DNA from: Natrinema saccharevitans
GTDB lineage: Archaea > Halobacteriota > Halobacteria > Halobacteriales > Natrialbaceae
Reading direction: 5' to 3'
Assembly (NCBI RefSeq): GCF_001953745.1
Contig: NZ_LWLN01000001.1
Coordinates: forward strand, 2,728,001 to 2,792,000
Length of the DNA stretch: 64,000 bases
Below, one piece after another: positions 1 to 64,000 of the stretch. The notes beneath the pieces were generated by a model. It was not told the origin of the DNA. It did not search any database and was given only the letters and a program-made list of their open reading frames with translations. Made by a program: the position numbers and the translations under genes. Within the stretch, counting starts at the first letter, position 1; every line of letters starts with the position of its first letter.

Positions 1-383
1 GCGTACAGCCGCTCCTCCTCGAGGCCGTCCGCGAGGGGATTCTCGAGGCCCGCCCACTCGAAGGACACGCCCTCGAGGCGGTCGTAGTAGGTGTTCATCG
101 TCGCGCCGGACATGTCGGGCGCAAAGAGGGTGGTGACCGCGTCGCCGTGACCGAGCGCGACGGCCATGTCCGCGTACTGAGGGAAGGCGACGAAGGCATC
201 CTCGGGAACGGAATCGAACTCGACCTCGCCCATCGGGGCCATCGACACCGTGTAGGAATCGCCGTCTGCGGTCGGTTCGGAGTCAGTCGTACCGATACAG
301 CCGGCCAGTGTCGCGCTGCCGGCCGCCAGTCCCGCCGTGACGAACGCGCGACGGCTCCGGTCTGCGTGTGGGGTCGGATCCAT
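1..383 (-). CDS. ABC-type substrate-binding lipoprotein, N-terminal part (probably iron uptake)
   Basis: This is the first 127 residues of an exported lipoprotein; the rest lies before the window. The start at 383 gives a twin-arginine stretch (SRRAFVT, residues 10-16) and a lipobox (LAGC, lipidated Cys29), so the protein would leave through Tat and be anchored outside the membrane. The following segment reads like the first lobe of ferric-siderophore or cobalamin type solute-binding proteins. Two iron-box-like palindromes lie just upstream. Binding-protein identity is a family inference from a partial sequence, and iron as ligand is suggested mainly by the operator. Confidence 0.7.
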   Translation of the reverse strand, partial: MDPTPHADRSRRAFVTAGLAAGSATLAGCIGTTDSEPTADGDSYTVSMAPMGEVEFDSVPEDAFVAFPQYADMAVALGHGDAVTTLFAPDMSGATMNTYYDRLEGVSFEWAGLENPLADGLEEERLY

Positions 384-388
384 ACGAT

Positions 389-402
389 TTAGGCCCGCCT
401 AA
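389..402. promoter_or_regulatory. Iron-box-like palindrome (DtxR-family operator candidate)
   Basis: Perfect palindrome TTAGGC-CC-GCCTAA, ending 6 bp upstream of the lipoprotein start at 383. It has the form expected for a DtxR/SirR/Idr-type metal-dependent repressor site. Its position over the start region fits repression of an iron-uptake gene when iron is plentiful. Confidence 0.65.
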
Positions 403-423
403 TTCTTCAAAAAGCGTTCGGTT

Positions 424-437
424 TTAGGCCGGCCGAA
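424..437. promoter_or_regulatory. Second, imperfect iron-box-like palindrome
   Basis: TTAGGC-CG-GCCGAA, one mismatch from the perfect site at 389-402. The two centres are 35 bp apart. Two sites in one short promoter suggest cooperative or graded metal control of the minus-strand lipoprotein gene. Confidence 0.45.
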
Positions 438-473
438 AGCGAGGAGATTCGCCGGACAGCCCCGCCGAAGCTG

Positions 474-1235
474 TCACTCCTCGAAACCGTAGGTGACCGT
501 CACGCTCGCGGTCACGCTGACCGGATCGGTGTCGATCTCCGTCGGCGGGGCCCCGCCGGCGCTTTCGGCCGCGTCGTCACCGGCTTCGGTGCGGAACGAA
601 TGCACCTGGACATCACCGGTCGTAACGGCCGTCGTACCCGTGATCTCGACCCCGCGGTTGTCGGCGACGTGTGCCGCCTCCGCGTCGGCGTTTTCCAGCG
701 CGGCGTCGAGCGCGTCCTCGCGCAGCGTCGATCGGGTCTCTTCCTGGAGTGTGAACCGGACCCGACCGACGTCGTCGGCACCCGCCTCGATCGCGGCGTC
801 GATGACCTCGCCGACCCGGTCGACGTCGGTCAGGGTCACGTCGAACGAATGAGAGCCCTCGAACCCGTCGGCCTCGCGCTCGCGAGCGGAGTGGACGCGG
901 TACCGTCCCTCCTCGACGTTCTCGTCGGGAATGTCGAGGTCGTCGAAGGTCTCGCGGAGCCGTTCGGCACCGCTCGCGAGTTCGTCGGTGACCGCGTCGG
1001 CGCTCTCGCCGGTCGCGGTGACCCCGACGTCGACCGTCGCCTGGTCCGGCTCGGCCTCGACCTCGCCGTCGGCGCTGACCGTGATCTCGCCGTCGACGTC
1101 GTCGCCGTTCGCGGCCGAGTCCGTGGTCGACCCCGACTCGGGGTCGTCGTCGCCGTCGGTCGCGCTGCCAGTACACCCTGCCACTGCGGCCGCGAGCCCG
1201 ATACTCGAGGCCGCGAGGAACCGTCGTCGGTCCAT
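474..1235 (-). CDS. SIMPL (DUF541) domain lipoprotein
   Basis: A 253-residue exported protein. The start at 1235 puts a Tat motif (DRRRFLAAS) at the terminus and a lipobox (VAGC, Cys21) after it; an in-frame ATG four codons earlier is less likely. After an acidic linker, residues about 50-250 match the SIMPL fold: alternating strands such as ITVSADGEVEAEPDQATVDVGV, a helix of the AERLRETFDDL type and a final SVTASVTVTYGF strand. SIMPL proteins are envelope proteins of poorly known role. It lies downstream of the iron-related lipoprotein on the same strand, about 90 bp apart. Confidence 0.8.
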   Translation of the reverse strand: MDRRRFLAASSIGLAAAVAGCTGSATDGDDDPESGSTTDSAANGDDVDGEITVSADGEVEAEPDQATVDVGVTATGESADAVTDELASGAERLRETFDDLDIPDENVEEGRYRVHSAREREADGFEGSHSFDVTLTDVDRVGEVIDAAIEAGADDVGRVRFTLQEETRSTLREDALDAALENADAEAAHVADNRGVEITGTTAVTTGDVQVHSFRTEAGDDAAESAGGAPPTEIDTDPVSVTASVTVTYGFEE

Positions 1236-1464
1236 ACCGTACGGCACGGGGGAGAGCGGAAAAAGCCCATCCCAAGCTCAAACGCGGCTTTGAGCGACGG
1301 CTGCGAGTCGCGAACGCTGTGTGAACGTATTCGGGACGACGCGGACTCGAGTCGCGGAACTCGCCTCGGGCGCGACTGACCAGAGTCGAGTCGCACTCGA
1401 GCGGCGGTATCGGCAGGACGGAACCGCAGCCACGCTTAACCGGGTCCCGCGCAATGTATCGCCC

Positions 1465-2253
1465 ATGGAATCCGTTGGCAGTGGCCTCGCGGCGATCGAC
1501 TGGAACGACGACCGGGCCGACGTCTACCTCTCGCGGCCGGACAAGCGAAACGCGATGACCGTCCCGCTCATGGACGATCTCGTCGCGGCCTTCGAACGGG
1601 TCGATGCGGACGGAGACGTCCGCGTCGCCACCCTGCTCGGCGAGGGACCGGTCTTCTGTGCCGGGATGGACCTCGAGATGATGCGCGACCGGGTCGAGCC
1701 CGACGCCGAGATCGACCGCAACAAGTTCCCCGACGTCCTCGAGGCGATCGAGGAGACGCGACAGCCGGTCGTGGCCGGCATCAAGCGCGCCGCGCCCGCG
1801 GGCGCGTTCGAACTCACGTTGCCCTGTGACTTCCGGATCATCGGCCGGAACGCGAAGTACGGGCTGCTCGAGGTCGCGCTCGGCACCTTCCCCCACGGCG
1901 GCGGGACCCAGCGGCTCCCCCGGCTCGTGGGGCTGTCGAACGCGAAGGAGATCGTCCTGTCCGGCGAGTTCGTCGATCCCGAGGAGGCCGCCGACATGGG
2001 ACTGGTCCACGAGGTCGTCGACACCGACGCCGTCGACGAGCGGGCGAAGGCCCTCGCCGACGACCTCTGTGAGAACGCCCCGCTCGGACTTCGAAAGGGA
2101 AAACAGGCGCTCAATGCCGCCTTCGATATGCCCCTCGAGCGCGGCCTCGAGTACGAGCGCCGACTGGGACACGAACTCGACGACACCCGCGACTACCGCG
2201 AGGGGTTCGAGGCCAGACTCGAGGGCCGGGAGCCCGAGTTCTGCGGCGAATAA
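1465..2253 (+). CDS. Enoyl-CoA hydratase/isomerase (crotonase) family protein
   Basis: A 262-residue crotonase-fold enzyme acting on acyl-CoA thioesters, probably in fatty or branched-chain acid breakdown. Visible family marks are RPDKRNAM near residue 27, the oxyanion-hole CAGMDL segment (65-70), and glutamates at the two catalytic positions (E116 in GAFELTL and E136 in LLEVALG) followed by GGGTQRLPRLVG. The ATG at 1465 is chosen because family similarity begins there; the frame is open further upstream but without recognisable sequence. Substrate cannot be decided from sequence alone. It is a single gene, convergent with the glycosyltransferase. Confidence 0.88.
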   Translation: MESVGSGLAAIDWNDDRADVYLSRPDKRNAMTVPLMDDLVAAFERVDADGDVRVATLLGEGPVFCAGMDLEMMRDRVEPDAEIDRNKFPDVLEAIEETRQPVVAGIKRAAPAGAFELTLPCDFRIIGRNAKYGLLEVALGTFPHGGGTQRLPRLVGLSNAKEIVLSGEFVDPEEAADMGLVHEVVDTDAVDERAKALADDLCENAPLGLRKGKQALNAAFDMPLERGLEYERRLGHELDDTRDYREGFEARLEGREPEFCGE

Positions 2254-2283
2254 CAGGCGGTGGGGCGGGCCCGTGATAGCACG

Positions 2284-3183
2284 TCAACGCCGATCGTACA
2301 CCCGGACCGCCCGGTCGTGGCGCTCCGAGAGTCCGTTGGGGTTCCGTCGGCTCGAGCGGTCGGCGTACCGGGCGCGGACCCCGTCCCAGAGCCCGCGTGC
2401 GATATTCGTGGCGACGTCGGCGCCGTCCGAGATCCAACCGGTCGGCGTCGCCTCGCCGGCCGCCAGTCGGCGAACGCCGCCGGCACCGTCCCGGAGCGCG
2501 CTCCCGAGGGTCCGGGCGAACACGCCCGGTCGAGGACCGTAATTCTTCGCGAGTCGGTAGGACAGCGATCGGTAAGTCGCTCCCCAGTCGAGGTCGGCCC
2601 GGCCGCCGTCGGTCCCGACCTCGCGGCGGGCGGCCATCGCCGCGTCCCACGAGACCTCGTACTCGAGGCCGGCCACGCGGTGGGCGCAGTCGCACTCGCT
2701 TTCCGTGACGAGGTACTCGTCGAACCCGTCCAAGGCCTCGAGGACGGGGCGCTCGAAGGCGACGTTGTCGCCGTGGAATGCCGTCACCGTCCGGCCGCCG
2801 ATCCGCCGGGACGAGCGATCGTGGTCGCGGTCGGAACCGCCGGTGACGGGGCCGGTGACGACGTCGGTCTCGTCGGCCATCGCCCCCTCGATGGCCGGAT
2901 ACCAGCTGTGGTCGATCGTATACTCGCCGTCGAGAAAGGCGATCGCGTCCCCAGTTGCGAGTTCGAGGCCGGCGTTCCGGGAGACGCTGGGGCTTCGCTC
3001 GGAGATCTCGACGAGGACGTCGACGTCGTCCCGCTCGCGGACGACGCCGGTCGTCCCGTCCGAGGACGGGCCGTTGACGACGATGACCTCCGTCGACGAC
3101 GGCGTCCGTTCCGCGAGGGCGTCGAGACACGACGGCAAGCGCTCCCGGTCGTTCAGCGTCGAGACGACTACCGAGAGCTTCAT
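2284..3183 (-). CDS. Family 2 glycosyltransferase
   Basis: A 299-residue GT-A fold transferase. The N-terminus MKLSVVVSTLNDRERL starts the nucleotide-sugar domain, VNGPSSDGT (37-45) is the NDGSTD-type loop, and AIAFLDGEYTI (80-90) carries the metal-binding acidic position. There is no strong membrane segment. It probably adds a sugar to a lipid or glycan. The methyltransferase gene lies 53 bp upstream on the same strand, so the two probably form one transcript modifying the same product. An AT-rich stretch at 3195-3215 could serve as an internal promoter. Confidence 0.85.
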   Translation of the reverse strand: MKLSVVVSTLNDRERLPSCLDALAERTPSSTEVIVVNGPSSDGTTGVVRERDDVDVLVEISERSPSVSRNAGLELATGDAIAFLDGEYTIDHSWYPAIEGAMADETDVVTGPVTGGSDRDHDRSSRRIGGRTVTAFHGDNVAFERPVLEALDGFDEYLVTESECDCAHRVAGLEYEVSWDAAMAARREVGTDGGRADLDWGATYRSLSYRLAKNYGPRPGVFARTLGSALRDGAGGVRRLAAGEATPTGWISDGADVATNIARGLWDGVRARYADRSSRRNPNGLSERHDRAVRVYDRR

Positions 3184-3236
3184 GCTGCCCGGTACGGGCT
3201 CCTGATAGTAAATAGATTGGATTGGCCCCGATGCCG

Positions 3237-3944
3237 TCACCGAACGCGCGCGTTCCAGTACGACACCGACGCGAAGTGATCGGTGACCGGGAGTTGCCCG
3301 ACCGCCTCGTCGATCGCCCGAAGCGGCGAGGCGAGTGCGTTCGGGATCGATCGATACAACCCGTAGGGGAGGAGGAAGTCGTCTTCCACGTCGACGAGCG
3401 TGAGATCGGTCTTCGCGAGCAGGACCGCCACCTCGCTCTTCGAGTAGAGTCGCGACCCCATCGGCAGCGCCCAGTTGTAGACGCTCCGACTCGAGAATCG
3501 GTTGAAGGTGTCGAAGACGATCTGATCGCGGGCCACCCGTCGCATCTCCTCGAGGAAGGCCTCGGGGTCGTCAGCGAGGTGGAAAAAGCGCATCGCGATG
3601 ACGGTATCGAAGTGATCGTCCGGGAACGGCAGCCGCCCCGCGTCCCCCCGGAGGAACTCCAGCGTCCCCGAAAGCTCGTCCTGTTTCGCCTTCCGGCGTC
3701 CCTGCTGTAACATCGCCGCCGAGATGTCGAGCCCGACGACGTCGGCACCCTGATGGGCCAACATGACCGTAAATCGCCCGGTACCACAGGCGATCTCGAG
3801 GACCTTGCGGTCCTCGACCGGCATGATGGCCTCGAGGACGGCCTCTTTCTCCCGGCGGTCGATCAGCTGGCCGCCCCGGGAGAACCGCTTGTCGTCGTAT
3901 TCCTCGGCGATGTCGTCGGCTTGGTACCACTCCTGTCCTTTCAC
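3237..3944 (-). CDS. Class I SAM-dependent methyltransferase
   Basis: A 235-residue Rossmann methyltransferase. Motif I is VLEIACGTGRF (48-58), VVGLDIS supplies the acidic residue for the SAM ribose, and FDTVIAMRFFHLADDPEAFLEEMRRV is the usual motif IV/post-IV region of the Methyltransf_11 group. The C-terminal part is variable. It is first in a two-gene minus-strand unit with the glycosyltransferase. The 16-bp palindrome at 4048-4063 lies in the divergent region shared with the winged-helix gene. The methyl acceptor is unknown. Confidence 0.85.
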   Translation of the reverse strand: MKGQEWYQADDIAEEYDDKRFSRGGQLIDRREKEAVLEAIMPVEDRKVLEIACGTGRFTVMLAHQGADVVGLDISAAMLQQGRRKAKQDELSGTLEFLRGDAGRLPFPDDHFDTVIAMRFFHLADDPEAFLEEMRRVARDQIVFDTFNRFSSRSVYNWALPMGSRLYSKSEVAVLLAKTDLTLVDVEDDFLLPYGLYRSIPNALASPLRAIDEAVGQLPVTDHFASVSYWNARVR

Positions 3945-4047
3945 ACTGAGCGAACCTACTGTCGCGATGGGATAAAACGATACTGGAGTCGGCCGACGAA
4001 GCGGCGTCGACGGCAGTCACCCAGCCGCCTGCGGTCGATCGGGTCAG

Positions 4048-4063
4048 ACACAATATATTGTGT
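4048..4063. promoter_or_regulatory. Perfect 16-bp palindrome in a divergent promoter
   Basis: ACACAATATATTGTGT, a perfect palindrome between the methyltransferase gene (minus) and the winged-helix gene (plus). A TATA-like TTATATAAA follows at 4084-4092 for the plus-strand gene. The AT-rich dyad is a good operator candidate, possibly bound by the neighbouring winged-helix protein; that link is inference. Confidence 0.5.
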
Positions 4064-4153
4064 TAATACCCCATTCATACCCCTTATATAAACTGCATTG
4101 TTCGTATCCACATATAGGGAAGCTTTACCACTGGCGATTGCACTCAAGTGGGT

Positions 4154-4435
4154 ATGAGCATGAGTACAGCCGAGGACCGTGGCGCCGCTGCCGAAGAAAC
4201 GCTGTCGGAGGACGAATACCGCGACCGACTCCGCGATCTGCCCCCGAGCGCGAAACTCGTTGCGAAAGTTCTCGAGACCGACTCCCCGCTCTCGCAGGGC
4301 CAACTCGCCGAGGAGTCGCTACTGCCCGACCGCACCGTCCGCTACGCGCTCAATCGTCTCGAGGACGTCGGCCTTGTCGGCTCCCGATACAGCTTCCGCG
4401 ACGCGCGCAAACAGGTCTACTACCTCAAGCACTGA
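4154..4435 (+). CDS. Small winged-helix (MarR/TrmB-like) transcription regulator
   Basis: A 93-residue haloarchaeal DNA-binding protein. After an acidic leader, residues about 30-90 form one winged helix: LPPSAKLVAKVLE (helix 1), LSQGQLAEESLLPDRTVRYALNRLEDVGLV (helix-turn-helix) and SRYSFRDARKQVYYL (wing). A second ATG lies two codons on. A GTG two codons upstream is also possible. It precedes the MBL-fold gene by about 100 bp on the same strand and has a 16-bp palindrome in its upstream region, so autoregulation is plausible. Confidence 0.8.
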   Translation: MSMSTAEDRGAAAEETLSEDEYRDRLRDLPPSAKLVAKVLETDSPLSQGQLAEESLLPDRTVRYALNRLEDVGLVGSRYSFRDARKQVYYLKH

Positions 4436-4537
4436 GCGTCTCGCCGCCGACATCTCCGCTGCTCGGGGGTCGCGGGGAGGGTTCGAGTGCCGGTCGCCGC
4501 CGATACGTCTTTTTTCACCCGGTCGTACTGTCCGCAC

Positions 4538-5362
4538 ATGCACGTTACTCGCTGGTCCGTCCCCGTCGCGACGCGCGCGCCGTCCGGCGACACCAACGCG
4601 TATCTCCTCGAGGCGGCGGAGCCGTCCCCGGACGGCGAACCCGATCCCGAATCGGCGCTCCTCGTCGACCCCGCGGCTCGAACCGACGCCCTCGACCGGG
4701 CGGTCCGCGAACGATCCGTCGATCATGTTCTCGTTACTCACACTCACCCCGATCACGTCGGCGCCGTCGCGGCCTACGCGGCCGAAACCGACGCGACGGT
4801 CTGGGCCCGCTACGGTCGCGTCGACCGCTTTCGCGACGCGACCGGAATCTCCCCCGACCGTACCTTCTCGCCGGGGACGACGATCCCAGTGGGCGACGAC
4901 CGCGTTCGCGTCCTCGACGCGCCCGGCCACGCGCCGGACCACGTCGCCCTCGAGGCCGGCTCCGGCGGCCCGATCTGCTGTGGCGACTGCGCCGTCCGCG
5001 AGGGCAGCGTCGTCGTCGGCGCGCCCGAAGGGGACATGCGTGCGTACGTAACGACATTGCGTTGCTTCTGGGCGGCCGATCCGCCGGCGCTGTACCCCGG
5101 CCACGGCCCCGAGATCGACGCGCCCCGCGAGACCCTCGAGCGACTGCTGGCCCACCGCGCCGACCGCGAGCAGCGCGTCCGCGAGGCCGTCACCGGCGGC
5201 GCGGAAACGCTCGAGGCGGTCCTCGAAGCGGCCTACCATAAGGACCTCTCGGGAGTGAAAGACCTCGCGCGAGCGACGGTCCTGGCCCACCTCGAGAAAC
5301 TCGCCGTCGAGGGCCGCATCGCGTGGGACGGCGAGCGCGCCGCGCCGCCGGAGGGCGACTGA
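4538..5362 (+). CDS. MBL-fold metallohydrolase with C-terminal winged helix (LACTB2-like)
   Basis: A 274-residue metallo-beta-lactamase-fold protein. The zinc motif HTHPDH is at 68-73, further ligands follow in DAPGHAPDHVA and CCGDCAV, and YPGHGPEI supplies the last histidine. The C-terminal part (VLEAAYHKDLSGVKDLARATVLAHLEKLAVEGRI) is the short winged helix found in LACTB2-type hydrolases. The ATG at 4538 is chosen because family sequence starts there. It probably cleaves a thioester or phosphodiester; substrate unknown. The YkgJ-type gene follows after 30 bp, likely in one operon. Confidence 0.85.
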   Translation: MHVTRWSVPVATRAPSGDTNAYLLEAAEPSPDGEPDPESALLVDPAARTDALDRAVRERSVDHVLVTHTHPDHVGAVAAYAAETDATVWARYGRVDRFRDATGISPDRTFSPGTTIPVGDDRVRVLDAPGHAPDHVALEAGSGGPICCGDCAVREGSVVVGAPEGDMRAYVTTLRCFWAADPPALYPGHGPEIDAPRETLERLLAHRADREQRVREAVTGGAETLEAVLEAAYHKDLSGVKDLARATVLAHLEKLAVEGRIAWDGERAAPPEGD

Positions 5363-5392
5363 CTTTTCCGCCTCGGCCGCCTCCCCTCGAGC

Positions 5393-6067
5393 GTGCAATC
5401 GCTCGAGGCCGAACTCGAAGACGCCCGCCAGCTCTCCGTCGCCGACCTCGCGGACGCGATCGAGTCCATCGGGTTCGAGTGTACCCGTTGCGGGGCCTGC
5501 TGCAAAGCCGACGACGCGGACGACCACACCGCGACCGTCTTTCCCGACGAAGTTCGAAATCTCGAGGCGAGCGACAGTTACGACGGGGAGTACGACTGGC
5601 GTGATATCGCCCGGCCCATGCCGTACGGCCTCTCGGCGACCGACGACGGCGACCTCGAGGGCGAGACCTTCGAGTGGGCGCTCCGGACCGACGACTGCGG
5701 CGACTGTACGTTCTACGCGGAAGACGAGTCCGGCACCGGTGCGTGTACCGCTCACGACGACCGGCCGCTGATCTGTCGTACCTACCCCTTCAGCGTCGCG
5801 CTCGCGGGAACCAGCCAGCCCATGGGCGAAGCCGTCGACGAGGCCGGCATGGTCCGCGCCCACGAGTGCGAGGGACTGGGCCGCGACATTTCGCGTGACG
5901 ACGCCGAAGAACTGGCTCGAGCGCTGAAAGAACGAGCCGTGCGGGAACTCGAGGAAGCCATCGCCGTCCGCGACGAGTACGCGCCGGTCGATCCCGACCC
6001 AGGCGAGGTCGTCGTCCACGACTCCGAGGGTGCGAAGCGGGCGGACGGGACGCCGCTCGAGAAGTAA
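5393..6067 (+). CDS. YkgJ-family cysteine cluster protein
   Basis: A 224-residue protein starting at GTG. The family signature CTRCGACC lies at residues 30-37, followed by a second group of cysteines (DDCGDCTFY, GACTAHDDRPLICRTYPF) that would complete a zinc or Fe-S site. YkgJ-type proteins are widespread but mostly uncharacterised. It sits 30 bp after the MBL-fold gene on the same strand. The C-terminus is acidic and charged, with no membrane segment. Confidence 0.82.
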   Translation: MQSLEAELEDARQLSVADLADAIESIGFECTRCGACCKADDADDHTATVFPDEVRNLEASDSYDGEYDWRDIARPMPYGLSATDDGDLEGETFEWALRTDDCGDCTFYAEDESGTGACTAHDDRPLICRTYPFSVALAGTSQPMGEAVDEAGMVRAHECEGLGRDISRDDAEELARALKERAVRELEEAIAVRDEYAPVDPDPGEVVVHDSEGAKRADGTPLEK

Positions 6068-6126
6068 TTCCTGGCTCAGAATGAAAGAATGAAATCATTA
6101 TGTAGCGGCGGCCACCGCTATCACGT

Positions 6127-7068
6127 ATGGATCCCCGACGACGGAACGTTGCGAACACCGAGCGATCGACGCACGAAACGATCGCGGACCGGTTTCCGCT
6201 CGCGAAACAGCAGTTCCGGACGTACGTCACGAAGCCGCGATACTGGCTCTTCCCACTACTGATATTCGGCCTGGGTGTCGCGTCATCACTGGAGTTAGCG
6301 TTCGGTAATGCCGACGCAAAACGGTACCTCGGATCACGGTACCCACTCATCGCTTTCCAATGGTTTTGCTCGATTATCGGCGGTTTCGTCGGTATTTTCG
6401 CCGGATACGCATCGGTCACCAGCGATCGAAACACCGGCCGACTCCCGCTTCTCTTGAAGTTACCGTACTCGCGGAGCGAGTACCTGCGACAAAAATTCCT
6501 CGGTCACGCGGGTGCGCTCTCGGCGCTACTGATTTTCGCCCTGGGTACCGGCTTCGTGGTCTGCGGGTTCGTCCTCGGCCCGCCACCGATACTCGCGACG
6601 CTCGCGTTCGTCACTGTTTCGGTCCTTTACGTTCTCGTCTGGGTTTCCATCGCGATGACCGTCTCGATGCTCGTCAAAACGGGTCGCCGAGCGATCGCCG
6701 TCCTTCTTCCCGTTTTTATCGGAACGGGAATGCTCTGGCGCATGACGTTTACGTCGATTCTGACGCCGATCGTCGGCAACCTTCCGCAGCCGGTATCGCT
6801 CCTAGTTACTCGTCTCGTCCCGTTCCGAGCGTACCTCGTCGCGACGAACTGGATCGCCGGACTCCCGAACTCGCACAGTTACGGGACGTGGATCAGTCAA
6901 GAACTCAATACCGAATTCGTCTCAGACTCGACCATTGTTTCGATGGAACTGGGCAGTTCGGTTCCGTGGTATCTGTCCGAGTGGCTGGCGATTCCTGTAC
7001 TCGTGTTCTGGCTCGTCGTCCCGCCGCTCGTCGCGTCCCGGCGATTCGAGGCCGTCGACATCGTCTGA
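6127..7068 (+). CDS. ABC-2 type transporter permease
   Basis: A 313-residue integral membrane protein with about six hydrophobic segments (roughly 40-60, 80-100, 137-157, 165-187, 198-220 and 285-305). The N-terminus is cytoplasmic and basic, and ASVTSDRNTGRLPLLLKLPYSRSEYLRQKF is the coupling-helix segment typical of ABC-2 permeases that pair with a separate ATPase. Its probable ATPase is encoded convergently just downstream (7093-7995), an unusual layout because such pairs are normally co-directional. Substrate unknown. Confidence 0.82.
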   Translation: MDPRRRNVANTERSTHETIADRFPLAKQQFRTYVTKPRYWLFPLLIFGLGVASSLELAFGNADAKRYLGSRYPLIAFQWFCSIIGGFVGIFAGYASVTSDRNTGRLPLLLKLPYSRSEYLRQKFLGHAGALSALLIFALGTGFVVCGFVLGPPPILATLAFVTVSVLYVLVWVSIAMTVSMLVKTGRRAIAVLLPVFIGTGMLWRMTFTSILTPIVGNLPQPVSLLVTRLVPFRAYLVATNWIAGLPNSHSYGTWISQELNTEFVSDSTIVSMELGSSVPWYLSEWLAIPVLVFWLVVPPLVASRRFEAVDIV

Positions 7069-7092
7069 AATTCCGCTTTCGACGCTCCCGCT

Positions 7093-7995
7093 CTACGCTG
7101 TGGCAGTGTATTCCGAGAAGACGTCCTGTAGCGACGCCGTCTCGAGGTCGAAGTCCTGCGGTCCGGCGCCGAGGTCTTCCAGCGTCGTCAACACGTCGAC
7201 CGTCGCGTTCTCGGAACACTCGAGGACGATTGTCCCTTCGCCCGTCCGAACCGACGCGACCGACTCGAGCGCCGACAGCGGCGACAGATCGTCGGGGACG
7301 CGTTCGACGGTCACCCGCATCGTCGTACTCGTCGCGAGGCCCGACCGGAGCGTCTCGAGGTCGTCGACGGCGACGAGGTTGCCGTCCCGGAGGATGCCGA
7401 CGCGATCACAGACCGCCTCGACCTGTGCGAGGAGATGACTCGAGAAGAAGACCGTCGTTCCGGCGTCGGCGCGTTCGCGGATGATCTCCTGCATCAGTTC
7501 GACGCCGTTGGGATCGAGCCCCGTCGACGGCTCGTCGAGAATCAGGAGGTCCGGATCGCCCGCGAGCGCCATCGCGAGGAGGAGTCGCTGGGTCATCCCC
7601 CGCGAGTAGTCGGTCGCGACGCGGTCGGCGTCGTCGGCGAGCCCGACTCGCTCGAGGAGGACGTCGGGATCGTCGTCGACGCCGCGGGATTCGATCTCGA
7701 ACGCGACGTGGTCGCGGCCGGTCCAGTCGGGCATCATCGAACAGCCGTCGGGGACGACGCCACACCGCCGTCGGATCGCCGGGCCGTCCGTACGGGGATC
7801 GAGCCCGAAGACCGACGCCGACCCAGACGTCGGCCGAATCAGATCCAGCAGGATATCGATCGTCGTCGACTTTCCGGCCCCGTTCGGCCCGAGAAAGCCG
7901 AACACCTCGCCCGATTCGACGCGGAGATCGAGCGACTCGAGGGCGACGGTGTCGCCGTACCGTTTCGTCAGCCCGTCGGTTTCGATCACACACAT
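7093..7995 (-). CDS. ABC transporter ATP-binding protein (ABC-2 class)
   Basis: A 300-residue ATPase. Walker A GPNGAGKST is at 36-44, the signature-like YSRGMTQRL and Walker B LLILDEPSTGLDP follow, with the H-loop in FFSSHLL. Residues about 215-300 form the extra C-terminal domain seen in exporters of drugs, lipids or bacteriocins. It most likely powers the permease encoded on the opposite strand 24 bp away. The start sits at an AT-rich promoter region (8000-8040). Confidence 0.9.
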   Translation of the reverse strand: MCVIETDGLTKRYGDTVALESLDLRVESGEVFGFLGPNGAGKSTTIDILLDLIRPTSGSASVFGLDPRTDGPAIRRRCGVVPDGCSMMPDWTGRDHVAFEIESRGVDDDPDVLLERVGLADDADRVATDYSRGMTQRLLLAMALAGDPDLLILDEPSTGLDPNGVELMQEIIRERADAGTTVFFSSHLLAQVEAVCDRVGILRDGNLVAVDDLETLRSGLATSTTMRVTVERVPDDLSPLSALESVASVRTGEGTIVLECSENATVDVLTTLEDLGAGPQDFDLETASLQDVFSEYTATA

Positions 7996-8219
7996 ATTTC
8001 AGTGTACCAATCAGAACGAAGTTATTACTACCGGTAGCAATCCAGAATCGCCTCGGTAGAAAGGACGGTGCCAACAGGACAAACGGGAGCGAAAACGGTG
8101 TCGACACGGCTCGAGCGTACGGCGCGCTCCGCGCGCCGTTTCACCGAGCGCGAGCGGGGCGAGGGCTGAGCGAAGCGAAGCCCTCGGAAACGCGAGCGCT
8201 CGGCCTTTTTTCGTCCAGA

Positions 8220-8263
8220 TTTTTTGCGCGAGCGGTCGGCTTCGCCGACCCGAGCGCAAAAAA
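8220..8263. terminator. Bidirectional hairpin flanked by T6 and A6
   Basis: An inverted repeat with GCGC and GGTCGGC/GCCGACC stem segments around a short loop, bounded by six T on the left and six A on the right. It starts 9 bp past the stop of the TRAM-domain gene. The layout gives a U-run in transcripts of either strand, so it can end transcription from both sides. Other GC-rich inverted repeats occupy 8150-8210. Confidence 0.6.
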
Positions 8264-8271
8264 GGTGGTTC

Positions 8272-8715
8272 TTAGAACGTGTCCTCGATGATCTCGCCGA
8301 CCGCGAAGTTCGACTTGACCTCGGTGACTTCGATCTTGACCCGTTCGCCGACGTCGGCACCGGGGACGATGATGACGTACCCGCGCTCGACGCGGGCGAT
8401 ACCGTCTCCTTGCTTGCCGATGTCCTCGATTTCGACGTAGCGGGTTTCCCCGACGTCGACCGGTGGCTGCGGCTCCGACGGTGCGCTCTGGGGCTTGCTC
8501 GCCGACGTCGAGTCGTCGTCGGCGGTCGCCTCGTCCCGCGAGATGAGCGCGACGCGGTAGACCTCGCCGGGGTCGATGTCGCCGGTTTCGACCTCCTGAC
8601 GGGGTACTTCGATGACGTAGCGATCCTCCTCCTCCGAAACGTCCGTACTGAACAGACACAGCAGCTTTTCAGATATCTCCACAGGTAGACCCTCTATTTC
8701 ATTGCAGAGACCCAT
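8272..8715 (-). CDS. TRAM domain protein
   Basis: A 147-residue protein with a C-terminal TRAM domain (about residues 90-147: DVGETRYVEIEDIGKQGDGIARV, GYVIIVPGADVGERVKIEVTEV, FAVGEII). This is a small RNA-binding beta barrel that haloarchaea encode as stand-alone proteins. The N-terminal half is acidic and lacks known domains. The start at 8715 is used; a GTG at 8682, just before EISEKLLCLF, would also fit relatives. Stand-alone TRAM proteins are thought to act as RNA chaperones. Confidence 0.83.
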   Translation of the reverse strand: MGLCNEIEGLPVEISEKLLCLFSTDVSEEEDRYVIEVPRQEVETGDIDPGEVYRVALISRDEATADDDSTSASKPQSAPSEPQPPVDVGETRYVEIEDIGKQGDGIARVERGYVIIVPGADVGERVKIEVTEVKSNFAVGEIIEDTF

Positions 8716-8834
8716 CCATAATAGAACTACCGACACCGAGCCGTCGGTTGACGCGGAAAGGACCTCGTGTACCCGTTCGACCGGCCGGCTCGAGGGGCCG
8801 TGCGAACGAATGACGAGCCGAACGCAGACGAGAG

Positions 8835-10562
8835 TCAGTCCGCGCGCTCGAGCGGGCGGACCGTCGCGAACTGCGACAGATCGACCTCGGTACCGAAGTC
8901 CGCGTCGGCGAGCGACTGGTAGGGGCGGTCGACGACGATGTCGCCGGCGGTGCTGTCCCCGATGCCGGGGATGGCGGTGAGTTCGTCCATCGAGGCCGCG
9001 TTGAGATCCAGCGGATGGGGGACGCCGGTCACCGAGCGGTAGCCGTGATCGACGACCGCGACGTCGATCGTCCGCCCGAGTTCGCGTTCGCCCGGAATCC
9101 CGACCAGCAGGGGGTAGGTGCCGAGCTGGCGGCCGAAGGTCTTGCCGTCCTGATGGTACTCGAGGTGGACGTCGGGGAGGACGGTCCCCAGCGGGGCGAC
9201 CCGCTCGAGCATGGGGTTGTCGATCTCCTCGCGGACCCGCTTCTTGTAGCGTTTGAACACCCCTTTGTGATCGTTAGCGATCTCGGCCCCGGTGTCGCTC
9301 ATGTCGGTGCCGTCGAAGGCCATCACCTGCCGGATGTTGATCCGGCGGAGCATGTAGCCCTCGTCGTAGACCCGCTGGAGGAACTCGCGGTTGCGCTCGT
9401 AGGTCTCCTCCCGTTCGCCCTTGAGCCCGTGCAGGAGGTTGATGCCGGGAAGGAGCTTGGGGAGCCGGTTCGGAGCGTCACGCCCGAAACTCGGTCCGTC
9501 TCCGGGTCCCTCGCCGGGACGCCAGCCGGCCTCCTCGTTGACGATCCGAACGGCTTCGAAACACTCCTCGGCGCTGACGTTCAGATTGTTCTCCGCCTGG
9601 ACGACCGGATCGGCCGACTCGAGGCCGAACGCGGCCGTGTCGCCGGGCGTGTTGTGTTCGGCGATGATCCGGATCCCCTCGCGGCTCTGCTCGGGCCACT
9701 CGACGATCGTGACGGGATTCATGTTGTCCAGATGTAACGTCTCGAGGGCGGGCGCGACCTCGCGGATGCCGCCGTAGAGCTGGCGCAGGGCGTCGGGATT
9801 CGGGGCCTCGCCGTCGCCGCCGTAGGCGAGGATGTCGGCCTGCCGGCCGAGCCGGAAGTGTTTGACGCCGTAGTCAGAGAGGGCGTCGACCTCGCCGACG
9901 ACCGTCGGCGGCGGCCGGAACTCGGGGTTGCCATAGAGCGGTTCCGTACAGAACGAACACCGGTAGGCACAGCCCCGCGAGGTCTCGAGTTCGGCGATGA
10001 GGTGGTCGGGATGGTTGGGGTGTTGTTCGACGACGAACGCGCCCTCCCGGGCCCACCGCGAGACCTCCTCGACGTCGCGCATCCGGTTGTTGAAGCCCTC
10101 GAGGCCGCTCTCGACGAGATCGTAGACAGCGGCCTCGACGTCGCCCTTGGCGACGAAATCGAAGTCCAGGTCCTGCCGTTCGGTCTCGGTCGCACCGGCG
10201 TTTTCCTCGCCGACGCCGAACTTGACGGGGCCGCCCATCAGGCTCGTGCCGTTGGCGGTCCAGGCCAGTTTGCGGACCTCGTCGGGTTCGGCCGGCGTCC
10301 CGCCGACGTACTTGCCGGGGACGGTCATGCCGCCCAGATAGAGCAGGAGGTCGGCCTCGTCGACGTCCCGCCAGTAGTCGGGATCGTCGCGGAGCCGATC
10401 GATCGTGTGGTAGGTGATCCGCTCGCGGGGGACGCCCGCGTCGACGAGCGCGCCCGCCGCGTACCGGGGGTACGTCGAGATGTACGGCGGGACCCCGAAG
10501 TGTGCGGGCTCGTCGACGTAGCCGTCGACGATCGTCACCGACAGCGTCTCGGGGTCAGTCAT
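8835..10562 (-). CDS. Radical SAM protein with N-terminal B12-binding-like and C-terminal HhH regions
   Basis: A 575-residue protein. The Fe-S/SAM motif CAYRCSFC is at 198-205. Residues 1-180 resemble the cobalamin-type Rossmann module seen before many radical SAM cores. Residues about 515-545 (LNAASMDELTAIPGIGDSTAGDIV) are a helix-hairpin-helix. The ATG at 10562 is chosen because conserved sequence (MTDPETLSVTIVDGYVDEP) begins there. The family is conserved in archaea but the reaction is unknown; the HhH suggests nucleic-acid contact. It is a single gene on the minus strand. Confidence 0.85.
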   Translation of the reverse strand: MTDPETLSVTIVDGYVDEPAHFGVPPYISTYPRYAAGALVDAGVPRERITYHTIDRLRDDPDYWRDVDEADLLLYLGGMTVPGKYVGGTPAEPDEVRKLAWTANGTSLMGGPVKFGVGEENAGATETERQDLDFDFVAKGDVEAAVYDLVESGLEGFNNRMRDVEEVSRWAREGAFVVEQHPNHPDHLIAELETSRGCAYRCSFCTEPLYGNPEFRPPPTVVGEVDALSDYGVKHFRLGRQADILAYGGDGEAPNPDALRQLYGGIREVAPALETLHLDNMNPVTIVEWPEQSREGIRIIAEHNTPGDTAAFGLESADPVVQAENNLNVSAEECFEAVRIVNEEAGWRPGEGPGDGPSFGRDAPNRLPKLLPGINLLHGLKGEREETYERNREFLQRVYDEGYMLRRINIRQVMAFDGTDMSDTGAEIANDHKGVFKRYKKRVREEIDNPMLERVAPLGTVLPDVHLEYHQDGKTFGRQLGTYPLLVGIPGERELGRTIDVAVVDHGYRSVTGVPHPLDLNAASMDELTAIPGIGDSTAGDIVVDRPYQSLADADFGTEVDLSQFATVRPLERAD

Positions 10563-10747
10563 AGCTCCCGGTAGCGCCTCGAGGGGTAAAACGGTGACTA
10601 CACGCCCTGACCGAACGCCGCAGGAGTCCGCGAGTACCGGCCGCACGGCTACCGAGACTCGGTCTCGAGCGGGAGTGAGCCGGCCGGAGCCTGCAGCCGT
10701 CGTGGGTGAAGCCAATGTTGATTAGTTTCCCGACCGAACCGGACGGT

Positions 10748-10906
10748 ATGCCGCCGACGGAAGAGATCGTGTGTACCGACGACGACTGTTTTCTCGATAT
10801 CTTCGAGAACCACTACACCTACGACGTTCCCGACGACCTCGAGGTTTCCGACCTGTCGTGTCCGGTCTGTGGCGGGACCGACTGTCTCGAGCGGGTCGAA
10901 CTCTGA
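10748..10906 (+). CDS. Small zinc-ribbon protein (DUF7559-like)
   Basis: A 52-residue acidic protein with a C-terminal knuckle CPVCGGTDC and another Cys pair (CTDDDC) near the N-terminus, enough for one zinc site. The start at 10748 gives the short conserved form MPPTEEIVC. Proteins of this size and pattern are frequent in haloarchaea; function unknown. Confidence 0.7.
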   Translation: MPPTEEIVCTDDDCFLDIFENHYTYDVPDDLEVSDLSCPVCGGTDCLERVEL

Positions 10907-11108
10907 CGGGGGAATGGCGTCCGTCCGTCGCCCTGCTGCGGACGATATCGAGCCGCGCGTCTGACGTTTCTTTTGTTCCGGGCAAAAGGGATATGAAGCG
11001 GGCTCGTGTATCCGTTCGTACGGTCATGTCTACCACGTACTGCCAGTCCCTTCTCTCGGCCCCCACGACCGTCGCTCGCGCCGACTGTCCCGCCCGGGGT
11101 GAGTTTCC

Positions 11109-11552
11109 GTGAGTCTCAAAGACCTCGGCAGCTCAGTCGGCAGGACGTTGTATCGACAGATCGGACGCGCGAACGGCCGCGTCCAGAATCACCGCTCGCT
11201 CGCCGTCGATATCCTCGAGACCGACGACGCCTATCGGGTCGTCTTCGACGCGCCCGGTGCCGAACCGGACGACGTTCAGGTTCGATATCTCGATGGCACC
11301 GTCAAGCTCCGGATCGATCGCTTCCGAGGATTCCACGAGGGTTACGAGATGCGGTTCCCCGGCCGGGGGATGTCGCTGTCGGGCGTCGCCGAACTGCCCG
11401 CCGACGCCGTCGTCGACCCCGACGCCGGAACCGCTCGCCTCACCGAAACCGGAACGCTGAGCGTCGAGATTCCGAAAGGGTCGTCGCTCGAGGAATCCGA
11501 CCGGAGCGCGTCCGCGGAGACGGACACCGAACCGGTCACCGTCGACGACTGA
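11109..11552 (+). CDS. Hsp20/alpha-crystallin family small heat-shock protein
   Basis: A 147-residue protein from a GTG start. Residues about 32-120 form the alpha-crystallin domain: LAVDILETDDAYRVVFDAPGAEPDDVQVRYLDGTVKLRI, then GMSLSGVAELPADAVVDPDAGTARLTETGTLSVEIPK, close to the A-x-x-x-n-G-v-L hallmark. The tail is acidic. Such chaperones hold unfolding proteins, and one branch works on gas-vesicle proteins; nothing around here suggests gas vesicles. It converges with the FAD oxidoreductase, with 1 bp between the stops. Confidence 0.82.
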   Translation: MSLKDLGSSVGRTLYRQIGRANGRVQNHRSLAVDILETDDAYRVVFDAPGAEPDDVQVRYLDGTVKLRIDRFRGFHEGYEMRFPGRGMSLSGVAELPADAVVDPDAGTARLTETGTLSVEIPKGSSLEESDRSASAETDTEPVTVDD

Positions 11553-11553
11553 A

Positions 11554-12747
11554 TCAGTTCGGCTCCGTCGTCGTACCCGTCGCGATCTCGAATTCTTCGT
11601 CGCCGTCGAATCTGGTTGGATCGAACGCCGCGACCCCGTCGCTGCCGAGGATCTCGTCCGCGAGTCGCTGTCCGATCGCCGGCGCGCGCATGAAGCCGTG
11701 GCCCTGGAACCCGGTCGCGACGTAGAACCCGTCCCGAACCTGTCCGACCAGCGGGTCCCGGTCCGGAGTCGCCGTACAGAGCCCGGCCCACGACCGCGTG
11801 ACGGCGTTCTCGGCCGCGAGATCGAGCGCTGGAACCCGATGTGAGATCCGCTCGCGGAGGTCGGTTCGGAACTCGGGATCGGCCTCGCGATCGTAGCCGT
11901 CGGGATCGGCTTCGCGTTCCTCGGTCCCGTCGCCCGCGAGGACGCCCTCGGCGTGGGGTCGCAGGTAGAAGTCGCCGCTGGCGTCGTAACACATCGGCTC
12001 CGACAGGTCCACGTCCGCGACCAGCGCCTGGACGCGATAGGGCTTCACGGCCAGTTCGAGGCCCGCGTCCGCGAGCAATCCACCGGTCCGGGCTCCGGCG
12101 GCCACGAGGACCGCGTCGACCTCGTGGACCGCGCCGTCCGGGCGGATCACGCGGGCGGGATCGGGCCGGACTTCGACCGGCATCTCGGTCTCCAAGGTCG
12201 CGCCCGCACCGGTGGCCGCGGCCGCGAGACAGGCGGTGTACTCGGCGGGATCGGCGTAGCCCGCCGCGCCGGCGATCCCGGCGACGGCCACGTCGTCGGT
12301 CCGCAGGGCGGGGAACCGGTCCGAGAGCGCGTCGCCCTCGAGTTCGAGCGCGACGACGCCGTTCTCTTGCATGCGCCCGACCTGGTCCCGGATCGCGTCG
12401 GCGCGGTCGGGGTCGTCCTCGCGGGCGAGCCACACGTAGGGACACTCGGCGAACGCGAAGGTATCGTCGCCCGAGAGCGCGCGGAAGCGCTCGATGGCGT
12501 CGCCGGCGATCTCCGCGTCGAGCCCGTCCGCGAACGCGTCGTAACAGATCCCCGCCGCCCGGCCGCTGGCCCCGCTGGCGACGCTTCCGCGGTCGTAGAC
12601 AGTCACGTCGGCACCCTCGCGCGCGAGGTCGTAGGCCGCGGTCGCGCCGACGGCGCCCGCGCCGACGACCGCGACCTCGAGGCCCCTGCCGTCCTTCGTG
12701 AACGCGTCCGCACCGACCGCTAGCTCGACGTCGTCCGGTCCGCTCAT
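11554..12747 (-). CDS. FAD-dependent oxidoreductase (DAO family)
   Basis: A 397-residue flavoprotein. The dinucleotide fold (LEVAVVGAGAVGATAAYDLAREGADVTVYDRG) spans about residues 23-55, and the C-terminal DPLVGQVRDGFYVATGFQGHGFMRAPAIGQRLADEI closes the FAD site as in glycine/sarcosine oxidase and D-amino-acid dehydrogenase relatives. The ATG at 12747 gives an acidic leader before the fold. The substrate, probably an amino acid or N-methyl compound, is not readable. Confidence 0.85.
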   Translation of the reverse strand: MSGPDDVELAVGADAFTKDGRGLEVAVVGAGAVGATAAYDLAREGADVTVYDRGSVASGASGRAAGICYDAFADGLDAEIAGDAIERFRALSGDDTFAFAECPYVWLAREDDPDRADAIRDQVGRMQENGVVALELEGDALSDRFPALRTDDVAVAGIAGAAGYADPAEYTACLAAAATGAGATLETEMPVEVRPDPARVIRPDGAVHEVDAVLVAAGARTGGLLADAGLELAVKPYRVQALVADVDLSEPMCYDASGDFYLRPHAEGVLAGDGTEEREADPDGYDREADPEFRTDLRERISHRVPALDLAAENAVTRSWAGLCTATPDRDPLVGQVRDGFYVATGFQGHGFMRAPAIGQRLADEILGSDGVAAFDPTRFDGDEEFEIATGTTTEPN

Positions 12748-13065
12748 TGACGATCGCCCTCCGACGCGGTGGCCGATCCGTTCGACGCCTGCCCGTCGGC
12801 TGCGTGTTCGGTTCGCATAGCGGTCACTCGTGTGTCGGTCCACTTACCTCTGGGTGGTTGCGCTGTCCGAGCGAACGCATCGCCTGTGCGAAGACCGGCG
12901 CGTCGAACGAAAGGGGGAGTGGATGGGGGAAGAGGGGGTACGACGGCAGGGGGCGTGAAGCTCCATGGTTCAGCGCCGATCGTCCCTGCCGTACCTTCGG
13001 ATATTCCCCGATCACGGATACGGTTACTCCCAAATAAATTTGGCCGAGCGCGACATCGACGCGGC
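12748..13065. other. Intergenic region with the left edge of a segmental repeat
   Basis: No gene is seen in these 318 bp. From about 12908 the sequence matches 16496 onward: a purine-rich stretch, then a stem made by GTACGACGGCAGG and CCTGCCGTAC around the shared CTCCATGGTTCAGCGCCG. The conserved stem lies 3' of both membrane-protein genes and may end their transcripts. Confidence 0.5.
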
Positions 13066-13375
13066 TCAAGTCACGTACAACGAGTATGCGATCACGAAGA
13101 AGCCGGCCAGTACTAGCAGGCTCTCGAGGAGGATGCCGGTCATCAGCGGGACGCCGAGTATTTCATACAGCATGCCGGCCAGTACCAGTCCGAGGGTGAC
13201 GAGACCGAAGCCGAGCGAGAGATAGCCCAGCGCGGGCTGGCGGGTGCGCCGGTAGGCCTTGTAGGCGAAGAACGTGATGACGCCGCCGACGATGAGAACC
13301 AGCGTCTTGACGACCGCGAGGGCGATCGCGGTCGGCATTGCCGCGGCGGAGATCCACATGACTATTCTCATTTCG
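12908..13375. repeat. Left copy (A) of a segmental tandem duplication
   Basis: About 470 bp that align with 16496-16960, covering a complete small membrane-protein gene and its flanks. Coding parts are nearly identical in protein; flanks have drifted. In copy B the repeat continues into an intact CDGSH gene. Here it is cut near 13375-13430 by AT-rich DNA and resumes at 16248 as a decayed CDGSH gene. Confidence 0.75.
13066..13359 (-). CDS. DUF7521-like small membrane protein, copy A
   Basis: A 97-residue protein with three membrane segments (about 8-31, 43-66 and 71-95) and a basic loop FAYKAYRRTRQ after the first. MWISAAAMPTAI is taken as the start because both copies share it; an in-frame ATG four codons upstream is possible. 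It differs from copy B (16650-16943) at only a handful of residues. In haloarchaea this family often lies near regulators; function unknown. Confidence 0.75.
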   Translation of the reverse strand: MWISAAAMPTAIALAVVKTLVLIVGGVITFFAYKAYRRTRQPALGYLSLGFGLVTLGLVLAGMLYEILGVPLMTGILLESLLVLAGFFVIAYSLYVT

Positions 13376-13638
13376 ATATTCAAGACCTGTACCAAGAATA
13401 TTTCCTTTGTCCGATGAACTGGCACGTAATATCGAATATCGAGACTAGTTGCCTCAAAATCAGTCCAGATCGATGAGGAGATTTAGCAATCGGTCAAGGA
13501 TATCATATAGGGCAAGGGAAAATAGCAATGTGAAATGATTTTATATTCCCCTATGATAGAAAAACACCTTTGGGTATTATGTTATATTAGTTCAATTGAA
13601 TCAATTACGCGTGAGATTTAATGAAACAACTATTGTGC

Positions 13639-14364
13639 TCATTCTCTCAACGCAAACACATCAACTTCTGTGTCCCCAATACTTATTTCGTCAAAATCAC
13701 AATGAGGGTAAATAAATTCCAATGAATACCTCTCTCCAATTTCTGGGTCGGAGATCGTTCTCTCTTCACTCTGGACAAGTGTTCCTGATTTAGAGTACAG
13801 ATTTAGACGGACATATATCGGGTACTGTTCGTCTTTGTTCTCGACCTCTACTAAGGTACCACGACTGGTATCAGCACCACTATTAATTCCCCTCCAAGAA
13901 ATATTATTCACCCTTACTTCTTCTGGTGAAACCATAGTCGGTCCCCCATCTTCTTCCGCTGCTAGTTGTATCTCATAATGATCAACTACTTTTGAACCCG
14001 CTTCAAAAGAGGCCACAAAACGATATTCTATATTTTCTTGACTACTATAGACCATATCAGAAGCGGCTCCTATCTTTGATGACTCTGAAAAAAATTCCAC
14101 ATTGATTTTGTTTATATTTCCTAGCTCAAGTACTCCTCTCACACTATAAACTTCGCCCCTATTTTTATAAATATTATGTGATTTTATTATGTCTTTTCTA
14201 TGATTCACAACGCCATCAGCGTCAATTATATTGCATGGAGGGTTAGTCTTATTATCTTCAATATATGTGGTTTTATCGCCACTATTATTTGCATCTCTTG
14301 CTGAACAACCACTGAGATATGATATGAATGGTACACTACTAGCCAGAAACTTTCTGCGCTCCAT
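13639..14364 (-). CDS. Hypothetical Tat-type lipoprotein in AT-rich insert
   Basis: A 241-residue protein not recognised beyond its leader: MERRKFLASSVPFISYLSGC has a Tat-like RRKFLAS and a lipobox (LSGC, Cys20). The mature part is rich in beta-strand-like segments (YRFVASFEAGSKVVDHYEIQL, TLVEVENKDEQYPIYVRLNLYS) and could be one or two Ig-like domains. Codon use is strikingly AT-rich compared with flanking chromosome. It is third in a minus-strand set of three exported or partner genes. Confidence 0.65.
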   Translation of the reverse strand: MERRKFLASSVPFISYLSGCSARDANNSGDKTTYIEDNKTNPPCNIIDADGVVNHRKDIIKSHNIYKNRGEVYSVRGVLELGNINKINVEFFSESSKIGAASDMVYSSQENIEYRFVASFEAGSKVVDHYEIQLAAEEDGGPTMVSPEEVRVNNISWRGINSGADTSRGTLVEVENKDEQYPIYVRLNLYSKSGTLVQSEERTISDPEIGERYSLEFIYPHCDFDEISIGDTEVDVFALRE

Positions 14365-14446
14365 AATATAGTTTCCAAGTGCTTTGAATATAAACTATTC
14401 TATATAGAACCGGTCCGTATTATTATCTCATTTGGGCATACATTCC

Positions 14447-15199
14447 CTATAAAGAATCCTTCATTTCCACATGTAAAGCCCCGTGATTTCTTACCTCAAT
14501 CACAGGCTCTAAATCTATTTTTATAGTGTAATTATGTTTGTTACTTTCTCCATTTATCTCTACAGTATCTCCTTTCCCCCATTCTTTTCTCACTCTCTCG
14601 TCCTTATTTTTTATATTTGGAGATTTTGATATGTTAGCCTTCGCACTTCTAACTGGGAGTTTGTGTTTCATCATTTCTCCGAGATTCACCTCATACGGTT
14701 TCTGATTTACGTCCGTTTTAATATTCCCTCCCGAAGAGATTTTATTTACCCTAATTTTAGGAGTAGTATACTCTTCGGAGAGAGATATTACTGCTGCTGG
14801 AGCACCATTTTTTGTTAATTCGACTACTGGTGCGCTTGTCCGTCGTTCAAAGTGGATCTCTGATCCGGGTTTCTCAAATGAATTGTAATATATTACCTTT
14901 TTATTATTCCTCAATATTTCTAATTCCCTATCATCTAATGAGCGTTTATAGATAGTGACTTTCCTATTATTCGCCTGAATGTCAAACGGTCTAGGGTCGC
15001 AATATGTCGAGTAGTTCAAATTAGATATCTGTTCTTTATCTATATTAACCATATTGCTTTTTTCAGATATTATTGATAGATGAATCGGGCCAATTCCAGT
15101 TGAGGAAGCCTGTGCTGTTTTGCTTACTGCGCCAAGGCCTATGACTGAACTAGACTTCAAAAATTGCCGTCTCTCGATTTCTCTGGTATTTTCCTTCAT
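14447..15199 (-). CDS. Hypothetical Tat-exported protein in AT-rich insert
   Basis: A 250-residue protein with a Tat signal (ERRQFLKSSSVIGLGAVSKTAQA, roughly residues 9-31) and no lipobox, so it is probably released or held by partners. The mature part is basic (many Lys), unusual for a haloarchaeal secreted protein, and fits low-GC foreign DNA. It starts 8 bp after the stop of the HEALH protein, so translation is probably coupled. No domain is recognised. Confidence 0.62.
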   Translation of the reverse strand: MKENTREIERRQFLKSSSVIGLGAVSKTAQASSTGIGPIHLSIISEKSNMVNIDKEQISNLNYSTYCDPRPFDIQANNRKVTIYKRSLDDRELEILRNNKKVIYYNSFEKPGSEIHFERRTSAPVVELTKNGAPAAVISLSEEYTTPKIRVNKISSGGNIKTDVNQKPYEVNLGEMMKHKLPVRSAKANISKSPNIKNKDERVRKEWGKGDTVEINGESNKHNYTIKIDLEPVIEVRNHGALHVEMKDSL

Positions 15200-15207
15200 A
15201 TTATCAC

Positions 15208-15939
15208 CTAATTGTTGTTTTCAAATGTGTGTTTAACAGCCTCTTTTTCACACTGTGTAAGGCTTGTTGTATACCCGACCTTAGAATAGGTAACTGATCT
15301 CAAACAGTCTCCATTTGACCACTCGTCGTAACCATATCCGCCTAAGAGGGGACTAGCTACGCCATTATAGTATCCACTACTGTCAGAGAGAAGCGTACCG
15401 AGGAAATGATCACGGTTGGTTTGGTTATCGCAACAGTCAACATTACCAATCAGATTATCAACCTCATCAATAGCATTGTTTACAGTGGTGTGAAGAGCTT
15501 CATGTACTGTCCGATTAGCAATCCTGTTATAACCGTTGATATCATCAGTTCCTACGGTCGCGTGCCTTGAGGTTGTAAACGCCTGTGAACCGTTAGATCT
15601 AATAGTTGAATTTCCGAGACCCCCGCCGTGTTTATTAGTGACTGATAAATGCGTCCCTGCTTCCCCTACTTCGTTTTCTACCCATTCACCGAAATCATTG
15701 TGTGTGCTTTTTAATTCGGATCCGACACTGAGATCTGTTTCTTCTTCAAGGTTACCCACAAACCGGAACACCACAAATGAACTGATAATGTCCTCCCTGT
15801 ACAATGTATCACAAAAGTCAATCATGGCATCCTGTACTGTGGTATATAAGAGTCCCTCATCATCGCTTTCCCATGCGTAGAGGTACACTCTGTAGTCGTC
15901 TCCGATTCCATGCTTGTCGACTATCTCAAATTGCGCCAT
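15208..15939 (-). CDS. Putative zinc metalloprotease (HExxH) in AT-rich insert
   Basis: A 243-residue protein with HEALH at 146-150 in a helix-like setting (NRTVHEALHTTVNNAIDEV), the classic zincin motif. The downstream Asp- and His-rich segment (DCCDNQTNRDHF) could give the third ligand. There is no signal peptide, although two Tat substrates follow in the same operon. Four cysteines in the C-terminal third could pair. Protease activity is inferred from the motif alone; the rest of the sequence is unfamiliar to me. Confidence 0.6.
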   Translation of the reverse strand: MAQFEIVDKHGIGDDYRVYLYAWESDDEGLLYTTVQDAMIDFCDTLYREDIISSFVVFRFVGNLEEETDLSVGSELKSTHNDFGEWVENEVGEAGTHLSVTNKHGGGLGNSTIRSNGSQAFTTSRHATVGTDDINGYNRIANRTVHEALHTTVNNAIDEVDNLIGNVDCCDNQTNRDHFLGTLLSDSSGYYNGVASPLLGGYGYDEWSNGDCLRSVTYSKVGYTTSLTQCEKEAVKHTFENNN

Positions 15940-16247
15940 TCATAGGTGAAATTGATTGTTACGAACATGATACTTTCTGTTAAAACATACACACATTTTA
16001 ATATACTATATGTTAATAAGTTATAGTATAACGGGATAGTTCTAAATGCGCTCTATACGGATTGGCCCAGTAATACGCTCATTTTCCTTGTCACTATGAT
16101 AGCTCATATTTGCAGACGATTCATTCAAGTTTACAGACGCCAGCTCCTGCACTGAGTTTGAACAGTGGGTCTCGAAGTGCTATCGCAAATCAACACGCAC
16201 TCGACTGAGGGTGAACGGGTTGGGAATAGACCCTGAAATCATCCTCG
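15940..16247. other. AT-rich promoter region and right edge of the insert
   Basis: No gene is seen. Positions 15960-16030 are strongly AT-rich and probably hold the promoter of the three-gene minus-strand unit. ATGCGCTCTATACGG at 16044 resembles the loop of the stem-loop motif found three times in the tRNA-Phe island. GC content rises to the chromosomal level by about 16,140, so the insert border lies near there. Confidence 0.45.
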
Positions 16248-16475
16248 ATGACGCGACTGGTCGAACTCGAGACAAAGAGCCCTAAAAGCTCGAACCGGAC
16301 GACATCAACGACGAGAACGGCGACATGGCGGTCTGTCAGTGCGGCTCTTGGACGGCTTCCCCTTCTGTGACAGGAGCTACTGGCGGACCCACGACGAAGC
16401 GACGGAACAACCCACGTCTACGAGGACGAGGAGCAACGGGTCCTCGAGGAAGCGCTGGACCCTCGAGTAGCTGTT
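16248..16475 (+). pseudogene. Decayed CDGSH iron-sulfur gene, copy A
   Basis: This aligns base for base with the intact gene at 17181-17417 (same first 24 bases, ATGACGCGACTG onward). It has a one-base deletion near codon 12 and a further small length change after CAGTGCGG. The cluster-binding CDGSH has become CDRSY, losing the histidine ligand. It can no longer make a working protein. It is the separated partner of the copy A membrane gene. Confidence 0.8.
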
Positions 16476-16495
16476 CGGACGATTGCCCCGGAAGG

Positions 16496-16960
16496 AAAAG
16501 GGAGCGTGGGTGGGGGAGAAGGGGTACGACGGCAGGACCGCGGAACTCCATGGTTCAGCGCCGGTCGTCCCTGCCGTACACTCACTCACTCCGGAAGCAC
16601 GGATACGAGTGATCCAAATATATTTGACCGAGCACCGCCTCGGCGCGGCTCAGGTCACGTACAGGGAGTGCGCGATCACGAGGAACCCGGCCAGAACCAG
16701 CAGGCTCTCGAGGAGGATACCGGTCATCAGTGGGACGCCGAGTACCTCGTACAACATACCGGCGAGTACTAGACCGAGTGTAACGAGGCCGAAGCCGAGC
16801 GAGAGATAGCCCAGCGCGGACTGACGAGTGCGCCGATAGGCCTTGTAGGCAAAGAACGTAATGACGCCGCCGACGACGAGAACGAGCGTCTTGACGACCG
16901 CGAGGGCGATCGCGGTCGGCATTGCCGCGGCGGAGATCCACATAGCGATTTCTATCCTGA
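16496..16960. repeat. Right copy (B) of the segmental duplication, membrane-gene part
   Basis: Matches 12908-13375. Copy B is uninterrupted: the membrane gene, then about 240 bp, then the intact CDGSH gene in divergent orientation. It therefore shows the original layout of the duplicated unit (about 0.92 kb, to 17417). Confidence 0.75.
16650..16943 (-). CDS. DUF7521-like small membrane protein, copy B
   Basis: A 97-residue paralogue of 13066-13359 with the same three membrane segments. Substitutions are conservative (for example VLVVGG for VLIVGG, AHSLYVT for AYSLYVT), so both copies appear to be under selection. The start MWISAAAMPT at 16943 is supported by the matching copy. It is divergent from the CDGSH gene at 17181, with 237 bp between. 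Confidence 0.75.
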   Translation of the reverse strand: MWISAAAMPTAIALAVVKTLVLVVGGVITFFAYKAYRRTRQSALGYLSLGFGLVTLGLVLAGMLYEVLGVPLMTGILLESLLVLAGFLVIAHSLYVT

Positions 16961-17180
16961 TTTTCAATAGCCGAACCAAGAACCTTGCCGTTCCTGAAGG
17001 CGATGTTCCGTGCCACCACGACTCGTGGACAGTCGCCGATACTGGGAGTCGGCGTCGACGACCGATCACGGGATTACGGTCGTAACTGCTTTCGCCGTGG
17101 GGTGGCGCGCTGGCACGCCACACCGCCGTGACACGGCCGCGAGCGAACCGTTTTGACGACGGCGACACGAGACACACGCG

Positions 17181-17417
17181 ATGACGCGACTGGTCGAACT
17201 CGAGGCGAACGGCCCTCGGAAGCTCGAGCCGGACGACATCGACGACGAGAAGGGCGACGTGGCGGTCTGTCAGTGCGGGCTCTCGGACGACTTCCCCTTC
17301 TGTGACGGGAGCCACCGGCGGACCCGCGACGAGGCGGACGGTACGACGTACGTCTACGAGGACGGACAGCGACGAGAAGTCAAGCGGGTCGTGACGACTG
17401 ACGACGCGGAGGAGTAA
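17181..17417 (+). CDS. CDGSH iron-sulfur domain protein
   Basis: A 78-residue protein with one complete CDGSH site: C30, C32, C41 and H45 in CQCGLSDDFPFCDGSH, which holds a [2Fe-2S] cluster with a histidine ligand. Such small soluble proteins act in electron transfer or cluster handling. The C-terminal YVYEDGQRREVKRVV is basic. A dead copy lies at 16248-16475. It sits just before the copper-ATPase operon but on the other strand. Confidence 0.88.
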   Translation: MTRLVELEANGPRKLEPDDIDDEKGDVAVCQCGLSDDFPFCDGSHRRTRDEADGTTYVYEDGQRREVKRVVTTDDAEE

Positions 17418-17464
17418 GAGCACTCGAGCGTCCGTTTCCCGCCCCCATCACGGTGGCCCGCGTC

Positions 17465-19933
17465 TCACAGCGAGCGCGCGGAGTTACAGACGACGAGCAG
17501 GCTGCTCGCAGCCATCGCGACGGCGGCGAACAGCGGGTTCAACAGGCCGGCGACGGCTAGCGGGATCGCGACCGCGTTGTAGACGAATGCCCAGCCGAGG
17601 TTCTGCCGGATCCGTCGGTGGGTCGCCGTCGCCACGGCGAACGTCTCGCCGACGGCCGTGAGGTCGTCACCGACGATCACCGCGTCGGCCGCGTCCGTCG
17701 CGAGCTGTGTCCCTCCGCCCATCGCGATGCCGACGTCGGCCGCGGCCAGCGCGGGCGCGTCGTTGCTGCCGTCGCCGACCATCGCGACCGTCCCGCGGGC
17801 CCGGAGTCGGTCGACGGTCTCGGCTTTCGCCTCCGGCGGCACGCCCGCGAAGACTTCGTCGACGCCCTCGAGATCGCGGAAGCGCTCGGCCGCCGCTCCC
17901 TCGTCGCCGGTGAGGACGACGACCTCGTGATCCGCCGAGAGGTCGGTCAGGGCCGCCTCGAGGTCCTCGCGGGGCGAGTCTCCGACGACGACGACGCCGT
18001 GGACGTGGTCTTCCCAACCGACGACGACGGGCACGCGGCCCGCCGTTCGCGCGTCCTCTATCCGGGGCTCGAGTGCGTCGGGGATCGCCAGCCCGCGCTC
18101 CCGGCAGAAGTCGGGGTGGCCGACGACGACCCGGTCGCCGTCGACGCGGCCGCTGACGCCGCGGCTCGCCCGCTCGAATCCCTCGACGGCGCTGGCTGTC
18201 GTCGCATCGTCGGGTGCCGCGTCGGCGACGGCGGCCGCGACGGGGTGTTCGGAGAGGGCCTCGACCGCGCCGGCCCGCCGGAGCAGTTCCTCGCGGTCGG
18301 GGCCGTCGTCCCCGGCGTCCCCGGCGACCGTATGGACGGCGTCGACGGTCATCGTCCCGGTCGTGAGCGTCCCCGTCTTGTCGAGGACGACGGTATCGAC
18401 GTCGGGGGCGTCCTCGAAGATCGTCTCCGCGGCGACGACGATCCCCCGTTCGGCGGCGGACTGGATCCCCGCGGCGATGGCCAGCGGCGTCGCCAGCCCC
18501 AGCGCACAGGGACAGGAGACGATGACGACCGTGAGCCCGAGCAACAGCGCCGTCGCCGGGCTCGAGCCGGTCGCCAGCGAGACGGCGACCGTCCCGATGG
18601 CGAGGGCGATCACCAGCGGGACGAAGACGGTCGCGAGCTTGTCCGCGAGCCGCTGGACGCCCGGCCGGGAACTCTGGATCGACCAGAGCAGGGAGACGAG
18701 CCGGTCGAGGGTACTTTCCGCTTCGTCGCCGACCGCGACGACGAGCGGGGCGTCGGTGACGACGGTTCCCCCGCGGACCGGATCGCCCGGCCCCTTCTCG
18801 GCCGGCAGCGACTCGCCGGTGACCAGCGACTCGTCGACCGCGGCCGATCCCTCCGCGATCTCGCCGTCGAGGGGAACCCGCTCGCCGGGACGCACGAGCA
18901 GGCGGTCGCCGGGCTCGACCGCCTCGAGGGGTACCGTCTCGCCGCTCTCGCGGCGGGCCTCGTCGACCTGCCGTTCGGTCAGGTCGGAGAGCAGGCCGGT
19001 CGCGCGGCGCTTGACGATCCGTTCGTAGCGCCCGCCTGCGGTGACGACGAGGACGACGGCGACGGTGACGTCGAAGTAGAGGTGGGCGTTGCCGAGCAGG
19101 ATCGCGACGGCGCTGTAGCTATAGGAGCCGAGTGCCGCCGTCGCCACCAGTAGGTCCATGTTCGGGCTGCCGGCCCGGAGGCTAACGTACGCCCCCCGAA
19201 GGATCGGACCGCCGGTATAGAAGAGAATAATCGAGGTGAACACCCATATGTTCGCCGACAGAAAGGCGCTTTCGTACCCGCCGAAGTCGGCGACCGGCTG
19301 GTAGCCGAAGTACGTCGGGTAGAGAAACAGGACGTACCACATCATGACCATCATGCCGAAGAAACCGCCGAACAAGAGCGGCGCGAGCCCGTCGTCCGAG
19401 CCGCTCGTCTCGCCCGCGGCGGATCGGTCCGACGCGGTGTACCCGTATCCGGAGACGAGTTCCGGGAGGTCGTCGGTATCGAGTCGATCGGGATCGTAGA
19501 CGAGCCGAATCGTATCCGTCGCGTAGCTCGCCGTCGCGCCGCGGACCCCTGGTTCTCGCTCGGCGGTGGTCTCGAGGAACGCCTCACAGGTCGAACAGTG
19601 CATGCCGTCGACCGCGAGATAGGCGTCCTCTCCGTCGAGATCGTCGAGGTCAGGCCCGTCGTCTCCGGAATCGAGACGGGATTGGACCGCCGACTCGTCG
19701 GGTGCGTCGTCGGTCCCGTCGAGCGCGCGAGCGACCTCGAGACAGCCGCGACAGCAAAACGTTCCGTCGACGTCCGGGTCGGTGATCGGCTCCGCCGGCG
19801 TCGGCAGGTCACAGAGGTCGCAGGCGTCGGGGGCCGAGTCGCCGACCGCCGCCGTCCCGTCGGTCGCACTCGAGCCGTCGGTGTCGGCCGGTGACGACAT
19901 CGAACCCCCGGCGGGTGGTGAGTCCGGAGCCAT
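17465..19933 (-). CDS. Copper-translocating P1B-type ATPase (FixI/CcoI-like)
   Basis: An 822-residue heavy-metal P-type ATPase. The N-terminus has the cysteine domain CDLC (38-41) with FCCRGC (59-64) typical of ATPases tied to haem-copper oxidase assembly. A heavy-metal domain with MHCSTC (111-116) follows, then eight predicted membrane segments with the CPC motif (CPCALGLATP), DKTGT phosphorylation site and GDGSNDAPAL hinge. It starts 3 bp from the stop of the SafE-like gene, in an operon divergent from the ba3 oxidase genes. This suggests copper delivery to the oxidase rather than simple detoxification. Confidence 0.9.
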   Translation of the reverse strand: MAPDSPPAGGSMSSPADTDGSSATDGTAAVGDSAPDACDLCDLPTPAEPITDPDVDGTFCCRGCLEVARALDGTDDAPDESAVQSRLDSGDDGPDLDDLDGEDAYLAVDGMHCSTCEAFLETTAEREPGVRGATASYATDTIRLVYDPDRLDTDDLPELVSGYGYTASDRSAAGETSGSDDGLAPLLFGGFFGMMVMMWYVLFLYPTYFGYQPVADFGGYESAFLSANIWVFTSIILFYTGGPILRGAYVSLRAGSPNMDLLVATAALGSYSYSAVAILLGNAHLYFDVTVAVVLVVTAGGRYERIVKRRATGLLSDLTERQVDEARRESGETVPLEAVEPGDRLLVRPGERVPLDGEIAEGSAAVDESLVTGESLPAEKGPGDPVRGGTVVTDAPLVVAVGDEAESTLDRLVSLLWSIQSSRPGVQRLADKLATVFVPLVIALAIGTVAVSLATGSSPATALLLGLTVVIVSCPCALGLATPLAIAAGIQSAAERGIVVAAETIFEDAPDVDTVVLDKTGTLTTGTMTVDAVHTVAGDAGDDGPDREELLRRAGAVEALSEHPVAAAVADAAPDDATTASAVEGFERASRGVSGRVDGDRVVVGHPDFCRERGLAIPDALEPRIEDARTAGRVPVVVGWEDHVHGVVVVGDSPREDLEAALTDLSADHEVVVLTGDEGAAAERFRDLEGVDEVFAGVPPEAKAETVDRLRARGTVAMVGDGSNDAPALAAADVGIAMGGGTQLATDAADAVIVGDDLTAVGETFAVATATHRRIRQNLGWAFVYNAVAIPLAVAGLLNPLFAAVAMAASSLLVVCNSARSL

Positions 19934-19935
19934 CG

Positions 19936-20829
19936 TTAGAATAGTGGTTCGTACGGGAGCGGAAGATGGGGCAGGTGGATGCCGTACAGCATCAGGCCGT
20001 GCGAGAGGGGGATGTAACCGAGGAGAATAAACGCCGCGCCCAGCGCGCGGTGAAGTCGCACCCGCGTGTCGACGTCGATCGCAGTCATAGCGGTGCCGTA
20101 GACGAACAGCGTGGGGATCGTTCCGACTCCGAGGACGGCCAGCGAGAGCGCGCTACGTGCCGGCGACCCCAGCGCGAACGCGTAGAGATACGCGGGATAG
20201 ATGATCGGACACGGCATGACCCCGTGAACGGCACCGAGCGCGACGATCCCCGGCGACGTCGCGAGCCGATCGATACGGCTCGAGAGCAGCTCCGAGAGCC
20301 GGCGAAACAGCGTGCCGACGATCGGGAGCCCGTGGCCGGGAACGGCGGTCTTTCCTCGGAGGTAGTAGAGCCCGCTCGCGACGATCGCGATCCCGACGAG
20401 GATGCCGGTCGCCCCTCTGACGCTATCCCCGACCGCGGCGACGGCCTCGCTCGAGGCGATCGTCACCGCACCGAGGAGACCGAACAGGCCACCGATCGCG
20501 GCGTAGCTGATCGTCCGGCCGAGGTTGAACAGCGCGTGCTGGCGCACCTCGTAGCCGGTCAGCGTGTCGTCGCGGCGCTTGTCACTGGCGTCGCCGATCC
20601 GGTCGGCGTAGGTCGTCACGAGCGGGCCGCACATTCCCAGACAGTGTGCGCCGGCGAGCAGCCCGACGACGAAGAGGACGAATAGATTCACGTGCCCGAG
20701 GTCGAGTCCGGATCCCGGACTCGCCATCAGCGGTGTGCCGACGGAGAGCCAGGCGGCTCGGTGCCCCGCACCAGTCGTCAATAGCTCCAGCGGGAGTGAA
20801 AGGGGAGTCATCTCGCGGGCGGCAGTCAC
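19936..20829 (-). CDS. SafE/DsbD_2-type membrane protein (sulfite exporter/cytochrome biogenesis family)
   Basis: A 297-residue membrane protein with six to seven hydrophobic segments. Two cysteine-bearing helices, GAHCLGMCGPL and HGVMPCPIIYPAY, mark the DsbD_2/SafE group, which often accompanies copper ATPases in oxidase assembly. Its GTG start overlaps the stop of the upstream small gene (GTGA), and its own stop is 2 bp before the ATPase start, so the three genes are translationally coupled. A role in copper or thiol handling for the ba3 oxidase is inferred from this context. Confidence 0.82.
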   Translation of the reverse strand: MTAAREMTPLSLPLELLTTGAGHRAAWLSVGTPLMASPGSGLDLGHVNLFVLFVVGLLAGAHCLGMCGPLVTTYADRIGDASDKRRDDTLTGYEVRQHALFNLGRTISYAAIGGLFGLLGAVTIASSEAVAAVGDSVRGATGILVGIAIVASGLYYLRGKTAVPGHGLPIVGTLFRRLSELLSSRIDRLATSPGIVALGAVHGVMPCPIIYPAYLYAFALGSPARSALSLAVLGVGTIPTLFVYGTAMTAIDVDTRVRLHRALGAAFILLGYIPLSHGLMLYGIHLPHLPLPYEPLF

Positions 20830-21041
20830 CCGGCAGTTCCGTTGCCGTTACCGTGGTGATCGCCGTGCGAGCCCTCGACCGGGGACATCGCGACGTACAG
20901 TGAACCGACGATGAGAACGACGTTGACCGTGCTGACGGCACCGGCGTATACCGAGTTGGTGAGTCCGTAGACGAGCAACGGAACGATCGCCAGTAGCCCC
21001 GCGGTCGCAGCCAGCCGCGGCGATACTGTCTCGAGATTCAT
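20826..21041 (-). CDS. Small membrane protein with His-rich tail, oxidase-assembly operon
   Basis: A 71-residue protein with two membrane segments (about 10-28 and 33-52) and a histidine-rich end (SHGDHHGNGNG) that could bind copper. ATG at 21041 is preferred to an upstream in-frame ATG because the hydrophobic part then starts normally. It is first gene of the minus-strand assembly operon and shares a 100-bp divergent region with cbaD. Confidence 0.7.
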   Translation of the reverse strand: MNLETVSPRLAATAGLLAIVPLLVYGLTNSVYAGAVSTVNVVLIVGSLYVAMSPVEGSHGDHHGNGNGTAG

Positions 21042-21141
21042 ACTCGCCACTGTGCGCGACGAGGGCTTAATACCCCACCCTCTTCCCATCGATCGGGAAC
21101 CAAGGTTGATGGTAAGTCGCCCCTATTCCCTACTCGTCCGT

Positions 21142-21345
21142 ATGAGTCCCAGAACAGAACAACGGGAGCCCGATCAGGTTCGAACACTCGGGCACGAGGA
21201 GTACGACCCGATCGGGACGGCGATCCTAATCGGAATTTACTTCCTGATACTGGTACTGCTATGGATATTCATGTACTTCGTTGAGTTCCTCGGCAACGGG
21301 CCGACCGTCGTCGGAATGGCCCTGACGGTGGTGGGAGTGGCATGA
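21142..21345 (+). CDS. cbaD: ba3-type oxidase small subunit CbaD
   Basis: A 67-residue protein: charged N-terminus, one membrane helix (about 24-46) and a hydrophobic end. It matches the small first gene of the cbaDBAE cluster described for the ba3 oxidase of Natronomonas. ATG at 21142 begins the conserved part. The stop overlaps the start of cbaB (ATGA). Its exact role is unknown; it is probably a subunit IIa-like stabilising helix. Confidence 0.75.
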   Translation: MSPRTEQREPDQVRTLGHEEYDPIGTAILIGIYFLILVLLWIFMYFVEFLGNGPTVVGMALTVVGVA

Positions 21346-22148
21346 ACATTCACACCTACGAGAAGGTCTGGATCGTCGCTTCCATGGTGTTAATCGTTGG
21401 TTTCATCGCGACGATCACTTACGGGGCGGTCGGCCCGGGTATCGCGATGATCGACGACGACGGTGGCGACATCAATCCCGACAAAATCAACGACGACGAA
21501 CGGTTCGCCGAGCCCGGCGTCGAACACGTCGGCGGCAACGAGTACGAAGTCACGGTCGTCGCACAGGCGTGGTCGTACACGCCCAGCGAAATCGAGATAC
21601 CGGCCAACAGCGAGGTGACGTTCTACGTCACCAGCCGGGACGTGACACACAGCTTCTCCGTCGTGGGAACGAACGTGAACACGATGGTCGTTCCCGGGCA
21701 GGTCTCGGAGATGACCGCGAAGTTCGACGAACCCGACGAGTACGGCATCCTCTGTAACGAGTACTGCGGCGAGTTTCACCACACGATGGAAGGAAAACTG
21801 AACGTCGTCCCCGAAGACGAGTTCGACCTGACCGAACTGTCCGTCGAGGCCGACGACGAGATCGACGCGGGCAACGAGACGACCATCACCGCAAACGTGG
21901 AAAACGGCATGCAAGAGGACCTCGAGACGACCGTCTCCCTCGAGATCGGCAATCAGACGCAGGAAGAGGACGTGACGGTGCCCGGCGACGGCAGTGAGGA
22001 AGTCGAGTTCACCGTCGACAGCGCCGACCTCGGCGAGGGTGACAACGACTGGACCGTGACCGTCGACGACTACGAGGAAAGCGGAACGCTGTCGGTCGTG
22101 ACTTCCGAGGGCAACGAGTCCGCTGACGGAGGTGACGGCGATGCGTAA
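21342..22148 (+). CDS. cbaB: ba3-type oxidase subunit II (CuA) with C-terminal extension
   Basis: A 268-residue protein with one N-terminal anchor (about 9-29) and an extracellular cupredoxin. The CuA ligands are visible: H103, then C138, C142, H146 and M149 in CNEYCGEFHHTM. Residues about 160-255 form an extra beta-rich domain (DAGNETTITANVEN, VEFTVDSADLGEGDNDWTVTVDDY) resembling CARDB-type adhesion or filament domains, which the minimal subunit II lacks. The gene overlaps cbaD and cbaA by a few bases, so expression is coupled. It accepts electrons, probably from a halocyanin or cytochrome. Confidence 0.88.
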   Translation: MNIHTYEKVWIVASMVLIVGFIATITYGAVGPGIAMIDDDGGDINPDKINDDERFAEPGVEHVGGNEYEVTVVAQAWSYTPSEIEIPANSEVTFYVTSRDVTHSFSVVGTNVNTMVVPGQVSEMTAKFDEPDEYGILCNEYCGEFHHTMEGKLNVVPEDEFDLTELSVEADDEIDAGNETTITANVENGMQEDLETTVSLEIGNQTQEEDVTVPGDGSEEVEFTVDSADLGEGDNDWTVTVDDYEESGTLSVVTSEGNESADGGDGDA

Positions 22149-23889
22149 CGCCTACCTCGATCAGTTCCCCGACGAGGCGCGAGTGATCAAAGCGGCTTTC
22201 TGGAGTTCCTTCATCGCGCTGGCGATCGGCGGGGTGCTCGGGCTGGTGCAGGCGCTTCACCGCACCGACGTCTTCAGGTTCATTCAATCACCCGACTACT
22301 ACACCGTACTGACCGCCCACGGCGTGTTGCTGGTGATCGTGTTTACGATCTTCTTCCTCGTGGGGACTTTCACGTGGGCGGTAACGACCAGCCTCGATCG
22401 GGGCGTCGTCGACGTCCGGTTCACCTGGGCCTGGTACATCATGATGGTCATCGGCGCGGCACTCGCCGGGATCACGATCTTTAGCGGCTTCCTCAACTCG
22501 GCGCCGTCGATACTCGGCTCGAAGTTGAACGCCGACGTCCTCTTTACGTTCTACGCGCCGCTTGAGGCCCATCCGTTCTTCTACATCGGCTTGGTGCTGT
22601 TCGTTGTCGGCTCCTGGCTCGCCGGCGTCGACTGGTTCCGGACGTGGTTGGCCTGGCGGCGCGAGAACCCCGACGAGCGGATCCCGCTGCCGACCTTCAT
22701 GGTCCTGACGACGACGCTGTTCTGGTACATCTGCACGCTGGGTGTGGCCACGTCGATCCTCGTGTTCCTGCTGCCGTGGTCGCTGGGGATCACCGAGTCG
22801 GTTAATCCGCTGTTGACCCGGACGCTGTTCTGGTACTTCGGCCACGCCGTCGTCTACTTCTGGCTGATGCCGGCGTACCTGATGTGGTACACCATGCTGC
22901 CGAAGTTCTCCGGCGGGAAACTGTTCAGCGACCCGCTTGCACGCGTCGTCTTCGTACTGTTCTTGCTGCTCTCGACGCCGCTCGGCATTCACCACCAGTA
23001 TCTGGATCCGGGCATCGCCGAGGGGTACAAGTTCATCGCGATGACGAACACGATGTTCCTCCTCCTGCCGAGCCTGCTGACCGCCTTCACCGTCGTCGCG
23101 AGCATGGAACACGGCGCGCGACAGCGCGGTGGAGAGGGCTACCTCGGTTGGCTGAAGGCGCTCCCGTGGCGCGACCCGATCTTCACCGGGATGGCGCTTG
23201 CGGGCCTGATGTTCGCCGCGGCCGGCTTCTCCGGCATGATCAACGCCGGCATGAACATCAACTACCTCGTCCACAACACGTGGTGGGTCGTCGGGCACTT
23301 CCACCTCACCGTCGGCACTGCCGTCGCGCTGACGTTTATGGCCGCCTCCTACTGGTTCATCCCGCAGCTGACGGGCAAAGAACTCTGGAACCGGTCGGTC
23401 GCACTCGGACAGGTCGTCCTCTGGTTCATCGGCATGACGTTCATGACCAACGCGATGCACCGCTCCGGGCTGTTCGGGCTTCCCCGCCGGACCGCCGAAC
23501 CGCAGTACCAGGGCTTCGACTTCGAGCCCGCCGTGGGTACCGTCGGCGAGATCAACATGCAGGTCGCACTCGGCGCGGCCATCCTGACGCTGTCGCTTGC
23601 CCTGTTCCTCCTGAACATGGTCATGACCTCGATCGGCAGCAACAGCGAGTCGATCCCCGACAACACCTACGCGGATACGCTCTCCGGAGCCGAGGACTCG
23701 CCGCGCATCCTCGACAATCTCAAACTCTGGACCGCGATCGCCGTCGTCCTCGTGATTATCGCGTACACGCTCCCGCTCGCGAGCATCATCGACGCCGGCG
23801 GCCTGTTCGGACCCAACATCGAGGGCGTCAGACTCTCGACGTGGGTCGATCCCGCCGTCATCGAGTCCCTCAGTGAGGTGATCCGATAG
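22141..23889 (+). CDS. cbaA: ba3-type haem-copper oxidase subunit I
   Basis: A 582-residue protein with about 13 to 14 membrane helices. The catalytic ligands are present: LTAHGVLL (low-spin haem), FGHAVVYFWLMPAY with the His-Tyr pair of the CuB site, HHQYLDPG (CuB histidines) and VVGHFHLTVG (haem ligands). It reduces oxygen to water and pumps protons. The ATG at 22141 overlaps the end of cbaB; a GTG three codons earlier is possible. The usual HPxVY of relatives reads HAVVY here, a small departure next to the active-site tyrosine. Confidence 0.92.
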   Translation: MRNAYLDQFPDEARVIKAAFWSSFIALAIGGVLGLVQALHRTDVFRFIQSPDYYTVLTAHGVLLVIVFTIFFLVGTFTWAVTTSLDRGVVDVRFTWAWYIMMVIGAALAGITIFSGFLNSAPSILGSKLNADVLFTFYAPLEAHPFFYIGLVLFVVGSWLAGVDWFRTWLAWRRENPDERIPLPTFMVLTTTLFWYICTLGVATSILVFLLPWSLGITESVNPLLTRTLFWYFGHAVVYFWLMPAYLMWYTMLPKFSGGKLFSDPLARVVFVLFLLLSTPLGIHHQYLDPGIAEGYKFIAMTNTMFLLLPSLLTAFTVVASMEHGARQRGGEGYLGWLKALPWRDPIFTGMALAGLMFAAAGFSGMINAGMNINYLVHNTWWVVGHFHLTVGTAVALTFMAASYWFIPQLTGKELWNRSVALGQVVLWFIGMTFMTNAMHRSGLFGLPRRTAEPQYQGFDFEPAVGTVGEINMQVALGAAILTLSLALFLLNMVMTSIGSNSESIPDNTYADTLSGAEDSPRILDNLKLWTAIAVVLVIIAYTLPLASIIDAGGLFGPNIEGVRLSTWVDPAVIESLSEVIR

Positions 23890-24099
23890 ATGCGCATCTC
23901 CGAAGGGGCGCTCCTCGTCGTTCTGGCCATGCTCGTCCCGTTCATCGTCGAACTCCGGACGGCGCTCTCGTGGTTCGGCATCAAACTAACCATCCTCGAG
24001 ACGCTCATTCTCGGGTCGGTGATCACGCTGGCGGTCCTCGTGTGGGCGATGCGGCCCGAAAAGAACGATACGAACGGGGGATCGTCCCGGCCAAGCTGA
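23890..24099 (+). CDS. cbaE: ba3-type oxidase small subunit CbaE
   Basis: A 69-residue membrane protein with two hydrophobic helices (about 6-22 and 32-53) and a polar tail. It begins directly after the cbaA stop, so it completes the cbaDBAE order. Its role in the complex is not known. The plus-strand operon ends here, convergent with the nucleotidyltransferase gene. Confidence 0.75.
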   Translation: MRISEGALLVVLAMLVPFIVELRTALSWFGIKLTILETLILGSVITLAVLVWAMRPEKNDTNGGSSRPS

Positions 24100-24142
24100 C
24101 CTGCCCCGTTTTTTCTACCGACTCCTCGCGACGGCTCGATTC

Positions 24143-25177
24143 TTAAAACCCGTCGCGATCGCGCAGCAATTCGACGACCTCGCGGACCCGCTGTGACGAC
24201 TCCCGCGGCGCGACGAGGATCCGATCGTCGTAGGCGGCGACGATCAGCTCTTCGACCTCGAGCAGGGAGACGTGCCGGTCGGGCGCGGCGACGACGTTGT
24301 CGGTCGCGTCGACCGAGAGAATCCCACCGGCGACGCGGTCGTTCGTCGCGTCCGCGTCGCGGTTCGATCGGGTCCGCCCGACCGCATCCCACGTCCCGAG
24401 GTCGTCCCACGCGACCGGCAGCGGCGTCACGAAGACGTCGCTTGCCCGCTCCATGATCGCGTAGTCGACGCTGACGGCGTCGATCGCGTCGAACCCGCGC
24501 TCTGGCTCGCCGGCCTCGAGGGCGTCGACCAGCCCCGCGAGCGGCGAGTCCCGCGCCTCCCGAAGGAGGGCGGTCGGCGTCCAGGCGAAGATCCCGGCGT
24601 TCCAGTACGCACCCGACTCGCGGAGCCGCCGCGCTTCCTCGCGGTCGGGTTTCTCCGTGAAGCGCTCGACGGCGTCGTAGTCCGTCCCTCCAAGGGCGTC
24701 TCCGCCGTCCGCGGGAACGAGGTAGCCGTAGCCCGTCGCCGGTCGCGTGGGTTCGACGCCCAGCGTCACGAGACCGCCGGTCTCGGCGGCGATCTCGGCG
24801 GCGCGCTCGAGGCGAGCAACGAACACCGCGTCGTCGTCGACGTGGTGGTCACTGGGAAGCGAGAGCAGGACCGGCTCCCGGTCGAACCGCTCGCGGAGCC
24901 GCCAGGCGGCGTAGACCAGCGCCGGGCCGGTGTCCCTGCCGGCGGGTTCGACCAGCAGGCCCGCCTCGGGCGCGCGGTCGTGAACCGCGTCGACGAACGA
25001 TTCGCGAGTCAGGACGTAGCGTTCGTCGGCGAAGGCGGTCCGATCCACCGTCCGCGAGAGCAGCGAGCGGGTGCCGCCGAACTCGAGGAACTGCTTGGGG
25101 CGATCCCCCCGACTCGCGGGGTAGAGCCGGCTGCCGATGCCCCCGGCGAGGACGCAGGCGACGACGGGCCGGTCCAT
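24143..25177 (-). CDS. Mannose-1-phosphate guanylyltransferase-like sugar nucleotidyltransferase
   Basis: A 344-residue protein. The N-terminal signature LAGGIGSRLYPASRGDRPKQF gives the nucleotide-binding loop, LLVEPAGRDTGPAL and LLSLPSDHHVDDD are the ManC-type motifs, and FTEKPDREEARRL with WNAGIFAWTPTALL completes the active site. It makes an activated sugar, probably GDP-mannose, for glycoprotein or polysaccharide synthesis. ATG at 25177 overlaps the stop of the upstream small gene at 25179, so the two are co-expressed. Confidence 0.86.
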   Translation of the reverse strand: MDRPVVACVLAGGIGSRLYPASRGDRPKQFLEFGGTRSLLSRTVDRTAFADERYVLTRESFVDAVHDRAPEAGLLVEPAGRDTGPALVYAAWRLRERFDREPVLLSLPSDHHVDDDAVFVARLERAAEIAAETGGLVTLGVEPTRPATGYGYLVPADGGDALGGTDYDAVERFTEKPDREEARRLRESGAYWNAGIFAWTPTALLREARDSPLAGLVDALEAGEPERGFDAIDAVSVDYAIMERASDVFVTPLPVAWDDLGTWDAVGRTRSNRDADATNDRVAGGILSVDATDNVVAAPDRHVSLLEVEELIVAAYDDRILVAPRESSQRVREVVELLRDRDGF

Positions 25178-25178
25178 C

Positions 25179-25490
25179 TCACCAGGTCTCGATCCGCCCG
25201 CGTCGGACGTCTTCGGCACAGCCCTCGCAGTCGGGATGGTCCGCCTCGTAACAGGCCGGTCGGTACTCCTCGTCTAATTTCGCCGCCCGCTGTTGGGCGT
25301 AGCGTCGACAGACGATCTTCGCCCGGCCCGCCTCGTCGGTGGGTAACTCGCGGGCGTTTCGCGCCACCTCGTAGGCCTCGCGGGCCTCCTCGAGCTGGCC
25401 GTCGGTCGATCTGCGAAGCTCCTCGAACTGCTCGCCGGCTCCCTGCAGCGTCGAGCGCAGGAACCGCTCGAGTCGACGCCGATCCGCCAT
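25179..25490 (-). CDS. DUF7091-like small protein with Cys cluster
   Basis: A 103-residue helical, charged protein ending in a cysteine group (CYEADHPDCEGC) that could bind zinc. It overlaps the start of the nucleotidyltransferase gene downstream. Such haloarchaeal proteins have no known role; the name is a recollection of the family and moderately certain. Confidence 0.65.
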   Translation of the reverse strand: MADRRRLERFLRSTLQGAGEQFEELRRSTDGQLEEAREAYEVARNARELPTDEAGRAKIVCRRYAQQRAAKLDEEYRPACYEADHPDCEGCAEDVRRGRIETW

Positions 25491-25608
25491 TACCCCCGAT
25501 TCGACCGCCGGACACATAGGCCCGCCGGTGGTCCGGGGCGATCGCCGACCGATCCCGATCGCGGAACCGATGATAACGACTTTCATTATCCCGACGAAGG
25601 CAACGACT

Positions 25609-26499
25609 ATGGCTATCCGAGATGCCCTCCGGGGAATCACCGCACCGACGGTAACCCCCTTCGACGACGGCGCGATCGACGAGGCGGCTCTGACCGACCT
25701 GCTCGACCACCTCGAAGACGGCGGCATCGACGCGGTCTTTCCCTGCGGGACGACCGGCGAGTTCCCGAGCCTGACCGCCGACGAACAGCACCGGGTCGTC
25801 GAGGCGACGGTCGAGCGCGTCGACGTCCCGGTCGTCGCGGGAGCGGCCGCCACGAACGTCGCCGACACCGTCGCGGCCATCGATCGGGCGGCCGAGGCGG
25901 GGGCCGACGCCGCCGCGATCGTCGCGCCGTATTTCACGACGGCGAACACGCCTGCAGGCAACCGAGAGTTCTTCGAGGCCGTCCTCGAGGACGCCGCGCT
26001 CCCCGTCTTGCTGTACAACATTCCGCAGTGTACGGGCCGGCGCATCGAACCCGAGACCGTCGCCGCCGTCGCCGATCGCGATGAGGTCCTCGGGATCAAG
26101 GACTCGAGCGGCGACCTCGCGTATTTCCTCTCGGTGCTGCGGGCGACGCCCGACGAGTTCCGCTGTCTGCAGGGATACGACGCCCTGCTGGTACCCGCCT
26201 TGCGGATGGGGGCCGACGGCGGAATCAACGCCCTGTCGAACGTCGTCCCCGAAGTATTCGGCGAGGCGTTCGCCCGGGCCGACGAGGAGCGCGGCCGAGA
26301 GCTACAGCGCGACGCCATCTCGCCGCTGTTCGAGGCCTGTACGAGCCACGGCTTCGCGCCCGCGACGAAGGCCGCTCTCGCTGAGCGCAGCGTCCTCGAC
26401 GCCGACGAGGTCCGTCCACCGCTGGTCGGCGTCGACGACGCGGGGACCGAGACGATCGGTGACGCCCTCGAAACGGCGCTCGAGGTCGGCGGGCAGTAA
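25609..26499 (+). CDS. DHDPS/NAL-family class I aldolase (dihydrodipicolinate synthase or KDG aldolase)
   Basis: A 296-residue TIM-barrel lyase. FPCGTTGE (44-51) is the pyruvate-carboxylate loop, Y136 in LLYNIPQCTG the catalytic tyrosine and K164 in LGIKDSSGD the Schiff-base lysine. The family includes lysine-pathway DapA and, in Haloferax, the KdgA aldolase of the semi-phosphorylated Entner-Doudoroff route. No lysine or sugar gene lies beside it, so the substrate stays open; the sequence style is closer to haloarchaeal KdgA as I remember it. ATG at 25609 follows an AT-rich promoter stretch. Confidence 0.85.
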   Translation: MAIRDALRGITAPTVTPFDDGAIDEAALTDLLDHLEDGGIDAVFPCGTTGEFPSLTADEQHRVVEATVERVDVPVVAGAAATNVADTVAAIDRAAEAGADAAAIVAPYFTTANTPAGNREFFEAVLEDAALPVLLYNIPQCTGRRIEPETVAAVADRDEVLGIKDSSGDLAYFLSVLRATPDEFRCLQGYDALLVPALRMGADGGINALSNVVPEVFGEAFARADEERGRELQRDAISPLFEACTSHGFAPATKAALAERSVLDADEVRPPLVGVDDAGTETIGDALETALEVGGQ

Positions 26500-26663
26500 C
26501 CCTTCTCCCCGCTCCCGGCACCCGCCGCCGGCAGAACCCGGCCACACCGCCGTCGGCCGGCAGACTGAATCTACTACACAACGCCGTCTTGCGGTTTCTT
26601 CCGCTGTCGTTCACTTTCGCTCCGGTGCCGGTACTTTAAATACTATCGGGCGTGAACGGACGT

Positions 26664-26696
26664 ATGCCTCCCACTGAAACCGAAGAGGAGGCGTGA
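26664..26696 (+). other. Ten-codon leader frame before rpa3
   Basis: ATG to TGA reads MPPTETEEEA and ends 5 bp before the rpa3 start. It may be a leader peptide, or the ATG may mark a near-leaderless transcript start. Nothing else supports its translation. Confidence 0.3.
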
Positions 26697-26701
26697 AGCC
26701 A

Positions 26702-27631
26702 ATGAGCGACGTACGACAACACGCGGACGACATCCACGAGCAGTTTTCGGACCACCTCGACGTCGACGTCGAGGACGTCGAGGAGCGCCTGACGACGCTC
26801 GTCGACGAGTACAAAGTACCGATGGACGAGGCGCGCCGAAGCGTCACCAACCACTACCTCGAGGAGGCCGGCTTAGAGCGCGAGGACATCTCGAGTGGCG
26901 ACAGCGAGGCGGCCAACGTCGAGGACGTCGACGAGCCCGAGGAGTGGATCGACCTCACTGCGAAGGTCATCGAACTCTGGGATCCCCGGAGCGACTCCGT
27001 CGCGCAGGTCGGCCTGCTGGGCGACCCGACGGGGACGATCAAGTTCACCAAGTGGGCCAAATCCGACCTCCCCGCGCTCGAGGAGGGCGGCGTCTACGAA
27101 CTTCGCAACGTCGTCACCGACGAGTACCAGGGCCGGTACTCGGTCAAACTCAACTCGACGACGGTGATCGAGGAACTCGACGAGGACCTCGAAGTCGGCA
27201 ACGACACGAGCGAGATCGAGGGCGCGCTGGTCGACATGCAAAGCGGCAGCGGGCTGATCAAGCGCTGTCCCGAGGAGGGCTGTACCCGCGTCCTCCAGAA
27301 CGGCCGCTGTAACGAACACGGCGAGGGCGAAGGCGAGTTCGACCTCCGCATCAAGGCCGTCGTCGACGACGGCATCGACGCCCACGAGGTCATCTTCGAC
27401 AAGGACGCCACCGAGAACCTGACGGGGCTGAGCTTAGAGGAGGCCAAGGAGATGGCGATGGACGCCTTGGACACGACCATCGTCGCCGACGAGATCCGCG
27501 AGGACATCGTCGGCACCTACTACCGCATCGAGGGGCCGACCTTCGGCCGGTACGTGCTGGCCGACGACGTCGAGGAACTCGACGGGCCGATCGATGGCGA
27601 GGAACTGCTGATCAAAGCGAGGTCGATGTGA
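26702..27631 (+). CDS. rpa3: Replication protein A, RPA3 type (OB fold plus zinc finger)
   Basis: A 309-residue single-stranded DNA-binding protein. Residues 1-60 are a helical acidic region, about 78-165 form an OB fold (WIDLTAKVIELWDPRSDSVAQVGLLGDPTGTIKFTKW), and CPEEGCTRVLQNGRCNEH is the C-C-C-H zinc finger. The length and single OB fold fit haloarchaeal RPA3 rather than the longer RPA1 and RPA2. ATG at 26702 is used. The next gene starts 1 bp after the stop, as in the known rpa3-rpap3 operon. It acts in DNA repair and replication. Confidence 0.88.
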   Translation: MSDVRQHADDIHEQFSDHLDVDVEDVEERLTTLVDEYKVPMDEARRSVTNHYLEEAGLEREDISSGDSEAANVEDVDEPEEWIDLTAKVIELWDPRSDSVAQVGLLGDPTGTIKFTKWAKSDLPALEEGGVYELRNVVTDEYQGRYSVKLNSTTVIEELDEDLEVGNDTSEIEGALVDMQSGSGLIKRCPEEGCTRVLQNGRCNEHGEGEGEFDLRIKAVVDDGIDAHEVIFDKDATENLTGLSLEEAKEMAMDALDTTIVADEIREDIVGTYYRIEGPTFGRYVLADDVEELDGPIDGEELLIKARSM

Positions 27632-27632
27632 C

Positions 27633-28277
27633 ATGAGCGAGGCAGAACTCACTCGCGAAGTCGCCCGCCGCGTCTTCGCGTCCGAATTCAACGACTCGAC
27701 GTACACCTTCAAAGAGAGCGACGACGAGCGCGCGCCCAACTACGCGCTCTTACCGACGGGCGACCGCGCGAACCGCGTGTTCGTCGTGGGCACCCTGACC
27801 GAGACCGAGGACGTCGGCGACGAAAGCGAGTACTGGCGCGGCCGGGTCGTCGACCCGACCGGGACGTTCTTCGTCTACGCCGGCCAGTACCAGCCGGAAG
27901 CCGCCGCGGTCCTGCGGGACACCGAGCCGCCGGCGTACGTCTCGATCGTCGGCAAACCACGCACCTACGAGACCGACGACGGCACGGTCAACGTCTCATT
28001 GCGGCCCGAGTCCATCGCGGTCGTCGACGACGCCACCCGCGACCGCTGGGTCGTCGAGACCGCCGAACGTACCCTCGACCGCATCGAGGCCTTCGAGGCG
28101 TGGGAAGCCGAGCAGGAAGCGCCCGAAAGCGGCTCGACCGCGCCGGCCAACGAGTACGCCCGGATGGCCCGCGAGCGCTACGACTCGCCGGTCGTCAACT
28201 ACCGCAACGACGTCATCCAGGCCCTCGAGCAACTCGAGGACGTCGAGGAGAGCGACGACGCGGAAGCGACGGTCTGA
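27633..28277 (+). CDS. rpap3: RPA-associated OB-fold protein (Rpap3, COG3390)
   Basis: A 214-residue partner of RPA3. The N-terminal REVARRVFASEFNDSTYTFKESDDERAPNYALLPTGDRANRVFVVGTL and the OB-like WRGRVVDPTGTFFVYAGQYQPEAAAVL are the family core; the C-terminal third is acidic and helical. It is separated from rpa3 by a single base, so the two are translated together. In Haloferax the two proteins act in the same DNA-repair pathway. Confidence 0.86.
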   Translation: MSEAELTREVARRVFASEFNDSTYTFKESDDERAPNYALLPTGDRANRVFVVGTLTETEDVGDESEYWRGRVVDPTGTFFVYAGQYQPEAAAVLRDTEPPAYVSIVGKPRTYETDDGTVNVSLRPESIAVVDDATRDRWVVETAERTLDRIEAFEAWEAEQEAPESGSTAPANEYARMARERYDSPVVNYRNDVIQALEQLEDVEESDDAEATV

Positions 28278-28577
28278 ACCGCCGACCATCGTTCGGTTTC
28301 CGGTGCCTTTTCGCGTCTACTATAGTAGCCGCTGAAAGGGCAGACGTCTCCAGAGGAAAAGCGGGAAACGGTCGGATAGCATATCACCCGTGAACGCGAT
28401 TACTGCGGGCAGACGGGAGAGACGGACTGCGTTCGAACTGGCACCACCCCTCGGCGAGCCCACTCCGAGGTCTACCCCACCGAATTCGGGTCGCATACCG
28501 CAACAACGTCAGTATCCATACCGCCGTTCTCGGGGTGAGCGCAAATCTTTTCGTCACTAGCTGACTAATTCGCGGCC
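28278..28577. other. Intergenic region with a 12-bp palindrome
   Basis: No gene is seen. CTACTATAGTAG at 28317-28328 is a perfect palindrome, and the sequence after it (TATAGTAGCCGCTGAAA) resembles one end of the inverted repeat at 36542-36627 (TATAGTAGCTCTTGAAA). It may be a leftover end of the same element family. Confidence 0.35.
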
Positions 28578-29597
28578 GTGAATCTCAGTAAAGGGTTTCT
28601 CCTGGCTCTCATCGCCGTCCTTTTCGTACTGTCGGTCTTACTGATTCAACCGTTTCTCCAGTACGTCCTCGGTGCCGTACTCCTCGCGTACGTACTCTAC
28701 CCGCTGCAAGTCCGATTCGAAGAGTACACGTCGCCGATGGTGGCTGCACTCTCCCTCGTCGTTCTGGCAGTCGCCGGAGTCGTCGCGCCGTTCACCGTAG
28801 TCCTCGCGACCGTCGCGGATAGCGCCGAACGAATCCTCCAGGACTACGACGCCGACGCGATGCAGGTAGAGGTAATCGAATCCCGTATCGAGGACGTGAC
28901 CGGACAAGAGGTCGATATCGTTTCTGAACTCGCCAGTTACGGACAGGAAATCGGAACGACCGTGTTAGCACGGTCGACCCAGACGATCAGCACGGTCACG
29001 TTCCACCTCATCGGGATCGCGCTGGCGCTCTTTCTCGTCTACTATCTCCTCAAAGACGGCACCGATCTCGTCGACTGGCTCCACCGAACGGTTCCACTCC
29101 CCAGGGACATCCAGCGCGACCTTTACGCCGAAATCGACGACGTGATGTGGGGCGTTCTCTTCGGGCACGTCTTCGTCGCCTTCGTCCAGGGAGTCGTCGC
29201 CGGGATCGGGCTCGCGGTCACTGGCACCCCAAACGCGGCGTTCTGGACGGCCGTCATGATCGTTCTCGCGATGGTTCCGCTCATCGGTGCGATCCCGGTT
29301 TGGGGTGGGGCCGTGGTCCATCTGTATCTCGCCGACGAACCGTTACTCGCCGTCGGACTGTTCGTCTACAGCGTTATCATCGTCGGGCTCACCGACGACT
29401 ATCTCCGTCCGTTCGCCGTCGATAGATACGCGGACCTCAACCCCGCCGTCATCCTCCTCGGTATCCTCGGCGGTGCGTACGCCTTCGGTGTCATGGGGCT
29501 GTTCTTCGGTCCCGTCGTCCTCGGCGCGCTCAAAGCCACCCTCCGCGTCGGCCAGGATCACTGGATCCAACTCGACGAGAGCGCGACGGTCGACTGA
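28578..29597 (+). CDS. AI-2E family transporter (PF01594)
   Basis: A 339-residue membrane protein starting at GTG. About seven to eight helices are seen, with the extracytoplasmic region around residues 75-130 (DYDADAMQVEVIESRIEDVTGQEVDIV) and the family segment GVLFGHVFVAFVQGVVAGIGLAVTGTPNAAFW, then PLIGAIPVWGGA and DDYLRPFAVDRYADLNPAVILLGILGG. Members export small molecules or exchange sodium for protons; the name does not prove AI-2 transport. It is followed 190 bp later by a stress-protein gene. Confidence 0.85.
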   Translation: MNLSKGFLLALIAVLFVLSVLLIQPFLQYVLGAVLLAYVLYPLQVRFEEYTSPMVAALSLVVLAVAGVVAPFTVVLATVADSAERILQDYDADAMQVEVIESRIEDVTGQEVDIVSELASYGQEIGTTVLARSTQTISTVTFHLIGIALALFLVYYLLKDGTDLVDWLHRTVPLPRDIQRDLYAEIDDVMWGVLFGHVFVAFVQGVVAGIGLAVTGTPNAAFWTAVMIVLAMVPLIGAIPVWGGAVVHLYLADEPLLAVGLFVYSVIIVGLTDDYLRPFAVDRYADLNPAVILLGILGGAYAFGVMGLFFGPVVLGALKATLRVGQDHWIQLDESATVD

Positions 29598-29786
29598 CTG
29601 CTCGTGGACATCCTCGAGGCGACGGTAGCGCGATTCCTCGACATCTGTCGACTCGGAGACTCGTCTCATTCGTTCCGAGCGTCGTGGTGAGCGGACGGGT
29701 TCTGCTCCTCGTTTCGGTTTCTGGAGTACCGGTACCTGAGGGTAACAAACACATTTGGAGATGCCCCTCGTAGGACCTCGAAAGGT

Positions 29787-30656
29787 ATGTACCAGAACAT
29801 TCTGCTCCCGTTCGACGGGAGCGACGAAGCTGCAGCGGCGTTGCATCACGCTGCCGAGGTCGCACACTGGGCCGACGCCACCATCCGCGTCCTCTTCGTC
29901 GCTGATACGACGCGTGACAGCGTCACCGTCGTTGAAACGCAAGTCGTCGACGCACTCGTCGAGGAGGGAGAGGACGTCGTCGAGGAAGCGGAGAAAACGC
30001 TGCACACGCTCGGGGCGGACTACGATTCAGACATCGTACAGGGGAATCCGGCGCCGGCGATCGTCGAGTACGCCGACCGGCACGACCACGACCTGATCGT
30101 GATGCTGACGCACGCCCGAACGGGAGTGTCACGGTTCCTTCTCGGAAGCGTCACCGAAACGGTCGTCCGTCTTTCTTCCGTCCCCGTTCTAACGGCGCGG
30201 ATGCAGCCCGACGAACAACTAGTGTTCCCCTACGAGAACGTCCTCGTACCGACGGACGGGAGCCCCGGTGCAACGCACGCTGCCGAGTACGGACTCTCCC
30301 TTGCAGCGGCCCTCGAGGCGACCGTTCACGTGCTGTCCGTCGTCGACGACGCCTCACTCGGTCCGGACGTTCGCTCGACCCGATCCGGCCAGGAGAGCGA
30401 ACGGGCTGCCACCGATGCCGTCGAGGACGTCGTCGCCGAGTCGGAGTCCCACGGCGTTACGAACGTCGTCCGGCACGTCGAACACGGCACGCCTTCCGAG
30501 CAAATACTCGACGCCGTCGAATCGAACGACATCGACACGGTGGTGATGGGGACGACCGGGAAACGCGGGACTGATCGACTCCTGCTCGGGAGCGTCGCCG
30601 AAACGACCGTCCGCTCCGCGCCAGTTCCTGTCATCACGGTCGGACGCGGCGAGTAA
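29787..30656 (+). CDS. Tandem universal stress protein (two UspA domains)
   Basis: A 289-residue protein with UspA domains at about 1-138 and 147-288. The second keeps the ATP motif MGTTGKRGTDRLLLGSV (G-x2-G-x9-G-S). The first has LTHARTGVSRFLLGSV in the same place, with the first glycine replaced, so it may bind nucleotide poorly. The two halves start alike (NILLPFDGSDEA and NVLVPTDGSPGA). It probably acts in stress signalling. A strong TATA-less promoter region lies in 29700-29786. Confidence 0.88.
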   Translation: MYQNILLPFDGSDEAAAALHHAAEVAHWADATIRVLFVADTTRDSVTVVETQVVDALVEEGEDVVEEAEKTLHTLGADYDSDIVQGNPAPAIVEYADRHDHDLIVMLTHARTGVSRFLLGSVTETVVRLSSVPVLTARMQPDEQLVFPYENVLVPTDGSPGATHAAEYGLSLAAALEATVHVLSVVDDASLGPDVRSTRSGQESERAATDAVEDVVAESESHGVTNVVRHVEHGTPSEQILDAVESNDIDTVVMGTTGKRGTDRLLLGSVAETTVRSAPVPVITVGRGE

Positions 30657-30786
30657 CGACTCAGTGGGGGTATCGAGCTTGGCGGAACAGCGGCGAACAC
30701 TCGCGGCGGATGCGCCGGGGTTCCCGTCGAACCGGAGCTGCCGTTCGCTCGAGAGAATCCTTCGGGAAGGGGACGTCGAGTCCGAC

Positions 30787-31444
30787 TCACTCGTCCAGAC
30801 GCGCCTCGAGCATCGCGCCGATCGCCGCCAACTCGTCGTCGGTGACCTCGTGACCCGTATCATGGTAGCGCCGTTCGTCGACCGCGGCGTTCGCTCGTGC
30901 GAAGAACCGGACCGTCTCGGCGACGCGGTCGCGGTCGACGTAGGGGTCGTCCGCGCCGGAGCCGACGAGTACCGGCGTCCCCTCGAGCGAGTCGTCGACC
31001 GACGCCGATCGGCGCTCATCGCTCGAGCCGGGAAGCGTCCCGGAGAGAAGGAAGACGCCGCCGTACCGCGTCGGATTCCGGCGGACGAACTCCGCGGCGA
31101 CGGCGGCACCCTGCGAGAAGCCGCCGATCAGCGTTCGCTCCCGCGGAACACCGATGTCGGCCGCCGTCTCGAGCGCCGCGGCGATCGCGTCGGCGCTGGA
31201 GGAGAGCCACGGCTCGTTGTCGGCTCGCGGCGCGGTCGTCGGGTTTGGGATACCAGCGGCTGTGCTCGGCGTCGGGAGCGAGGATGGTGACGCCGTGGCG
31301 AACCGCCGGCTCCACGAGGTTGACGGCGCTCTGGGCGGTCGCGCCGCGGCCGTGGCAGACGACGAACGCGGCGTCGGCGGCCATCGCGGGCGCGCCGGCG
31401 GTGAGCAGTGGTCGGCCGGCGTGGGGTCCCGAGATGGCGTCCAT
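30787..31444 (-). pseudogene. Phospholipase/carboxylesterase-type hydrolase gene with a frameshift
   Basis: The N-terminal part (start 31444: MDAISGPHAGRPLLTAG, VVCHGRGATAQSAVNLVEP, HSRWYPKPDD) is in one frame. The C-terminal part (GGFSQGAAVAAEFVRRN with the nucleophile serine, GADDPYVD with the Asp, YHDTGHEV with the His) is in another. The switch falls at about 31230-31245, in a CG-rich run, and needs one base removed or two added. All catalytic parts survive, so it is either a recent mutation or a sequencing error. Confidence 0.72.
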
Positions 31445-31722
31445 CGAGCGACCGGCACCCGTCACCGGTCCGCAGCGGCGTCGCCCGCGTCGGTCTCACT
31501 CCTGGCCGGCACCGTTAACTCGAGGCGGTCGCCAATGCAATCTCGGTCGACGGTCAACATACGCCGCGTTGGGCCTCGAGGCCCATCGCCTGTCGGGTCG
31601 GGACAGCGTACATGAACGCAGCCGTTACGGCCCGCTCGGATACCCGAACACGGCCAGCGGTTGCTGGGACGTCCCGCGTCTGACTAATAGTTAAGTTCCG
31701 TGAACGACGACTAGGTGTACCG

Positions 31723-32127
31723 ATGGGGAACAAGAACAAGACCATCTCGTTTCGGGTCAACGAGGACGCCTTCGAGGCGCTGCAGGCGATCGCCGAGGAG
31801 CGCGACATCTCGCTGTCGGCAGTCTTCCGGGACTACGTCGACCAGTTGGTCGAACACGACGGGCAGGTCGAAGTCGTCCCCGAAACGGACCTCGCGGCCC
31901 GGGCGGACGACGGGGACGAGGTCTCGTTCCCGCCGACCGTCGAGGTGCCAAAGCAGTTCGTCCGCGAACACGAGCGCCTCGAACTCGAGGCCGAACACCT
32001 CCGGGAACAACTCGAGGAGTACAAGGCCTACGTCAACGACCTGCAGGACCGCCTCGAGGACGAGGAAGAGGAAATCCTGTTGCTCGACGAACTCGACGAC
32101 GAGGACGAATCCTACCAGTTGCACTGA
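31723..32127 (+). CDS. Ribbon-helix-helix protein with coiled-coil tail
   Basis: A 134-residue protein. Residues 1-48 form a CopG-like ribbon-helix-helix (KTISFRVNEDAFEALQAIAEERDISLSAVFRDYVDQLV). After an acidic linker, residues about 85-128 form a long coiled coil (HERLELEAEHLREQLEEYKAYVNDLQDRLEDEEEEIL), suggesting higher-order assembly. It is probably a DNA-binding regulator. It could be the long partner of the CdrS-type cell-division regulators, but I am not certain of that. Confidence 0.75.
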   Translation: MGNKNKTISFRVNEDAFEALQAIAEERDISLSAVFRDYVDQLVEHDGQVEVVPETDLAARADDGDEVSFPPTVEVPKQFVREHERLELEAEHLREQLEEYKAYVNDLQDRLEDEEEEILLLDELDDEDESYQLH

Positions 32128-32152
32128 CGACGCGGTCCCGGTCGGAACGCAC

Positions 32153-32380
32153 CTACCGGTCGTCGTCCACGCCCAGATAACCGAGTTGCCGCAAGTCCTC
32201 GCGGGTCGAGTCGTCGAGGTCGGCGTCCGCGAGCGCGTCCCGTCCGATGTCGTGTCGTTCTTCGATCACCAGCAGGAGCTGGCGCGCGGTCCGGATCTTG
32301 AACCGCAGATCCGGATCCTCGAGTTCCCCCTGCACGCTATCGAGCATCGTGTTGATCGTCTCTATCGTCGTGTCCGCCAT
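32153..32380 (-). CDS. Small haloarchaeal hypothetical protein
   Basis: A 75-residue acidic, all-helical protein (TIETINTMLDSVQGELEDPDLRFKIRTARQLLLVIEERHDIGRDALADADL). No domain is recognised. It is convergent with the ribbon-helix-helix gene, with 25 bp between stops, and has a normal acidic haloarchaeal composition, which supports a real gene. Confidence 0.65.
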   Translation of the reverse strand: MADTTIETINTMLDSVQGELEDPDLRFKIRTARQLLLVIEERHDIGRDALADADLDDSTREDLRQLGYLGVDDDR

Positions 32381-32531
32381 CGGTTCTCGATACGGAAAAC
32401 CTACTGATGTCGCGCTCGACGATTATAGATAATTAATAATGTTCGAAACGCGTAGGTGGGCCGCTACTGTCGAGAGACGAAGCGTCGGTCCGGTGTACAG
32501 GAGTCGAATCGGAGAATGGGCCACCGATCGC

Positions 32532-32987
32532 TCACCGCTCGAGGTTCCGCTTCGCCCGCCGGATTTCGTCGTGTTTCTCCTCGGCACCGTCGACTCGTGC
32601 CAATCCCTCGGCGGCCTCGAGGGTTCGAACGGCGTTATCGAGGAACGAGAGGACGTCGCCTGAGTAGGCATAGACCATGTAGTCGTCGGTCATCACGTCG
32701 ACGATCGCGTCCGGGCCGAGCCCCTCGGCGCGCAACTCGAGCAGGTACGTCATGAACTTCCGCTCGGGACAGCCACAGTAGGGGTTGTTGTCGCAGCTAC
32801 AATCCAGGAAGTCCTGCGTGAAATCCAGGACCCGATCGCGGGTCGCGTCGTCGAGTTTCTCGAGGCCCTCGCCCTGGAAGAGCATATCCAGCGTCGCTCC
32901 CTTGAACGCCCCTTTTGGGATGTTCGTCTCGAGCTGGGAGCTGAGCTGGCGGTGGTTCTTGACGTAGATCTTGTCGGTGATGGCCAC
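32532..32987 (-). CDS. DUF5814-like protein with cysteine cluster
   Basis: A 151-residue protein. AITDKIYVKNHRQLSSQLETNIPKGAFKGATLDMLF is the conserved haloarchaeal N-terminus, and CSCDNNPYCGCPERKF in the middle would bind zinc or an Fe-S cluster. In some archaea this domain is joined to helicases, which hints at a nucleic-acid role. It is a single gene next to tRNA-His. Confidence 0.72.
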   Translation of the reverse strand: MAITDKIYVKNHRQLSSQLETNIPKGAFKGATLDMLFQGEGLEKLDDATRDRVLDFTQDFLDCSCDNNPYCGCPERKFMTYLLELRAEGLGPDAIVDVMTDDYMVYAYSGDVLSFLDNAVRTLEAAEGLARVDGAEEKHDEIRRAKRNLER

Positions 32988-33133
32988 GCGTTGGCGGGGC
33001 TAGCGCCCGCGGATCGAAAAACGTCTCGGTCGCGACTCGACCACCGGCCGAAACCGAGCGAGAGCGTCGCACACTCCGTCCGGGAGTCGTAACGTATTTT
33101 AGTCCAACCGGCTGTAGGTTCAGGTGTAAGCGC

Positions 33134-33206
33134 GTCCGGGTTGGGGTAGTGGTTATCCTTCAGCCTTGTGGAGGCTGAGACGCGGGTTCGATTCTCGCAC
33201 CCGGAC
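33134..33206 (+). tRNA. tRNA-His (GTG anticodon)
   Basis: Full cloverleaf: acceptor GTCCGGG/CCCGGAC, anticodon GTG at 33168-33170 within a CAGCC/GGCTG stem, and T-loop GGTTCGATTC. The discriminator at 33207 is C, as expected for histidine. The base at -1 is C rather than G, so the extra G of mature tRNA-His would be added after transcription. No intron. A 23-bp copy of the 3' part lies 80 bp downstream. Confidence 0.93.
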
Positions 33207-33285
33207 CTTCTGAGGAACGTAGTGACGAAGAAGGCCGGACGGCGAGATCGAACCACGCGAGACGAGTGAAACGAGTCTCGCAGTC

Positions 33286-33308
33286 GGGTTCGATTCTCGC
33301 ACCCAGAC
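33286..33308 (+). repeat. Partial copy of the tRNA-His 3' end
   Basis: 23 bp matching 33184-33206 (T-arm and 3' acceptor strand) with one mismatch. Such 3' fragments are left when an element integrates at a tRNA gene and later leaves or decays. The 80 bp between holds no gene. Confidence 0.6.
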
Positions 33309-33463
33309 GTTTCTGTAGCAGTAACCTGAACGAAGTGAGCGACTGAGCGACGGCTCGAGGCCGCGTACTGTACTCGATCGACCGTCATGGGAGCCGCCGG
33401 AAGCGAACCGAGTCCGAGCCACCGACGCGCAACTTTTTGCCATGCGGTTCCGATACTGCCGAT

Positions 33464-33817
33464 ATGACTCACGGACTGGAGCCGACCGAGGAGTACGACG
33501 GCTCCATTACCGTCCACCTGCTGGACGACCAGTCGGGCCGGGAGGAGATCCGCTGTGTGTCGTACGAAGAGGCCATCGACGTCGTCAGAGCCACTCACCG
33601 CTCGGTCACGGTCGCGAAGATCGTCGACCGGGACGGCGAGGTCGTCTTTACCTCCGCGGAGATGGCGATCGACGACTGGGCGACGGAGTGGGAACGCGCG
33701 AAACGCCGCCTCTCCGTCGACGTCGAGGAGTACGACTGCCCCCACGACAACGTCGCCTGTTTCGCCGACGATCTTTGCATCGACTGTCAGATCGACAGGG
33801 TCAAAGAACAGTACTGA
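33464..33817 (+). CDS. Haloarchaeal hypothetical protein with C-terminal Cys/His cluster
   Basis: A 117-residue acidic protein. The N-terminal half is beta-strand rich (SITVHLLDDQSGREEIRCVSYEEAIDVV, VTVAKIVDRDGEVVFTSAEMAIDDW). The end carries CPHDNVACFADDLCIDCQ, with four cysteines and a histidine, enough for a zinc site. ATG at 33464 is used. Function unknown. Confidence 0.7.
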   Translation: MTHGLEPTEEYDGSITVHLLDDQSGREEIRCVSYEEAIDVVRATHRSVTVAKIVDRDGEVVFTSAEMAIDDWATEWERAKRRLSVDVEEYDCPHDNVACFADDLCIDCQIDRVKEQY

Positions 33818-33847
33818 ACGCGGAGTCATCACCGGCTCGAGGGGCGG

Positions 33848-34696
33848 TCACGCAGCGTCGTCGAGAAACGCCGTCAGCCGATCGACGAAGTAATCCGGCC
33901 GTTCCTCGGGAATCCAGTGACCCGCCCGGTCGACGACCTCGCCGGAGACGTCGGTCGCGACCGTCTCCATGTCCCGGATCGGCAGCTCCCGAAACGAGGC
34001 CGCACCGCCCAGTGCGAGGACCGGCAGCTCGAGCGGATCTTCGGCGTGGGTGCGGTTGTGTTCGGCGTCGGTCTCGTAGGCGCGGTAGTACTCGAAGCCG
34101 CCCCGCAGGCCGCCGGCCTGCGAGTAGCAGCGGACGTACTCGTCGCGGGCCTCGTCGTCGATCGCCGACGGATCGTACGCGCCCTCCTTGTAGAACCAGT
34201 CGAGATACAGCCGCTCCCGGCCGGCAACCAGCCGCTCGGGTAGGTCACGAACGCCGTGAAATCGGGTGTGCCAGAGTTTCTTCTTTCCGTCCTCGTTGAT
34301 CCCCGGTAAGCCGGCCTCAAGGACACAGAGCGCGCGGACTTCGTCGCGATACTGGGCGGCGTAGGCGTAGGCCGTCGGCATCCCCCAGTCGTGGCCGACG
34401 AGCGCGATCCGATCGTCCCCGAATCCGAGGTGGGCGACGAGTTCCCGGACGTCGGTCGCGACGGTGTCCTTGTCGTATCCCGAGGTGGGGGTCGCGGAGT
34501 CACCCAGCCCCCGGAGATCGGGTGCGATGACGGTGTAGTCGTCGGCGAGGGATGGAATCACGTCCCGCCACTCGTACCACGTCTGTGGCCAGCCGTGACA
34601 CAGGACCAGCGGCGGGCCGTCGCCGGCGGTCACGTAGTGGAGTTTCGTGTCGTTGACGCGGGCCTGCCCGTGTTCGAGGTCGTCACGTGCAACCAT
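33848..34696 (-). CDS. Alpha/beta hydrolase, epoxide hydrolase/haloacetate dehalogenase type
   Basis: A 282-residue hydrolase. HGWPQTWYEW (34-43) gives the oxyanion loop, and the nucleophile is Asp103 in LVGHDWGM, which marks the epoxide-hydrolase/dehalogenase branch rather than esterases. The cap domain fills about 125-225, and the catalytic His is in DRAGHWIPEERPD near the end. It probably opens epoxides or removes halogen; the substrate is unknown. A single gene with a short AT-containing promoter. Confidence 0.86.
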   Translation of the reverse strand: MVARDDLEHGQARVNDTKLHYVTAGDGPPLVLCHGWPQTWYEWRDVIPSLADDYTVIAPDLRGLGDSATPTSGYDKDTVATDVRELVAHLGFGDDRIALVGHDWGMPTAYAYAAQYRDEVRALCVLEAGLPGINEDGKKKLWHTRFHGVRDLPERLVAGRERLYLDWFYKEGAYDPSAIDDEARDEYVRCYSQAGGLRGGFEYYRAYETDAEHNRTHAEDPLELPVLALGGAASFRELPIRDMETVATDVSGEVVDRAGHWIPEERPDYFVDRLTAFLDDAA

Positions 34697-34981
34697 ACGT
34701 CATCATTGCGGGACTGACGTATCAGGCTTCCGTCGGAAACGGGGTGACGGTTCGATCCGCTTCGGGGGTCTTTCGAGGGAGGGGGCAACACCGGGCACTG
34801 GCCTGATCATGCACTCGCGTTTCGGGCCGACAGCCCGTACCACGCCGGATGGCAGCTGCCCGACGCGACGCCTCCGACATCGTCGGAGCCGGCGTCGCGG
34901 TATCTGGGGCTCGGTCTACCCCACGATCGCTTCGAGCGCCGCGGGCCGGCCCGTGGTGTCGTGACTGACCAGGTCCGGGAT

Positions 34982-35842
34982 CTATTCGGCCGCGTCGGTC
35001 AGGCGCTGTACCTCGTCGTCGGACAGCGACAGTCCCGAGGCGGCCACGTTCGACTCGAGGTGATCCGGATCCGAGGTACCGGGAATCGGCAGGATGACCG
35101 GCGAGCGCTCGAGCAGCCACGCGAGGGCGACCTGTCGGCGCGTCGCGTCGTGGGCCTCGGCGATGTCGTCGAGGAGGTCGCCGTGTTCGGCCAGATCGTC
35201 GCCGTTGATCGGGGCCCACGGGATGAATCCGATGTCGTTCTCCTCGCAGCGTTCGAGGGAGTCGGCCGCGCCGCGGTCGTTCAGGTTGTACCGGTTCTGG
35301 ACGGTCGCGATCTCGACCTGTTCACGGGCCCGATCGATGAGTTCGGGGGAGACGTTGCTGAGGCCGACCTGCTCGACGAGTCCCTCGTCTTTGAGTTCCG
35401 CGAAGGCCGCCACGGAGTCCTCGAAGGGCGTGTCGTCGTCGGGCCGGTGGAACTGGTAGAGGTCGATGGTGTCGGTCCGCAGTCGATCCAGCGACGTGAG
35501 AACCTGATTGCGGATGTAGTCGGGGTCGCCGTGGGCGAGCCAGTCGCCCTCGCGGTTGCGCAACAGGCCGGCCTTGGTCGCGACGAGGACGTCGTCGGGA
35601 TCACCGATGGCCTCGCCGATGAGCCGCTCGCTGGTCGCCGGGCCGTAGGAGTCGGCCGTGTCGATGAGGTCGACGCCGCAGTCGACGGCGTGTTCGACGA
35701 CCCGGCGGGCCTTCGCTTCGTCCTCGGGCGCACCGATGATGTCCTCGCCCGTGATCCGCATCGCCCCGAACCCGAGCCGATGGACCGTCGTCTCGCCGAT
35801 CTCGAACGTGTCGCTCTCGTTTGTGATCGAGTTACCGTTCAC
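34982..35842 (-). CDS. Aldo/keto reductase
   Basis: A 286-residue NAD(P)H-dependent TIM-barrel reductase. The catalytic tetrad is visible: D61 and Y66 in LIDTADSYG, K90 in VATKAG and H132 in YQFHRPD. The cofactor end is LPIPGTSDPDHLESN. It reduces aldehydes or ketones; the substrate is unknown. It stands alone, with 285 bp of non-coding sequence downstream (34697-34981) in which I see no further gene. Confidence 0.9.
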   Translation of the reverse strand: MNGNSITNESDTFEIGETTVHRLGFGAMRITGEDIIGAPEDEAKARRVVEHAVDCGVDLIDTADSYGPATSERLIGEAIGDPDDVLVATKAGLLRNREGDWLAHGDPDYIRNQVLTSLDRLRTDTIDLYQFHRPDDDTPFEDSVAAFAELKDEGLVEQVGLSNVSPELIDRAREQVEIATVQNRYNLNDRGAADSLERCEENDIGFIPWAPINGDDLAEHGDLLDDIAEAHDATRRQVALAWLLERSPVILPIPGTSDPDHLESNVAASGLSLSDDEVQRLTDAAE

Positions 35843-35970
35843 GTCCGTCCCGTCGGCCTCGGGCCCCTTGAGGTGTTGGCTTCCCGAACGGAGTGCCGGT
35901 TACACCGGTCGGCTCGCTTCGCCGACCGACTCGAGGTGGGCGACCGTTCGTCTCGAGACGTCACTGATGT

Positions 35971-36309
35971 ATGGACACACACCACAATCGAAAACCGTCG
36001 AGCGGTCGTAGCGACGACATGGTTTCCCCCGGGCAGCTCTATGCCGTCGCCATCGGCGTTCTCCTGCTCGTCGCGTTGGGAGTCTGTGTCCCGGTTCTCG
36101 TACGGATCGTCCGGGACGGCCTCGAACGCCACCACAAGCGGCGGGCCGGCGAACTGAAGCGTTACACCGACGACGAGGAGTTCGACCGCGGCCCCTCCGC
36201 CTCGCTCGAGACGGATCCAGCGGGTCGAACGCACGTGACGTGTCGTCACTGTGGGACGGTAAACGACGCCGGGTTCACGTACTGCCGTCGATGTACGACG
36301 CCGCTTTGA
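35971..36309 (+). CDS. Membrane protein with C-terminal zinc ribbon (DUF7577-like)
   Basis: A 112-residue protein with one membrane helix (about 20-44) and a zinc ribbon at the end (CRHCGTVNDAGFTYCRRC). A second in-frame ATG at 36019 is an alternative start that would place the helix at the N-terminus. The ribbon would face the cytoplasm if the N-terminus is outside. Function unknown. Confidence 0.68.
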   Translation: MDTHHNRKPSSGRSDDMVSPGQLYAVAIGVLLLVALGVCVPVLVRIVRDGLERHHKRRAGELKRYTDDEEFDRGPSASLETDPAGRTHVTCRHCGTVNDAGFTYCRRCTTPL

Positions 36310-36737
36310 TCGGCGTCGGATCACCGATCGGAGACCGTTCGGTGTCGGCCGTTTCGCAGTCGAGTCCGGAGTCAGTCGCGACTCGAGTATCGAATGTTTT
36401 TCGCGTCCCAATAAAATAGAAGTGAGTGTTGCCGAACCCCATCACTGTGCGGTCGGTGTGTGACGAGCCGTAGAGCGACGCCGTCTCCTGGATTGTGAAC
36501 GACGCCCGAGAACCTGCTCGCTTCGCTCGCAGAACCCCAGTCTATAGTAGCTCTTGAAACGATTTACACACCGATCACAACGCTGTCCTGCGATCGGGTG
36601 TGCATCGACTTTCAAGAGCTACTGTAGTTCAAATGAACAATTGTGTTACGGACAATCAACCGTCCAGCCACGGAGTCCCTTACCAGTTCGGTCGGGAGCT
36701 TTTGACACTCTCGACCCAAGAAACCACGATCCAAGGC
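36310..36737. other. Intergenic region carrying a MITE-like inverted repeat
   Basis: 428 bp without a convincing gene. It holds the 86-bp inverted repeat described separately, and before it a GC-rich hairpin of the type CTGCTCGC-TTC-GCTCGCAG (about 36515-36535) similar to the tRNA trailer hairpins elsewhere in the window. Confidence 0.45.
36542..36627. repeat. 86-bp long inverted repeat, MITE-like
   Basis: The outer arms CTATAGTAGCTCTTGAAA (36542-36559) and its complement (36610-36627) match at 17 of 18 positions. The inner arms (ACACCGATCACA against TGCGATCGGGTGT) match imperfectly around a short loop. The whole can fold into one hairpin of almost 40 bp. It looks like the end-to-end remnant of an insertion sequence, and lies about 110 bp upstream of the TrkA-N gene, where it could alter expression. 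Confidence 0.6.
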
Positions 36738-37472
36738 ATGGCCACCCCGCTGTCGAGTCGGCCGATTCTGGGCCGCGCCGTTAGACCGATCTTCGCCCTC
36801 GTGACCGTCACCACGGTCGGGATCACCGGATACGTGCTGCTCGCGGGAGTCGGGTTGGTGGAGGCGGCATTTTGGCTGGTCGACTTGACGAGCATCGAGT
36901 TGCACTTTCAGGACCATACCGGTCCAGAGCGGGCGATCAAAGCCTTCGCGGTCGTGGTGCGGATCGGGATCATCCTCTCGAGCCTGTGGATCGGCGAGAC
37001 GGTCCTGTCGGCGGCCTTCGGCGGTCAAATTACGGAGGAACTCAAACACATGCAAACCGAACGGAAGATCGAAAACCTATCGGACCACGTCATCATCTGC
37101 GGGTACGGGATCTTCGGGCGCACCCTTGCCGCGCAACTGCGTGATGACGGCCACGACGTCTTGGTAATCGAACTCGACCAAGCCGAATTCGACCGCATTG
37201 GTGAAGAGACGCTCGCCATCCGAGGCGACGCCCGCCGCGAGGACGTCCTCGAGCGGGCTAACGTCGCGACGGCGGGAGCCATCATCGGAGCCATCGACGA
37301 CTCGAACGCGAACATCCAAATCGCGATCACGGCGAGTCAGCTCTCGCCGAACCTGCAGGTGATCGTCCGCGTTGGCGACGAAATGTACGAGTCCGTCGCC
37401 CGGCGCGCCGGCGCTGACGAGGTCGTCATCCCAGAAGTCCTCAGCGGCGATACCGTCAGTGAGTGGCTCTGA
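36738..37472 (+). CDS. Channel-like membrane protein with TrkA-N (RCK) NAD-binding domain
   Basis: A 244-residue protein with two membrane helices (about 14-38 and 68-92) and a cytoplasmic TrkA-N domain from about 107 (VIICGYGIFGRTLAAQLRDDGHDVLVIELD). It is built like a two-helix potassium channel, but the pore segment (LVDLTSIELHFQDHTGPERAIK) has no TVGYGD-type selectivity filter. It is therefore not an ordinary potassium channel and may sense NAD(H) or assist another transporter. ATG at 36738 begins the conserved part; the frame is open further upstream through the MITE-like repeat. Confidence 0.78.
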   Translation: MATPLSSRPILGRAVRPIFALVTVTTVGITGYVLLAGVGLVEAAFWLVDLTSIELHFQDHTGPERAIKAFAVVVRIGIILSSLWIGETVLSAAFGGQITEELKHMQTERKIENLSDHVIICGYGIFGRTLAAQLRDDGHDVLVIELDQAEFDRIGEETLAIRGDARREDVLERANVATAGAIIGAIDDSNANIQIAITASQLSPNLQVIVRVGDEMYESVARRAGADEVVIPEVLSGDTVSEWL

Positions 37473-37569
37473 TTCGACGGACGGACGCAAACGCCACGAG
37501 TAATCTCGAGGCACTCCGTTTCAGCTGGGTACGAAACACCTCCGTGGCTCAAATCAGCTCCGAGGACTA

Positions 37570-37600
37570 CTCGCGGCCCGCGAGTTTGCTCGCAGCAGAA
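37570..37600. other. tRNA-trailer hairpin displaced from tRNA-Phe
   Basis: CTCGCGG-C-CCGCGAG forms a perfect stem, followed by TTTGCTCGCAGCAGAA up to the att core. The same 13-mer TTGCTCGCAGCAG lies just outside the 3' end of tRNA-Val (58068-58080). This is therefore the original 3' flank of tRNA-Phe, now about 19.4 kb from its gene. Confidence 0.6.
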
Positions 37601-37625
37601 ATGCCGCCTCCCGGACCTCAACCGG
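37601..37625. other. attL: copy of the tRNA-Phe 3' end
   Basis: The 15-bp core ATGCCGCCTCCCGGA plus AACCGG after four differing bases, the same as 57010-57031 where it is part of the intact tRNA. Confidence 0.8.
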
Positions 37626-37626
37626 T

Positions 37627-37637
37627 GGTTTACATGC
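37627..37637. other. Arm-type motif inside the left border
   Basis: GGTTTACATGC. Its exact reverse complement lies at 56990-57000, inside the right border. In the circular form the two would flank the att core as an inverted pair, as expected for integrase binding sites. Confidence 0.6.
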
Positions 37638-37663
37638 TCATACGATAACCCCCTGAGTAGACG

Positions 37664-38911
37664 ATGACCCGCGATGCTGACCGTCGGCTCGAACGGCTGC
37701 AAGAGCGTATCGAGGGAAGCGAAGATATCAGTAGCGACGATCAGGAGGCGCTCATTGACTTCGATAGGCAACTCGCCCTCCTCGGGAGTCAATACGGTAA
37801 GCAGCGCCGTGCGAAGCTCGTCAGGCACTGTGTTCGGATCTCTGAGAACGTCGGCGGACTCGCGGATGCTCTCGAAGATAGGAGAGCAGCGGAAGATATC
37901 GTCCGCTGGATCCACAGTAACTACGAAAACGAGGAATCGAACCGGGACTACCGGGTCGCCCTTCGGATGTTTGGCAAACGCGCCACTGACAGCGATGAGA
38001 TTCCCGACAGTATCTCTTGGGTCTCCGCGACGACATCGAAAAACTACAATCCGATGCCGGACCCGGCGAAGATGCTCTGGTGGGACGACCACATCAAGCC
38101 GATGCTCGAGGAGTGTCGTCACCATCGCGACAAAGCTCTCATCGCGACCGCATGGGATTCCGGCGCCCGAAGCGGTGAGATCCGGTCCCTTACCGTCGGC
38201 GACATCGCCGATCACAAGTACGGCCTTCAGATTTCCGTCGACGGGAAGAAGGGCGAGCGGTCGATTATGCTCATCGCTGCTGCTCCGTATCTCCGACAAT
38301 GGTTGAACGTCCATCCTGCGCCGAACGACCCGCAAGCACCACTGTGGTGCCAGCTCGACCAGCCGAAGGAAATCAGCTACCAGATGAAGCTGAAAATTCT
38401 GAAGAAGAACGCCCGGAAGGCTGGCGTCACTCACACCGATGTTACCTTCACTCAGATGCGGAAGTCCTCCGCGTCCTATCTCGCTTCCGAGGGCGTCAAC
38501 CAGGCTCACCTCGAGGACCATCACGGATGGGATCGCGGTTCTGATGTCGCTGCCCGCTACGTCGCCGTCTTCGGTGACGCCAACGATCGAGAGATCGCGA
38601 GGGCTCACGGCGTCGACGTCGAGGAAGACGAGTCCGATCCCATCTCTCCGCAGACTTGTCCCCGCTGCCAGCGGAAGACACCACGGAACGAATCGCTTTG
38701 CGTGTGGTGCGGTCAAGCGATGGAACACGGTGCAGTTGAAGAGATCGAGGAGCGACAACAGGAGACGCGGACTGAACTTCTCAAGATCGCCCGTGATGAT
38801 CCCGAACTGCTCGACGATCTCGAACGAATCGAGCAGTTCATCGAACTCGCCGACGAGAATCCCGGGGTACTCCGGGAGGCCCGAGAGTTCGCCGACGCCA
38901 GTACGGACTGA
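37664..38911 (+). CDS. Tyrosine recombinase/integrase with zinc ribbon (island integrase)
   Basis: A 415-residue recombinase. The N-terminal helical core-binding part spans about 1-120. Catalytic positions are R169 (SGARSGEI), K195/K196, R266 in FTQMRKSSA, H287 in LEDHHGW and Y299 in AARYVAVFG. The box normally HxxR reads TxxR, a departure tolerated in some archaeal integrases. A zinc ribbon (CPRCQRKTPRNESLCVWCG, about 332-350) and an acidic helical tail follow. It begins just inside the left att site, so it probably inserts and excises the island. Confidence 0.88.
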   Translation: MTRDADRRLERLQERIEGSEDISSDDQEALIDFDRQLALLGSQYGKQRRAKLVRHCVRISENVGGLADALEDRRAAEDIVRWIHSNYENEESNRDYRVALRMFGKRATDSDEIPDSISWVSATTSKNYNPMPDPAKMLWWDDHIKPMLEECRHHRDKALIATAWDSGARSGEIRSLTVGDIADHKYGLQISVDGKKGERSIMLIAAAPYLRQWLNVHPAPNDPQAPLWCQLDQPKEISYQMKLKILKKNARKAGVTHTDVTFTQMRKSSASYLASEGVNQAHLEDHHGWDRGSDVAARYVAVFGDANDREIARAHGVDVEEDESDPISPQTCPRCQRKTPRNESLCVWCGQAMEHGAVEEIEERQQETRTELLKIARDDPELLDDLERIEQFIELADENPGVLREAREFADASTD

Positions 38912-38919
38912 GGTCGTCA

Positions 38920-39120
38920 TTAGACGCGTTCCTCCATATCTTGTTTCGCTCGGTCGATTTCATGCTCGATATCATGAAGGAGCGGCTCGTCTCCATAGCG
39001 GATTATCGCCGCGAGAGCAAGCCCTCGAACGAACTTGTCGTCGCCGTGTTTGATGATACGGACGAGCGTGTCCTTGTTCTCTTGGACGTACTGATCCGGA
39101 TCGGAATCAGCCTCACTCAT
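38920..39120 (-). CDS. Small island protein of unknown function
   Basis: A 66-residue acidic helical protein (QENKDTLVRIIKHGDDKFVRGLALAAIIRYGDEPLLHDIEHEIDRAKQDMEERV). It overlaps the stop of the upstream C2H2-type gene (ATGA), so the two form a coupled pair, convergent with the integrase. Such pairs occur next to integrases on haloarchaeal elements. Function unknown. Confidence 0.65.
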   Translation of the reverse strand: MSEADSDPDQYVQENKDTLVRIIKHGDDKFVRGLALAAIIRYGDEPLLHDIEHEIDRAKQDMEERV

Positions 39121-39350
39121 AGGACCCCACCCCCGGTTAGCCCGAAATCAGAGGGAGAGTGTTTCTCGATGTGATGTGCCGTCTTCTTGTTTCTGAGGCC
39201 AACACCACAGACCGGGCACTCGACGAGCCGGATCTTGTCGTGGCCGAATCGCTCGATACGTTTCCCAATCTCGTCGCTGGTACGGCTACTAATTTCGTCG
39301 CTCGAGTCGACCTCACTACGTTCTGCGTTGTCTTCGTGGGTTGCGTGCAT
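39117..39350 (-). CDS. Small C2H2-like zinc-finger protein
   Basis: A 77-residue protein. The C-terminal CPVCGVGLRNKKTAHHIEKH carries two cysteines and histidines spaced like a C2H2 finger. The N-terminal half is acidic. ATG at 39350 is used; a frame continues upstream without support. An ATCTAC/GTAGAT dyad at 39424-39442 lies upstream. Probably a DNA-binding regulator of the island ends. Confidence 0.65.
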   Translation of the reverse strand: MHATHEDNAERSEVDSSDEISSRTSDEIGKRIERFGHDKIRLVECPVCGVGLRNKKTAHHIEKHSPSDFGLTGGGVL

Positions 39351-39423
39351 GCGTCCAGTCTTCGCAGCCGAGTCGGCCGGCCAGACCGGAGCCGCGAGAA
39401 ACAAGACGAACCCGAACGTTCTT

Positions 39424-39442
39424 ATCTACGGAATTTGTAGAT
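39424..39442. promoter_or_regulatory. Inverted repeat upstream of the zinc-finger gene
   Basis: ATCTAC-GGAATTT-GTAGAT, a 6-bp dyad about 75 bp before the start at 39350. An operator candidate for the two-gene minus-strand unit. Confidence 0.4.
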
Positions 39443-39602
39443 GAACGTACGGAGTCCCGTCCTGTTCGACGGCTCCAAGCTTCACAATTCGACGGCGGCG
39501 TACCCACCCCAGATTGAATGGGGAGAGCCCCGAAGTGTGCCAGCACTCCGGTGTTCTGCCGCCGTGTCCTACACTCGTTAGTGTCACTGATATCGTTCGT
39601 AA

Positions 39603-39749
39603 CTACCTGTCGGCCTCTTCAGGGTCGTATTGATCAGCCATCTTGTTTAGCAGCTCGTCATAGGATTCCCCGCCGCGTTTGAGGGCTCTTACGCGGTCAC
39701 GGGTTTCAGGATCAACCTTGATGTCTGCATAGTTCCCGGTCGAGGCCAT
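39603..39749 (-). CDS. Antitoxin-like small protein (DUF7557-like)
   Basis: A 48-residue protein, MASTGNYADIKVDPET then RDRVRALKRGGESYDELLNKMADQYDPEEADR. The pattern of a strand followed by two helices resembles ribbon-helix-helix VapB-type antitoxins. No toxin gene of usual size lies beside it, so it may act alone as a regulator. The stop and start are clear, and the codon pattern fits a real gene. Confidence 0.6.
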   Translation of the reverse strand: MASTGNYADIKVDPETRDRVRALKRGGESYDELLNKMADQYDPEEADR

Positions 39750-39812
39750 CGGCCTCTAGTTCAGAGGCCCCCTTCATTAGCTTTATGAAGTTTCTGATTA
39801 AGCTATCTGTAG

Positions 39813-40511
39813 ATGACTGAGCCAGACATCGATGTGTCCCGCGAGGGCCCAAACGGGATACTCACTGATAGTGATCGACAGTATCTCCTTAGTCAAATAT
39901 CAGGGTACGATGTCGATTGGAGCGGTGACGAAAATCAGAAGCGATGGCGTATTCGAGAAAAGATCAAAGCGGGCTTCGATGACTTCCGGTGGATAACCAG
40001 CTTAGATGACAAAGAGTTCGAATTGATTTTCGATGATTTAGGATTTGCTGCTGATGTCGACGAAATCCCTACTGGATCCGTCAGGGAAATATTAGCGGAA
40101 CTCGGTCACGGTCACCAGCAGAACGATCTCCAAGCAACTCTCGAGGTCATCTATAAAGCGTGTTTAATGGCTCCCCGTGTCGACTTCGATCGATTAGTCG
40201 AACAAGCGGTCCTAAACGCCGAAAGCCGATGGACCGACCATGCTCCTGGCGGAAAATATCCAGTCTCGGTAGATGCCTCTGTTGAAGTCGAGTACCAGGA
40301 CATTCCCGATGTTGAAACAATTGAGGAGAAACTCGAGTACGGTGAACGGATAACTCGTGAGGAGATCGGAGAGCTGTTTCTCAAAGGGCGTATCGAACCG
40401 GGCGATCTCTCACAACGAGATATTGACACACGAATTTTAGATGAAGAGCATGACGAGAAACTCCTTGGTCTTAAAGAGGTGAAGTGGGATCATGAAGAAT
40501 TTCCGAAATAG
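39813..40511 (+). CDS. Island hypothetical protein
   Basis: A 232-residue acidic soluble protein with a helical N-terminal half (DRQYLLSQISGYDVDWSGDENQKRWRIREKIKAGFDDFRWI) that resembles haloarchaeal proteins found beside integrated elements. No catalytic motif is seen. It starts 31 bp after an AT-rich TATA-like stretch and ends at the beginning of the purine-rich repeat tract. Confidence 0.65.
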   Translation: MTEPDIDVSREGPNGILTDSDRQYLLSQISGYDVDWSGDENQKRWRIREKIKAGFDDFRWITSLDDKEFELIFDDLGFAADVDEIPTGSVREILAELGHGHQQNDLQATLEVIYKACLMAPRVDFDRLVEQAVLNAESRWTDHAPGGKYPVSVDASVEVEYQDIPDVETIEEKLEYGERITREEIGELFLKGRIEPGDLSQRDIDTRILDEEHDEKLLGLKEVKWDHEEFPK

Positions 40512-40559
40512 ACGAAACCAGTAGCAAAGCGATCCACTAGAGGTGGGGAAGCCTCCCTG

Positions 40560-41400
40560 ATCTTGAGTTGATCGTCTTACTCGAGCTAAAACGACCAGCA
40601 AAAGGCGGAGATAGCAAGGGGTAGAAGGCACTTCTGAGGAGGAGATAGAGGGGGAGATGAAAGGGTGAAAATTGCTAACTGTGGATCGTCTTTAATCGAG
40701 CAGCGAAAGAGCAACAACAAGCAGGCAATCAGAGGGGTGCTTGTGGCTGCTCAAGGAGGGGTCATCTCGATCGAGGCAAAACGACCAGGGAAAAGGCAGG
40801 GACGGCAGGGGGATACGACCCAGTCTCGAGCAGCCAGAAGGGGCCCTTGAGGGGGTGGTCATGGCTGGTCGAGCGACTGGTTAGTACGGTCCAGAGGGAG
40901 ACTACCAGTGACGACCAGCAAAAAGGCAGGGACGGCAAGGGGCTACGACCAACTTACAAGCAACAGCAAGGGGGCCTTGGAGGGGGTAGCAGGAGCGGGT
41001 CAGGGGCCCCTTGTTCGATTCGAGCAGCGAAAGAGCAGCAACGACCAGGCAAATAAGGGGGTAGTAGGGGCTGGTCGAGGGGCGGTCACTCTGATCGGGC
41101 CGAAACGACCAGGGAAAAGGCAGGGACGGCAAGGGGGTTCCAGGCAGAGACGACCAGCAAAAACGAGGGGGGTTTCAGGGGTGGGTAGCAGGTGGTCGAG
41201 GAGATAGTTTCCACTCGAGCAGCAAGAGACCAGCGAGACCCAGCGAAAAGCAAGGGACTGCGAGGGGGATCGAGGCAACATCGAGCAGGAATAGAAGGGG
41301 CAAGAAGGAGGCCATCTCACCAGATCGTTTACCGCGAGCAGATCGAAAGCGAATCGACCAGCGAGATCGAGTGCTGGTAGTGGAGCTTTTTGCTGTTACT
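40560..41400. repeat. Purine-rich, strand-biased tract of degenerate repeats
   Basis: About 0.84 kb with a strong purine bias on the plus strand (44 of 60 bases in 41101-41160 are A or G). Imperfect units of the form ACGACCAG-S-RAAARGCAGGGACGGCA-RGGGG begin near 40591, 40781, 40911, 41105 and 41150. A second unit, CGAGCAGCGAAAGAGCA, begins near 40697 and 41020 and is echoed at 41216. G-runs of four or more recur every 20 to 50 bp. Frames on either strand are open only because stops are rare; their products lack haloarchaeal composition. It is probably non-coding: an RNA, a partition or replication site, or a structural region. Confidence 0.7.
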
Positions 41401-41404
41401 TGGT

Positions 41405-41728
41405 TTACTCTTGGTACTCGTCTTTCGTCTTCGAGCGTAGCTCTCGAGTGCGCTGGACGTATTGTATTCGGGCTTCCTCATCGAGAACGTCCCAGACATC
41501 AGGAAGCGATGCAACTCCCTGTGTCGCCTCAGCAGCCAGTTCAGTGATCTCTTGCAATTCATCGATCGCTGCGCGCATTCTGTAGATGTCCTCTGCTCGT
41601 AGCTCTTCGCCGCGATCGAGGCGACGTGCCGATGTCGAAAAGGCGTCTCGGCCGACTTCTTCGCTTATCCGCTCGAGTTCCTTTTGGAGCAATCTTCGGC
41701 CGGTATCTTCCCAGTCCGGCTTACTCAT
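41405..41728 (-). CDS. Island hypothetical protein, helical
   Basis: A 107-residue charged helical protein (WEDTGRRLLQKELERISEEVGRDAF, DIYRMRAAIDELQEITELAAEATQGV). No domain is recognised. Its ATG overlaps the stop of a 30-codon gene upstream (ATGAGTAA), so the two are coupled. The purine-rich tract follows directly downstream. A role in element replication or partition is possible only by position. Confidence 0.6.
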   Translation of the reverse strand: MSKPDWEDTGRRLLQKELERISEEVGRDAFSTSARRLDRGEELRAEDIYRMRAAIDELQEITELAAEATQGVASLPDVWDVLDEEARIQYVQRTRELRSKTKDEYQE

Positions 41729-41813
41729 CGACCCTCCACCTCCAAGCGGCGATTGTCAGTCGGTTCTGGTTCTGTGCGTCGGATTTATCCCGGTTGTATT
41801 CGTAATCCATCAT
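41721..41813 (-). CDS. Thirty-residue leader or small protein
   Basis: MMDYEYNRDKSDAQNQNR then LTIAAWRWRVDE; its stop overlaps the start of the next gene. It may be a small protein or a leader that couples translation. The operator-like dyad at 41890-41923 lies upstream. Confidence 0.4.
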   Translation of the reverse strand: MMDYEYNRDKSDAQNQNRLTIAAWRWRVDE

Positions 41814-41889
41814 GCTGGTTTCGCCAGCACGGTCGAGGGTGTTGCACCACCCGTCGGCCTTTTGCCGAACTCCCGTGCTTAGTGGTTAG

Positions 41890-41923
41890 TATATTCGCTA
41901 ACCAATAAAGGTTAGCGTATATG
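41890..41923. promoter_or_regulatory. Operator-like inverted repeat between divergent genes
   Basis: TATATTCGCTAACC (41890-41903), AATAAA, then GGTTAGCGTATATG (41910-41923). The arms match at 12 of 14 positions. It sits between the minus-strand pair and the plus-strand gene at 41968, so it probably controls both. Confidence 0.55.
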
Positions 41924-41967
41924 ATTATCTTAGCAAGTATTACAACCATCACTGAGAAAGCCATCAT

Positions 41968-42171
41968 ATGGCGAAGACTCGAGCGCTCCTTACGGAGACA
42001 GAACGCGAACAGATCGCCGGCGAACACGGAGACAGTCGACGATACCAAGCGACATCACGTGTTCGAGGACGAATTGAAGATGAACTCACAGAAGATATTG
42101 AAATTCTCCAAAAACACCACCCTGACCTACTTGAGGAACTACGCTCTGTCGTTTGCGAGGATAATCAATAG
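41968..42171 (+). CDS. Small conserved haloarchaeal protein
   Basis: A 67-residue helical protein (MAKTRALLTETEREQIAGEH, RYQATSRVRGRIEDELTEDIEILQKHHPDLLEELRSVVC). Near-identical small proteins are common in haloarchaeal genomes, often near mobile elements or regulators; the role is unknown. It is divergent from the 41405-41813 pair, sharing the dyad at 41890-41923. Confidence 0.72.
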   Translation: MAKTRALLTETEREQIAGEHGDSRRYQATSRVRGRIEDELTEDIEILQKHHPDLLEELRSVVCEDNQ

Positions 42172-42190
42172 CGCTATCAGTAGTTGTTAT

Positions 42191-42217
42191 GGTGTGATTG
42201 ACAGAAAATATCACACC
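42191..42217. terminator. Hairpin after the small conserved gene
   Basis: GGTGTGA (42191-42197) and TCACACC (42211-42217) form a 7-bp stem with an AT-rich loop, 20 bp beyond the stop at 42171. Confidence 0.4.
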
Positions 42218-42307
42218 ACAGACGTTGTTAGGAGTCGTACGGTCACACCATCACGCGCCTGTCATCGAAAGCTAAATGTTTTGCATCAATCGACCATCAT
42301 ATGATTA

Positions 42308-42901
42308 TTAGTCCACAATATGTCGATAAACACGTCGAATTGTTGGCCAGCCTGCATCGTCATTCTCAACATGTAGCGACGTTTGGAGAGCTACATAGAA
42401 CAAAATCGCCATCGACACGAATGCGAGGGCTGGCATCATTTCTGGAATTAGTGATACCTCAAACACGCCGTCTGTCATCGGGAAATCGCTCAACCAGTCA
42501 AGAAAATAAATACCAGTAAAAATCCCAGCATACAACATTGCGAATGTTGTCAAACGGTTAATTCGTATTATAGTTTCAGATGCTGATTTATCGACATCAG
42601 ATGCAGGGTTATCCAAATCAGCCGGGACAGGCCAGCGCGATCGTGGATTATTGAGCCAGTAGATTTTGGTCTGTCTTCCTGCTTCTGCACTCAATAATAT
42701 CCCTCGTTCAACTAGTGAGTTCAATCGTTTTCGGGTTCCTTCATCACTGAGGCCGGTCATCTCTGCGACAGCCGATTTGGATAGAAATGGTTTGTTTGCC
42801 TGAACGAAACACTTCAACAATGCCTGATCAGGAACTTCAACAGTTTTCGGATCGCGCAGGAGATCTCGGTTAATGAACTTAGGCAGTTCTGTATCGGTCA
42901 T
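42308..42901 (-). CDS. Membrane-bound winged-helix protein
   Basis: A 197-residue protein. Residues about 24-85 form a winged helix (QALLKCFVQANKPFLSKSAVAEMTGLSDEGTRKRLNSLVERGILLSAEAGRQTKIYWL). Two membrane helices follow (about 118-138 and 150-170), then a short basic tail. A DNA-binding domain tied to the membrane suggests a sensor-regulator or a defence effector. No partner is seen on the same strand. Confidence 0.7.
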   Translation of the reverse strand: MTDTELPKFINRDLLRDPKTVEVPDQALLKCFVQANKPFLSKSAVAEMTGLSDEGTRKRLNSLVERGILLSAEAGRQTKIYWLNNPRSRWPVPADLDNPASDVDKSASETIIRINRLTTFAMLYAGIFTGIYFLDWLSDFPMTDGVFEVSLIPEMMPALAFVSMAILFYVALQTSLHVENDDAGWPTIRRVYRHIVD

Positions 42902-43113
42902 ACATCATCACTCATCGGGACTAACATATCATTAAATATCCCCTCGAGTGGTCAGCTGCCAACCCCGGATTTGTGGTTACCAATCGGCCACTCAGCGTGG
43001 AGTATACCACGTGAGAAGAGGGATCCATAGATGGTGAGCCACAGAAGACAATCACGTCTGATTTCAGGAGAAAGCAAGGATCGTTTCGAATCAATACATA
43101 GACAAAACAAGAT

Positions 43114-43626
43114 ATGAAAGCTAAAGAAGTCCATGAGCAAGTCGAGGCAAGCAAATACAAACCATGGCAGATATATCTCCTGACTGCAGCTGTTCTCTCA
43201 GGAGTTGGTCTCTATCTCGAAATTGGGATTGTAACCGAAACACTTCGAATGATCGAGGTAAGTCTGTCAGGATGGAGTTGGTTAGCTATTCTAGGAATCC
43301 AGGGTGTACTGATTGGATTTGTGGCGGAGTTCCTGTACGAACAAGGAGACAAGTATGCCAAAGCTGCTAGCTCCCGTTTCGGATCGAAAGATCGTACACT
43401 TCTGTTCCGGATAGGTGTTATGACCCTCGCTTCTGGAGTTCTTACGAAAATTGTGCCACCTGCTTTGGAGAATGTAACGGAATACTTGGTCGTCCAAACA
43501 ACTGGTGCGATAATCGCCCTAGGAATTTTATTGGTTCATGAAGGTACAAGCGACTGGAATACAAGGACGGAATGGCCTGCGATTGCTGCTGGAATTATAC
43601 TCGCTTTCGTACCGAGTTTGTTCTGA
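43114..43626 (+). CDS. Island membrane protein of unknown function
   Basis: A 170-residue protein with four membrane segments (about 19-37, 50-72, 90-110 and 126-142, with a final hydrophobic end). The loop YEQGDKYAKAASSRFGSKDR is basic. Codon use is AT-richer than the chromosome. It lies between the membrane winged-helix gene and the cassette region. No family is recognised. Confidence 0.6.
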   Translation: MKAKEVHEQVEASKYKPWQIYLLTAAVLSGVGLYLEIGIVTETLRMIEVSLSGWSWLAILGIQGVLIGFVAEFLYEQGDKYAKAASSRFGSKDRTLLFRIGVMTLASGVLTKIVPPALENVTEYLVVQTTGAIIALGILLVHEGTSDWNTRTEWPAIAAGIILAFVPSLF

Positions 43627-43652
43627 ACTCGATATCGAGCAATCGTAGACGC

Positions 43653-43679
43653 TGTCCGCGAAGCCTGTCTTCGAGGACA
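43653..43679 (+). repeat. Possible degenerate cassette-border site (site 0)
   Basis: The ends TGTCCGCGAA and GAGGACA resemble the five sites described below, 27 bp long, but the middle differs. It would mark the left border of a single-gene cassette (43793-45238). Weak on its own. Confidence 0.3.
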
Positions 43680-43792
43680 ATTCACCCTCAAATCAGGGTC
43701 GATTCCTGTACTGACATCCACATTCTTCATGGTTTGTTGGGATGAAACTGAACATCGAGGACAGCGATGAGACTCAAGCTGCAGTGTTGCTA

Positions 43793-45238
43793 TCACGTCA
43801 GCGCAACATCGATTTGCTTCGCTTCCTCGATAATCTTCTCGGCATTCTCAACCCACTCTTCTTCCGAATCCTCTGGAAAATACGCGCGATGGAGATACTG
43901 CCCGATCTCCTCTGCTGTGTAGTTCGGGTGCGCCCAATCGGTCAACTGATCGATACCGAATTTCCTCTTGATTACTTCGTTTTCCTCGATCAGAGTTTCC
44001 TTTTTAGTTGAAGGAAGATCAGGCAGAAAGAGATTCAGCGGGAGTACGCTCAACAGTTCGTCTGTGGAGAGATGGGACTCGATGAGTTTCTCTTTGAGAT
44101 TTAGCGTAGCTGCAACCTCGCCAGTGGTCAGCAAACCACGAGCTTCGATACCTCTGAGAATCCTCTCTGATGGCTCCGATTCCTCATACCGCTGTTTGAA
44201 AATAGAACCACCCTCGAATTTTGCTCTGTGAAGGGAAAGGACGCCATCTTCCTGATACTGTTCAAATGGCTCCTTGACAAATCGCTCGTAGAATTCATTG
44301 GTTCCCCAATTCTCGTCACAAACACAGAGTGTGAGACTAGTCATCCCGGCATTCACCATCATCGAACCCGTGTACACGTCATCACCGTTAGCTAGAACAG
44401 CCTCCTTGATGTCCTCGATTATCTTCGTATCATGTTGCATCTCATTGATGAGAATGAAATAATGCGTCTTGTCCGTCAAAACATAGTTGAGATCCTCCTC
44501 GAGTTCGATGAGCGCTTGTTGTATTCCATACTTGCTTAACTTCCCACCATCGTACAGTTGAGACAGTGTACTCCGGTATTCAGCTTCTTCCTCACGTTCT
44601 GAGGTCAACTTAGAGATGATAGTTTCTTTGTGGATATACTCGTGAATGAATCGATCCTTGAAGCACTCACTCTCCATGAATTCCTCATCTGGAGGGGCTA
44701 AATCATACGGTTCAGGTTTTCCACAGAGAAGTTGGTAGGCACCCCATGCAAGCCGAATATCGTCATTTGTTGGACGGACAAGACTGAAGCGGTCCAGACT
44801 CATTTGGAGTTTCTGCGATAACGAGGTTCGTTCATGGCTCTCAAGACGGAAGTCGGATTCTTCTTCGAGATATATGTAGAGGAGTGGAAGGTAGATATCC
44901 TCCTCTTCTTCGATCGCGACTGATTCGGCATAGTTGATGAGGTTCTCAGATCCTAGCGCTTTCAATTCAAAGATTTCGTCCTCAAATTTCGTTTCAAAGG
45001 ATTCAAGGATCTGATTAAATTCTGTAGTTCGTTCTCGGAGTTGGTCTCGATTCTCGGCCGCTTGCCACTGCTGCACCAGAGTATCATACTTCGGGAGGAT
45101 GTTTGCAAGAACGACTAGAATAGCTAGCATCCCAGGCGAGAGGATTGATAGATAGGTTAGGACACTCAAGATCGGGACCAAGACGATATTCAAGAACAGA
45201 GAGACGTAGTTTTGTTTTAGAAATGTGGAAACTCCCAT
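43793..45238 (-). CDS. Unknown protein with N-terminal membrane hairpin (possible cassette gene)
   Basis: A 481-residue protein. Two hydrophobic helices occupy residues about 11-50 (VSLFLNIVLVPILSVLTYLSILSPGMLAILVVLANILP). The remaining 430 residues are soluble, acidic and mostly helical, with no catalytic motif I recognise. Membrane-anchored unknowns of this size are frequent in defence regions. It lies just left of border site 1, perhaps as an older cassette if site 0 is real. Confidence 0.62.
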   Translation of the reverse strand: MGVSTFLKQNYVSLFLNIVLVPILSVLTYLSILSPGMLAILVVLANILPKYDTLVQQWQAAENRDQLRERTTEFNQILESFETKFEDEIFELKALGSENLINYAESVAIEEEEDIYLPLLYIYLEEESDFRLESHERTSLSQKLQMSLDRFSLVRPTNDDIRLAWGAYQLLCGKPEPYDLAPPDEEFMESECFKDRFIHEYIHKETIISKLTSEREEEAEYRSTLSQLYDGGKLSKYGIQQALIELEEDLNYVLTDKTHYFILINEMQHDTKIIEDIKEAVLANGDDVYTGSMMVNAGMTSLTLCVCDENWGTNEFYERFVKEPFEQYQEDGVLSLHRAKFEGGSIFKQRYEESEPSERILRGIEARGLLTTGEVAATLNLKEKLIESHLSTDELLSVLPLNLFLPDLPSTKKETLIEENEVIKRKFGIDQLTDWAHPNYTAEEIGQYLHRAYFPEDSEEEWVENAEKIIEEAKQIDVALT

Positions 45239-45355
45239 CTTCCCGAGTCAGGGATATGATCGAAGCATGAAGTAAGTTATCCAATGACGCTAACTCAGTA
45301 ATTGACAACCGAACTCACCGCATGGTTCACGATTTCTCTATTACCGCGAGTATTG

Positions 45356-45383
45356 TGTCCGAGAATTACTGTAGAGTTGGACA
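45356..45383 (+). repeat. Cassette-border site 1
   Basis: 28 bp beginning TGTCCGAGAA and ending GTTGGACA, followed by AAAA. Left arm TGTCCGA; the right arm is one base off its complement. Preceded by GAGTATTG, similar to sites 3 and 5. Confidence 0.7.
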
Positions 45384-45423
45384 AAACCCATAGATTTGAC
45401 GAGGCCTGATTTACACTACTAAC

Positions 45424-46293
45424 TCAGTTCCCGAACTGCGCTCTTGGTGATCGCTCTGTCTCGAGATAGTGCGCACCGATCAGGTCGGTTTCGACCTCGG
45501 TTCGCTTGTGCTTCGCATCCATTCCATCTGGAGTAGCTACTGAAAATAGAGCCTCACTGCCGAATGTTTTCTCGTGTTGTCGTAGTCGCTTTGTGAACGC
45601 TTTCGTCTCGCCGGTATACGCCAGCGGTGGCGCGTCATTTTCGTACCAGATCCGGTAAACACCTGCCTCGGGTAGATCCGGCTCGAGTCGATCTCCAAGC
45701 CGATAGGGGCCACTCCACTCGAGACCCATCCAATCTGACGCAGTCACATCGTCCACGTTTTTCCACGGAACTGGTCCTCGGCCGGGTTCGGTGTTTGGCT
45801 CGGTCTCTCCCTCCTCGAGGGGGCCACCAACGTACCCATCACTTCGATATCCCGACTGTGAGTAGCCGGGGATGATCCGCCCGAAGTTCGCGGTCGGACT
45901 TTTGCCCATTTCGCGACGTGCAATCGCGATGAGGGCTTGCTCGAGCCCCTTCCGGTCCTGATCGTGGGTTGCGAACGACGGCGTCGCGGTCGATACTTCG
46001 AACGCCGGTCCGTCTCGATCACGAACTGCCCAGAGGCACGGTGCAGCTGTATGCGGATCGCGAAACGGCATCTCTTCGGAGTAGACGTTCCGGGCCAGTG
46101 CGCTTACCCGCCCGCGTGTACTCCGGCCGGTTTGACCGATGTACTCGAGGCCGTTACGGTCACGATGGCGAACGCGATAGAGTCCTGGATCAGTCGAGAT
46201 CGCCGTCAACTCATCGTCTGTTGGATCAAGAGATAGCCAGTCACTCCAATTCACCCTCATCCAGTCGTCTGCATACAGATCTCGTTCATTCAT
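45424..46293 (-). CDS. Protein with two GIY-YIG nuclease domains
   Basis: A 289-residue protein with two GIY-YIG units: GLY (37-39) with YIG (51-53), R60/R62 and E118 in LEQALIAIARR; and GVY (211-213) with YTG (226-228), R236/R238 and a following E in EVETDLIGAHYL. Each unit is preceded by a WxxLxW-type strand (WSDWLSL, WMGLEW). GIY-YIG enzymes cut DNA. Two units in one chain could cut both strands. The start at 46293 is used; ATG 46311 would overlap the upstream gene more. Part of cassette 1 with DUF6884 and a PD-(D/E)XK protein. Confidence 0.8.
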   Translation of the reverse strand: MNERDLYADDWMRVNWSDWLSLDPTDDELTAISTDPGLYRVRHRDRNGLEYIGQTGRSTRGRVSALARNVYSEEMPFRDPHTAAPCLWAVRDRDGPAFEVSTATPSFATHDQDRKGLEQALIAIARREMGKSPTANFGRIIPGYSQSGYRSDGYVGGPLEEGETEPNTEPGRGPVPWKNVDDVTASDWMGLEWSGPYRLGDRLEPDLPEAGVYRIWYENDAPPLAYTGETKAFTKRLRQHEKTFGSEALFSVATPDGMDAKHKRTEVETDLIGAHYLETERSPRAQFGN

Positions 46294-46718
46294 GTCTGTT
46301 CGTTGTACCATGCAAGCCGCTCACCTATCATTAATCCCTCAGTCGGAATCTGTATCTGGACGTTGTGTTCTTCGAGGAGGGGAAGCAATTCCTCGTAGTA
46401 CGCTTTCCCCGCATGGAATACGAGGGTGATATCCGATTCGAGCAAACCTGCTGCCTTCAGATCGTCATACACGGTTTGGGACCACTCTCGCTTTCGTGCT
46501 ACTCGAGCGCCAGTGAGAGTCTCGTCGTAGGGCTCGATCAGCGGACCATTCGGTTCAAGAAGATGGTGTTTAGCTGAAAGGACGTACCAGTCGTCGTGGT
46601 GATGTTCACAGTACCGGCGTACTTTGCTGAACAGCGTTGACGGGCTGTACAGCTCACTCGGTGGTGCTGGTTGCTCGCGTTTCGTCTTCGAACAGCTTAC
46701 TAGTCCGATTTCGGTCAT
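46290..46718 (-). CDS. DUF6884-like protein
   Basis: A 142-residue protein with the pattern IGLVSCSKTKR, LYSPSTLFSKVRRYCEHHHDDWYVLSAKHHLLEP and IEPYDETL, which I recognise as the DUF6884 group. The fold is related to the nucleoside-handling domains of archaeosine or queuosine enzymes. Its stop touches the start of the GIY-YIG gene, so the two are coupled. In mobile DNA such proteins may modify or sense modified bases; that role is inference. Confidence 0.68.
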   Translation of the reverse strand: MTEIGLVSCSKTKREQPAPPSELYSPSTLFSKVRRYCEHHHDDWYVLSAKHHLLEPNGPLIEPYDETLTGARVARKREWSQTVYDDLKAAGLLESDITLVFHAGKAYYEELLPLLEEHNVQIQIPTEGLMIGERLAWYNEQT

Positions 46719-46725
46719 TGTTTGA

Positions 46726-47334
46726 TCACTCGACGATCTCCCACGTGATGACAGCGCCTTGCTGATGAACGGGATGCTGTAACTCGTCGAAGTAGGCGAT
46801 ATTCCTCGTTTCTACTTGGAACTCGTACCAGTGATCCACGTCCATACAGAACTTCTCGGCAACTGCCTCGGCAGTCATTTGCTCGTACTCTTCGTCGACT
46901 TTTTCGTAATAGAGGCCGAGTACTCCGCCGTTTGATCCGAACTCTGACTCGTAGAGTTTCTTCGTATCGGTAAGTAGTGACGAGGAACTCCGTTCAGGAA
47001 ACGGCGTGAAGATCCGCGCGAAGCTGTTCGGATCGATGTTTCCATTATCGTACCGGAACCGGAGTAGCTTGGCCTCCACTGGAAGCTGACGCCCGTCGTG
47101 ATCAAGAAAAAGATCGCATCGTCGTGAACCCTCGAGGTACGACACTTCAGTCTCGATAGCTTCTCGAAGCGGGTGGCCCTCAAGCGCCTCGAGAATCATT
47201 TCGATCTGATTCTCTTCCTCGAATGGGCCAATTCCAGGTTTCCATCGGTCGTGTTCAGCATCTGTATCGACATCCGGAATTACAGACGCAAATGAGTTAG
47301 CCAGTTGACCAAGAGGGCCAGGTTTGTTACTCAT
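46726..47334 (-). CDS. PD-(D/E)XK-type nuclease-like protein
   Basis: A 202-residue protein. D74 in RRCDLFLD and E87-A88-K89 in QLPVEAKLL have the spacing of a PD-(D/E)XK active site, and E45/E49 in the first helix (IEMILEAL) fits the usual N-terminal acidic residue. First gene of cassette 1, 7 bp ahead of DUF6884. It could be a restriction-type endonuclease; no methyltransferase lies in the cassette. Site 2 lies about 50 bp upstream of its start. Confidence 0.68.
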   Translation of the reverse strand: MSNKPGPLGQLANSFASVIPDVDTDAEHDRWKPGIGPFEEENQIEMILEALEGHPLREAIETEVSYLEGSRRCDLFLDHDGRQLPVEAKLLRFRYDNGNIDPNSFARIFTPFPERSSSSLLTDTKKLYESEFGSNGGVLGLYYEKVDEEYEQMTAEAVAEKFCMDVDHWYEFQVETRNIAYFDELQHPVHQQGAVITWEIVE

Positions 47335-47384
47335 GATTACCTACTAATGTCCTATCCGTCTACAAATGATTCGTCATTTCAGCC

Positions 47385-47412
47385 TGTCCGAGAATACGAA
47401 CAGAGCCGGATA
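47385..47412 (+). repeat. Cassette-border site 2
   Basis: 28 bp beginning TGTCCGAGAA and ending GCCGGATA; the right arm has two changes from the complement of the left arm. It lies between the start of the PD-(D/E)XK gene and the next cassette. Confidence 0.65.
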
Positions 47413-47538
47413 GACATCATGAGTTATAGCATAGATCATATGTTTAACATAGGTTATATGTCTGAAGCGGCTCACTGAATTTAATACTGGAGAAGATTTT
47501 CCGGGCGAATTAATACGGTCTGTTTGTGAGGGTGAACA

Positions 47539-48111
47539 ATGGACGAGCCGGAATGGATGACCGTTTTACGGATATTTTGGGAAGAGAATCTCGGGTTTGA
47601 ATATTCACCCCACTCAGAGGAGTGGGAGAGATTCATTCCCGACCGTGATGAATTGGAGGATATAAACACATCAGACCATGCCCAAGGCCTCCTAAAATCA
47701 GGTCATCTTGAAGTTGAAGACGTGGATGCCAGCCATGATCCGTCAGTTTCGTTTGATAGTTTGCCTGTAGTCCGGATCTCCGAAAAGGGGATTCAGACGA
47801 TCCGGGAATGGGAAACCATGAAAAAACAAGCGCAATGGGAACAGCAATTACTAGAGACTCAGGAACAGTATGAAGAGAGCCGGCTTAGGAGACAACAGCA
47901 GTTTGAAAAAGAACAGGTTACGAGATCTAACGAAGTGAACGCCGCTGTCGGATATCTCACGATTGGCTTATTGATTGTGACCCTTTCGGATGTCGTCCTA
48001 TCTGTGGATCAATCCTTGGTTCCAATATGGGTTATCATTGGAATCACGCTTTCGGTAGTCTTGGGTTTGATATACAGAATACGGAAATCGGGGCTTCTAA
48101 ATCCAGAATAG
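47539..48111 (+). CDS. Single-gene cassette: HTH-like, coiled-coil, two-helix membrane protein
   Basis: A 190-residue protein. Residues about 1-88 could be a winged-helix-like head (DHAQGLLKSGHLEVEDV, PVVRISEKGIQTIREWETM). Residues 90-130 form a coiled coil (WEQQLLETQEQYEESRLRRQQQFEKEQ). Two membrane helices follow (about 135-152 and 160-178). It is the only gene between sites 2 and 3. It may be a membrane-acting effector or a sensor; unknown. Confidence 0.6.
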   Translation: MDEPEWMTVLRIFWEENLGFEYSPHSEEWERFIPDRDELEDINTSDHAQGLLKSGHLEVEDVDASHDPSVSFDSLPVVRISEKGIQTIREWETMKKQAQWEQQLLETQEQYEESRLRRQQQFEKEQVTRSNEVNAAVGYLTIGLLIVTLSDVVLSVDQSLVPIWVIIGITLSVVLGLIYRIRKSGLLNPE

Positions 48112-48178
48112 TGACCCTACGGCTGGTCTCTGTGGACGTAACGCATTAAATTCGCATATGTACTTAGCGGGAGTTTTG

Positions 48179-48206
48179 TGTCCGAGAACTCGGGGAAAAG
48201 TGGAAG
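48179..48206 (+). repeat. Cassette-border site 3
   Basis: It begins TGTCCGAGAACTCGG. The expected right arm is degraded (GTGGAAG), but an intact TCGGACA occurs at 48232-48238, giving a longer 60-bp palindromic-ended site. It is preceded by GAGTTTTG as in sites 1 and 5. Confidence 0.6.
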
Positions 48207-48312
48207 AGCAGTGCCGATAAAGGGTGCAATTTCGGACATCCTGATCTGGTAAATGCAGACACCGATTTAGTGCTGGTTATTCTACCGGGTCTGAAATGAA
48301 TTCAGGATGCCA

Positions 48313-48333
48313 TGCTGAATAGAGGGCGCAAAT
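48313..48333 (+). repeat. Stem-loop motif copy 1
   Basis: TGCTGAATAGAGGGCGCA onward, matching the motif at 50668 and, on the other strand, at 52536-52563. It lies between site 3 and the TOPRIM gene. Confidence 0.4.
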
Positions 48334-48414
48334 ACTTCACGGTTGGGTAGTTACACGGAGTTGGCGAATTGGTCAGTGCAGATCGAGCAGTTAGCACTGG
48401 ATTGCTTGTGGCAT

Positions 48415-49008
48415 CTACAAATATAACACGTCAATAAGTGCATCCACTTCGTCTGGCTGATCTTTGAAATACTGTTCAGCTTGATATTTTTTCTTGCTGA
48501 ATTCCACCCCATATGACATACCAGTTGCTGTCTCCATATCATTATAGAATGCAATAATTGTGGGTTCATCAAATACATCACCGTTCCCCTCCAACGAACA
48601 TTCTTTAATTACGAAGTCGTCTGTGAATTGCGAATTCCCTTTCGCGGCTAATGAAATTTGGCTACCCCATTCATCCCACAAAGAACTGTTCAGACTGTCT
48701 AACACAGCACTAAAACTACTATCGTCGTCCATGTCGAGCATCAGTACTGAATCTAAGCCTTTCTCTCCAATTGAGGGTCCTTCACGAGCGTATATATCCT
48801 CTAATTCTGACCGCCCTCCTTCACACTTGTATAAATAAGAAATCGAAGTGCCAATTCGGTGCTGACGTATTCGCTGTGTCTGCGTTTCATCACTCTCCTC
48901 GTTATTGAACCGATCACAGTATTCCTCCACACCTGATCGAGTGTGAAGTTGCTCAAGAAAGGCCAAGTCATTGATTCCCTCAGTAAAAACAATCGTATCA
49001 CCCTGCAT
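48415..49008 (-). CDS. TOPRIM-type protein, partner of AAA ATPase (OLD/PARIS-like)
   Basis: A 197-residue protein. E10 in IVFTEGINDLAFLEQL and D92-x-D94 in VLMLDMDDDS are placed like the TOPRIM catalytic residues. It follows the AAA gene directly: the AAA stop TAG is next to this ATG. In OLD-family nucleases and PARIS, an ATPase works with a TOPRIM unit, fused or separate; here they are separate. It is probably the nuclease or toxin arm of a phage-defence pair. Confidence 0.68.
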   Translation of the reverse strand: MQGDTIVFTEGINDLAFLEQLHTRSGVEEYCDRFNNEESDETQTQRIRQHRIGTSISYLYKCEGGRSELEDIYAREGPSIGEKGLDSVLMLDMDDDSSFSAVLDSLNSSLWDEWGSQISLAAKGNSQFTDDFVIKECSLEGNGDVFDEPTIIAFYNDMETATGMSYGVEFSKKKYQAEQYFKDQPDEVDALIDVLYL

Positions 49009-50355
49009 CTATTGGCCTCTAAGATCCAAGTTGAGGTCATTCATATCTTCCTTTGCATCTTCGTAAGATAAGGATCGATTCATAGGTTCTGTTAGTTGGA
49101 AAAGGCAGAATTCATTTTGTAGGTACTCCCCATATTGATTTCGAACTTCTTTGGATATGAATGATTCTAAGAAGTCAGTATTGTGTGTTGTGATAAATAA
49201 TTGTAGTTCTTCTTCCCTCGAAATCTGGATTAAGGTACGTGTTAGTTGTTCTATATACCCTGGATGCATATGCTGTTCCGGTTCTTCGATTAAGAGAACA
49301 TCACCGTCATTAGATTCATCAAACAGTTCCCAGAGAATGCCAACAATTGTTTTGAAACCATCACCCATAAACTCAAATGGGACATCATATGGTGCCCCCT
49401 CCTTATTTTTAAACACAAGGTCAGTGAATGAGAAATCCTCCAGAGAATCTACAAGATCATGTTCCTGAAGGTAATTTTCAACCCTGCTTACTCGAATAGG
49501 ATTATCTTCGTAATTGATCTCCTCTGCTTTTGTAGGAATTTCATTGAGGTAATGAATACCACTGACTGTCGGGAAAGATCCACCAAAAAGCTGTACTCTT
49601 TTAGAGTGCCTGTTTGAAAATACGGAGCTAGTTAGACGGAAGAGGGCTTGAGATTCGGACTCTTCCCCGGGCGTTTCATTGACGATTCGTTCATCATCAA
49701 GTAGAGTCTCAGTAGCACTTTCTACAATCTGACGGATGACCTCTTGATAACTCTTGCTAGCAGAAAATAGATACCGTTGTTGGTCTTCAATCTTGACAGC
49801 CAGAACGTCATCCGAAAGAAGGTCGATTATTTTTTCCTCAGGTATCGACAGCAGCGAATCTGTAAGTACTTCATTTAGAATCTTTGCGAGGGCCATCTCA
49901 TCTGGACGATCGCTCCTACGTGCATCCTGACTAAGTTGCAAATTGCCACGGTGGAGTGGGAATAGCCTTAACTGGGCTGTTTCTTCTGGTATTTCCTGAC
50001 TGATTTTCCTGATTGCTGCTTCATAGACTTCCTCGTCGCTAGCTTGGCGGATTTTTACTGACTGAGTAAGTGGGTTACTTGGGTTCCCCTCCTCATCATA
50101 TTGCTCGAACGAGAGTTGTTCACGCCAATATTCGCCATGTAGCGAAGTCTCCCCTCTTTGTTTGTTGATTACTGCCGTAGCGCGATCTTCAAAGTTCTCT
50201 AAAGTAGTAGGGTCTGATAACACCGCGATAGCTTCCAGAAGGGATGTTTTTCCGGCGTTGTTCCGGCCAGTGATGATGTTTAGTTTACCCGGCTCTATTG
50301 AGGTTGACTGGATACCCTTGAATCCCTTGACATCAAGTTTAGTGAGCCGGACCAT
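49009..50355 (-). CDS. AAA/ABC-type ATPase of the OLD (overcoming lysogenization defect) class
   Basis: A 448-residue SMC-like ATPase. LTKLDVKGFKGIQ opens the fold, Walker A is GRNNAGKTS (30-38), FMGDGFKTIVGIL is the signature region, Walker B is VLLIEEPEQHMHP and the H-loop is FITTHNTDFL. The middle is helical. With the TOPRIM gene it forms a two-gene unit that fills cassette 3 between sites 3 and 4. Comparable pairs block phage by sensing infection and triggering nuclease action; the exact class (split OLD, Gabija-like or PARIS-like) is undecided. Confidence 0.8.
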   Translation of the reverse strand: MVRLTKLDVKGFKGIQSTSIEPGKLNIITGRNNAGKTSLLEAIAVLSDPTTLENFEDRATAVINKQRGETSLHGEYWREQLSFEQYDEEGNPSNPLTQSVKIRQASDEEVYEAAIRKISQEIPEETAQLRLFPLHRGNLQLSQDARRSDRPDEMALAKILNEVLTDSLLSIPEEKIIDLLSDDVLAVKIEDQQRYLFSASKSYQEVIRQIVESATETLLDDERIVNETPGEESESQALFRLTSSVFSNRHSKRVQLFGGSFPTVSGIHYLNEIPTKAEEINYEDNPIRVSRVENYLQEHDLVDSLEDFSFTDLVFKNKEGAPYDVPFEFMGDGFKTIVGILWELFDESNDGDVLLIEEPEQHMHPGYIEQLTRTLIQISREEELQLFITTHNTDFLESFISKEVRNQYGEYLQNEFCLFQLTEPMNRSLSYEDAKEDMNDLNLDLRGQ

Positions 50356-50556
50356 GCGTTATAGGTCGTTTCTCCGGCACACGTTTTATTCCTGTCCCTC
50401 CTTTCACGCTAGGCAAGTTCAATGAGCGGTAGGCTTAATCAATTTGATGCGAAACGAACGTAGCCATCGTACTGAACCCATCCTATGCTTTCAGCACTTG
50501 ACAAGCATCAATACCACTAATCGCGTTCAAGAATTCCATGACAGTCGGTCAAGCAG

Positions 50557-50584
50557 TGTCCGAGAACTCGGAGAAAGTCGGATA
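50557..50584 (+). repeat. Cassette-border site 4
   Basis: 28 bp beginning TGTCCGAGAACTCGGAGAAA and ending GTCGGATA; the right arm is one base from the perfect complement. Confidence 0.7.
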
Positions 50585-50666
50585 GGAGATCGTGAACCAG
50601 CGGTAAGTACAGGCGAAGGCGTTACCGGAGCAGCTGCTTATCTCTCGGATAGGCGTCAGAAACGAC

Positions 50667-50695
50667 CTGCTGAATATAGAGGATGAGTTCAGCAG
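50667..50695 (+). repeat. Stem-loop motif copy 2
   Basis: CTGCTGAA and TTCAGCAG form an 8-bp stem around TATAGAGGATGAG. Same core TGCTGAATA as at 48313 and 52536-52563. Confidence 0.45.
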
Positions 50696-50892
50696 ACCGT
50701 CCCATCGACGATCAAATAGGTGATCCGTCCTTTCGAAGAGACAAAACCTGAGATGTGTATTCTGCCTGGATTGACGACGTAATCCTTGTTATTCGTCAAA
50801 ATATTCGCAGTTCCGTACTTTGTGGAAACACGTGTGTCATAAGATTTAAGATACTTTGGGCGGATTACCGGTTCCTTAGTAATCTTCTTACA
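50689..50892 (-). pseudogene. Possible gene remnant without a start codon
   Basis: A 67-codon open stretch on the minus strand ending in a stop. It reads protein-like (YLKSYDTRVSTKYGTANIL, then NNKDYVVNPGRIHISGF) but has no ATG or GTG in frame after the preceding stop. It could be the C-terminal end of a lost cassette gene. Weak. Confidence 0.25.
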
Positions 50893-50918
50893 CTATGAAT
50901 CCATAGTCTCCTACTAAA

Positions 50919-51584
50919 ATGGTTCAATCAGGTCTAATTATTCCTATAGCTACAGGTAGTGTAGTGGCTACTTTTAGTGTTATTCTAACCATATTTGCAC
51001 AAAATAGAATAAATAAACTAAGATACGCTACAGGAGTTAGAGAAGAAATTTACGAAAATAAGAAAAAAGTCACCGATCTAGGCGTTGACTTGATAGATAA
51101 TATCGTTTCACGTGAGACAGGCATGAATAAGATGAGTCCTCGCTATCGAGATCCAAATATGACATCTACTAGTATAGAGTTCGACACTTCTGCTTATGCT
51201 GCGATGAAAAATAGCGGATTTTTAAACAATTTGGGGGATGACAATAAAATATTATTGAGAGAGCATTATAATAAATTGGAACTGATTAACCAGGAACTCA
51301 ATGATAGGGAAGCAATTCGTGCAAACGGGAAGAGTTGGGATAATAAACGCTATAATGAAATGATTCTGACGCATGAGCGCTCAGCACTCCAGCTATTATT
51401 ACATATTTGTTCTGAAGAATTATTTCTAGAAATACTTGAGGAGACCCGCTTGGGGGAACAAAGATTAATTGGATTCAAAGAAACTAGGGAATTAGATCTG
51501 GAAGATACAGCTAACTTTGATACGGCAATTAATAGTATGGATCAAGAACTTGAAAAAGATTTTCTTAGTCTTTTGATGAGGTGA
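50919..51584 (+). CDS. AT-rich cassette gene with N-terminal membrane helix
   Basis: A 221-residue protein with one membrane helix (about 4-26), basic NRINKLRYATGVREEIYENKKKV after it, and a helical soluble part. Codon use is extremely AT-rich, even beside other cassettes, pointing to a distant donor. Its stop lies inside the 3' end of the convergent gene (20-bp overlap). Unknown; the anchored helical build resembles effector or immunity proteins. Confidence 0.58.
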   Translation: MVQSGLIIPIATGSVVATFSVILTIFAQNRINKLRYATGVREEIYENKKKVTDLGVDLIDNIVSRETGMNKMSPRYRDPNMTSTSIEFDTSAYAAMKNSGFLNNLGDDNKILLREHYNKLELINQELNDREAIRANGKSWDNKRYNEMILTHERSALQLLLHICSEELFLEILEETRLGEQRLIGFKETRELDLEDTANFDTAINSMDQELEKDFLSLLMR

Positions 51585-52425
51585 TCCAGATTTCTTTTCC
51601 CTTGTTAGTGATTAAAAGGCCTGATGAAATTTTTTCTGTAGTTATATTTTTTCCTGTGTCATATTCGGTCAGATATCCGCCTTCAATATTTTTAGGAATT
51701 ATTGGATAGCTATTCGTGCCCGCATATGACCCCGCAAGTTCTACACTACCAAATCCAAGTAAGGTAACATAGAGCTGTACTGGGCCTTCTGGATCAAACT
51801 CGGATAGATATGACAAACCAGCTGATGAGAAATTAATGACATCATCTCGGAGGCGTTCAATAGGAAACCTCCAATCTGAGTACGTAGAATCTACTAATTC
51901 AATCCATCCGTGTCGAGATATACAGATGTATTCCATATTTTCAAATAGATTACTTGTTTTAATAAAATACTTTTCACCGCTATTTGTGATCGTAGATGTT
52001 GGATTTTGAATTACCATAGAATCATTTGGTAATTCAGAGACGGTATTGACAAGGGGTTGGTCTTCTTTTGAGCAAAATAAATGGAAAGCAACAACCGGTT
52101 GTTTATCAATTTCAACCAAATTAGTCGATGAACTTTGTAGAAACTCTAATCTGCTTTTGTAGATCTCGTGAGGTTTACGAGAGACTTGGACTTGAGTAAA
52201 CCCCCCAGCATTTTCAACTTTTTTTCTGTATTTTTGAGTGTAATCTAATATATTAGTATTCTCTGATGGTGATTCTTTTTGATAAAGATCTCCGTCACCA
52301 TTAGTAGTCCAGACATTGATTGACCAATGTGTGCCTCCTTTATCAACTTTGATGTATCCATTATTGTGTAGTAGATGAGCCTCTTGATAGTTTTCTCGTA
52401 TTATCCAATTCTCAGATTCTCTCAT
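51565..52425 (-). CDS. AT-rich cassette gene, unknown soluble protein
   Basis: A 286-residue protein rich in beta-strand-like segments and aromatic residues (WIIRENYQEAHLLHNNGYIKVDKGGTHWSINVW, GPVQLYVTLLGFGSVELAGSYAG). It resembles bacterial conflict proteins in style but has no motif I can name. It converges with and overlaps the 3' end of the membrane-helix gene by 20 bp, so the two may be a sense-antisense or toxin-immunity pair. Strongly AT-rich. Confidence 0.57.
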   Translation of the reverse strand: MRESENWIIRENYQEAHLLHNNGYIKVDKGGTHWSINVWTTNGDGDLYQKESPSENTNILDYTQKYRKKVENAGGFTQVQVSRKPHEIYKSRLEFLQSSSTNLVEIDKQPVVAFHLFCSKEDQPLVNTVSELPNDSMVIQNPTSTITNSGEKYFIKTSNLFENMEYICISRHGWIELVDSTYSDWRFPIERLRDDVINFSSAGLSYLSEFDPEGPVQLYVTLLGFGSVELAGSYAGTNSYPIIPKNIEGGYLTEYDTGKNITTEKISSGLLITNKGKEIWITSSKD

Positions 52426-52535
52426 GTTTTTCAGTATAGGTCGTTCTACTCAGATGAATATGGTAGATACATCAGTATCACTTTATCGCCTACACGTTAC
52501 TGTCTGAAGAAGCAATCTCGTATTTCAAGCTAATC

Positions 52536-52563
52536 GTGCTATATGCGCTCTGTATTCAGCACG
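52536..52563 (-). repeat. Stem-loop motif copy 3 (inverted)
   Basis: CGTGCT and AGCACG form the stem; read on the minus strand the loop begins TGCTGAATACAGAGCGCATA. It lies about 75 bp before border site 5, in opposite orientation to the two other copies. Confidence 0.45.
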
Positions 52564-52636
52564 ACCCTACAAACCCCGTTCGAACCTGATAGAACGCTTG
52601 CTGGTCAATAAGCATACGTAGTTATCACAAGAGTTG

Positions 52637-52664
52637 TGTCCGAGAAGTCAGACAGAGTCGGACA
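52637..52664 (+). repeat. Cassette-border site 5 (best copy)
   Basis: 28 bp with perfect 7-bp arms TGTCCGA and TCGGACA around 14 bp, followed by AAAA. It lies 86 bp upstream of the recombinase start. Confidence 0.75.
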
Positions 52665-52722
52665 AAATCACTCCGATCTCCCCCTCGAGGACCACCGAAA
52701 GAACTAGATTGCTGGCGGTTTT

Positions 52723-52748
52723 TGTCCGGAATGCAGGCAACCCGGACG
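52723..52748. other. attI-like dyad at the recombinase start
   Basis: TTGTCCGG, 12 bp, CCCGGACG: an inverted repeat related to the cassette-border arms and ending just before the recombinase ATG. It could be the primary insertion site or an operator for the gene. Confidence 0.4.
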
Positions 52749-52749
52749 C

Positions 52750-53337
52750 ATGAATCTCCAACAGCACGAGAACCGCGACGACATGAAGGTCTGGCTTAGC
52801 CAGAACGAAGTAGAACAATTTCTCGAGGCGTCCGACGATACCCAGCAGCGGATCGCGTTCGCACTCGGGGCGCGGTGCGGCCTCCGCTCACACGAAGTCC
52901 TCGATATTGCGCCGGAGGATATCGTCGATACTGACGCCGGAACGATGCTCCGTGTCTGGCACGGCAAGGGCGATAAGTTCCGAGAGACGCCGGTCCCGCG
53001 CGATCTTGCGACGACCATCCGCACGGTCGACGACGTGCGCGACGCGCCAACCAGCTCGTCACTCGTCGAGATTACAAGTACGCGGTCACTCCGGCGGTGG
53101 GTTCGATCGACTGCCGACCAGTTGCATGAGGAGACAGGCGATGCTGGATGGGATCACCTCGGCTTCCACGATCTCCGCCGGACCTGGGCGACTGCACTCG
53201 CTTCCGATGATGTTGATCCGCTTTTAGTCTGTGACTGGGGCGGATGGAACGATCTCGAAACCTTCCTGGAGCATTATCGAGGTAGCTACAGCCCCGAAGC
53301 ACAGCAACGTGAACGCGGCAAAGTCAGCTGGCTATAA
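52750..53337 (+). CDS. Minimal tyrosine recombinase (cassette recombinase candidate)
   Basis: A 195-residue catalytic domain with all expected residues: R46 in GARCGLRSHEV, K73/K76 in HGKGDKF, H140 and R143 in FHDLRRTWAT, W163 in CDWGGW and nucleophile Y176 in LEHYRG. The usual N-terminal core-binding domain is missing or very short, so site recognition may need a partner or differ from standard integrases. It starts just after a border-like dyad and is transcribed away from the cassette array. It is not adjacent to the island att sites. Confidence 0.85.
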   Translation: MNLQQHENRDDMKVWLSQNEVEQFLEASDDTQQRIAFALGARCGLRSHEVLDIAPEDIVDTDAGTMLRVWHGKGDKFRETPVPRDLATTIRTVDDVRDAPTSSSLVEITSTRSLRRWVRSTADQLHEETGDAGWDHLGFHDLRRTWATALASDDVDPLLVCDWGGWNDLETFLEHYRGSYSPEAQQRERGKVSWL

Positions 53338-53464
53338 AAACCTCCACGTGTAGCCCTATCCGAACGCGATTTATTAGGCCAATCCATCCTGAGGTGACTG
53401 CTCACCATAGGTGTATACTTATCGCTGTTACTTCTATGCTATCTAAGGATCATATTTGTGTCTA

Positions 53465-54982
53465 TTATGGGCCACCAATAGAAGCGATATATTCTCCACT
53501 ATCTCGGGGATGATGTTCTATTCGAAGTTTGATTTTTTCTCCACTTTCAAGCTCCCTCAATCGCTCACGCTCGGCCTCTGAAACGTCTGCTTCGTCGATG
53601 TTGAGGTATTTATGCTCATGGCTTTGGGAGAACATGTCATATATAAGCACCTGCATCTCACCATATTCATTCGGAGGTTCAATGACCTCAGATTCATACG
53701 TATTCTCTGCTCTCCGAGCTTGTTCTCGCTTTTCAGCCCTCTTACGGTCATATTCCCTTGTTCGTTGTTCCATCTCTATCTTTTCGTATGCTTGCTCGGC
53801 CAATTCTGTGGGAATGTATGTCACTTCCTCTGAGGTAAACTCAAAGGGACGGGACGCGAGTTCGAACCCCTCATTTTGTAATCGATTAATGACTCGGTTG
53901 TAGCGTTTGATTTGTTCAAGCTCGTCGCCGGTACGAAGTTCGTTTAGCACTTCGTTTGGACGTGAACTGAGTTCATCTGCAGCCGTACTCCGAGCTTCAA
54001 CATTGCTATCGAGCTCCCGTCCTAGTCTATCAATCGCTGTCCCGAGTTCGTCCTTTATTTCGTTAATCTTGAACTCCTTGTAGGTATGTGGCGGTCTGAT
54101 GGTCGGTGCATTGGTATCACCAGTCTTCTCAAAATAACCCTCTTCGACCATCTGTTCGAGTAGATATTCACTGATTTTATTATCAAAAACATCCTGCAGC
54201 AGTAGATGGGACTCATCAATTGTGGTGGAAGACAACGTTCCTGACCGCGTCGACCTGTTGTGTTTTAATGGCAGATCAGATAGTTCGAACGGGTCAGTTC
54301 CCACTGCGACATAAATTTTCTTCAATAAGTCTTGACGTGGCTTCGTGAGATCGTTCCAGTTGCTTTTGTTATGAGCGAATAGTCTACTGATGCTCGAGAG
54401 ATATCCTCTGAGACGGTAGCTAATAGTAATCAAAGCGGCAACGCTGAGAACTGCGCCAACAACAATTAGTGCGTCGAACTGTGGAATGATGGCGAGATAC
54501 GGGAGCAGCATTCCAAGTGCAAAAAGAGTCGTTACAATTAATGTGAGAAGTGTACTCCCTGATATAAACAAATTAAGGTTGTCAATTGAACTACTATACT
54601 TCTCTATCGTATCATGGATTCGATAGCGTCGCTTATCTTCTGGAATATCACCCAGTATCTCTGCCTCAACTGGGTCAAAGTGCGCCTTAGCAACAACGCG
54701 TGCTCGATGGTAGATAGAAGACAAGAGCAGTGTTGATAGTACCCACACAACCAGACCAACCTGCGTATAAGCGTTATTAAATACTTTCTCTGGAGATAAC
54801 TGACCAGAGAACAGTGACCCAATGATTGGGAGAAAGAACCCAATGATGAGAAAATTTGTCCTCAATAAACTTCGCGCATCGTCAGCTACTGATTGGAATT
54901 GATCTGCTCGCTCTTGTACGAAGTCAAACCGAGTGATATCCTCTGTATTAGATGGCATATTCTCTTCCGACATTTTAGCCAT
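53465..54982 (-). CDS. Four-helix membrane protein with long soluble part, unknown
   Basis: A 505-residue protein. Membrane helices are at about 42-60, 72-92, 138-158 and 166-188, with a following soluble region rich in charged helices (REYDRKRAEKREQARRAENTYESEV). It is flanked by the recombinase (convergent) and the right island end. No family is recognised. It resembles membrane proteins of defence islands in layout only. Confidence 0.62.
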   Translation of the reverse strand: MAKMSEENMPSNTEDITRFDFVQERADQFQSVADDARSLLRTNFLIIGFFLPIIGSLFSGQLSPEKVFNNAYTQVGLVVWVLSTLLLSSIYHRARVVAKAHFDPVEAEILGDIPEDKRRYRIHDTIEKYSSSIDNLNLFISGSTLLTLIVTTLFALGMLLPYLAIIPQFDALIVVGAVLSVAALITISYRLRGYLSSISRLFAHNKSNWNDLTKPRQDLLKKIYVAVGTDPFELSDLPLKHNRSTRSGTLSSTTIDESHLLLQDVFDNKISEYLLEQMVEEGYFEKTGDTNAPTIRPPHTYKEFKINEIKDELGTAIDRLGRELDSNVEARSTAADELSSRPNEVLNELRTGDELEQIKRYNRVINRLQNEGFELASRPFEFTSEEVTYIPTELAEQAYEKIEMEQRTREYDRKRAEKREQARRAENTYESEVIEPPNEYGEMQVLIYDMFSQSHEHKYLNIDEADVSEAERERLRELESGEKIKLRIEHHPRDSGEYIASIGGP

Positions 54983-55291
54983 AGCGACCGTTGGTAGTGT
55001 GAATTTAAAATAGGTGTTGACCAGAGGGAGGAAATCTCCACCACAGAAAAAAGGTAAGAGGTTCGAAGATCCGGCCCTCGAGCGTTGATTAATCGCATCG
55101 AGATATAGAAAGCAGCATTATAGGAACTGTCGCATTAGCTTTTAGGTGTGTCCCTAAGGGGGACTTCAGCAAAACACATTCCTGCCTCTCCGTGCCGTAC
55201 CCCTGGGGGTGGAACACCGAGCTATGCAGAAAGAAGCAGAGTTTGCTGCGAAATCGCCGCGCTAGATAGTGTTGCCACTACCGAGGCAGGT
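54983..55291. other. Intergenic region with two G-rich hairpins
   Basis: 309 bp without a gene. GTCCCTAAGGGGGAC (55151-55165) and ACCCCTGGGGGT (55199-55210) are compact hairpins about 35 bp apart. They may be terminators or part of a replication region for the excised element. Confidence 0.4.
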
Positions 55292-56926
55292 TCAGCCGAG
55301 GTGATGCCACGCTACTGAGGCAAAGGATTTCGTCTCGGTCTTATCGATCGACCGGAGGCCAGAGTCGATCTCTTTCTCGTATTGGATCTTGGCCATCCGG
55401 TACCGATCCTCGGGCATATCGGCAGCAGTCCACAGCTCGTAACCTTCCCGGATCTTTCGCTTGATATCGTCTACGACACCGAACTCCAGCCGAAGTTCTT
55501 CCCCATCCCGATCTCGGACATCGATATCGTGTTTTGCGGCCCATGCGATGAACGCGCTCGTCGATTGATCGAGTCCGCGTTCGGCCGCTTCGATCGCCTT
55601 GGCACCGGCTTCCGCAGCTCGTCTCGTCGCTTCCTTGGCTTCTTTCACTGCGTCGTGGACGAGATCCGCGATGTACTTCGATCGAAGAGAGACCCGTCCA
55701 TACTCCCGCTCGACCAGCTCCGGAATTCTGTTTAGGGCCCTACGGACACTCCCCGGATGGCGACCCGTCTCGTCAGCAATATCCTGTGGACTCACCTCGC
55801 CACCGTCCGTGACGAGAACCTCGAGGGATTCCCACGCCGTCGGGGCGATCCCATCTGCGAGGTGCTTGATGACGACCGACTCTTGACGGTGCTTGATCTG
55901 CGTGAAGTCCAATTCGATGATATCGCGGTCGCGATCAGAGTCGTCGGCCACGAAGTACGCATCGTCGACGTAGGTTCCGGCCCCCGATCGAAGCGGAAGA
56001 CCGGCTTCCGCGAGGACGCTGAGAAGTGTCTCCTCGAGTTCGCGATTGAGGCGTTCGATATCCGCTGGAGACGCATCGAGTTGCTCCTTCCAGAACGATC
56101 GTTGGTAGGATACACCGACTTTCGGATGCGCGATTGAGCGGCTGTTGTCCAGGCTCACCGCCTGCTGCGCGTAGTAGTGCTTCACCTCCTTCGGTAGCTC
56201 GTGCGATGGAAACGCCTCACGGACACGTCGTGGGCCGAGAGTCGCCGTGTGATAGTATCCGGGGCGATCTCGAGCGTTCTCATCGCTGTCGTACTGGACG
56301 AGTTTGCGTCGCCCTGTACGGTCATTCTCGAGCAAGTGACCCAGTTGGGCTATCGGACCGTCCCGTGCATGCACTGGGCCGCTCTCATTCTTGTCGATGC
56401 GTACGTATCGCTCGGCATCAAGGATCGTCGAAAAGTCGTGTAGCTCGTCGAAGTACCGACTGTTGATTCCGACCGCGCGCGCCGCGTGCTGGATCAGTGG
56501 GTGATAGCGATCGAATTCGATATTCGAGCCTTGGACATGGAGATTCACTCCTTCGTCGAGATCGTCGGGGACGCTGATTTCGTTACCGCCCTCGCTTCGC
56601 ATCCCCTGCCATCGCGGCGCGATATGAGCATGGAACGACCGCTCGCCGACGAAGTCTTCGCTGCTCTCGACACTGAGATCGAACTCGCGCATCTCCGCGA
56701 GTCGGAAGTCAGTGCCAGTCGGAAGCTGCTCGCCGGGATGTTCAAGGCCGGAGTCTCGATAGGAGAGCGTCACTTGCCATGACTCGCCCGCGAATTCGAA
56801 CTCCGCGCGCTGGCTCCCGTCGCCGTCCTTGATCCGTCGGTCGCACGCGAAGAACGGATCGAGACCGTACTCGTCGAAGAGGAAGTGAGCCGCGAACTCG
56901 TGCGGCGCGGTCTCGATCAGCTGCAC
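55292..56926 (-). CDS. Large island protein with internal winged helix (DUF7845-like)
   Basis: A 544-residue protein. The N-terminal 360 residues are unfamiliar (EFAAHFLFDEYGLDPFFACDRRIKDGDG; LHDFSTILDAERYVRIDKNESG). Residues about 365-425 form a winged helix (AWESLEVLVTDGGEVSPQDIADETGRHPGSVRRALNRIPELVEREYGRVSL), and the tail is a long charged helix. Proteins of this plan sit at the tRNA end of several haloarchaeal integrated elements, which suggests a replication or copy-control role. That is inference; the family name is from memory. Confidence 0.65.
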   Translation of the reverse strand: MQLIETAPHEFAAHFLFDEYGLDPFFACDRRIKDGDGSQRAEFEFAGESWQVTLSYRDSGLEHPGEQLPTGTDFRLAEMREFDLSVESSEDFVGERSFHAHIAPRWQGMRSEGGNEISVPDDLDEGVNLHVQGSNIEFDRYHPLIQHAARAVGINSRYFDELHDFSTILDAERYVRIDKNESGPVHARDGPIAQLGHLLENDRTGRRKLVQYDSDENARDRPGYYHTATLGPRRVREAFPSHELPKEVKHYYAQQAVSLDNSRSIAHPKVGVSYQRSFWKEQLDASPADIERLNRELEETLLSVLAEAGLPLRSGAGTYVDDAYFVADDSDRDRDIIELDFTQIKHRQESVVIKHLADGIAPTAWESLEVLVTDGGEVSPQDIADETGRHPGSVRRALNRIPELVEREYGRVSLRSKYIADLVHDAVKEAKEATRRAAEAGAKAIEAAERGLDQSTSAFIAWAAKHDIDVRDRDGEELRLEFGVVDDIKRKIREGYELWTAADMPEDRYRMAKIQYEKEIDSGLRSIDKTETKSFASVAWHHLG

Positions 56927-56989
56927 CCGCGCTCACCCCCCTTGCGAACGACGGCATAGAGACCACTGAGTAGGGGGTTTGTGGTTACG

Positions 56990-57000
56990 GCATGTAAACC
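56990..57000. other. Arm-type motif inside the right border
   Basis: GCATGTAAACC, the exact reverse complement of 37627-37637, 9 bp from the right att core. Confidence 0.6.
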
Positions 57001-57009
57001 GAGAAGGTC

Positions 57010-57024
57010 ATGCCGCCTCCCGGA
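57010..57024. other. attR core within tRNA-Phe
   Basis: ATGCCGCCTCCCGGA, identical to 37601-37615. The island supplies this copy, so the tRNA stays whole. Confidence 0.8.
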
Positions 57025-57084
57025 TTTGAACCGGGGACAGCTCGATCTTCAGTCGAGTGCTCTCCCAGTCTGAGCTAAGGCGGC
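57012..57084 (-). tRNA. tRNA-Phe (GAA anticodon), island integration target
   Basis: Acceptor GCCGCCT/AGGCGGC, anticodon GAA at 57048-57050, T-loop GGTTCAAATC, discriminator A at 57011. No intron. The 3' end, at the low-coordinate side, is the att core shared with 37601-37615. A TATA-like stretch (TTTTTTATA on the minus strand, about 57105-57115) precedes the gene. Confidence 0.95.
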
Positions 57085-57201
57085 GCATCTCTTTCTCCGT
57101 CCATCGTATAAAAAAGGATTTCGAATCGCGATCGTCGTTCAGAACGGCTTACAGATGGCCTGCCGGCGACCGGACCACTCGAGTACGATAGTGATTCGCG
57201 A

Positions 57202-57239
57202 GTAATGGAGTCGATACATGCGACTCCATGTGCCATTAC
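57202..57239. promoter_or_regulatory. Nested inverted repeat upstream of the DUF7344 gene
   Basis: TGGAGTCG/CGACTCCA (57206-57213 and 57221-57228) nested within GTAATGG/CCATTAC (57202-57208 and 57233-57239). It lies about 65 bp before the DUF7344 gene; a candidate operator or cruciform. Confidence 0.45.
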
Positions 57240-57304
57240 CGGTGTTTGTTGGAATTTCGGATATTCAAGACACCCTTTTCCGCCTCGGGAGGTAATATCG
57301 TGTT

Positions 57305-57751
57305 ATGGGAGCCCTTACCTCGAGTCAGGAGGCCCACGAACTCGACGCCAACACGATTCTCGAGCTGTTAGCGAACCGCCGGCGTCGCTACCTCCTCTAT
57401 GCCCTTCGCGGGCGGGAGGACCCGATCGAACTCTCGACGCTGGCCGAGACGGTCGCAGGCTGGGAACACGACGTCCCGCCGGACGAGGTCGCCAAAAACG
57501 AGTACAAGAGCGTCTACGTGTCGTCGGTCCAGTGTCACGTCCCGAAACTGGACGACGCCGGCGTCGTCGACCACGACGAGGACAACCACACCGTCGTCCT
57601 CGCGGACAACTTCGAGCAGCTCGAGCCGTACCTCCGGATCGTCGTCAAAGACGAACCGGAGAACTCGACGCTGCATGCGGCCCTCCAGACCGAGTCGGGC
57701 GAGGGCTTGCTCGGTCAGATCCGCGAGAACGTCGCCCGGCTCAAACAGTAA
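57305..57751 (+). CDS. DUF7344 winged-helix regulator
   Basis: A 148-residue haloarchaeal regulator. Residues about 13-100 form a winged helix: ANTILELLANRRRRYLLYALRGREDPIELSTLAETVAG, YVSSVQCHVPKLDDAGVVDHDEDNHTVVL. The C-terminal part is helical and may join dimers. ATG at 57305 begins the conserved part. It may regulate itself through the nested dyad upstream. Confidence 0.8.
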   Translation: MGALTSSQEAHELDANTILELLANRRRRYLLYALRGREDPIELSTLAETVAGWEHDVPPDEVAKNEYKSVYVSSVQCHVPKLDDAGVVDHDEDNHTVVLADNFEQLEPYLRIVVKDEPENSTLHAALQTESGEGLLGQIRENVARLKQ

Positions 57752-57960
57752 CACCAGACTGCGGCCGACGTTGACTCGAGGTCGTTACCCCGCGTTCACC
57801 GGGTCTTTTGGAGCAGCTGGTTCCCGTCGCATACGTTTCGGTTGACAATCGGTATCGCTGTCCGAAAGCGATCCGCGTGGCGCTGGAACTGTCCGCCGAC
57901 AGCGGCGGGTACGAGGCGAGCCGCGGGCCGTCGAGTTCGGATTCGCTCGAGTCGGTACCG

Positions 57961-57982
57961 TGGGCTCGGGCGGGTTCGAACC
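57961..57982 (-). repeat. Partial copy of the tRNA-Val 3' end
   Basis: 22 bp identical to 58085-58106 (discriminator, acceptor and T-arm of tRNA-Val), about 125 bp beyond the tRNA's 3' end. A further T-arm-like GGTTCGAACC lies near 58026. These look like scars of integration at tRNA-Val. Confidence 0.6.
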
Positions 57983-58085
57983 GAAGCAAGACGGTCGCTC
58001 ACTTCGTTCGCGCTGCGACTTGCAGGGTTCGAACCGCCCTCGGTCCACGTACCTGCTGCTCGCGAAGTTGCTCGCAGCAGGAAGT

Positions 58086-58158
58086 GGGCTCGGGCGGGTT
58101 CGAACCACCGACCTCGGCCTTGTAAAGGCCGCGTCATGACCAGCTAGACCACGAGCCC
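58086..58158 (-). tRNA. tRNA-Val (TAC anticodon)
   Basis: Acceptor GGGCTCG/CGAGCCC, anticodon TAC at 58122-58124, T-loop GGTTCGAACC, discriminator A at 58085. No intron. The 3' flank carries the trailer hairpin with TTGCTCGCAGCAG. Confidence 0.95.
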
Positions 58159-58220
58159 GCACCCGAGACGAGTGGGTCCGTCCGAATAACCTTTACTCTC
58201 TGGCCCCACAGAAATCGTGC

Positions 58221-59006
58221 ATGGCGCTCGAGTCCGTCTGGAAGGGGCTGCTGGTGATCGCCGCCGTCTCGATCATCGGTGCCGTCCTCGTGCAAGCCGG
58301 CTTCGTCTCGGTTCCGTGGGGGCCCGACGAGGGCGAAGTTCGGATCTTCGACGACGGGGCCGACGAGGAGTCGACCACGCGATCGGATACCGGAGCCGGC
58401 ACTGCAACCGGAGCCAACGATGGGAACGACTCCAGCGGTGGGACTGACGGCGGCGACGCCGCCGATGGTGATGGCGGCGACGCGGGTAGGGACGCTGACG
58501 CCGACTCGAGTACCGGTACCGGCGACGGTGGAACCGCTGACCGAGCCGGCACCGAACCCAAAGCCGCCGTCGACGTCGAGGTCGCCGACGATCGCTCGGA
58601 ACGCTACACCGGCCTGAGCGATCACGACTCCCTCGAGCGGGGCAACGGCATGCTGTTCGTCCACAATCGGGAGCAGGAGCTGACCTACGTGATGCGCGAG
58701 ATGGACTTCGACATCGACATCATCTTCATCGACGCCGACCGAGAGATCACCCGGATTCACCACGCCCGAGCGCCCGAGCCCGGCGAGGACGGTAACGACC
58801 TCGAGTACTCGGGTCGCGGGAAGTGGGTCCTCGAGGTGCCCCGCGGCTACGCGAACGAGACCGGGATCGAGGTCGGCGATCGGGTCGAGATCGACCTCGA
58901 GTCGGCCGAGACGGCTATCTTCGAGGTTACCCCCGGCTTCGACGCGCTCGAGCGGTGGGCGCTCGTCGATCCCGACTCGGCCCCGACGGCGGCCGTCCGC
59001 CCCTGA
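58221..59006 (+). CDS. DUF192 domain protein, membrane-anchored
   Basis: A 261-residue protein: one membrane helix (about 9-29), a long Gly/Asp/Thr-rich linker (about 45-115) and a DUF192 domain from about 120 (VEVADDRSERYTGLSDHDSLERGNGMLFVHNREQELTYVMREMDFDIDIIFIDADREITRIHHA). DUF192 proteins are extracellular small barrels of unknown function. The linker would hold the domain away from the membrane. Downstream is the ABC exporter, 54 bp away. Confidence 0.85.
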   Translation: MALESVWKGLLVIAAVSIIGAVLVQAGFVSVPWGPDEGEVRIFDDGADEESTTRSDTGAGTATGANDGNDSSGGTDGGDAADGDGGDAGRDADADSSTGTGDGGTADRAGTEPKAAVDVEVADDRSERYTGLSDHDSLERGNGMLFVHNREQELTYVMREMDFDIDIIFIDADREITRIHHARAPEPGEDGNDLEYSGRGKWVLEVPRGYANETGIEVGDRVEIDLESAETAIFEVTPGFDALERWALVDPDSAPTAAVRP

Positions 59007-59060
59007 CGTGTTTCGATTCGTAGGTAACCCTTATTGCCGGCGATCCCGGAGCCGTGTGCA

Positions 59061-60995
59061 ATGAGTGGCGTCGATTGGGACGAGGACGATCCCTTCGAGG
59101 AACAACGCGAGGAGATCGAGAACCCGATGAAGCGGTTGTTCCGGGAGTACGGGTCGAACTACACGGGCGCCGCGATCGTCGGGGTCATCGCGAGCTTCTT
59201 CGCCCGGATTCTGGACCTGCTGCCCGCGCTCATGCTCGGGGTCGCGATCGACGCCGTGATTCGGCAAGAGGTCCCCTACGCCGAGGCGTTCCCGGTCGGC
59301 GGCGGACTCGTCGGACCGCACGTTCCCGACGGCCGGATGGCCCAGTTCTGGTTGACGATCGGGATCATCGCGAGCGCGTTTCTCCTCTCGGCGGTCTTTC
59401 ACTGGACCCGAAACTGGGGGTTCAACACGTTCGCCCAGAACGTCCAACACGACGTTCGGACCGACACCTACGACGAGATGCAACGCCTCGACATGGGTTT
59501 TTTCGCCGACAAACAGACCGGGGAGATGATGTCGATCCTCTCTAACGACGTCAACCGCCTCGAGAAGTTCTTGAACGACGGGATGAACTCCCTCTTTCGG
59601 TTGCTCGTGATGGTGGTCGGGATCGGCGGATTGTTGCTCGCGATCAACTGGCAACTCGCGCTGGTCGCACTGCTTCCGGTGCCGCTGATCGCCGTCTTCA
59701 CCTACCTGTTCATCCAGACCATCCAGCCCAAGTACGCCCAGGTGCGCTCGACCGTCGGCAAGGTCAACTCCCGGCTCGAGAACAACCTCGGCGGCATTCA
59801 GGTCATCAAGTCCAGCACGACCGAGTCCTACGAATCCGACCGCGTCGAGGACGTCTCCCGGGAGTACTTCGACGCCAACTGGGGGGCGATCCGCACCCGG
59901 ATCAAGTTCTTCCCCGGGCTGCGGGTCCTCGCGGGGATCGGCTTCGTCATCACCTTCCTGGTCGGCGGCCTCTGGGTCACGCAGGGACCACCGGGACCGT
60001 TCACCGGCGACCTCTCGACGGGGATGTTCGTCGTCTTCATCCTCTACACCCAGCGTTTCATCTGGCCGATGGCCCAGTTCGGACAGATCATCAACATGTA
60101 CCAGCGGGCCCGCGCCTCGAGCGCCCGTATCTTCGGGCTGATGGACGAACCCAACCGGGTCGGGGAAGAGCCCGACGCCCCCGATCTCGAGGTGACCGAG
60201 GGCCGGGTCGAGTACGACGAGGTTTCCTTCGGCTACGACGAGGAGACGATCCTCGAGGACATCGACTTCACCGTCGAGGGCGGCGAGACGCTCGCACTGG
60301 TCGGTCCCACCGGGGCCGGCAAGTCGACGGTGCTGAAGCTCCTCTTGCGGATGTACGATGTCGACGAGGGTGAGATCCGCGTCGACGGCCAGCGGGTACA
60401 GGACGTGACCCTGCGGAGTCTGCGCGAGTCGCTGGGCTACGTCAGCCAGGACACGTTCCTCTTCTACGGCAGCGTCGAGGAGAACATCAAATACGGCACC
60501 TTCGACGCCGACCGCGAGGCCGTGATCGAGGCCGCGAAGATGGCCGAGGCCCACGAGTTCATCACCAACCTGCCCGAGGGGTACGACACCGAGGTCGGCG
60601 AGCGCGGCGTCAAACTCTCCGGCGGCCAGCGCCAGCGGCTCTCGATCGCCCGCGCGATCCTCAAGGACCCGGATATCCTCGTCTTGGACGAGGCGACCAG
60701 CGACGTCGACACCGAGACGGAGATGCTCATCCAGCGCTCGATCGACGATCTCGCGGAGGACCGGACCACCTTCGCCATCGCCCACCGGCTCTCGACGATC
60801 AAGGACGCCGATCAGGTGCTGGTCCTCGAGGGCGGCGAGATCGTCGAACGGGGCACCCACGAGGAACTGCTGGAAAACGGCGGCCTCTACTCCCACCTCT
60901 GGGGCGTGCAGGCCGGCGAGATCGACGAGTTACCCCAGGAGTTTATCGAGCGCGCCCAGCGCCGACAGGCCCGGACCGAAGCCGGCGACGACTGA
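59061..60995 (+). CDS. ABC exporter with fused membrane and ATPase domains (MsbA-like)
   Basis: A 644-residue half-transporter. Six membrane helices span about 35-345, and the ATPase follows: Walker A GPTGAGKST, Q-loop YVSQDTFLF, signature KLSGGQRQRL, Walker B ILVLDEATSDVD and H-loop IAHRL. It would work as a dimer, exporting lipids, drugs or peptides. ATG at 59061 begins the conserved part. A very long antisense frame across it is not a gene. Confidence 0.9.
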   Translation: MSGVDWDEDDPFEEQREEIENPMKRLFREYGSNYTGAAIVGVIASFFARILDLLPALMLGVAIDAVIRQEVPYAEAFPVGGGLVGPHVPDGRMAQFWLTIGIIASAFLLSAVFHWTRNWGFNTFAQNVQHDVRTDTYDEMQRLDMGFFADKQTGEMMSILSNDVNRLEKFLNDGMNSLFRLLVMVVGIGGLLLAINWQLALVALLPVPLIAVFTYLFIQTIQPKYAQVRSTVGKVNSRLENNLGGIQVIKSSTTESYESDRVEDVSREYFDANWGAIRTRIKFFPGLRVLAGIGFVITFLVGGLWVTQGPPGPFTGDLSTGMFVVFILYTQRFIWPMAQFGQIINMYQRARASSARIFGLMDEPNRVGEEPDAPDLEVTEGRVEYDEVSFGYDEETILEDIDFTVEGGETLALVGPTGAGKSTVLKLLLRMYDVDEGEIRVDGQRVQDVTLRSLRESLGYVSQDTFLFYGSVEENIKYGTFDADREAVIEAAKMAEAHEFITNLPEGYDTEVGERGVKLSGGQRQRLSIARAILKDPDILVLDEATSDVDTETEMLIQRSIDDLAEDRTTFAIAHRLSTIKDADQVLVLEGGEIVERGTHEELLENGGLYSHLWGVQAGEIDELPQEFIERAQRRQARTEAGDD

Positions 60996-61077
60996 GACGG
61001 TCTGCTGTCACTGGGTCGCGGAGCGATCGCGACGGCCCGCGATCGCGTCGGGACTGACGGACAGCAGTCCGGTTGAG

Positions 61078-61422
61078 CTAAAACGATTCCTGTCCGTCCT
61101 GGTCGTCCTGGTTCGGCCCTCCCTCGTCCTGTCTTTCTTCGCCCGCGGCGGGCGGGGTCCGGTCGCTGTAGTTTTTCCGTCCGATCGCCTCGTCGCCGAC
61201 CATGTTCACGATCGCTCCCTCGACCGCCTCGTAGTCACGGTACTCGTCCTCGCCGAGCGGGCCGATGAGGTCCGCGAGCGTCGTCGTGTTTCCGCTCATC
61301 TCGATCGTTTCGTCGCCGTGTTTCGCGAGCAGTTCGTCGTGGCCGATCGGGTACGACTCGCTCTCGAGGGTCTCCTGTAAGTCGCCGAGCTCGAGGCCGA
61401 GTTCGCGGCTGTCGTCGGGCAT
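61078..61422 (-). CDS. DUF5789 family protein
   Basis: A 114-residue acidic protein. LGDLQETLESESYPIGHDELLAKHGDETIEMSGNTTTLADLIGPLGEDEYRDYEAVEGAIVNMVGDEAIGRKNYSDR is the conserved core of a haloarchaeal family; the tail is rich in Gln and Asp. Function unknown. The ATG at 61422 is clear. Confidence 0.78.
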   Translation of the reverse strand: MPDDSRELGLELGDLQETLESESYPIGHDELLAKHGDETIEMSGNTTTLADLIGPLGEDEYRDYEAVEGAIVNMVGDEAIGRKNYSDRTPPAAGEERQDEGGPNQDDQDGQESF

Positions 61423-61484
61423 ACGTCGGCGAAGGAGTCGCCGACGCAAACGGGTTGGGCCTGCGTTCGCCGTGATGTGACGGG

Positions 61485-62417
61485 TCAGTTCGATGCCGGC
61501 CCGCCCACCCTCGAGCCCGAAATCACGGCCGTCGGGACTCCCGCCAGAAGACCGAGCAGCGTCGCCGACGCGATCAGTCGCGGCCGGCCGTCGAAGAGGG
61601 AGACACCGACGGTCGTCAGCGCCCCGACCGCGAGCAACAGGACGCCCGTGTGATACCGTCCGGTCGCGGGCATCGGGAGCGCCCGACCGCCGACCCACCC
61701 TGTGAGCGCGCCGGCGACGAGCGCGACGTACCCGACGGCGCTGTCCGCACCCCCGCTCGCGAGCGCCGCCACTCCGGCCAGCGTCAGTGCGAGCCCCGAT
61801 GCGGTGATCGTTCGGTCGAACGGCGACCGCTCGAGGAGCCACCACGCGACGGCGAGATACGCACCGCCGACGACGACCCCCGCAACGACGTCGAGCGGGT
61901 AGTGAACGCCGAGGACGAGCCGGGTGGCCGAGACGACGGCGACGAGCGAAGCGGCGACCGCGAGGCGGAGTCGGCGGGTTCCGGCCTCGAGGACCAGCGC
62001 GAACAGGCCGTAGGTGACGGTCGCGCCGACCGCGTGGCCGCTGGGAAAACCGTAGCCGCCGGCGGTGGCGACCGAGTAGTACAGCGGCTCGAGCAACCGC
62101 GGGAGAAACGCCGGCTCGACCGTCGCGAGGTCGGGACGCGGCAACGCGAAAAAGTGTTTCAACGTCGTCATCACCGCCAGCCCGCCGACGATGACCGCGA
62201 GGATCCAGGGACCGTCGGCCCGACTAGTGGGACGGCCGGCTCCGGACCGATGATCGGGATGACGTGGCCGTCGCCACGCGATCGCCCACGACGCGCCGAG
62301 TCCGAGCGCGAGGAGCCACCAGCCGTCGCCGAGCTGGGTCGCGACCGCGGCGAGGACCACGCCCCAGTCGGGGACGAGATCGCGGATACCGTCGAGAACG
62401 CGGGCACCGCTGAACAC
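61485..62417 (-). CDS. PAP2-type phosphatase, multi-spanning membrane protein
   Basis: A 310-residue membrane protein from a GTG start. The three phosphatase motifs are present: KHFFALPRP, GFPSGHAVG and ATRLVLGVHYPLDV. About eight to nine helices are predicted, more than the usual six. It would remove phosphate from a lipid such as a polyprenyl or glycerol ether phosphate on the outer face. A single gene; the family's usual lipid recycling role is likely. Confidence 0.86.
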   Translation of the reverse strand: MFSGARVLDGIRDLVPDWGVVLAAVATQLGDGWWLLALGLGASWAIAWRRPRHPDHRSGAGRPTSRADGPWILAVIVGGLAVMTTLKHFFALPRPDLATVEPAFLPRLLEPLYYSVATAGGYGFPSGHAVGATVTYGLFALVLEAGTRRLRLAVAASLVAVVSATRLVLGVHYPLDVVAGVVVGGAYLAVAWWLLERSPFDRTITASGLALTLAGVAALASGGADSAVGYVALVAGALTGWVGGRALPMPATGRYHTGVLLLAVGALTTVGVSLFDGRPRLIASATLLGLLAGVPTAVISGSRVGGPASN

Positions 62418-62570
62418 ACGAGCGGCCTTTCACGGCACCGCGGATAACGCTCGCCCGGGAACTTGCAGGCCGGTCTTTTTCGCCTCGAGCGCCGCGTCAC
62501 GCTCCCCGCGACAGCGGTCGACTACGCTTCCATCGCGGGTTTCATATCTCCGGGGTCGGCATACTCCGCC

Positions 62571-63308
62571 ATGGATCTCACGACGGCGACGTGGACGGAC
62601 GTTCGGGATCTCGAGACCGACCTCGCGGTCGTTCCCGTCGGGAGCACGGAACAGCACGGGCCACACGCCCCACTCGGGACGGACGTGGCGACCGCCGAGG
62701 CGGTCGCCGACGCCGGGGTCGACCGCTGTGAACGCAAGGTCGTCCGCGCCCCGGCGATCCCGGTCGGTGTCGCCGAGGAACACCGCCAGTTCCCGGGCAC
62801 GATGTGGGTCTCCGCGGACACGTTTCGGGACTACGTCGGCGAGGCCGTCGCGAGCCTCGCCGACCACGGCTTCGATCGCGTCGTCATCGTCAACGGCCAC
62901 GGCGGCAACGTCGACGCCCTCCGGGAAGTCGGCGGCCAACTGACGCGAGACGGCGACGCCTACGTCGTTCCCTTCACCTGGTTCGAGGCCGTCGACGACC
63001 ACAGCGCCGACATGGGCCACGGCGGCCCCCTCGAGACGGCCCTGCTACGCCACTGCGATCCCGACTCGATCCGGGAAGAGCGCATCGTCGAGGCCAGAGA
63101 CGGCGCTGCCGACGGCTGGGGCGAGTGGACGAGTCACGCTAATCTGGCCTACGACGCGGCCGAATTTACGGAGAACGGAGTCGTCGGTGATCCGACCGAG
63201 GGCGACGCTGCTCGCGGCGCGGAACTGCTCGATCTCGCCGGCGACGCGCTGGCCCGCCTCCTCGAGGCAGTCGCCGAACGCGACGTCTCGCGGCCGGCGG
63301 ACCGATAG
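62571..63308 (+). CDS. Creatininase-family amidohydrolase
   Basis: A 245-residue metal-dependent amidase. GSTEQHGPHAPLGTD, FPGTMWV, NGHGGNVDALRE and DMGHGGPLETALL carry the metal ligands. In archaea one member (ArfB) deformylates an early riboflavin/F420 intermediate, so a cofactor-synthesis role is possible; creatinine hydrolysis is unlikely. ATG at 62571 begins the conserved part. Confidence 0.85.
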   Translation: MDLTTATWTDVRDLETDLAVVPVGSTEQHGPHAPLGTDVATAEAVADAGVDRCERKVVRAPAIPVGVAEEHRQFPGTMWVSADTFRDYVGEAVASLADHGFDRVVIVNGHGGNVDALREVGGQLTRDGDAYVVPFTWFEAVDDHSADMGHGGPLETALLRHCDPDSIREERIVEARDGAADGWGEWTSHANLAYDAAEFTENGVVGDPTEGDAARGAELLDLAGDALARLLEAVAERDVSRPADR

Positions 63309-63331
63309 GGAGCGATGGGGGCGGCGACCGA

Positions 63332-63784
63332 TTACTCCTCGTCTTCCGCGTCGTCCCCGGCGTCGGCCGACTCGTCGTCTGCGTCGTCCGCGGGACCGGC
63401 GTCCTGCAGTGTTCCCCGAAGCGCCGGAATCGTCGAGGTGAGTTCGCCGACCTGTTCGCCGGCCTCGGCGATATCCGTCATCGCGTCCTCGAGGGCCTCG
63501 ATGTCGGCCTCGAGGTCGTCGGCGTCGTCGAAGGCGTCGGCGCGTTGGCCCATCGTGAACCACTTCTTCGCGTCGCGGAGGTGGTCCTCGGCGTCGCCGA
63601 CCTCCAGCGCGGAGTTGAGCCCGTTGAGCGCGCCCAACACGTTGTCCGCGTCGGTCTCCCAGACGTCGTCGGCGTCGGGCAGGGCCGACCAGGCGTCCGC
63701 GAGCGAGGACTCGACGTCCTCGCGCATCTCGTTGGCGGCTTCCCCGAACAGTTCCTCGTCGTCGCCGAGCGTCGCTTGGCTCAT
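63332..63784 (-). CDS. DUF5790 family protein
   Basis: A 150-residue, very acidic helical protein (MSQATLGDDEELFGEAANEM, DAWSALPDADDVWETDADNVLGALNGLNSALEVGDAEDHLRDAKKWFTMGQRADAF). Conserved in haloarchaea, function unknown. It is convergent with the creatininase gene, with 23 bp between stops. The upstream 215 bp to the window end show no gene. Confidence 0.78.
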   Translation of the reverse strand: MSQATLGDDEELFGEAANEMREDVESSLADAWSALPDADDVWETDADNVLGALNGLNSALEVGDAEDHLRDAKKWFTMGQRADAFDDADDLEADIEALEDAMTDIAEAGEQVGELTSTIPALRGTLQDAGPADDADDESADAGDDAEDEE

Positions 63785-64000
63785 GTCACCGTCTTTGCGG
63801 CCACCGGGGTTAAAAGATAGCCCGAAAGTGAAAGTGAAATCGGTCGCGAGCGGATCGATAGCGGTCGAACGGCGACGCGATTTCGAAAGGGAGGTCCTCT
63901 GGCTTCGGTCGGACCGCTCGAGTCCGGCCCGTTCGGGACAGCGGACCGACGATCGCTCCGGACGGACGGGCAGACGCGAGCCGCGTGACCGGGACACCGA

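Follow-up and report, generated by a model that had tools for sequence, protein, structure and literature searches.

The three-gene unit at 45356-47412, which encodes a tandem GIY-YIG protein, a DUF6884 protein and a PD-(D/E)XK nuclease candidate, is very probably one unit of an integron-like array run by a single-domain tyrosine recombinase encoded at the end of that array. The stretch of DNA analysed (the window) comprises 64,000 nt of the haloarchaeal chromosome of Natrinema saccharevitans (GCF_001953745.1; NZ_LWLN01000001.1, positions 2,728,001-2,792,000, + strand), and all coordinates below refer to it unless stated otherwise. The array is read from sequence, namely from the sites, their common orientation, the recombinase gene, recurrence in other genomes, and homology breakpoints that fall inside the sites. 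The initial annotation had described a candidate defence cassette bounded exactly by two border sites. The cassette and its borders were found as described (real sites lie at 45356-45383 and 47385-47412), but the other three of the five sites had been overlooked, as had the recombinase gene that ends the row. The features are as follows.

43653-43679, + strand: second-subfamily site; after it come about 120 bp of its attI region and the beginning of a broken integrase
43793-45238, - strand: 481-aa gene left of site 1
45356-45383, + strand: cassette site 1, TGTCCGAGAATTACTGTAGAGTTGGACA; bounds the reported cassette on the left
45424-46311, - strand: 295-aa tandem GIY-YIG protein; both repeats keep their motif residues in relatives
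46290-46718, - strand: DUF6884 protein, 142 aa (PADLOC PDC-M57A); predicted fold like that of E. coli YaaA
46726-47334, - strand: PD-(D/E)XK nuclease candidate, 202 aa; D74, E87 and K89 invariant in six relatives
47385-47412, + strand: cassette site 2, TGTCCGAGAATACGAACAGAGCCGGATA; bounds the reported cassette on the right
47539-48111, + strand: gene of cassette 2; 190-aa protein, two membrane segments predicted
48179-48206, + strand: cassette site 3; degenerate right arm, 15/21 scored positions
48415-50355, - strand: cassette 3; 448-aa AAA/OLD-like ATPase (49009-50355) and 197-aa partner (48415-49008)
50557-50584, + strand: cassette site 4; bears the outer right arm GCGGTAAGTACAG
50919-52425: cassette 4; 221-aa protein (+ strand, 50919-51584) and 286-aa protein (- strand, 51565-52425)
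52637-52664, + strand: attI-like core site, TGTCCGAGAAGTCAGACAGAGTCGGACA; starts 113 bp before the recombinase ATG (85-bp gap)
52723-52747, + strand: second imperfect inverted repeat TGTCCGG...CCGGAC; same arms, abutting the recombinase ATG
52750-53337, + strand: 195-aa single-domain tyrosine recombinase; active-site residues invariant

The border site is 28 bp long and reads TGTCCGAGAA-N7-AGAGTCGGACA, the arms forming an imperfect inverted repeat. The ten bases of TGTCCGAGAA occur five times in the window (0.27 expected), all on the + strand, from 45356 to 52637. Since five sites in the same orientation end at the recombinase gene, the three-gene unit was taken as one of four cassettes. From their sequences, both genes of cassette 4 appear to be of unrecognised function, and the cargo is otherwise the membrane protein and the AAA/OLD-like ATPase with its partner. 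A partial cassette-end outer arm lies before site 1, so the 481-aa gene may be a further cassette that has lost its own left site. Within the same genome, five plus three site matches were obtained (reversed control, 0); further sites lie at other places, and one cluster of them was found with no recombinase beside it.

The 195-aa protein matched Pfam Phage_integrase (1.4e-18), and its R46, K73, H140, R143, W163-W166 and Y176, which are invariant among 38 sequences, correspond to the active site of tyrosine recombinases. It is distantly related to XerA; the XerA alignment started at model position 86 of 263, and the alignments with the IntI models likewise started from the catalytic domain, which indicates that the core-binding (SAM-like) domain is missing. 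This domain is usual in tyrosine recombinases, but not universal; because it is absent here, activity of the recombinase on the 28-bp sites is an assumption of the analysis. The active-site Lys and His are 67 residues apart, which, with the Lys-His spacing of IntI as the yardstick, leaves no room for the IntI-specific insertion. The genome has three copies of the recombinase gene at different places (95-100% identical) and one more at 47% identity. Judging from its position, the TGTCCGG...CCGGAC repeat at the start codon may be bound by the recombinase and may thereby limit expression of its own gene.

The recombinase family was found in 96 of the 292 Halobacteria genomes, representing 37 of the 77 genera. 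In a phylum-wide sample, all matches fell within the order of the window's genome, and the matches in a scan of 84,980 species genomes were almost all haloarchaeal, one record being labelled as a Thermoplasmata MAG. Recombinases of this family were rare in phage records (best match 33%, Haloferax phage LSV-48N). In most of the 63 loci compared, a 28-bp site with inverted arms lies about 85 bp upstream of the recombinase gene (about 113 bp from its start to the ATG), the position that an attI site has beside the integrase gene of an integron. The letters of the site vary with the recombinase subfamily: close relatives have the AGAA type, some relatives at about 60% identity have the GGTTCT type, and TGTCCGnGAAnCCnnTCTTCGnGGACA is the site of the 47% subfamily. 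The strict site pattern gave 52 matches in 22 genomes (reversed control, 0), and the scan of viral contigs gave 13 matches, with one site apiece.

When the 16 kb upstream of each recombinase gene were searched with the locus's own site, about one locus in four had one to six extra sites, which nearly all pointed the same way, and several attI-like sites had no array within 16 kb. Over all loci, 26 same-strand sites lay upstream of the attI-like site and none lay downstream of the recombinase gene; in one locus, nine sites stand in a row in a single direction. Such site-bounded cassettes in one site orientation are what is expected of an integron. The 47 cassettes so delimited are short (median 754 bp) and AT-rich, with a GC content of 0.47 (0.59 for the loci), and 36 of them contain a single ORF (75 aa or longer).

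Cassette boundaries were compared between genomes (one genome per species). The ends of 430 homologous segments outside the recombinase module were compared with the sites, and six ends fell on a site in both partners; the shuffled control with shifted sites gave a mean of 0.033 and a maximum of 2 in 1000 trials. A 0.73-kb cassette is 96% identical in two genomes and has different neighbours on both sides. Its homology stops right after TGTCCGAGAA of the right-hand site, and another pair breaks at the opposite edge of the centre. Breaks at either edge of the 7-bp centre are expected if the centre is the region of strand exchange and varies between partners. In a minority of cassette ends, the core is additionally flanked by an outer inverted repeat, with CTGTACTTACCGC 8 nt to its left and GCGGTAAGTACAG 15 nt to its right; at these offsets the mean match exceeds that at other offsets by about 4.9 standard deviations. 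At one site both outer arms are perfect, and the single-stranded DNA fold had a z score of -4.9 (one sequence).

The mechanism that we propose is as follows. The recombinase would bind the inverted arms of the 28-bp site and would cut around the 7-bp centre, where strands would be exchanged. Two sites of like orientation would allow the cassette between them to be excised, presumably as a circular intermediate, and free cassettes would be recombined with the attI-like site that lies 85 bp ahead of the recombinase gene, so that the outcome would be an array of independently expressed accessory genes. In view of the outer inverted repeats, and because different 7-bp centres are tolerated, the cassette sites may also act in part as folded single strands.

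As for the cargo, the three genes lie on the same strand (-) exactly between two copies of the site, with a 7-bp gap between the PD-(D/E)XK candidate and the DUF6884 gene and a 22-bp overlap between the latter and the GIY-YIG gene, which agrees in genes, strand and borders with the coupled operon initially described. None of the three encodes a methyltransferase, as had also been pointed out, so that a classical restriction-modification system does not fit. The 142-aa protein is certainly a member of DUF6884 by its profile scores (Pfam, 6.4e-41, 140 bits versus the cut-off of 30; PADLOC PDC-M57A, 1.7e-32). In its CxxxK and LSAxxG motifs, C9, K13 and L47-S48 are conserved, and the final Gly of LSAxxG is His here. 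The model of this protein resembled YaaA (Foldseek probability 0.99, TM 0.60, E-value 0.019). The 295-aa protein has two GIY-YIG repeats, of which Pfam picks up the second only (6.4e-6); repeat 1 (GLY/YIG, R68 and E124) and repeat 2 (GVY/YTG-YIG, R242 and E274) are both conserved in relatives. The 202-aa protein matched no family model and gave no significant match in the fold search, and its assignment draws on the invariant D74...E87-x-K89 motif and on a compatible order of predicted strands and helices (medium-confidence model, pLDDT 77). Profiles of the GIY-YIG and PD-(D/E)XK families matched no solved structure, and the 202-aa protein could not be aligned with HamA, the comparison showing no similarity.

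Neighbourhoods of the GIY-YIG gene (family present in 44 of the 292 Halobacteria genomes) were then compared at 42 haloarchaeal loci. DUF6884, either intact or as a 3' tail, immediately precedes GIY-YIG in 14 of them, a PD-(D/E)XK relative lies within about 2.5 kb in six, and the full trio is together in three (L012, L143 and L162); hamA-hamB directly follow the DUF6884-GIY-YIG pair in three others, and most of the 42 have no recognised third partner. The pair is recurrent, and the full trio is uncommon. The composition of the three-gene cassette also changes between genomes: Natrinema mahii (G107) has the PD-(D/E)XK gene (93%) at the same site but only the start of DUF6884, and in another genome (G118) GIY-YIG is accompanied only by the tail of DUF6884 and lies beside a different gene. 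On plasmids of Natrinema J7-2 and AArc-T1-2 and at two further loci, the pair lies directly before DUF1837 and helicase genes, and those of AArc-T1-2 score as the Hachiman genes HamA and HamB. In Halalkalicoccus, the pair comes after a DUF262-HNH gene that scores as a type IV restriction family. Note that the likeness to Hachiman and to the PDC-M57 candidate defence families extends to the PDC-M57A match and to the pair directly before hamA-hamB in several haloarchaea, whereas the window cassette has neither HamA nor HamB, which are present beside relatives elsewhere, and is therefore not Hachiman itself.

Separately, DUF6884 and GIY-YIG genes were observed immediately 5' of hamA-hamB at five loci (L304, L305, L145, L147 and L148), and a haloarchaeal four-gene extended Hachiman operon is possible from this gene order. 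The pair was also observed at 17800-19010 of a locus in G202 (L054), downstream of the recombinase gene on the site-free side. Relatives of the tandem GIY-YIG protein (34%) occur on cyanobacterial plasmids (H25-H27; Tolypothrix and Microchaete).

Other cassettes encode Thoeris ThsB, an AspBHI-type modification-dependent endonuclease, AAA/OLD-like proteins and candidate defence families, and also CBS, HIT and methyltransferase proteins, a lipoprotein and numerous proteins of unknown function. Recognisable defence genes are absent from most cassettes of such arrays. Judged by this content, the array is, like an integron, a general accessory-gene platform rather than a dedicated defence island. 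For the three genes themselves, a defence role is plausible. Hachiman senses DNA damage (PMC12278908), and a DUF6884 family member was reported by Pfam's authors among DNA-lesion interactors (PMC11701544). Together with the YaaA-like model, these reports favour a sensor of lesions or altered bases with interchangeable nucleases. We lean slightly towards an anti-mobile-element operon, in which DUF6884 would recognise altered or damaged DNA and the PD-(D/E)XK and GIY-YIG proteins would cut it.

That the trio forms a stand-alone defence system, with DUF6884 marking or reading a modified base on behalf of the nucleases, is a reading to which we give tentative credence; it is compatible with the cassette array. 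The pairing of DUF6884 with GIY-YIG recurs, also directly upstream of Hachiman genes, and the motif residues are conserved in both GIY-YIG repeats and in D74, E87 and K89, so that neither of the findings named at first as fatal to the idea (rare co-occurrence and nuclease residues that are not conserved) was clearly obtained. What counts against it is that the third partner varies, being PD-(D/E)XK in 6 of the 42 loci, Hachiman genes in three and none recognised in most, and that the cassettes of such arrays mostly have no recognisable defence function. Overall, the initial annotation is supported in part: its cassette reading holds more strongly than was proposed, the borders being recombination-type sites of an array.

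Returning to the array, modular gene exchange at 28-bp two-arm sites is also a property of the pdif modules of Acinetobacter plasmids. Xer/dif-like modules whose sites are used in trans by a housekeeping Xer are very improbable here. The two arms with a short centre and the distant relation of the recombinase to XerA would suit them, but the near-uniform orientation of the sites, the rows that end with an attI-like site at a dedicated recombinase gene in cis, the correspondence between site letters and recombinase subfamily, and the several recombinase copies per genome do not. Archaeal single-domain tyrosine recombinases have been described as HSTV2-like, fam30-07, fam30-17 and fam30-28 in one survey, where the HSTV2 family is restricted to Halobacteria (PMC8371274). 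They resemble the present recombinase in consisting of the Phage_integrase domain alone; the available text of that survey treats them as integrases of mobile elements and mentions neither cassette arrays nor site families (PMC8371274).

A genuine IntI/attC integron, either acquired from bacteria or of the kind in archaeal MAGs, was weighed against the array of the single-domain recombinase and found most improbable. The layout is the same in that a recombinase gene lies beside an attI-like site, the tandem and mostly one-gene cassettes lie between sites that share an orientation, some clusters have no recombinase, and the cargo includes accessory and defence genes; a weak similarity to IntI4 and to the integron integrase profile TIGR02249 was also detected. 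However, this profile gave 37 bits versus the cut-off of 265, with residues 3-95 alone matching. Since the recombinase has neither the core-binding domain nor the IntI insertion, it falls outside the integron integrases despite the integron-like layout. The sites also appear to differ: attC sites are defined by structure, as single-strand hairpins with R/L boxes, whereas those of the haloarchaeal array are sequence-conserved 28-bp palindromic cores, apparently of the double-strand type. Cassette genes do not share the one orientation expected of integrons, whose cassette genes are mostly promoterless (24 ORFs face the attI-like site and 28 face the other way), and the family is almost confined to Halobacteria, whereas the archaeal integrons of Ghaly et al. 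2022 are IntI/attC systems in MAGs of nine phyla (PMC9668308).

In the literature searched (open journals and a few preprints), archaeal integrons are described only as IntI/attC systems from metagenome-assembled genomes (PMC9668308), and a search there for haloarchaeal integrons or cassettes found no description of a system like the present one. We consider it reasonably probable, from the sequences compared, that this is an independently evolved haloarchaeal integron with sites unrelated to IntI/attC and at least two site-specificity subfamilies, which captures single-gene cassettes, antiviral systems among them, and spreads them throughout the class. If this is true, the integron principle has evolved more than once, and a second build of it exists in culturable, genetically tractable haloarchaea. 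Capture of cassettes by integrons is a major route of gene acquisition in bacteria. Searching for the 28-bp sites would then be a simple way to catalogue mobile accessory genes, several antiviral and many of unknown function, and the minimal 195-residue recombinase would be available for study. The array also explains the border sites reported at first and would give the three-gene operon a means of spread.

Operators or promoter elements of a defence regulon in an ordinary defence island are an equally improbable explanation of the 28-bp repeats as the IntI/attC integron, since the inverted-repeat form, the related repeat directly before the recombinase start codon and the several defence-like genes in the vicinity are set against sites at both ends of genes in either orientation and against between-genome homology that stops inside the sites, which operators do not predict.

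Some further observations were made on the recombinase loci and on the window. The conserved module consists exactly of the site, 85 bp and the ORF, and homology ends sharply at the recombinase stop codon; thus loci L047-L051, L009, L011 and L012 have recombinases about 95% identical and no common sequence past the stop codon. A repeat of the 3' end of the recombinase gene that might explain this break was sought elsewhere in the loci, with no consistent match. A related recombinase is encoded on a plasmid of 18 kb in Haloarcula marina (NZ_CP100406.1; 18,001 bp), and the chromosome of G227 has two copies with the same score at 2857387 and 2875238, 17.85 kb apart; the plasmid copy and the paired chromosomal copies suggest an integrating episome. 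In the window, 43653-43780 holds a perfect second-subfamily site, the attI region that goes with it and the initial codons of a broken integrase, and appears from this content to be a fossil of a second array type adjoining the first. The Rfam search of the region gave tRNA only. The stretch at 40530-41330 is non-coding and purine-rich, with recurring words such as GACCAGCAAAAAGGCAGGGACGGCAAGGGG and with a strong GC and AT skew.

Follow-up and report, generated by a model that had tools for sequence, protein, structure and literature searches.

The window, by which the whole analysed stretch of 64,000 nucleotides from the 3.98-Mb genome of Natrinema saccharevitans is meant, carries a short tyrosine recombinase gene. 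28-bp sites in the same orientation run upstream of this gene and bound low-GC segments of one to three genes. Calculated in steps of 1 kb, the GC content was 0.36–0.55 between ∼39 and 55 kb, 0.59–0.69 to the left and 0.60–0.67 from 56 kb onward. Sites of the 28-bp type (class 1) were located by pattern scans and with a weight matrix (PWM), and a 27-bp type (class 2) by a separate pattern scan. The following features were identified:

43653–43679 (+): perfect class-2 site (0 mismatches), left of the array, the only class-2 match in the window
45356–45383 (+): class-1 array site with 1 arm mismatch, the leftmost detected (pattern scan, PWM)
45384–47384: cassette 1, three ORFs, all on the minus strand
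45424–46311 (−): cassette 1, GIY-YIG protein (Pfam)
46290–46718 (−): cassette 1, DUF6884 protein (Pfam), PDC-M57A in PADLOC
46726–47334 (−): cassette 1, ORF of unknown family
47385–47412 (+): array site, 2 arm mismatches, core TACGAAC (pattern scan, PWM)
47413–48178: cassette 2, single ORF 47539–48111 (+) without Pfam match
48179–48206 (+): degenerate array site with an intact left arm and decay in the right arm (pattern scan; PWM, score 18.0)
48207–50556: cassette 3, ATPase and 197-aa neighbour
48415–49008 (−): cassette 3, 197-aa neighbour of the ATPase, no family match
49009–50355 (−): cassette 3, AAA_21/AAA_15 ATPase (Pfam), AbiLi/AriA-like in PADLOC
50557–50584 (+): array site, 2 arm mismatches (pattern scan, PWM)
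50585–52636: cassette 4, ORFs 50919–51584 (+) and 51565–52425 (−) without Pfam match
52637–52664 (+): platform (attI-like) 28-bp site, TGTCCGAGAA-GTCAGAC-AGAGTCGGACA, kept in 38/38 homologues, left edge of the unit common to genomic copies in two of three pairs
52724–52747 (+): 24-bp dyad GTCCGG-N12-CCGGAC, ending 2 nt before the ATG, kept in 36/38 homologues
52750–53337 (+): tyrosine recombinase, 195 aa, predicted to consist of the catalytic domain only (PF00589, alignments, predicted structure)

With up to 3 mismatches, 10 matches to the 28-bp pattern were obtained in the window, compared to a mean of 2.85 in shuffled sequence (0/100 shuffles reached 10). Eight of these matches correspond to the five array sites, three of which were read on both strands, and two are unrelated. 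The core TACGAAC of the site at 47385 recurs at the same cassette end in the genomes G042 and G062. Three of the eight cassette proteins in the window matched Pfam families (GIY-YIG, DUF6884 and the AbiLi/AriA-related AAA ATPase). A 481-aa ORF (43793–45238, −) fills the gap between the class-2 site at 43653 and the first class-1 site, therefore a segment bounded by class 2 may form the beginning of the array. Stretches of ∼80–95 bp beside array sites (∼50600–50694 and 52541–52624) recur at ∼76–94% in dozens of Natrialbaceae genomes and are perhaps small repeats or IS ends.

The recombinase gene and its protein

The original prediction placed the start of the gene at 52723, which is 27 nt too early, as M1-N2-L3 encoded from the ATG at 52750 are invariant across 14 aligned relatives. 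The resulting protein matched PF00589 over residues 15–178 of 195 (E 1.4e-18, profile search). In an alignment of 19 sequences, with identities down to 32%, R46, K73, H140, R143, W166 and Y176 were invariant, as were G44, E49, R78, D141, R144, G164 and G165; in a set of 17 sequences, one of them a viral-contig protein of 32% identity, W166 and certain other residues were only nearly invariant. Of the six catalytic positions proposed originally, R46, H140, R143 and Y176 hold, and K73 rather than the alternative K76 is the lysine. The tryptophan had been assigned to W163, which is off by three, because position 163 is variable (W, H, M, L and A among the 19 sequences, Y in one row of the 14 relatives) and W166 aligns with the histidine of the LGH motif in the archaeal Xer protein 4a8e. 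Both the R-K-H-R-(H/W)-Y residues and the fold place the 195-aa protein among the tyrosine recombinases. The N-terminal core-binding domain that simple tyrosine recombinases have in addition to the catalytic domain is absent from it.

An AlphaFold model built on the 17-sequence alignment reached a pLDDT of 83.7 and a pTM of 0.81 (an earlier model from a shallower alignment, with a pLDDT of 47.5, was unusable). In fold comparisons, residues 10–194 of the model aligned with residues 100–283 of XerA (5hxy; Z 18.2, rmsd 3.4, 172 aligned), followed by the integron integrase IntI4 (Z 17.3, rmsd 3.8, 175 aligned) and the Tn1549 integrase (Z 16.7, rmsd 3.2, 182 aligned). Since only the C-terminal part of XerA is covered, the protein is predicted to consist of the catalytic domain and a C-terminal helix without core-binding domain. 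Archaeal XerA proteins have the nearest solved sequences and the same catalytic-domain fold, but their chains are 292 and 317 residues long, owing to the N-terminal part absent here. An N-terminal domain hidden upstream of the ATG was ruled out, because a 28-bp site lies 108–131 bp before the start in all 38 homologues tested and leaves no room for it. The proposal of a stand-alone catalytic domain lacking the core-binding domain is therefore borne out by the PF00589 match, the invariant residues, the predicted fold and the position of this site.

The integron-integrase profile TIGR02249 gave 37 bits (cut-off 265), restricted to residues 3–95, and the IntI matches of the recombinase end before the region of the IntI-specific additional domain near patch III. 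In the recombinase of Natrialba aegyptia (L025), an unrelated sequence takes the place of the stretch preceding the conserved QQRERxKVxWL end.

Platform sites, arrays and a second site class

The platform site is located 113 bp before the ATG of the window recombinase. With a rule of GTCCG...CGGAC that allowed no more than 1 mismatch over both 5-mers, its counterpart was identified 108–131 bp upstream in 38/38 homologues fetched, including Halobellus, Salinarchaeum and Salinibaculum (letter-shuffled mean 0.3, largest 2), although these homologues are kin to one another and such counts are not independent. By the same rule, a 24–25-bp counterpart of the start-codon dyad was present in 36/38 (letter-shuffled mean 0.15, largest 2). 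In the upstream regions compared, the dyad and the nearby site were thus kept, and no full N-terminal domain was encoded there. The attI-like organization, the dyad at the start codon and the resemblance of its arms to the cassette-border arms were all predicted correctly. The dyad had also been proposed as the primary recombination site, and this is probably not the case. This role was dropped since it is the 28-bp site ∼113 bp upstream that the array sites and cassette borders match; the dyad itself is 24 bp long and has a fixed spacing. Judged from the sequence, the primary site is more likely the 28-bp dif-like site at 52637–52664, and the dyad may be an autoregulatory binding site. In the weight matrix, information was high in the arms and low at positions 11 and 13–17, which form the core; with 28 bp, 11-bp arms and a variable centre the site has the layout of pdif sites. 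A scan for bacterial sigma-70 promoters and terminators, a method unsuited to archaea, was uninformative.

Three near-identical copies of the recombinase (95–96% at the amino acid level) and a fourth at 47% are encoded in the genome of the window. The DNA of the three is 89–91% identical over 698–742 bp. In two of the three pairs the similarity begins exactly at the 28-bp dyad 113 bp before the ATG, in the third pair 41 bp before this dyad, and it ends no more than a few bases away from the stop codon (e.g. 53337 in the window). Among 46 3′ ends compared by eye, some of them one locus counted twice, the DNA past the stop codon looked mostly unrelated, with a few related pairs. The last site was followed by the recombinase or a recognizable decayed copy in 19 of 22 loci examined, a selection-biased set, as most were picked through the recombinase. 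Eight loci were fetched for their sites alone, without a recombinase match: a decayed recombinase was present at the end in five (L104, L111, L113, L115, L120), and neither recombinase nor remnant in three (L064, L119, L121). At the nine-site array of G060 (L104), the end recombinase has a large internal deletion and a stop, and the adjoining 28-bp site is kept. An inverted second recombinase copy (∼82% to the unit) was observed at L108:4230–4854, in the same stretch as the platform in G072.

Among 125 Natrialbaceae genomes, the 28-bp pattern with at most 2 mismatches was present in 51 (152 matches over both strands), and a backwards-pattern control gave 0 matches in all 125. A pattern one base short matched in 5/125 genomes and is not a clean control, since at least one of its matches is a real platform site beside a recombinase remnant. 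The PWM scan of 25 loci (425 kb), which were chosen for sites or recombinases, yielded 73 hits, whereas shuffling the letters of each locus once left 0; because sites of these very genomes had served to train the matrix, the shuffle and not the hit count is the control. All hits within a locus had one orientation, save one near-palindromic site read both ways. When 18 loci were scanned with their own site, all extra hits with at most 4 mismatches lay upstream in the orientation of the gene, and the downstream hits had 5–6 mismatches, which is chance level.

As in integrons, a primary site next to the recombinase gene from which an array extends was observed in the window and several relatives. 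Within the DNA examined, the primary site stood alone in 12 of 18 platforms and a further site was present in only 6; in N. ejinorense, further sites are located at −1020, −3717 and −4521. The 54 intersite intervals from 18 loci were 247–3,524 bp long with a GC content of 0.38–0.62, and their longest ORF of at least 35 aa was on the plus strand in 24, on the minus strand in 29 and absent in 1. At least two sites were found in 18 of 43 genomes with a clade-1 recombinase match (fragments included) versus 11 of 82 others, a comparison biased towards a link, because the platform site itself is counted. As these 11 genomes are without a clade-1 match, part of the arrays must be either relics or supplied with recombinase in trans. 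The arm subtype of distal sites does not always agree with that of their own platform, as in the nine-site array of G060. Counting fragments and other clades, relatives of the recombinase were found in 114 of the 391 genomes sampled from the class, spread over 42 of 86 genera.

From the other arrays, 20 proteins were picked by hand out of 46 of at least 120 aa, and 11 of these 20 had no family match. The matches comprised an AspBHI-like restriction enzyme, a methyltransferase, a hydrolase, a maltose-acetyltransferase-like protein, a regulator, a symporter, a GIY-YIG protein, one IS1595 transposase and a sub-threshold DUF4352. PADLOC matched 3 of 10 cassette proteins tested. An outer inverted repeat, CTGTACTTACCGC / GCGGTAAGTACAG, was observed at about −25 and +45 of some sites (L104, L105, L121 and others) and is absent on the recombinase side of the window platform. 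Its complementarity within cassettes was 5.65 on average (n = 54), compared to 5.18 (sd 0.17) on re-pairing (0/300); pairs across boundaries were likewise raised (5.49, n = 36), and a few cassettes drive the signal, so the repeat is no more than a lead. A clean empty site was not obtained: the flank beside a tRNA-Tyr gene matched in 29/29 genomes of the genus, but between the copy in G000 and the occupied one a stretch of ∼340 bp is replaced. Flank searches within the genus for two further loci gave shared flanks and no clean empty site.

A second clade of recombinases, 42–47% identical, has the 27-bp site TGTCCGCGAA-N7-TTCG(A/C)GGACA ∼114 bp upstream. This class-2 site was present in 11/11 clade-2 loci read, in some with a few mismatches, and its pattern matched in 44/125 genomes, with a single match of the backwards control. 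Directly before the start, a lone cognate arm GAGGACA was seen by eye in 11/11 loci, which may be regulatory. Related tails in some loci led to rejection of the idea that the C-terminal extensions in clade 2 are read-through into flanking DNA. Among five homologues at 38–44%, L230 has a 28-bp dyad at −142 and L234 an imperfect dyad, and none was seen in the others. Upstream of six homologues at 32–35% no site of either class was found; L238 has a different dyad at −107. Therefore, the organization belongs to these clades and not to small haloarchaeal recombinases generally.

At L063, a second array in the genome of the window is located near a full-length integrase gene (15937–16950). The array lies between two similar stretches of ∼500 bp (6542–7150 and 17175–17704), both matching one stretch of L110. 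The IMG/VR contig L267 shares flanks with this array, therefore proviruses or integrative elements may carry some of the platforms. A viral origin was rejected: one viral contig has a close relative (91%), with flanks in common with chromosomal arrays. The exact 28-bp pattern was found in 0 viral contigs, and two narrow viral scans gave no relatives of the recombinase. Weak matches occurred in 3 phage records, and relatives at 30–46% on further viral contigs; of four upstream regions inspected on the latter, one had a class-2 site and in three no site was seen. Recombinase relatives were also found on 34 plasmid records, 30 of them with less than 60% identity.

Cassettes in common between genomes

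The genomes G067 and G074 have a 749-bp cassette in common that is 96.4% identical, as cassette 4 of 6 in G067 and as the sole cassette in G074. The similarity begins 1 bp before the left site and ends 14–15 bp into the right site, the neighbours differ on both sides, the left core is identical and the right core is different. Both arrays are at the same chromosomal locus, with outer flanks at 84–90% and recombinase units at 85%. Therefore, this cassette arrived or was exchanged after the split and is younger than its surroundings.

Cassette 1 of the window was identified in G042 at the same chromosomal locus (92% over 1,989 bp, flank 84%), and G050 and G062 carry matches to its last ∼800 bp. 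At the right end, similarity stops after the left arm in G050, continues across the core into a decayed right arm in G042, where no intact site is left at this end, and spans the whole site in G062. The left end is common only from ∼60 bp inside the cassette. A third cassette, encoding a restriction endonuclease, is common to G060 and G077 (94% over 1,338 bp; recombinase units 80%), and common flanks were absent within the stretches compared. In G060 it has class-2 sites at both ends and lies inside a class-1 array; in G077 there is a class-2 site at its left end, and the similarity stops ∼50 bp before the right-hand site. For two of these three best common cassettes, the arrays thus occupy one chromosomal locus, and the cassette is not in a new place.

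For 15 common blocks of at least 200 bp, 13/30 ends were within 45 bp of a site centre (random mean 4.6, 0/2,000), five of the 13 being one cassette end in five pairs. With one row per cassette, 7/14 ends were at sites (random mean 1.8, 3/5,000). The ends away from sites (17/30 and 7/14, respectively) are read as older rearrangement and divergence.

A proposed cassette-capture platform and its relation to known systems

The locus is best explained as a haloarchaeal integron-like cassette-capture platform with a catalytic-domain-only recombinase that acts on short sites with variable cores, to which a probability of roughly 0.8 is assigned. It is read as neither a classical integron nor a pdif module. 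The conserved organization of gene, site and dyad, the same-orientation arrays, the cassette homology that in several cases ends at sites and the decay of genes beside kept sites are directly visible in the DNA. The 195-aa protein would be the enzyme and would bind the two inverted 10–11-bp arms of the 28-bp site and exchange strands around the ∼7-bp core. A circular cassette with one site, the putative intermediate, would be inserted at, or excised from, the platform site beside the recombinase gene. The cassette array, split by direct repeats of the site, would in this way extend in the direction leading off from the gene. The core sequence varies among sites, and in common cassettes the core stays with the left-hand or the right-hand neighbour, therefore exchange would have to tolerate non-identical cores. 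Staggered cleavage could leave an unpaired, heteroduplex core that is later resolved by replication, so that the core would end up with either neighbour. The recombinase may also bind the start-codon dyad and repress its own gene; this dyad would overlap the start of a leaderless or short-leader transcript, and binding there should therefore repress the gene.

Another explanation, which is considered unlikely, is that a host Xer-type recombinase acts on the 28-bp sites as on pdif-like modules and that the small recombinase is a mere passenger. Site length and layout indeed equal those of the dif/pdif modules described for Acinetobacter, in which 28-bp sites of two 11-bp arms and a variable 6-bp centre bound genes (PMC6449649), and the arrays persist where the small recombinase is decayed or absent. 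However, a dedicated recombinase gene is located at the array end, its offset to the site is near-fixed in 38/38 and a dyad with similar arms is present at the start in 36/38, and the second clade is accompanied by another site class at a similar offset, a difference that a single host Xer would not account for. Moreover, the sites of an array point one way, whereas pdif modules alternate in orientation.

It is very unlikely that recombinase and site form a mobile unit of ∼700 bp of their own and that the neighbouring sites reflect its past insertions and decay instead of capture. Three copies at 95–96% in one genome, whose similarity starts at the site or 41 bp upstream of it and reaches the stop codon, are consistent with such a unit, as are the recombinase remnants that abut sites. 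Yet in blastn comparisons, recombinase similarity within arrays was nearly always at the end site (the inverted copy at L108 being an exception), and a site-to-site cassette is common at higher identity than the adjoining recombinase. Least probable of all is a role of the 28-bp repeats in regulation or as promoters, or an origin as small-transposon ends, in ordinary defence-island clutter: defence-like genes do occur among the cassettes and sequences of ∼85–95 bp beside two window sites recur in many genomes, but the site is no fixed-direction promoter because the longest cassette ORFs point either way relative to it (24 +, 29 −), the G067/G074 cassette ends at the site core, and 1 transposase (IS1595 type) was found among 28 cassette proteins scanned.

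The cassette-capture platform shares with integrons (IntI, attI, attC) a tyrosine recombinase, an adjacent primary site, an extending cassette array, the occurrence of recombinase-less arrays and much unknown cargo. It differs in the length of the recombinase, 195 aa without core-binding domain and far under the integron-integrase cut-off, in the sites, 28-bp dif-like dyads whose arms are conserved and whose core varies, and in the cassette genes, which are in both orientations. In integrons, attC sites have borders with the motif RYYYAAC/GTTRRRY and a folded bottom strand. This motif, which alone was compared, is not in the 28-bp consensus, and a few cassettes have an outer inverted repeat. 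In the account of Ghaly et al. (2022; PMC9668308), archaeal integrons are reported only in MAGs and with an IntI that has the IntI-specific domain; its main text contains no word beginning with "halobacter". A literature search of titles and abstract openings, with subscription journals mostly outside reach, gave no comparable haloarchaeal cassette system.

The layout of the 28-bp site is that of dif or lox sites. The proposed tolerance of unlike cores would be unlike Xer, Cre and lambda and would resemble Tn916/Tn1549. FimB/FimE, of ∼200 aa and with little else than a catalytic domain, are similar to the 195-aa recombinase, but they invert one segment and have no cassette arrays. The Tn1549 integrase, which is among the closest folds of the model, is described as melting the crossover region and recombining without extended homology (PMC5871717). 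Non-identical crossover regions recombine in Tn916/Tn1549 (PMC5871717), and the cores here likewise differ in sequence. The Tn1549 integrase has a core-binding domain (PMC5871717) and brings one element to scattered targets, whereas platform arrays are observed here. It is somewhat more likely than not that Halobacteria evolved, separately from integrons, a family of platforms with catalytic-domain-only recombinases and at least two coexisting classes (28 and 27 bp) that share hosts and sometimes arrays; each recombinase would repress itself via a copy of its site arm next to the start codon.

Modular gene capture is classically exemplified by integrons, and integron-like devices let cells swap useful genes in and out. 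The comparable platform described here sits in named genome records of haloarchaeal strains, as opposed to the metagenome bins of PMC9668308. If active, it would supply haloarchaea with strain-specific genes and offer a test of how DNA is found and synapsed by a catalytic domain alone. It would also be one of the rare cases in which a tyrosine recombinase joins unlike cores. Its activity is directly testable in genetically tractable halophiles.
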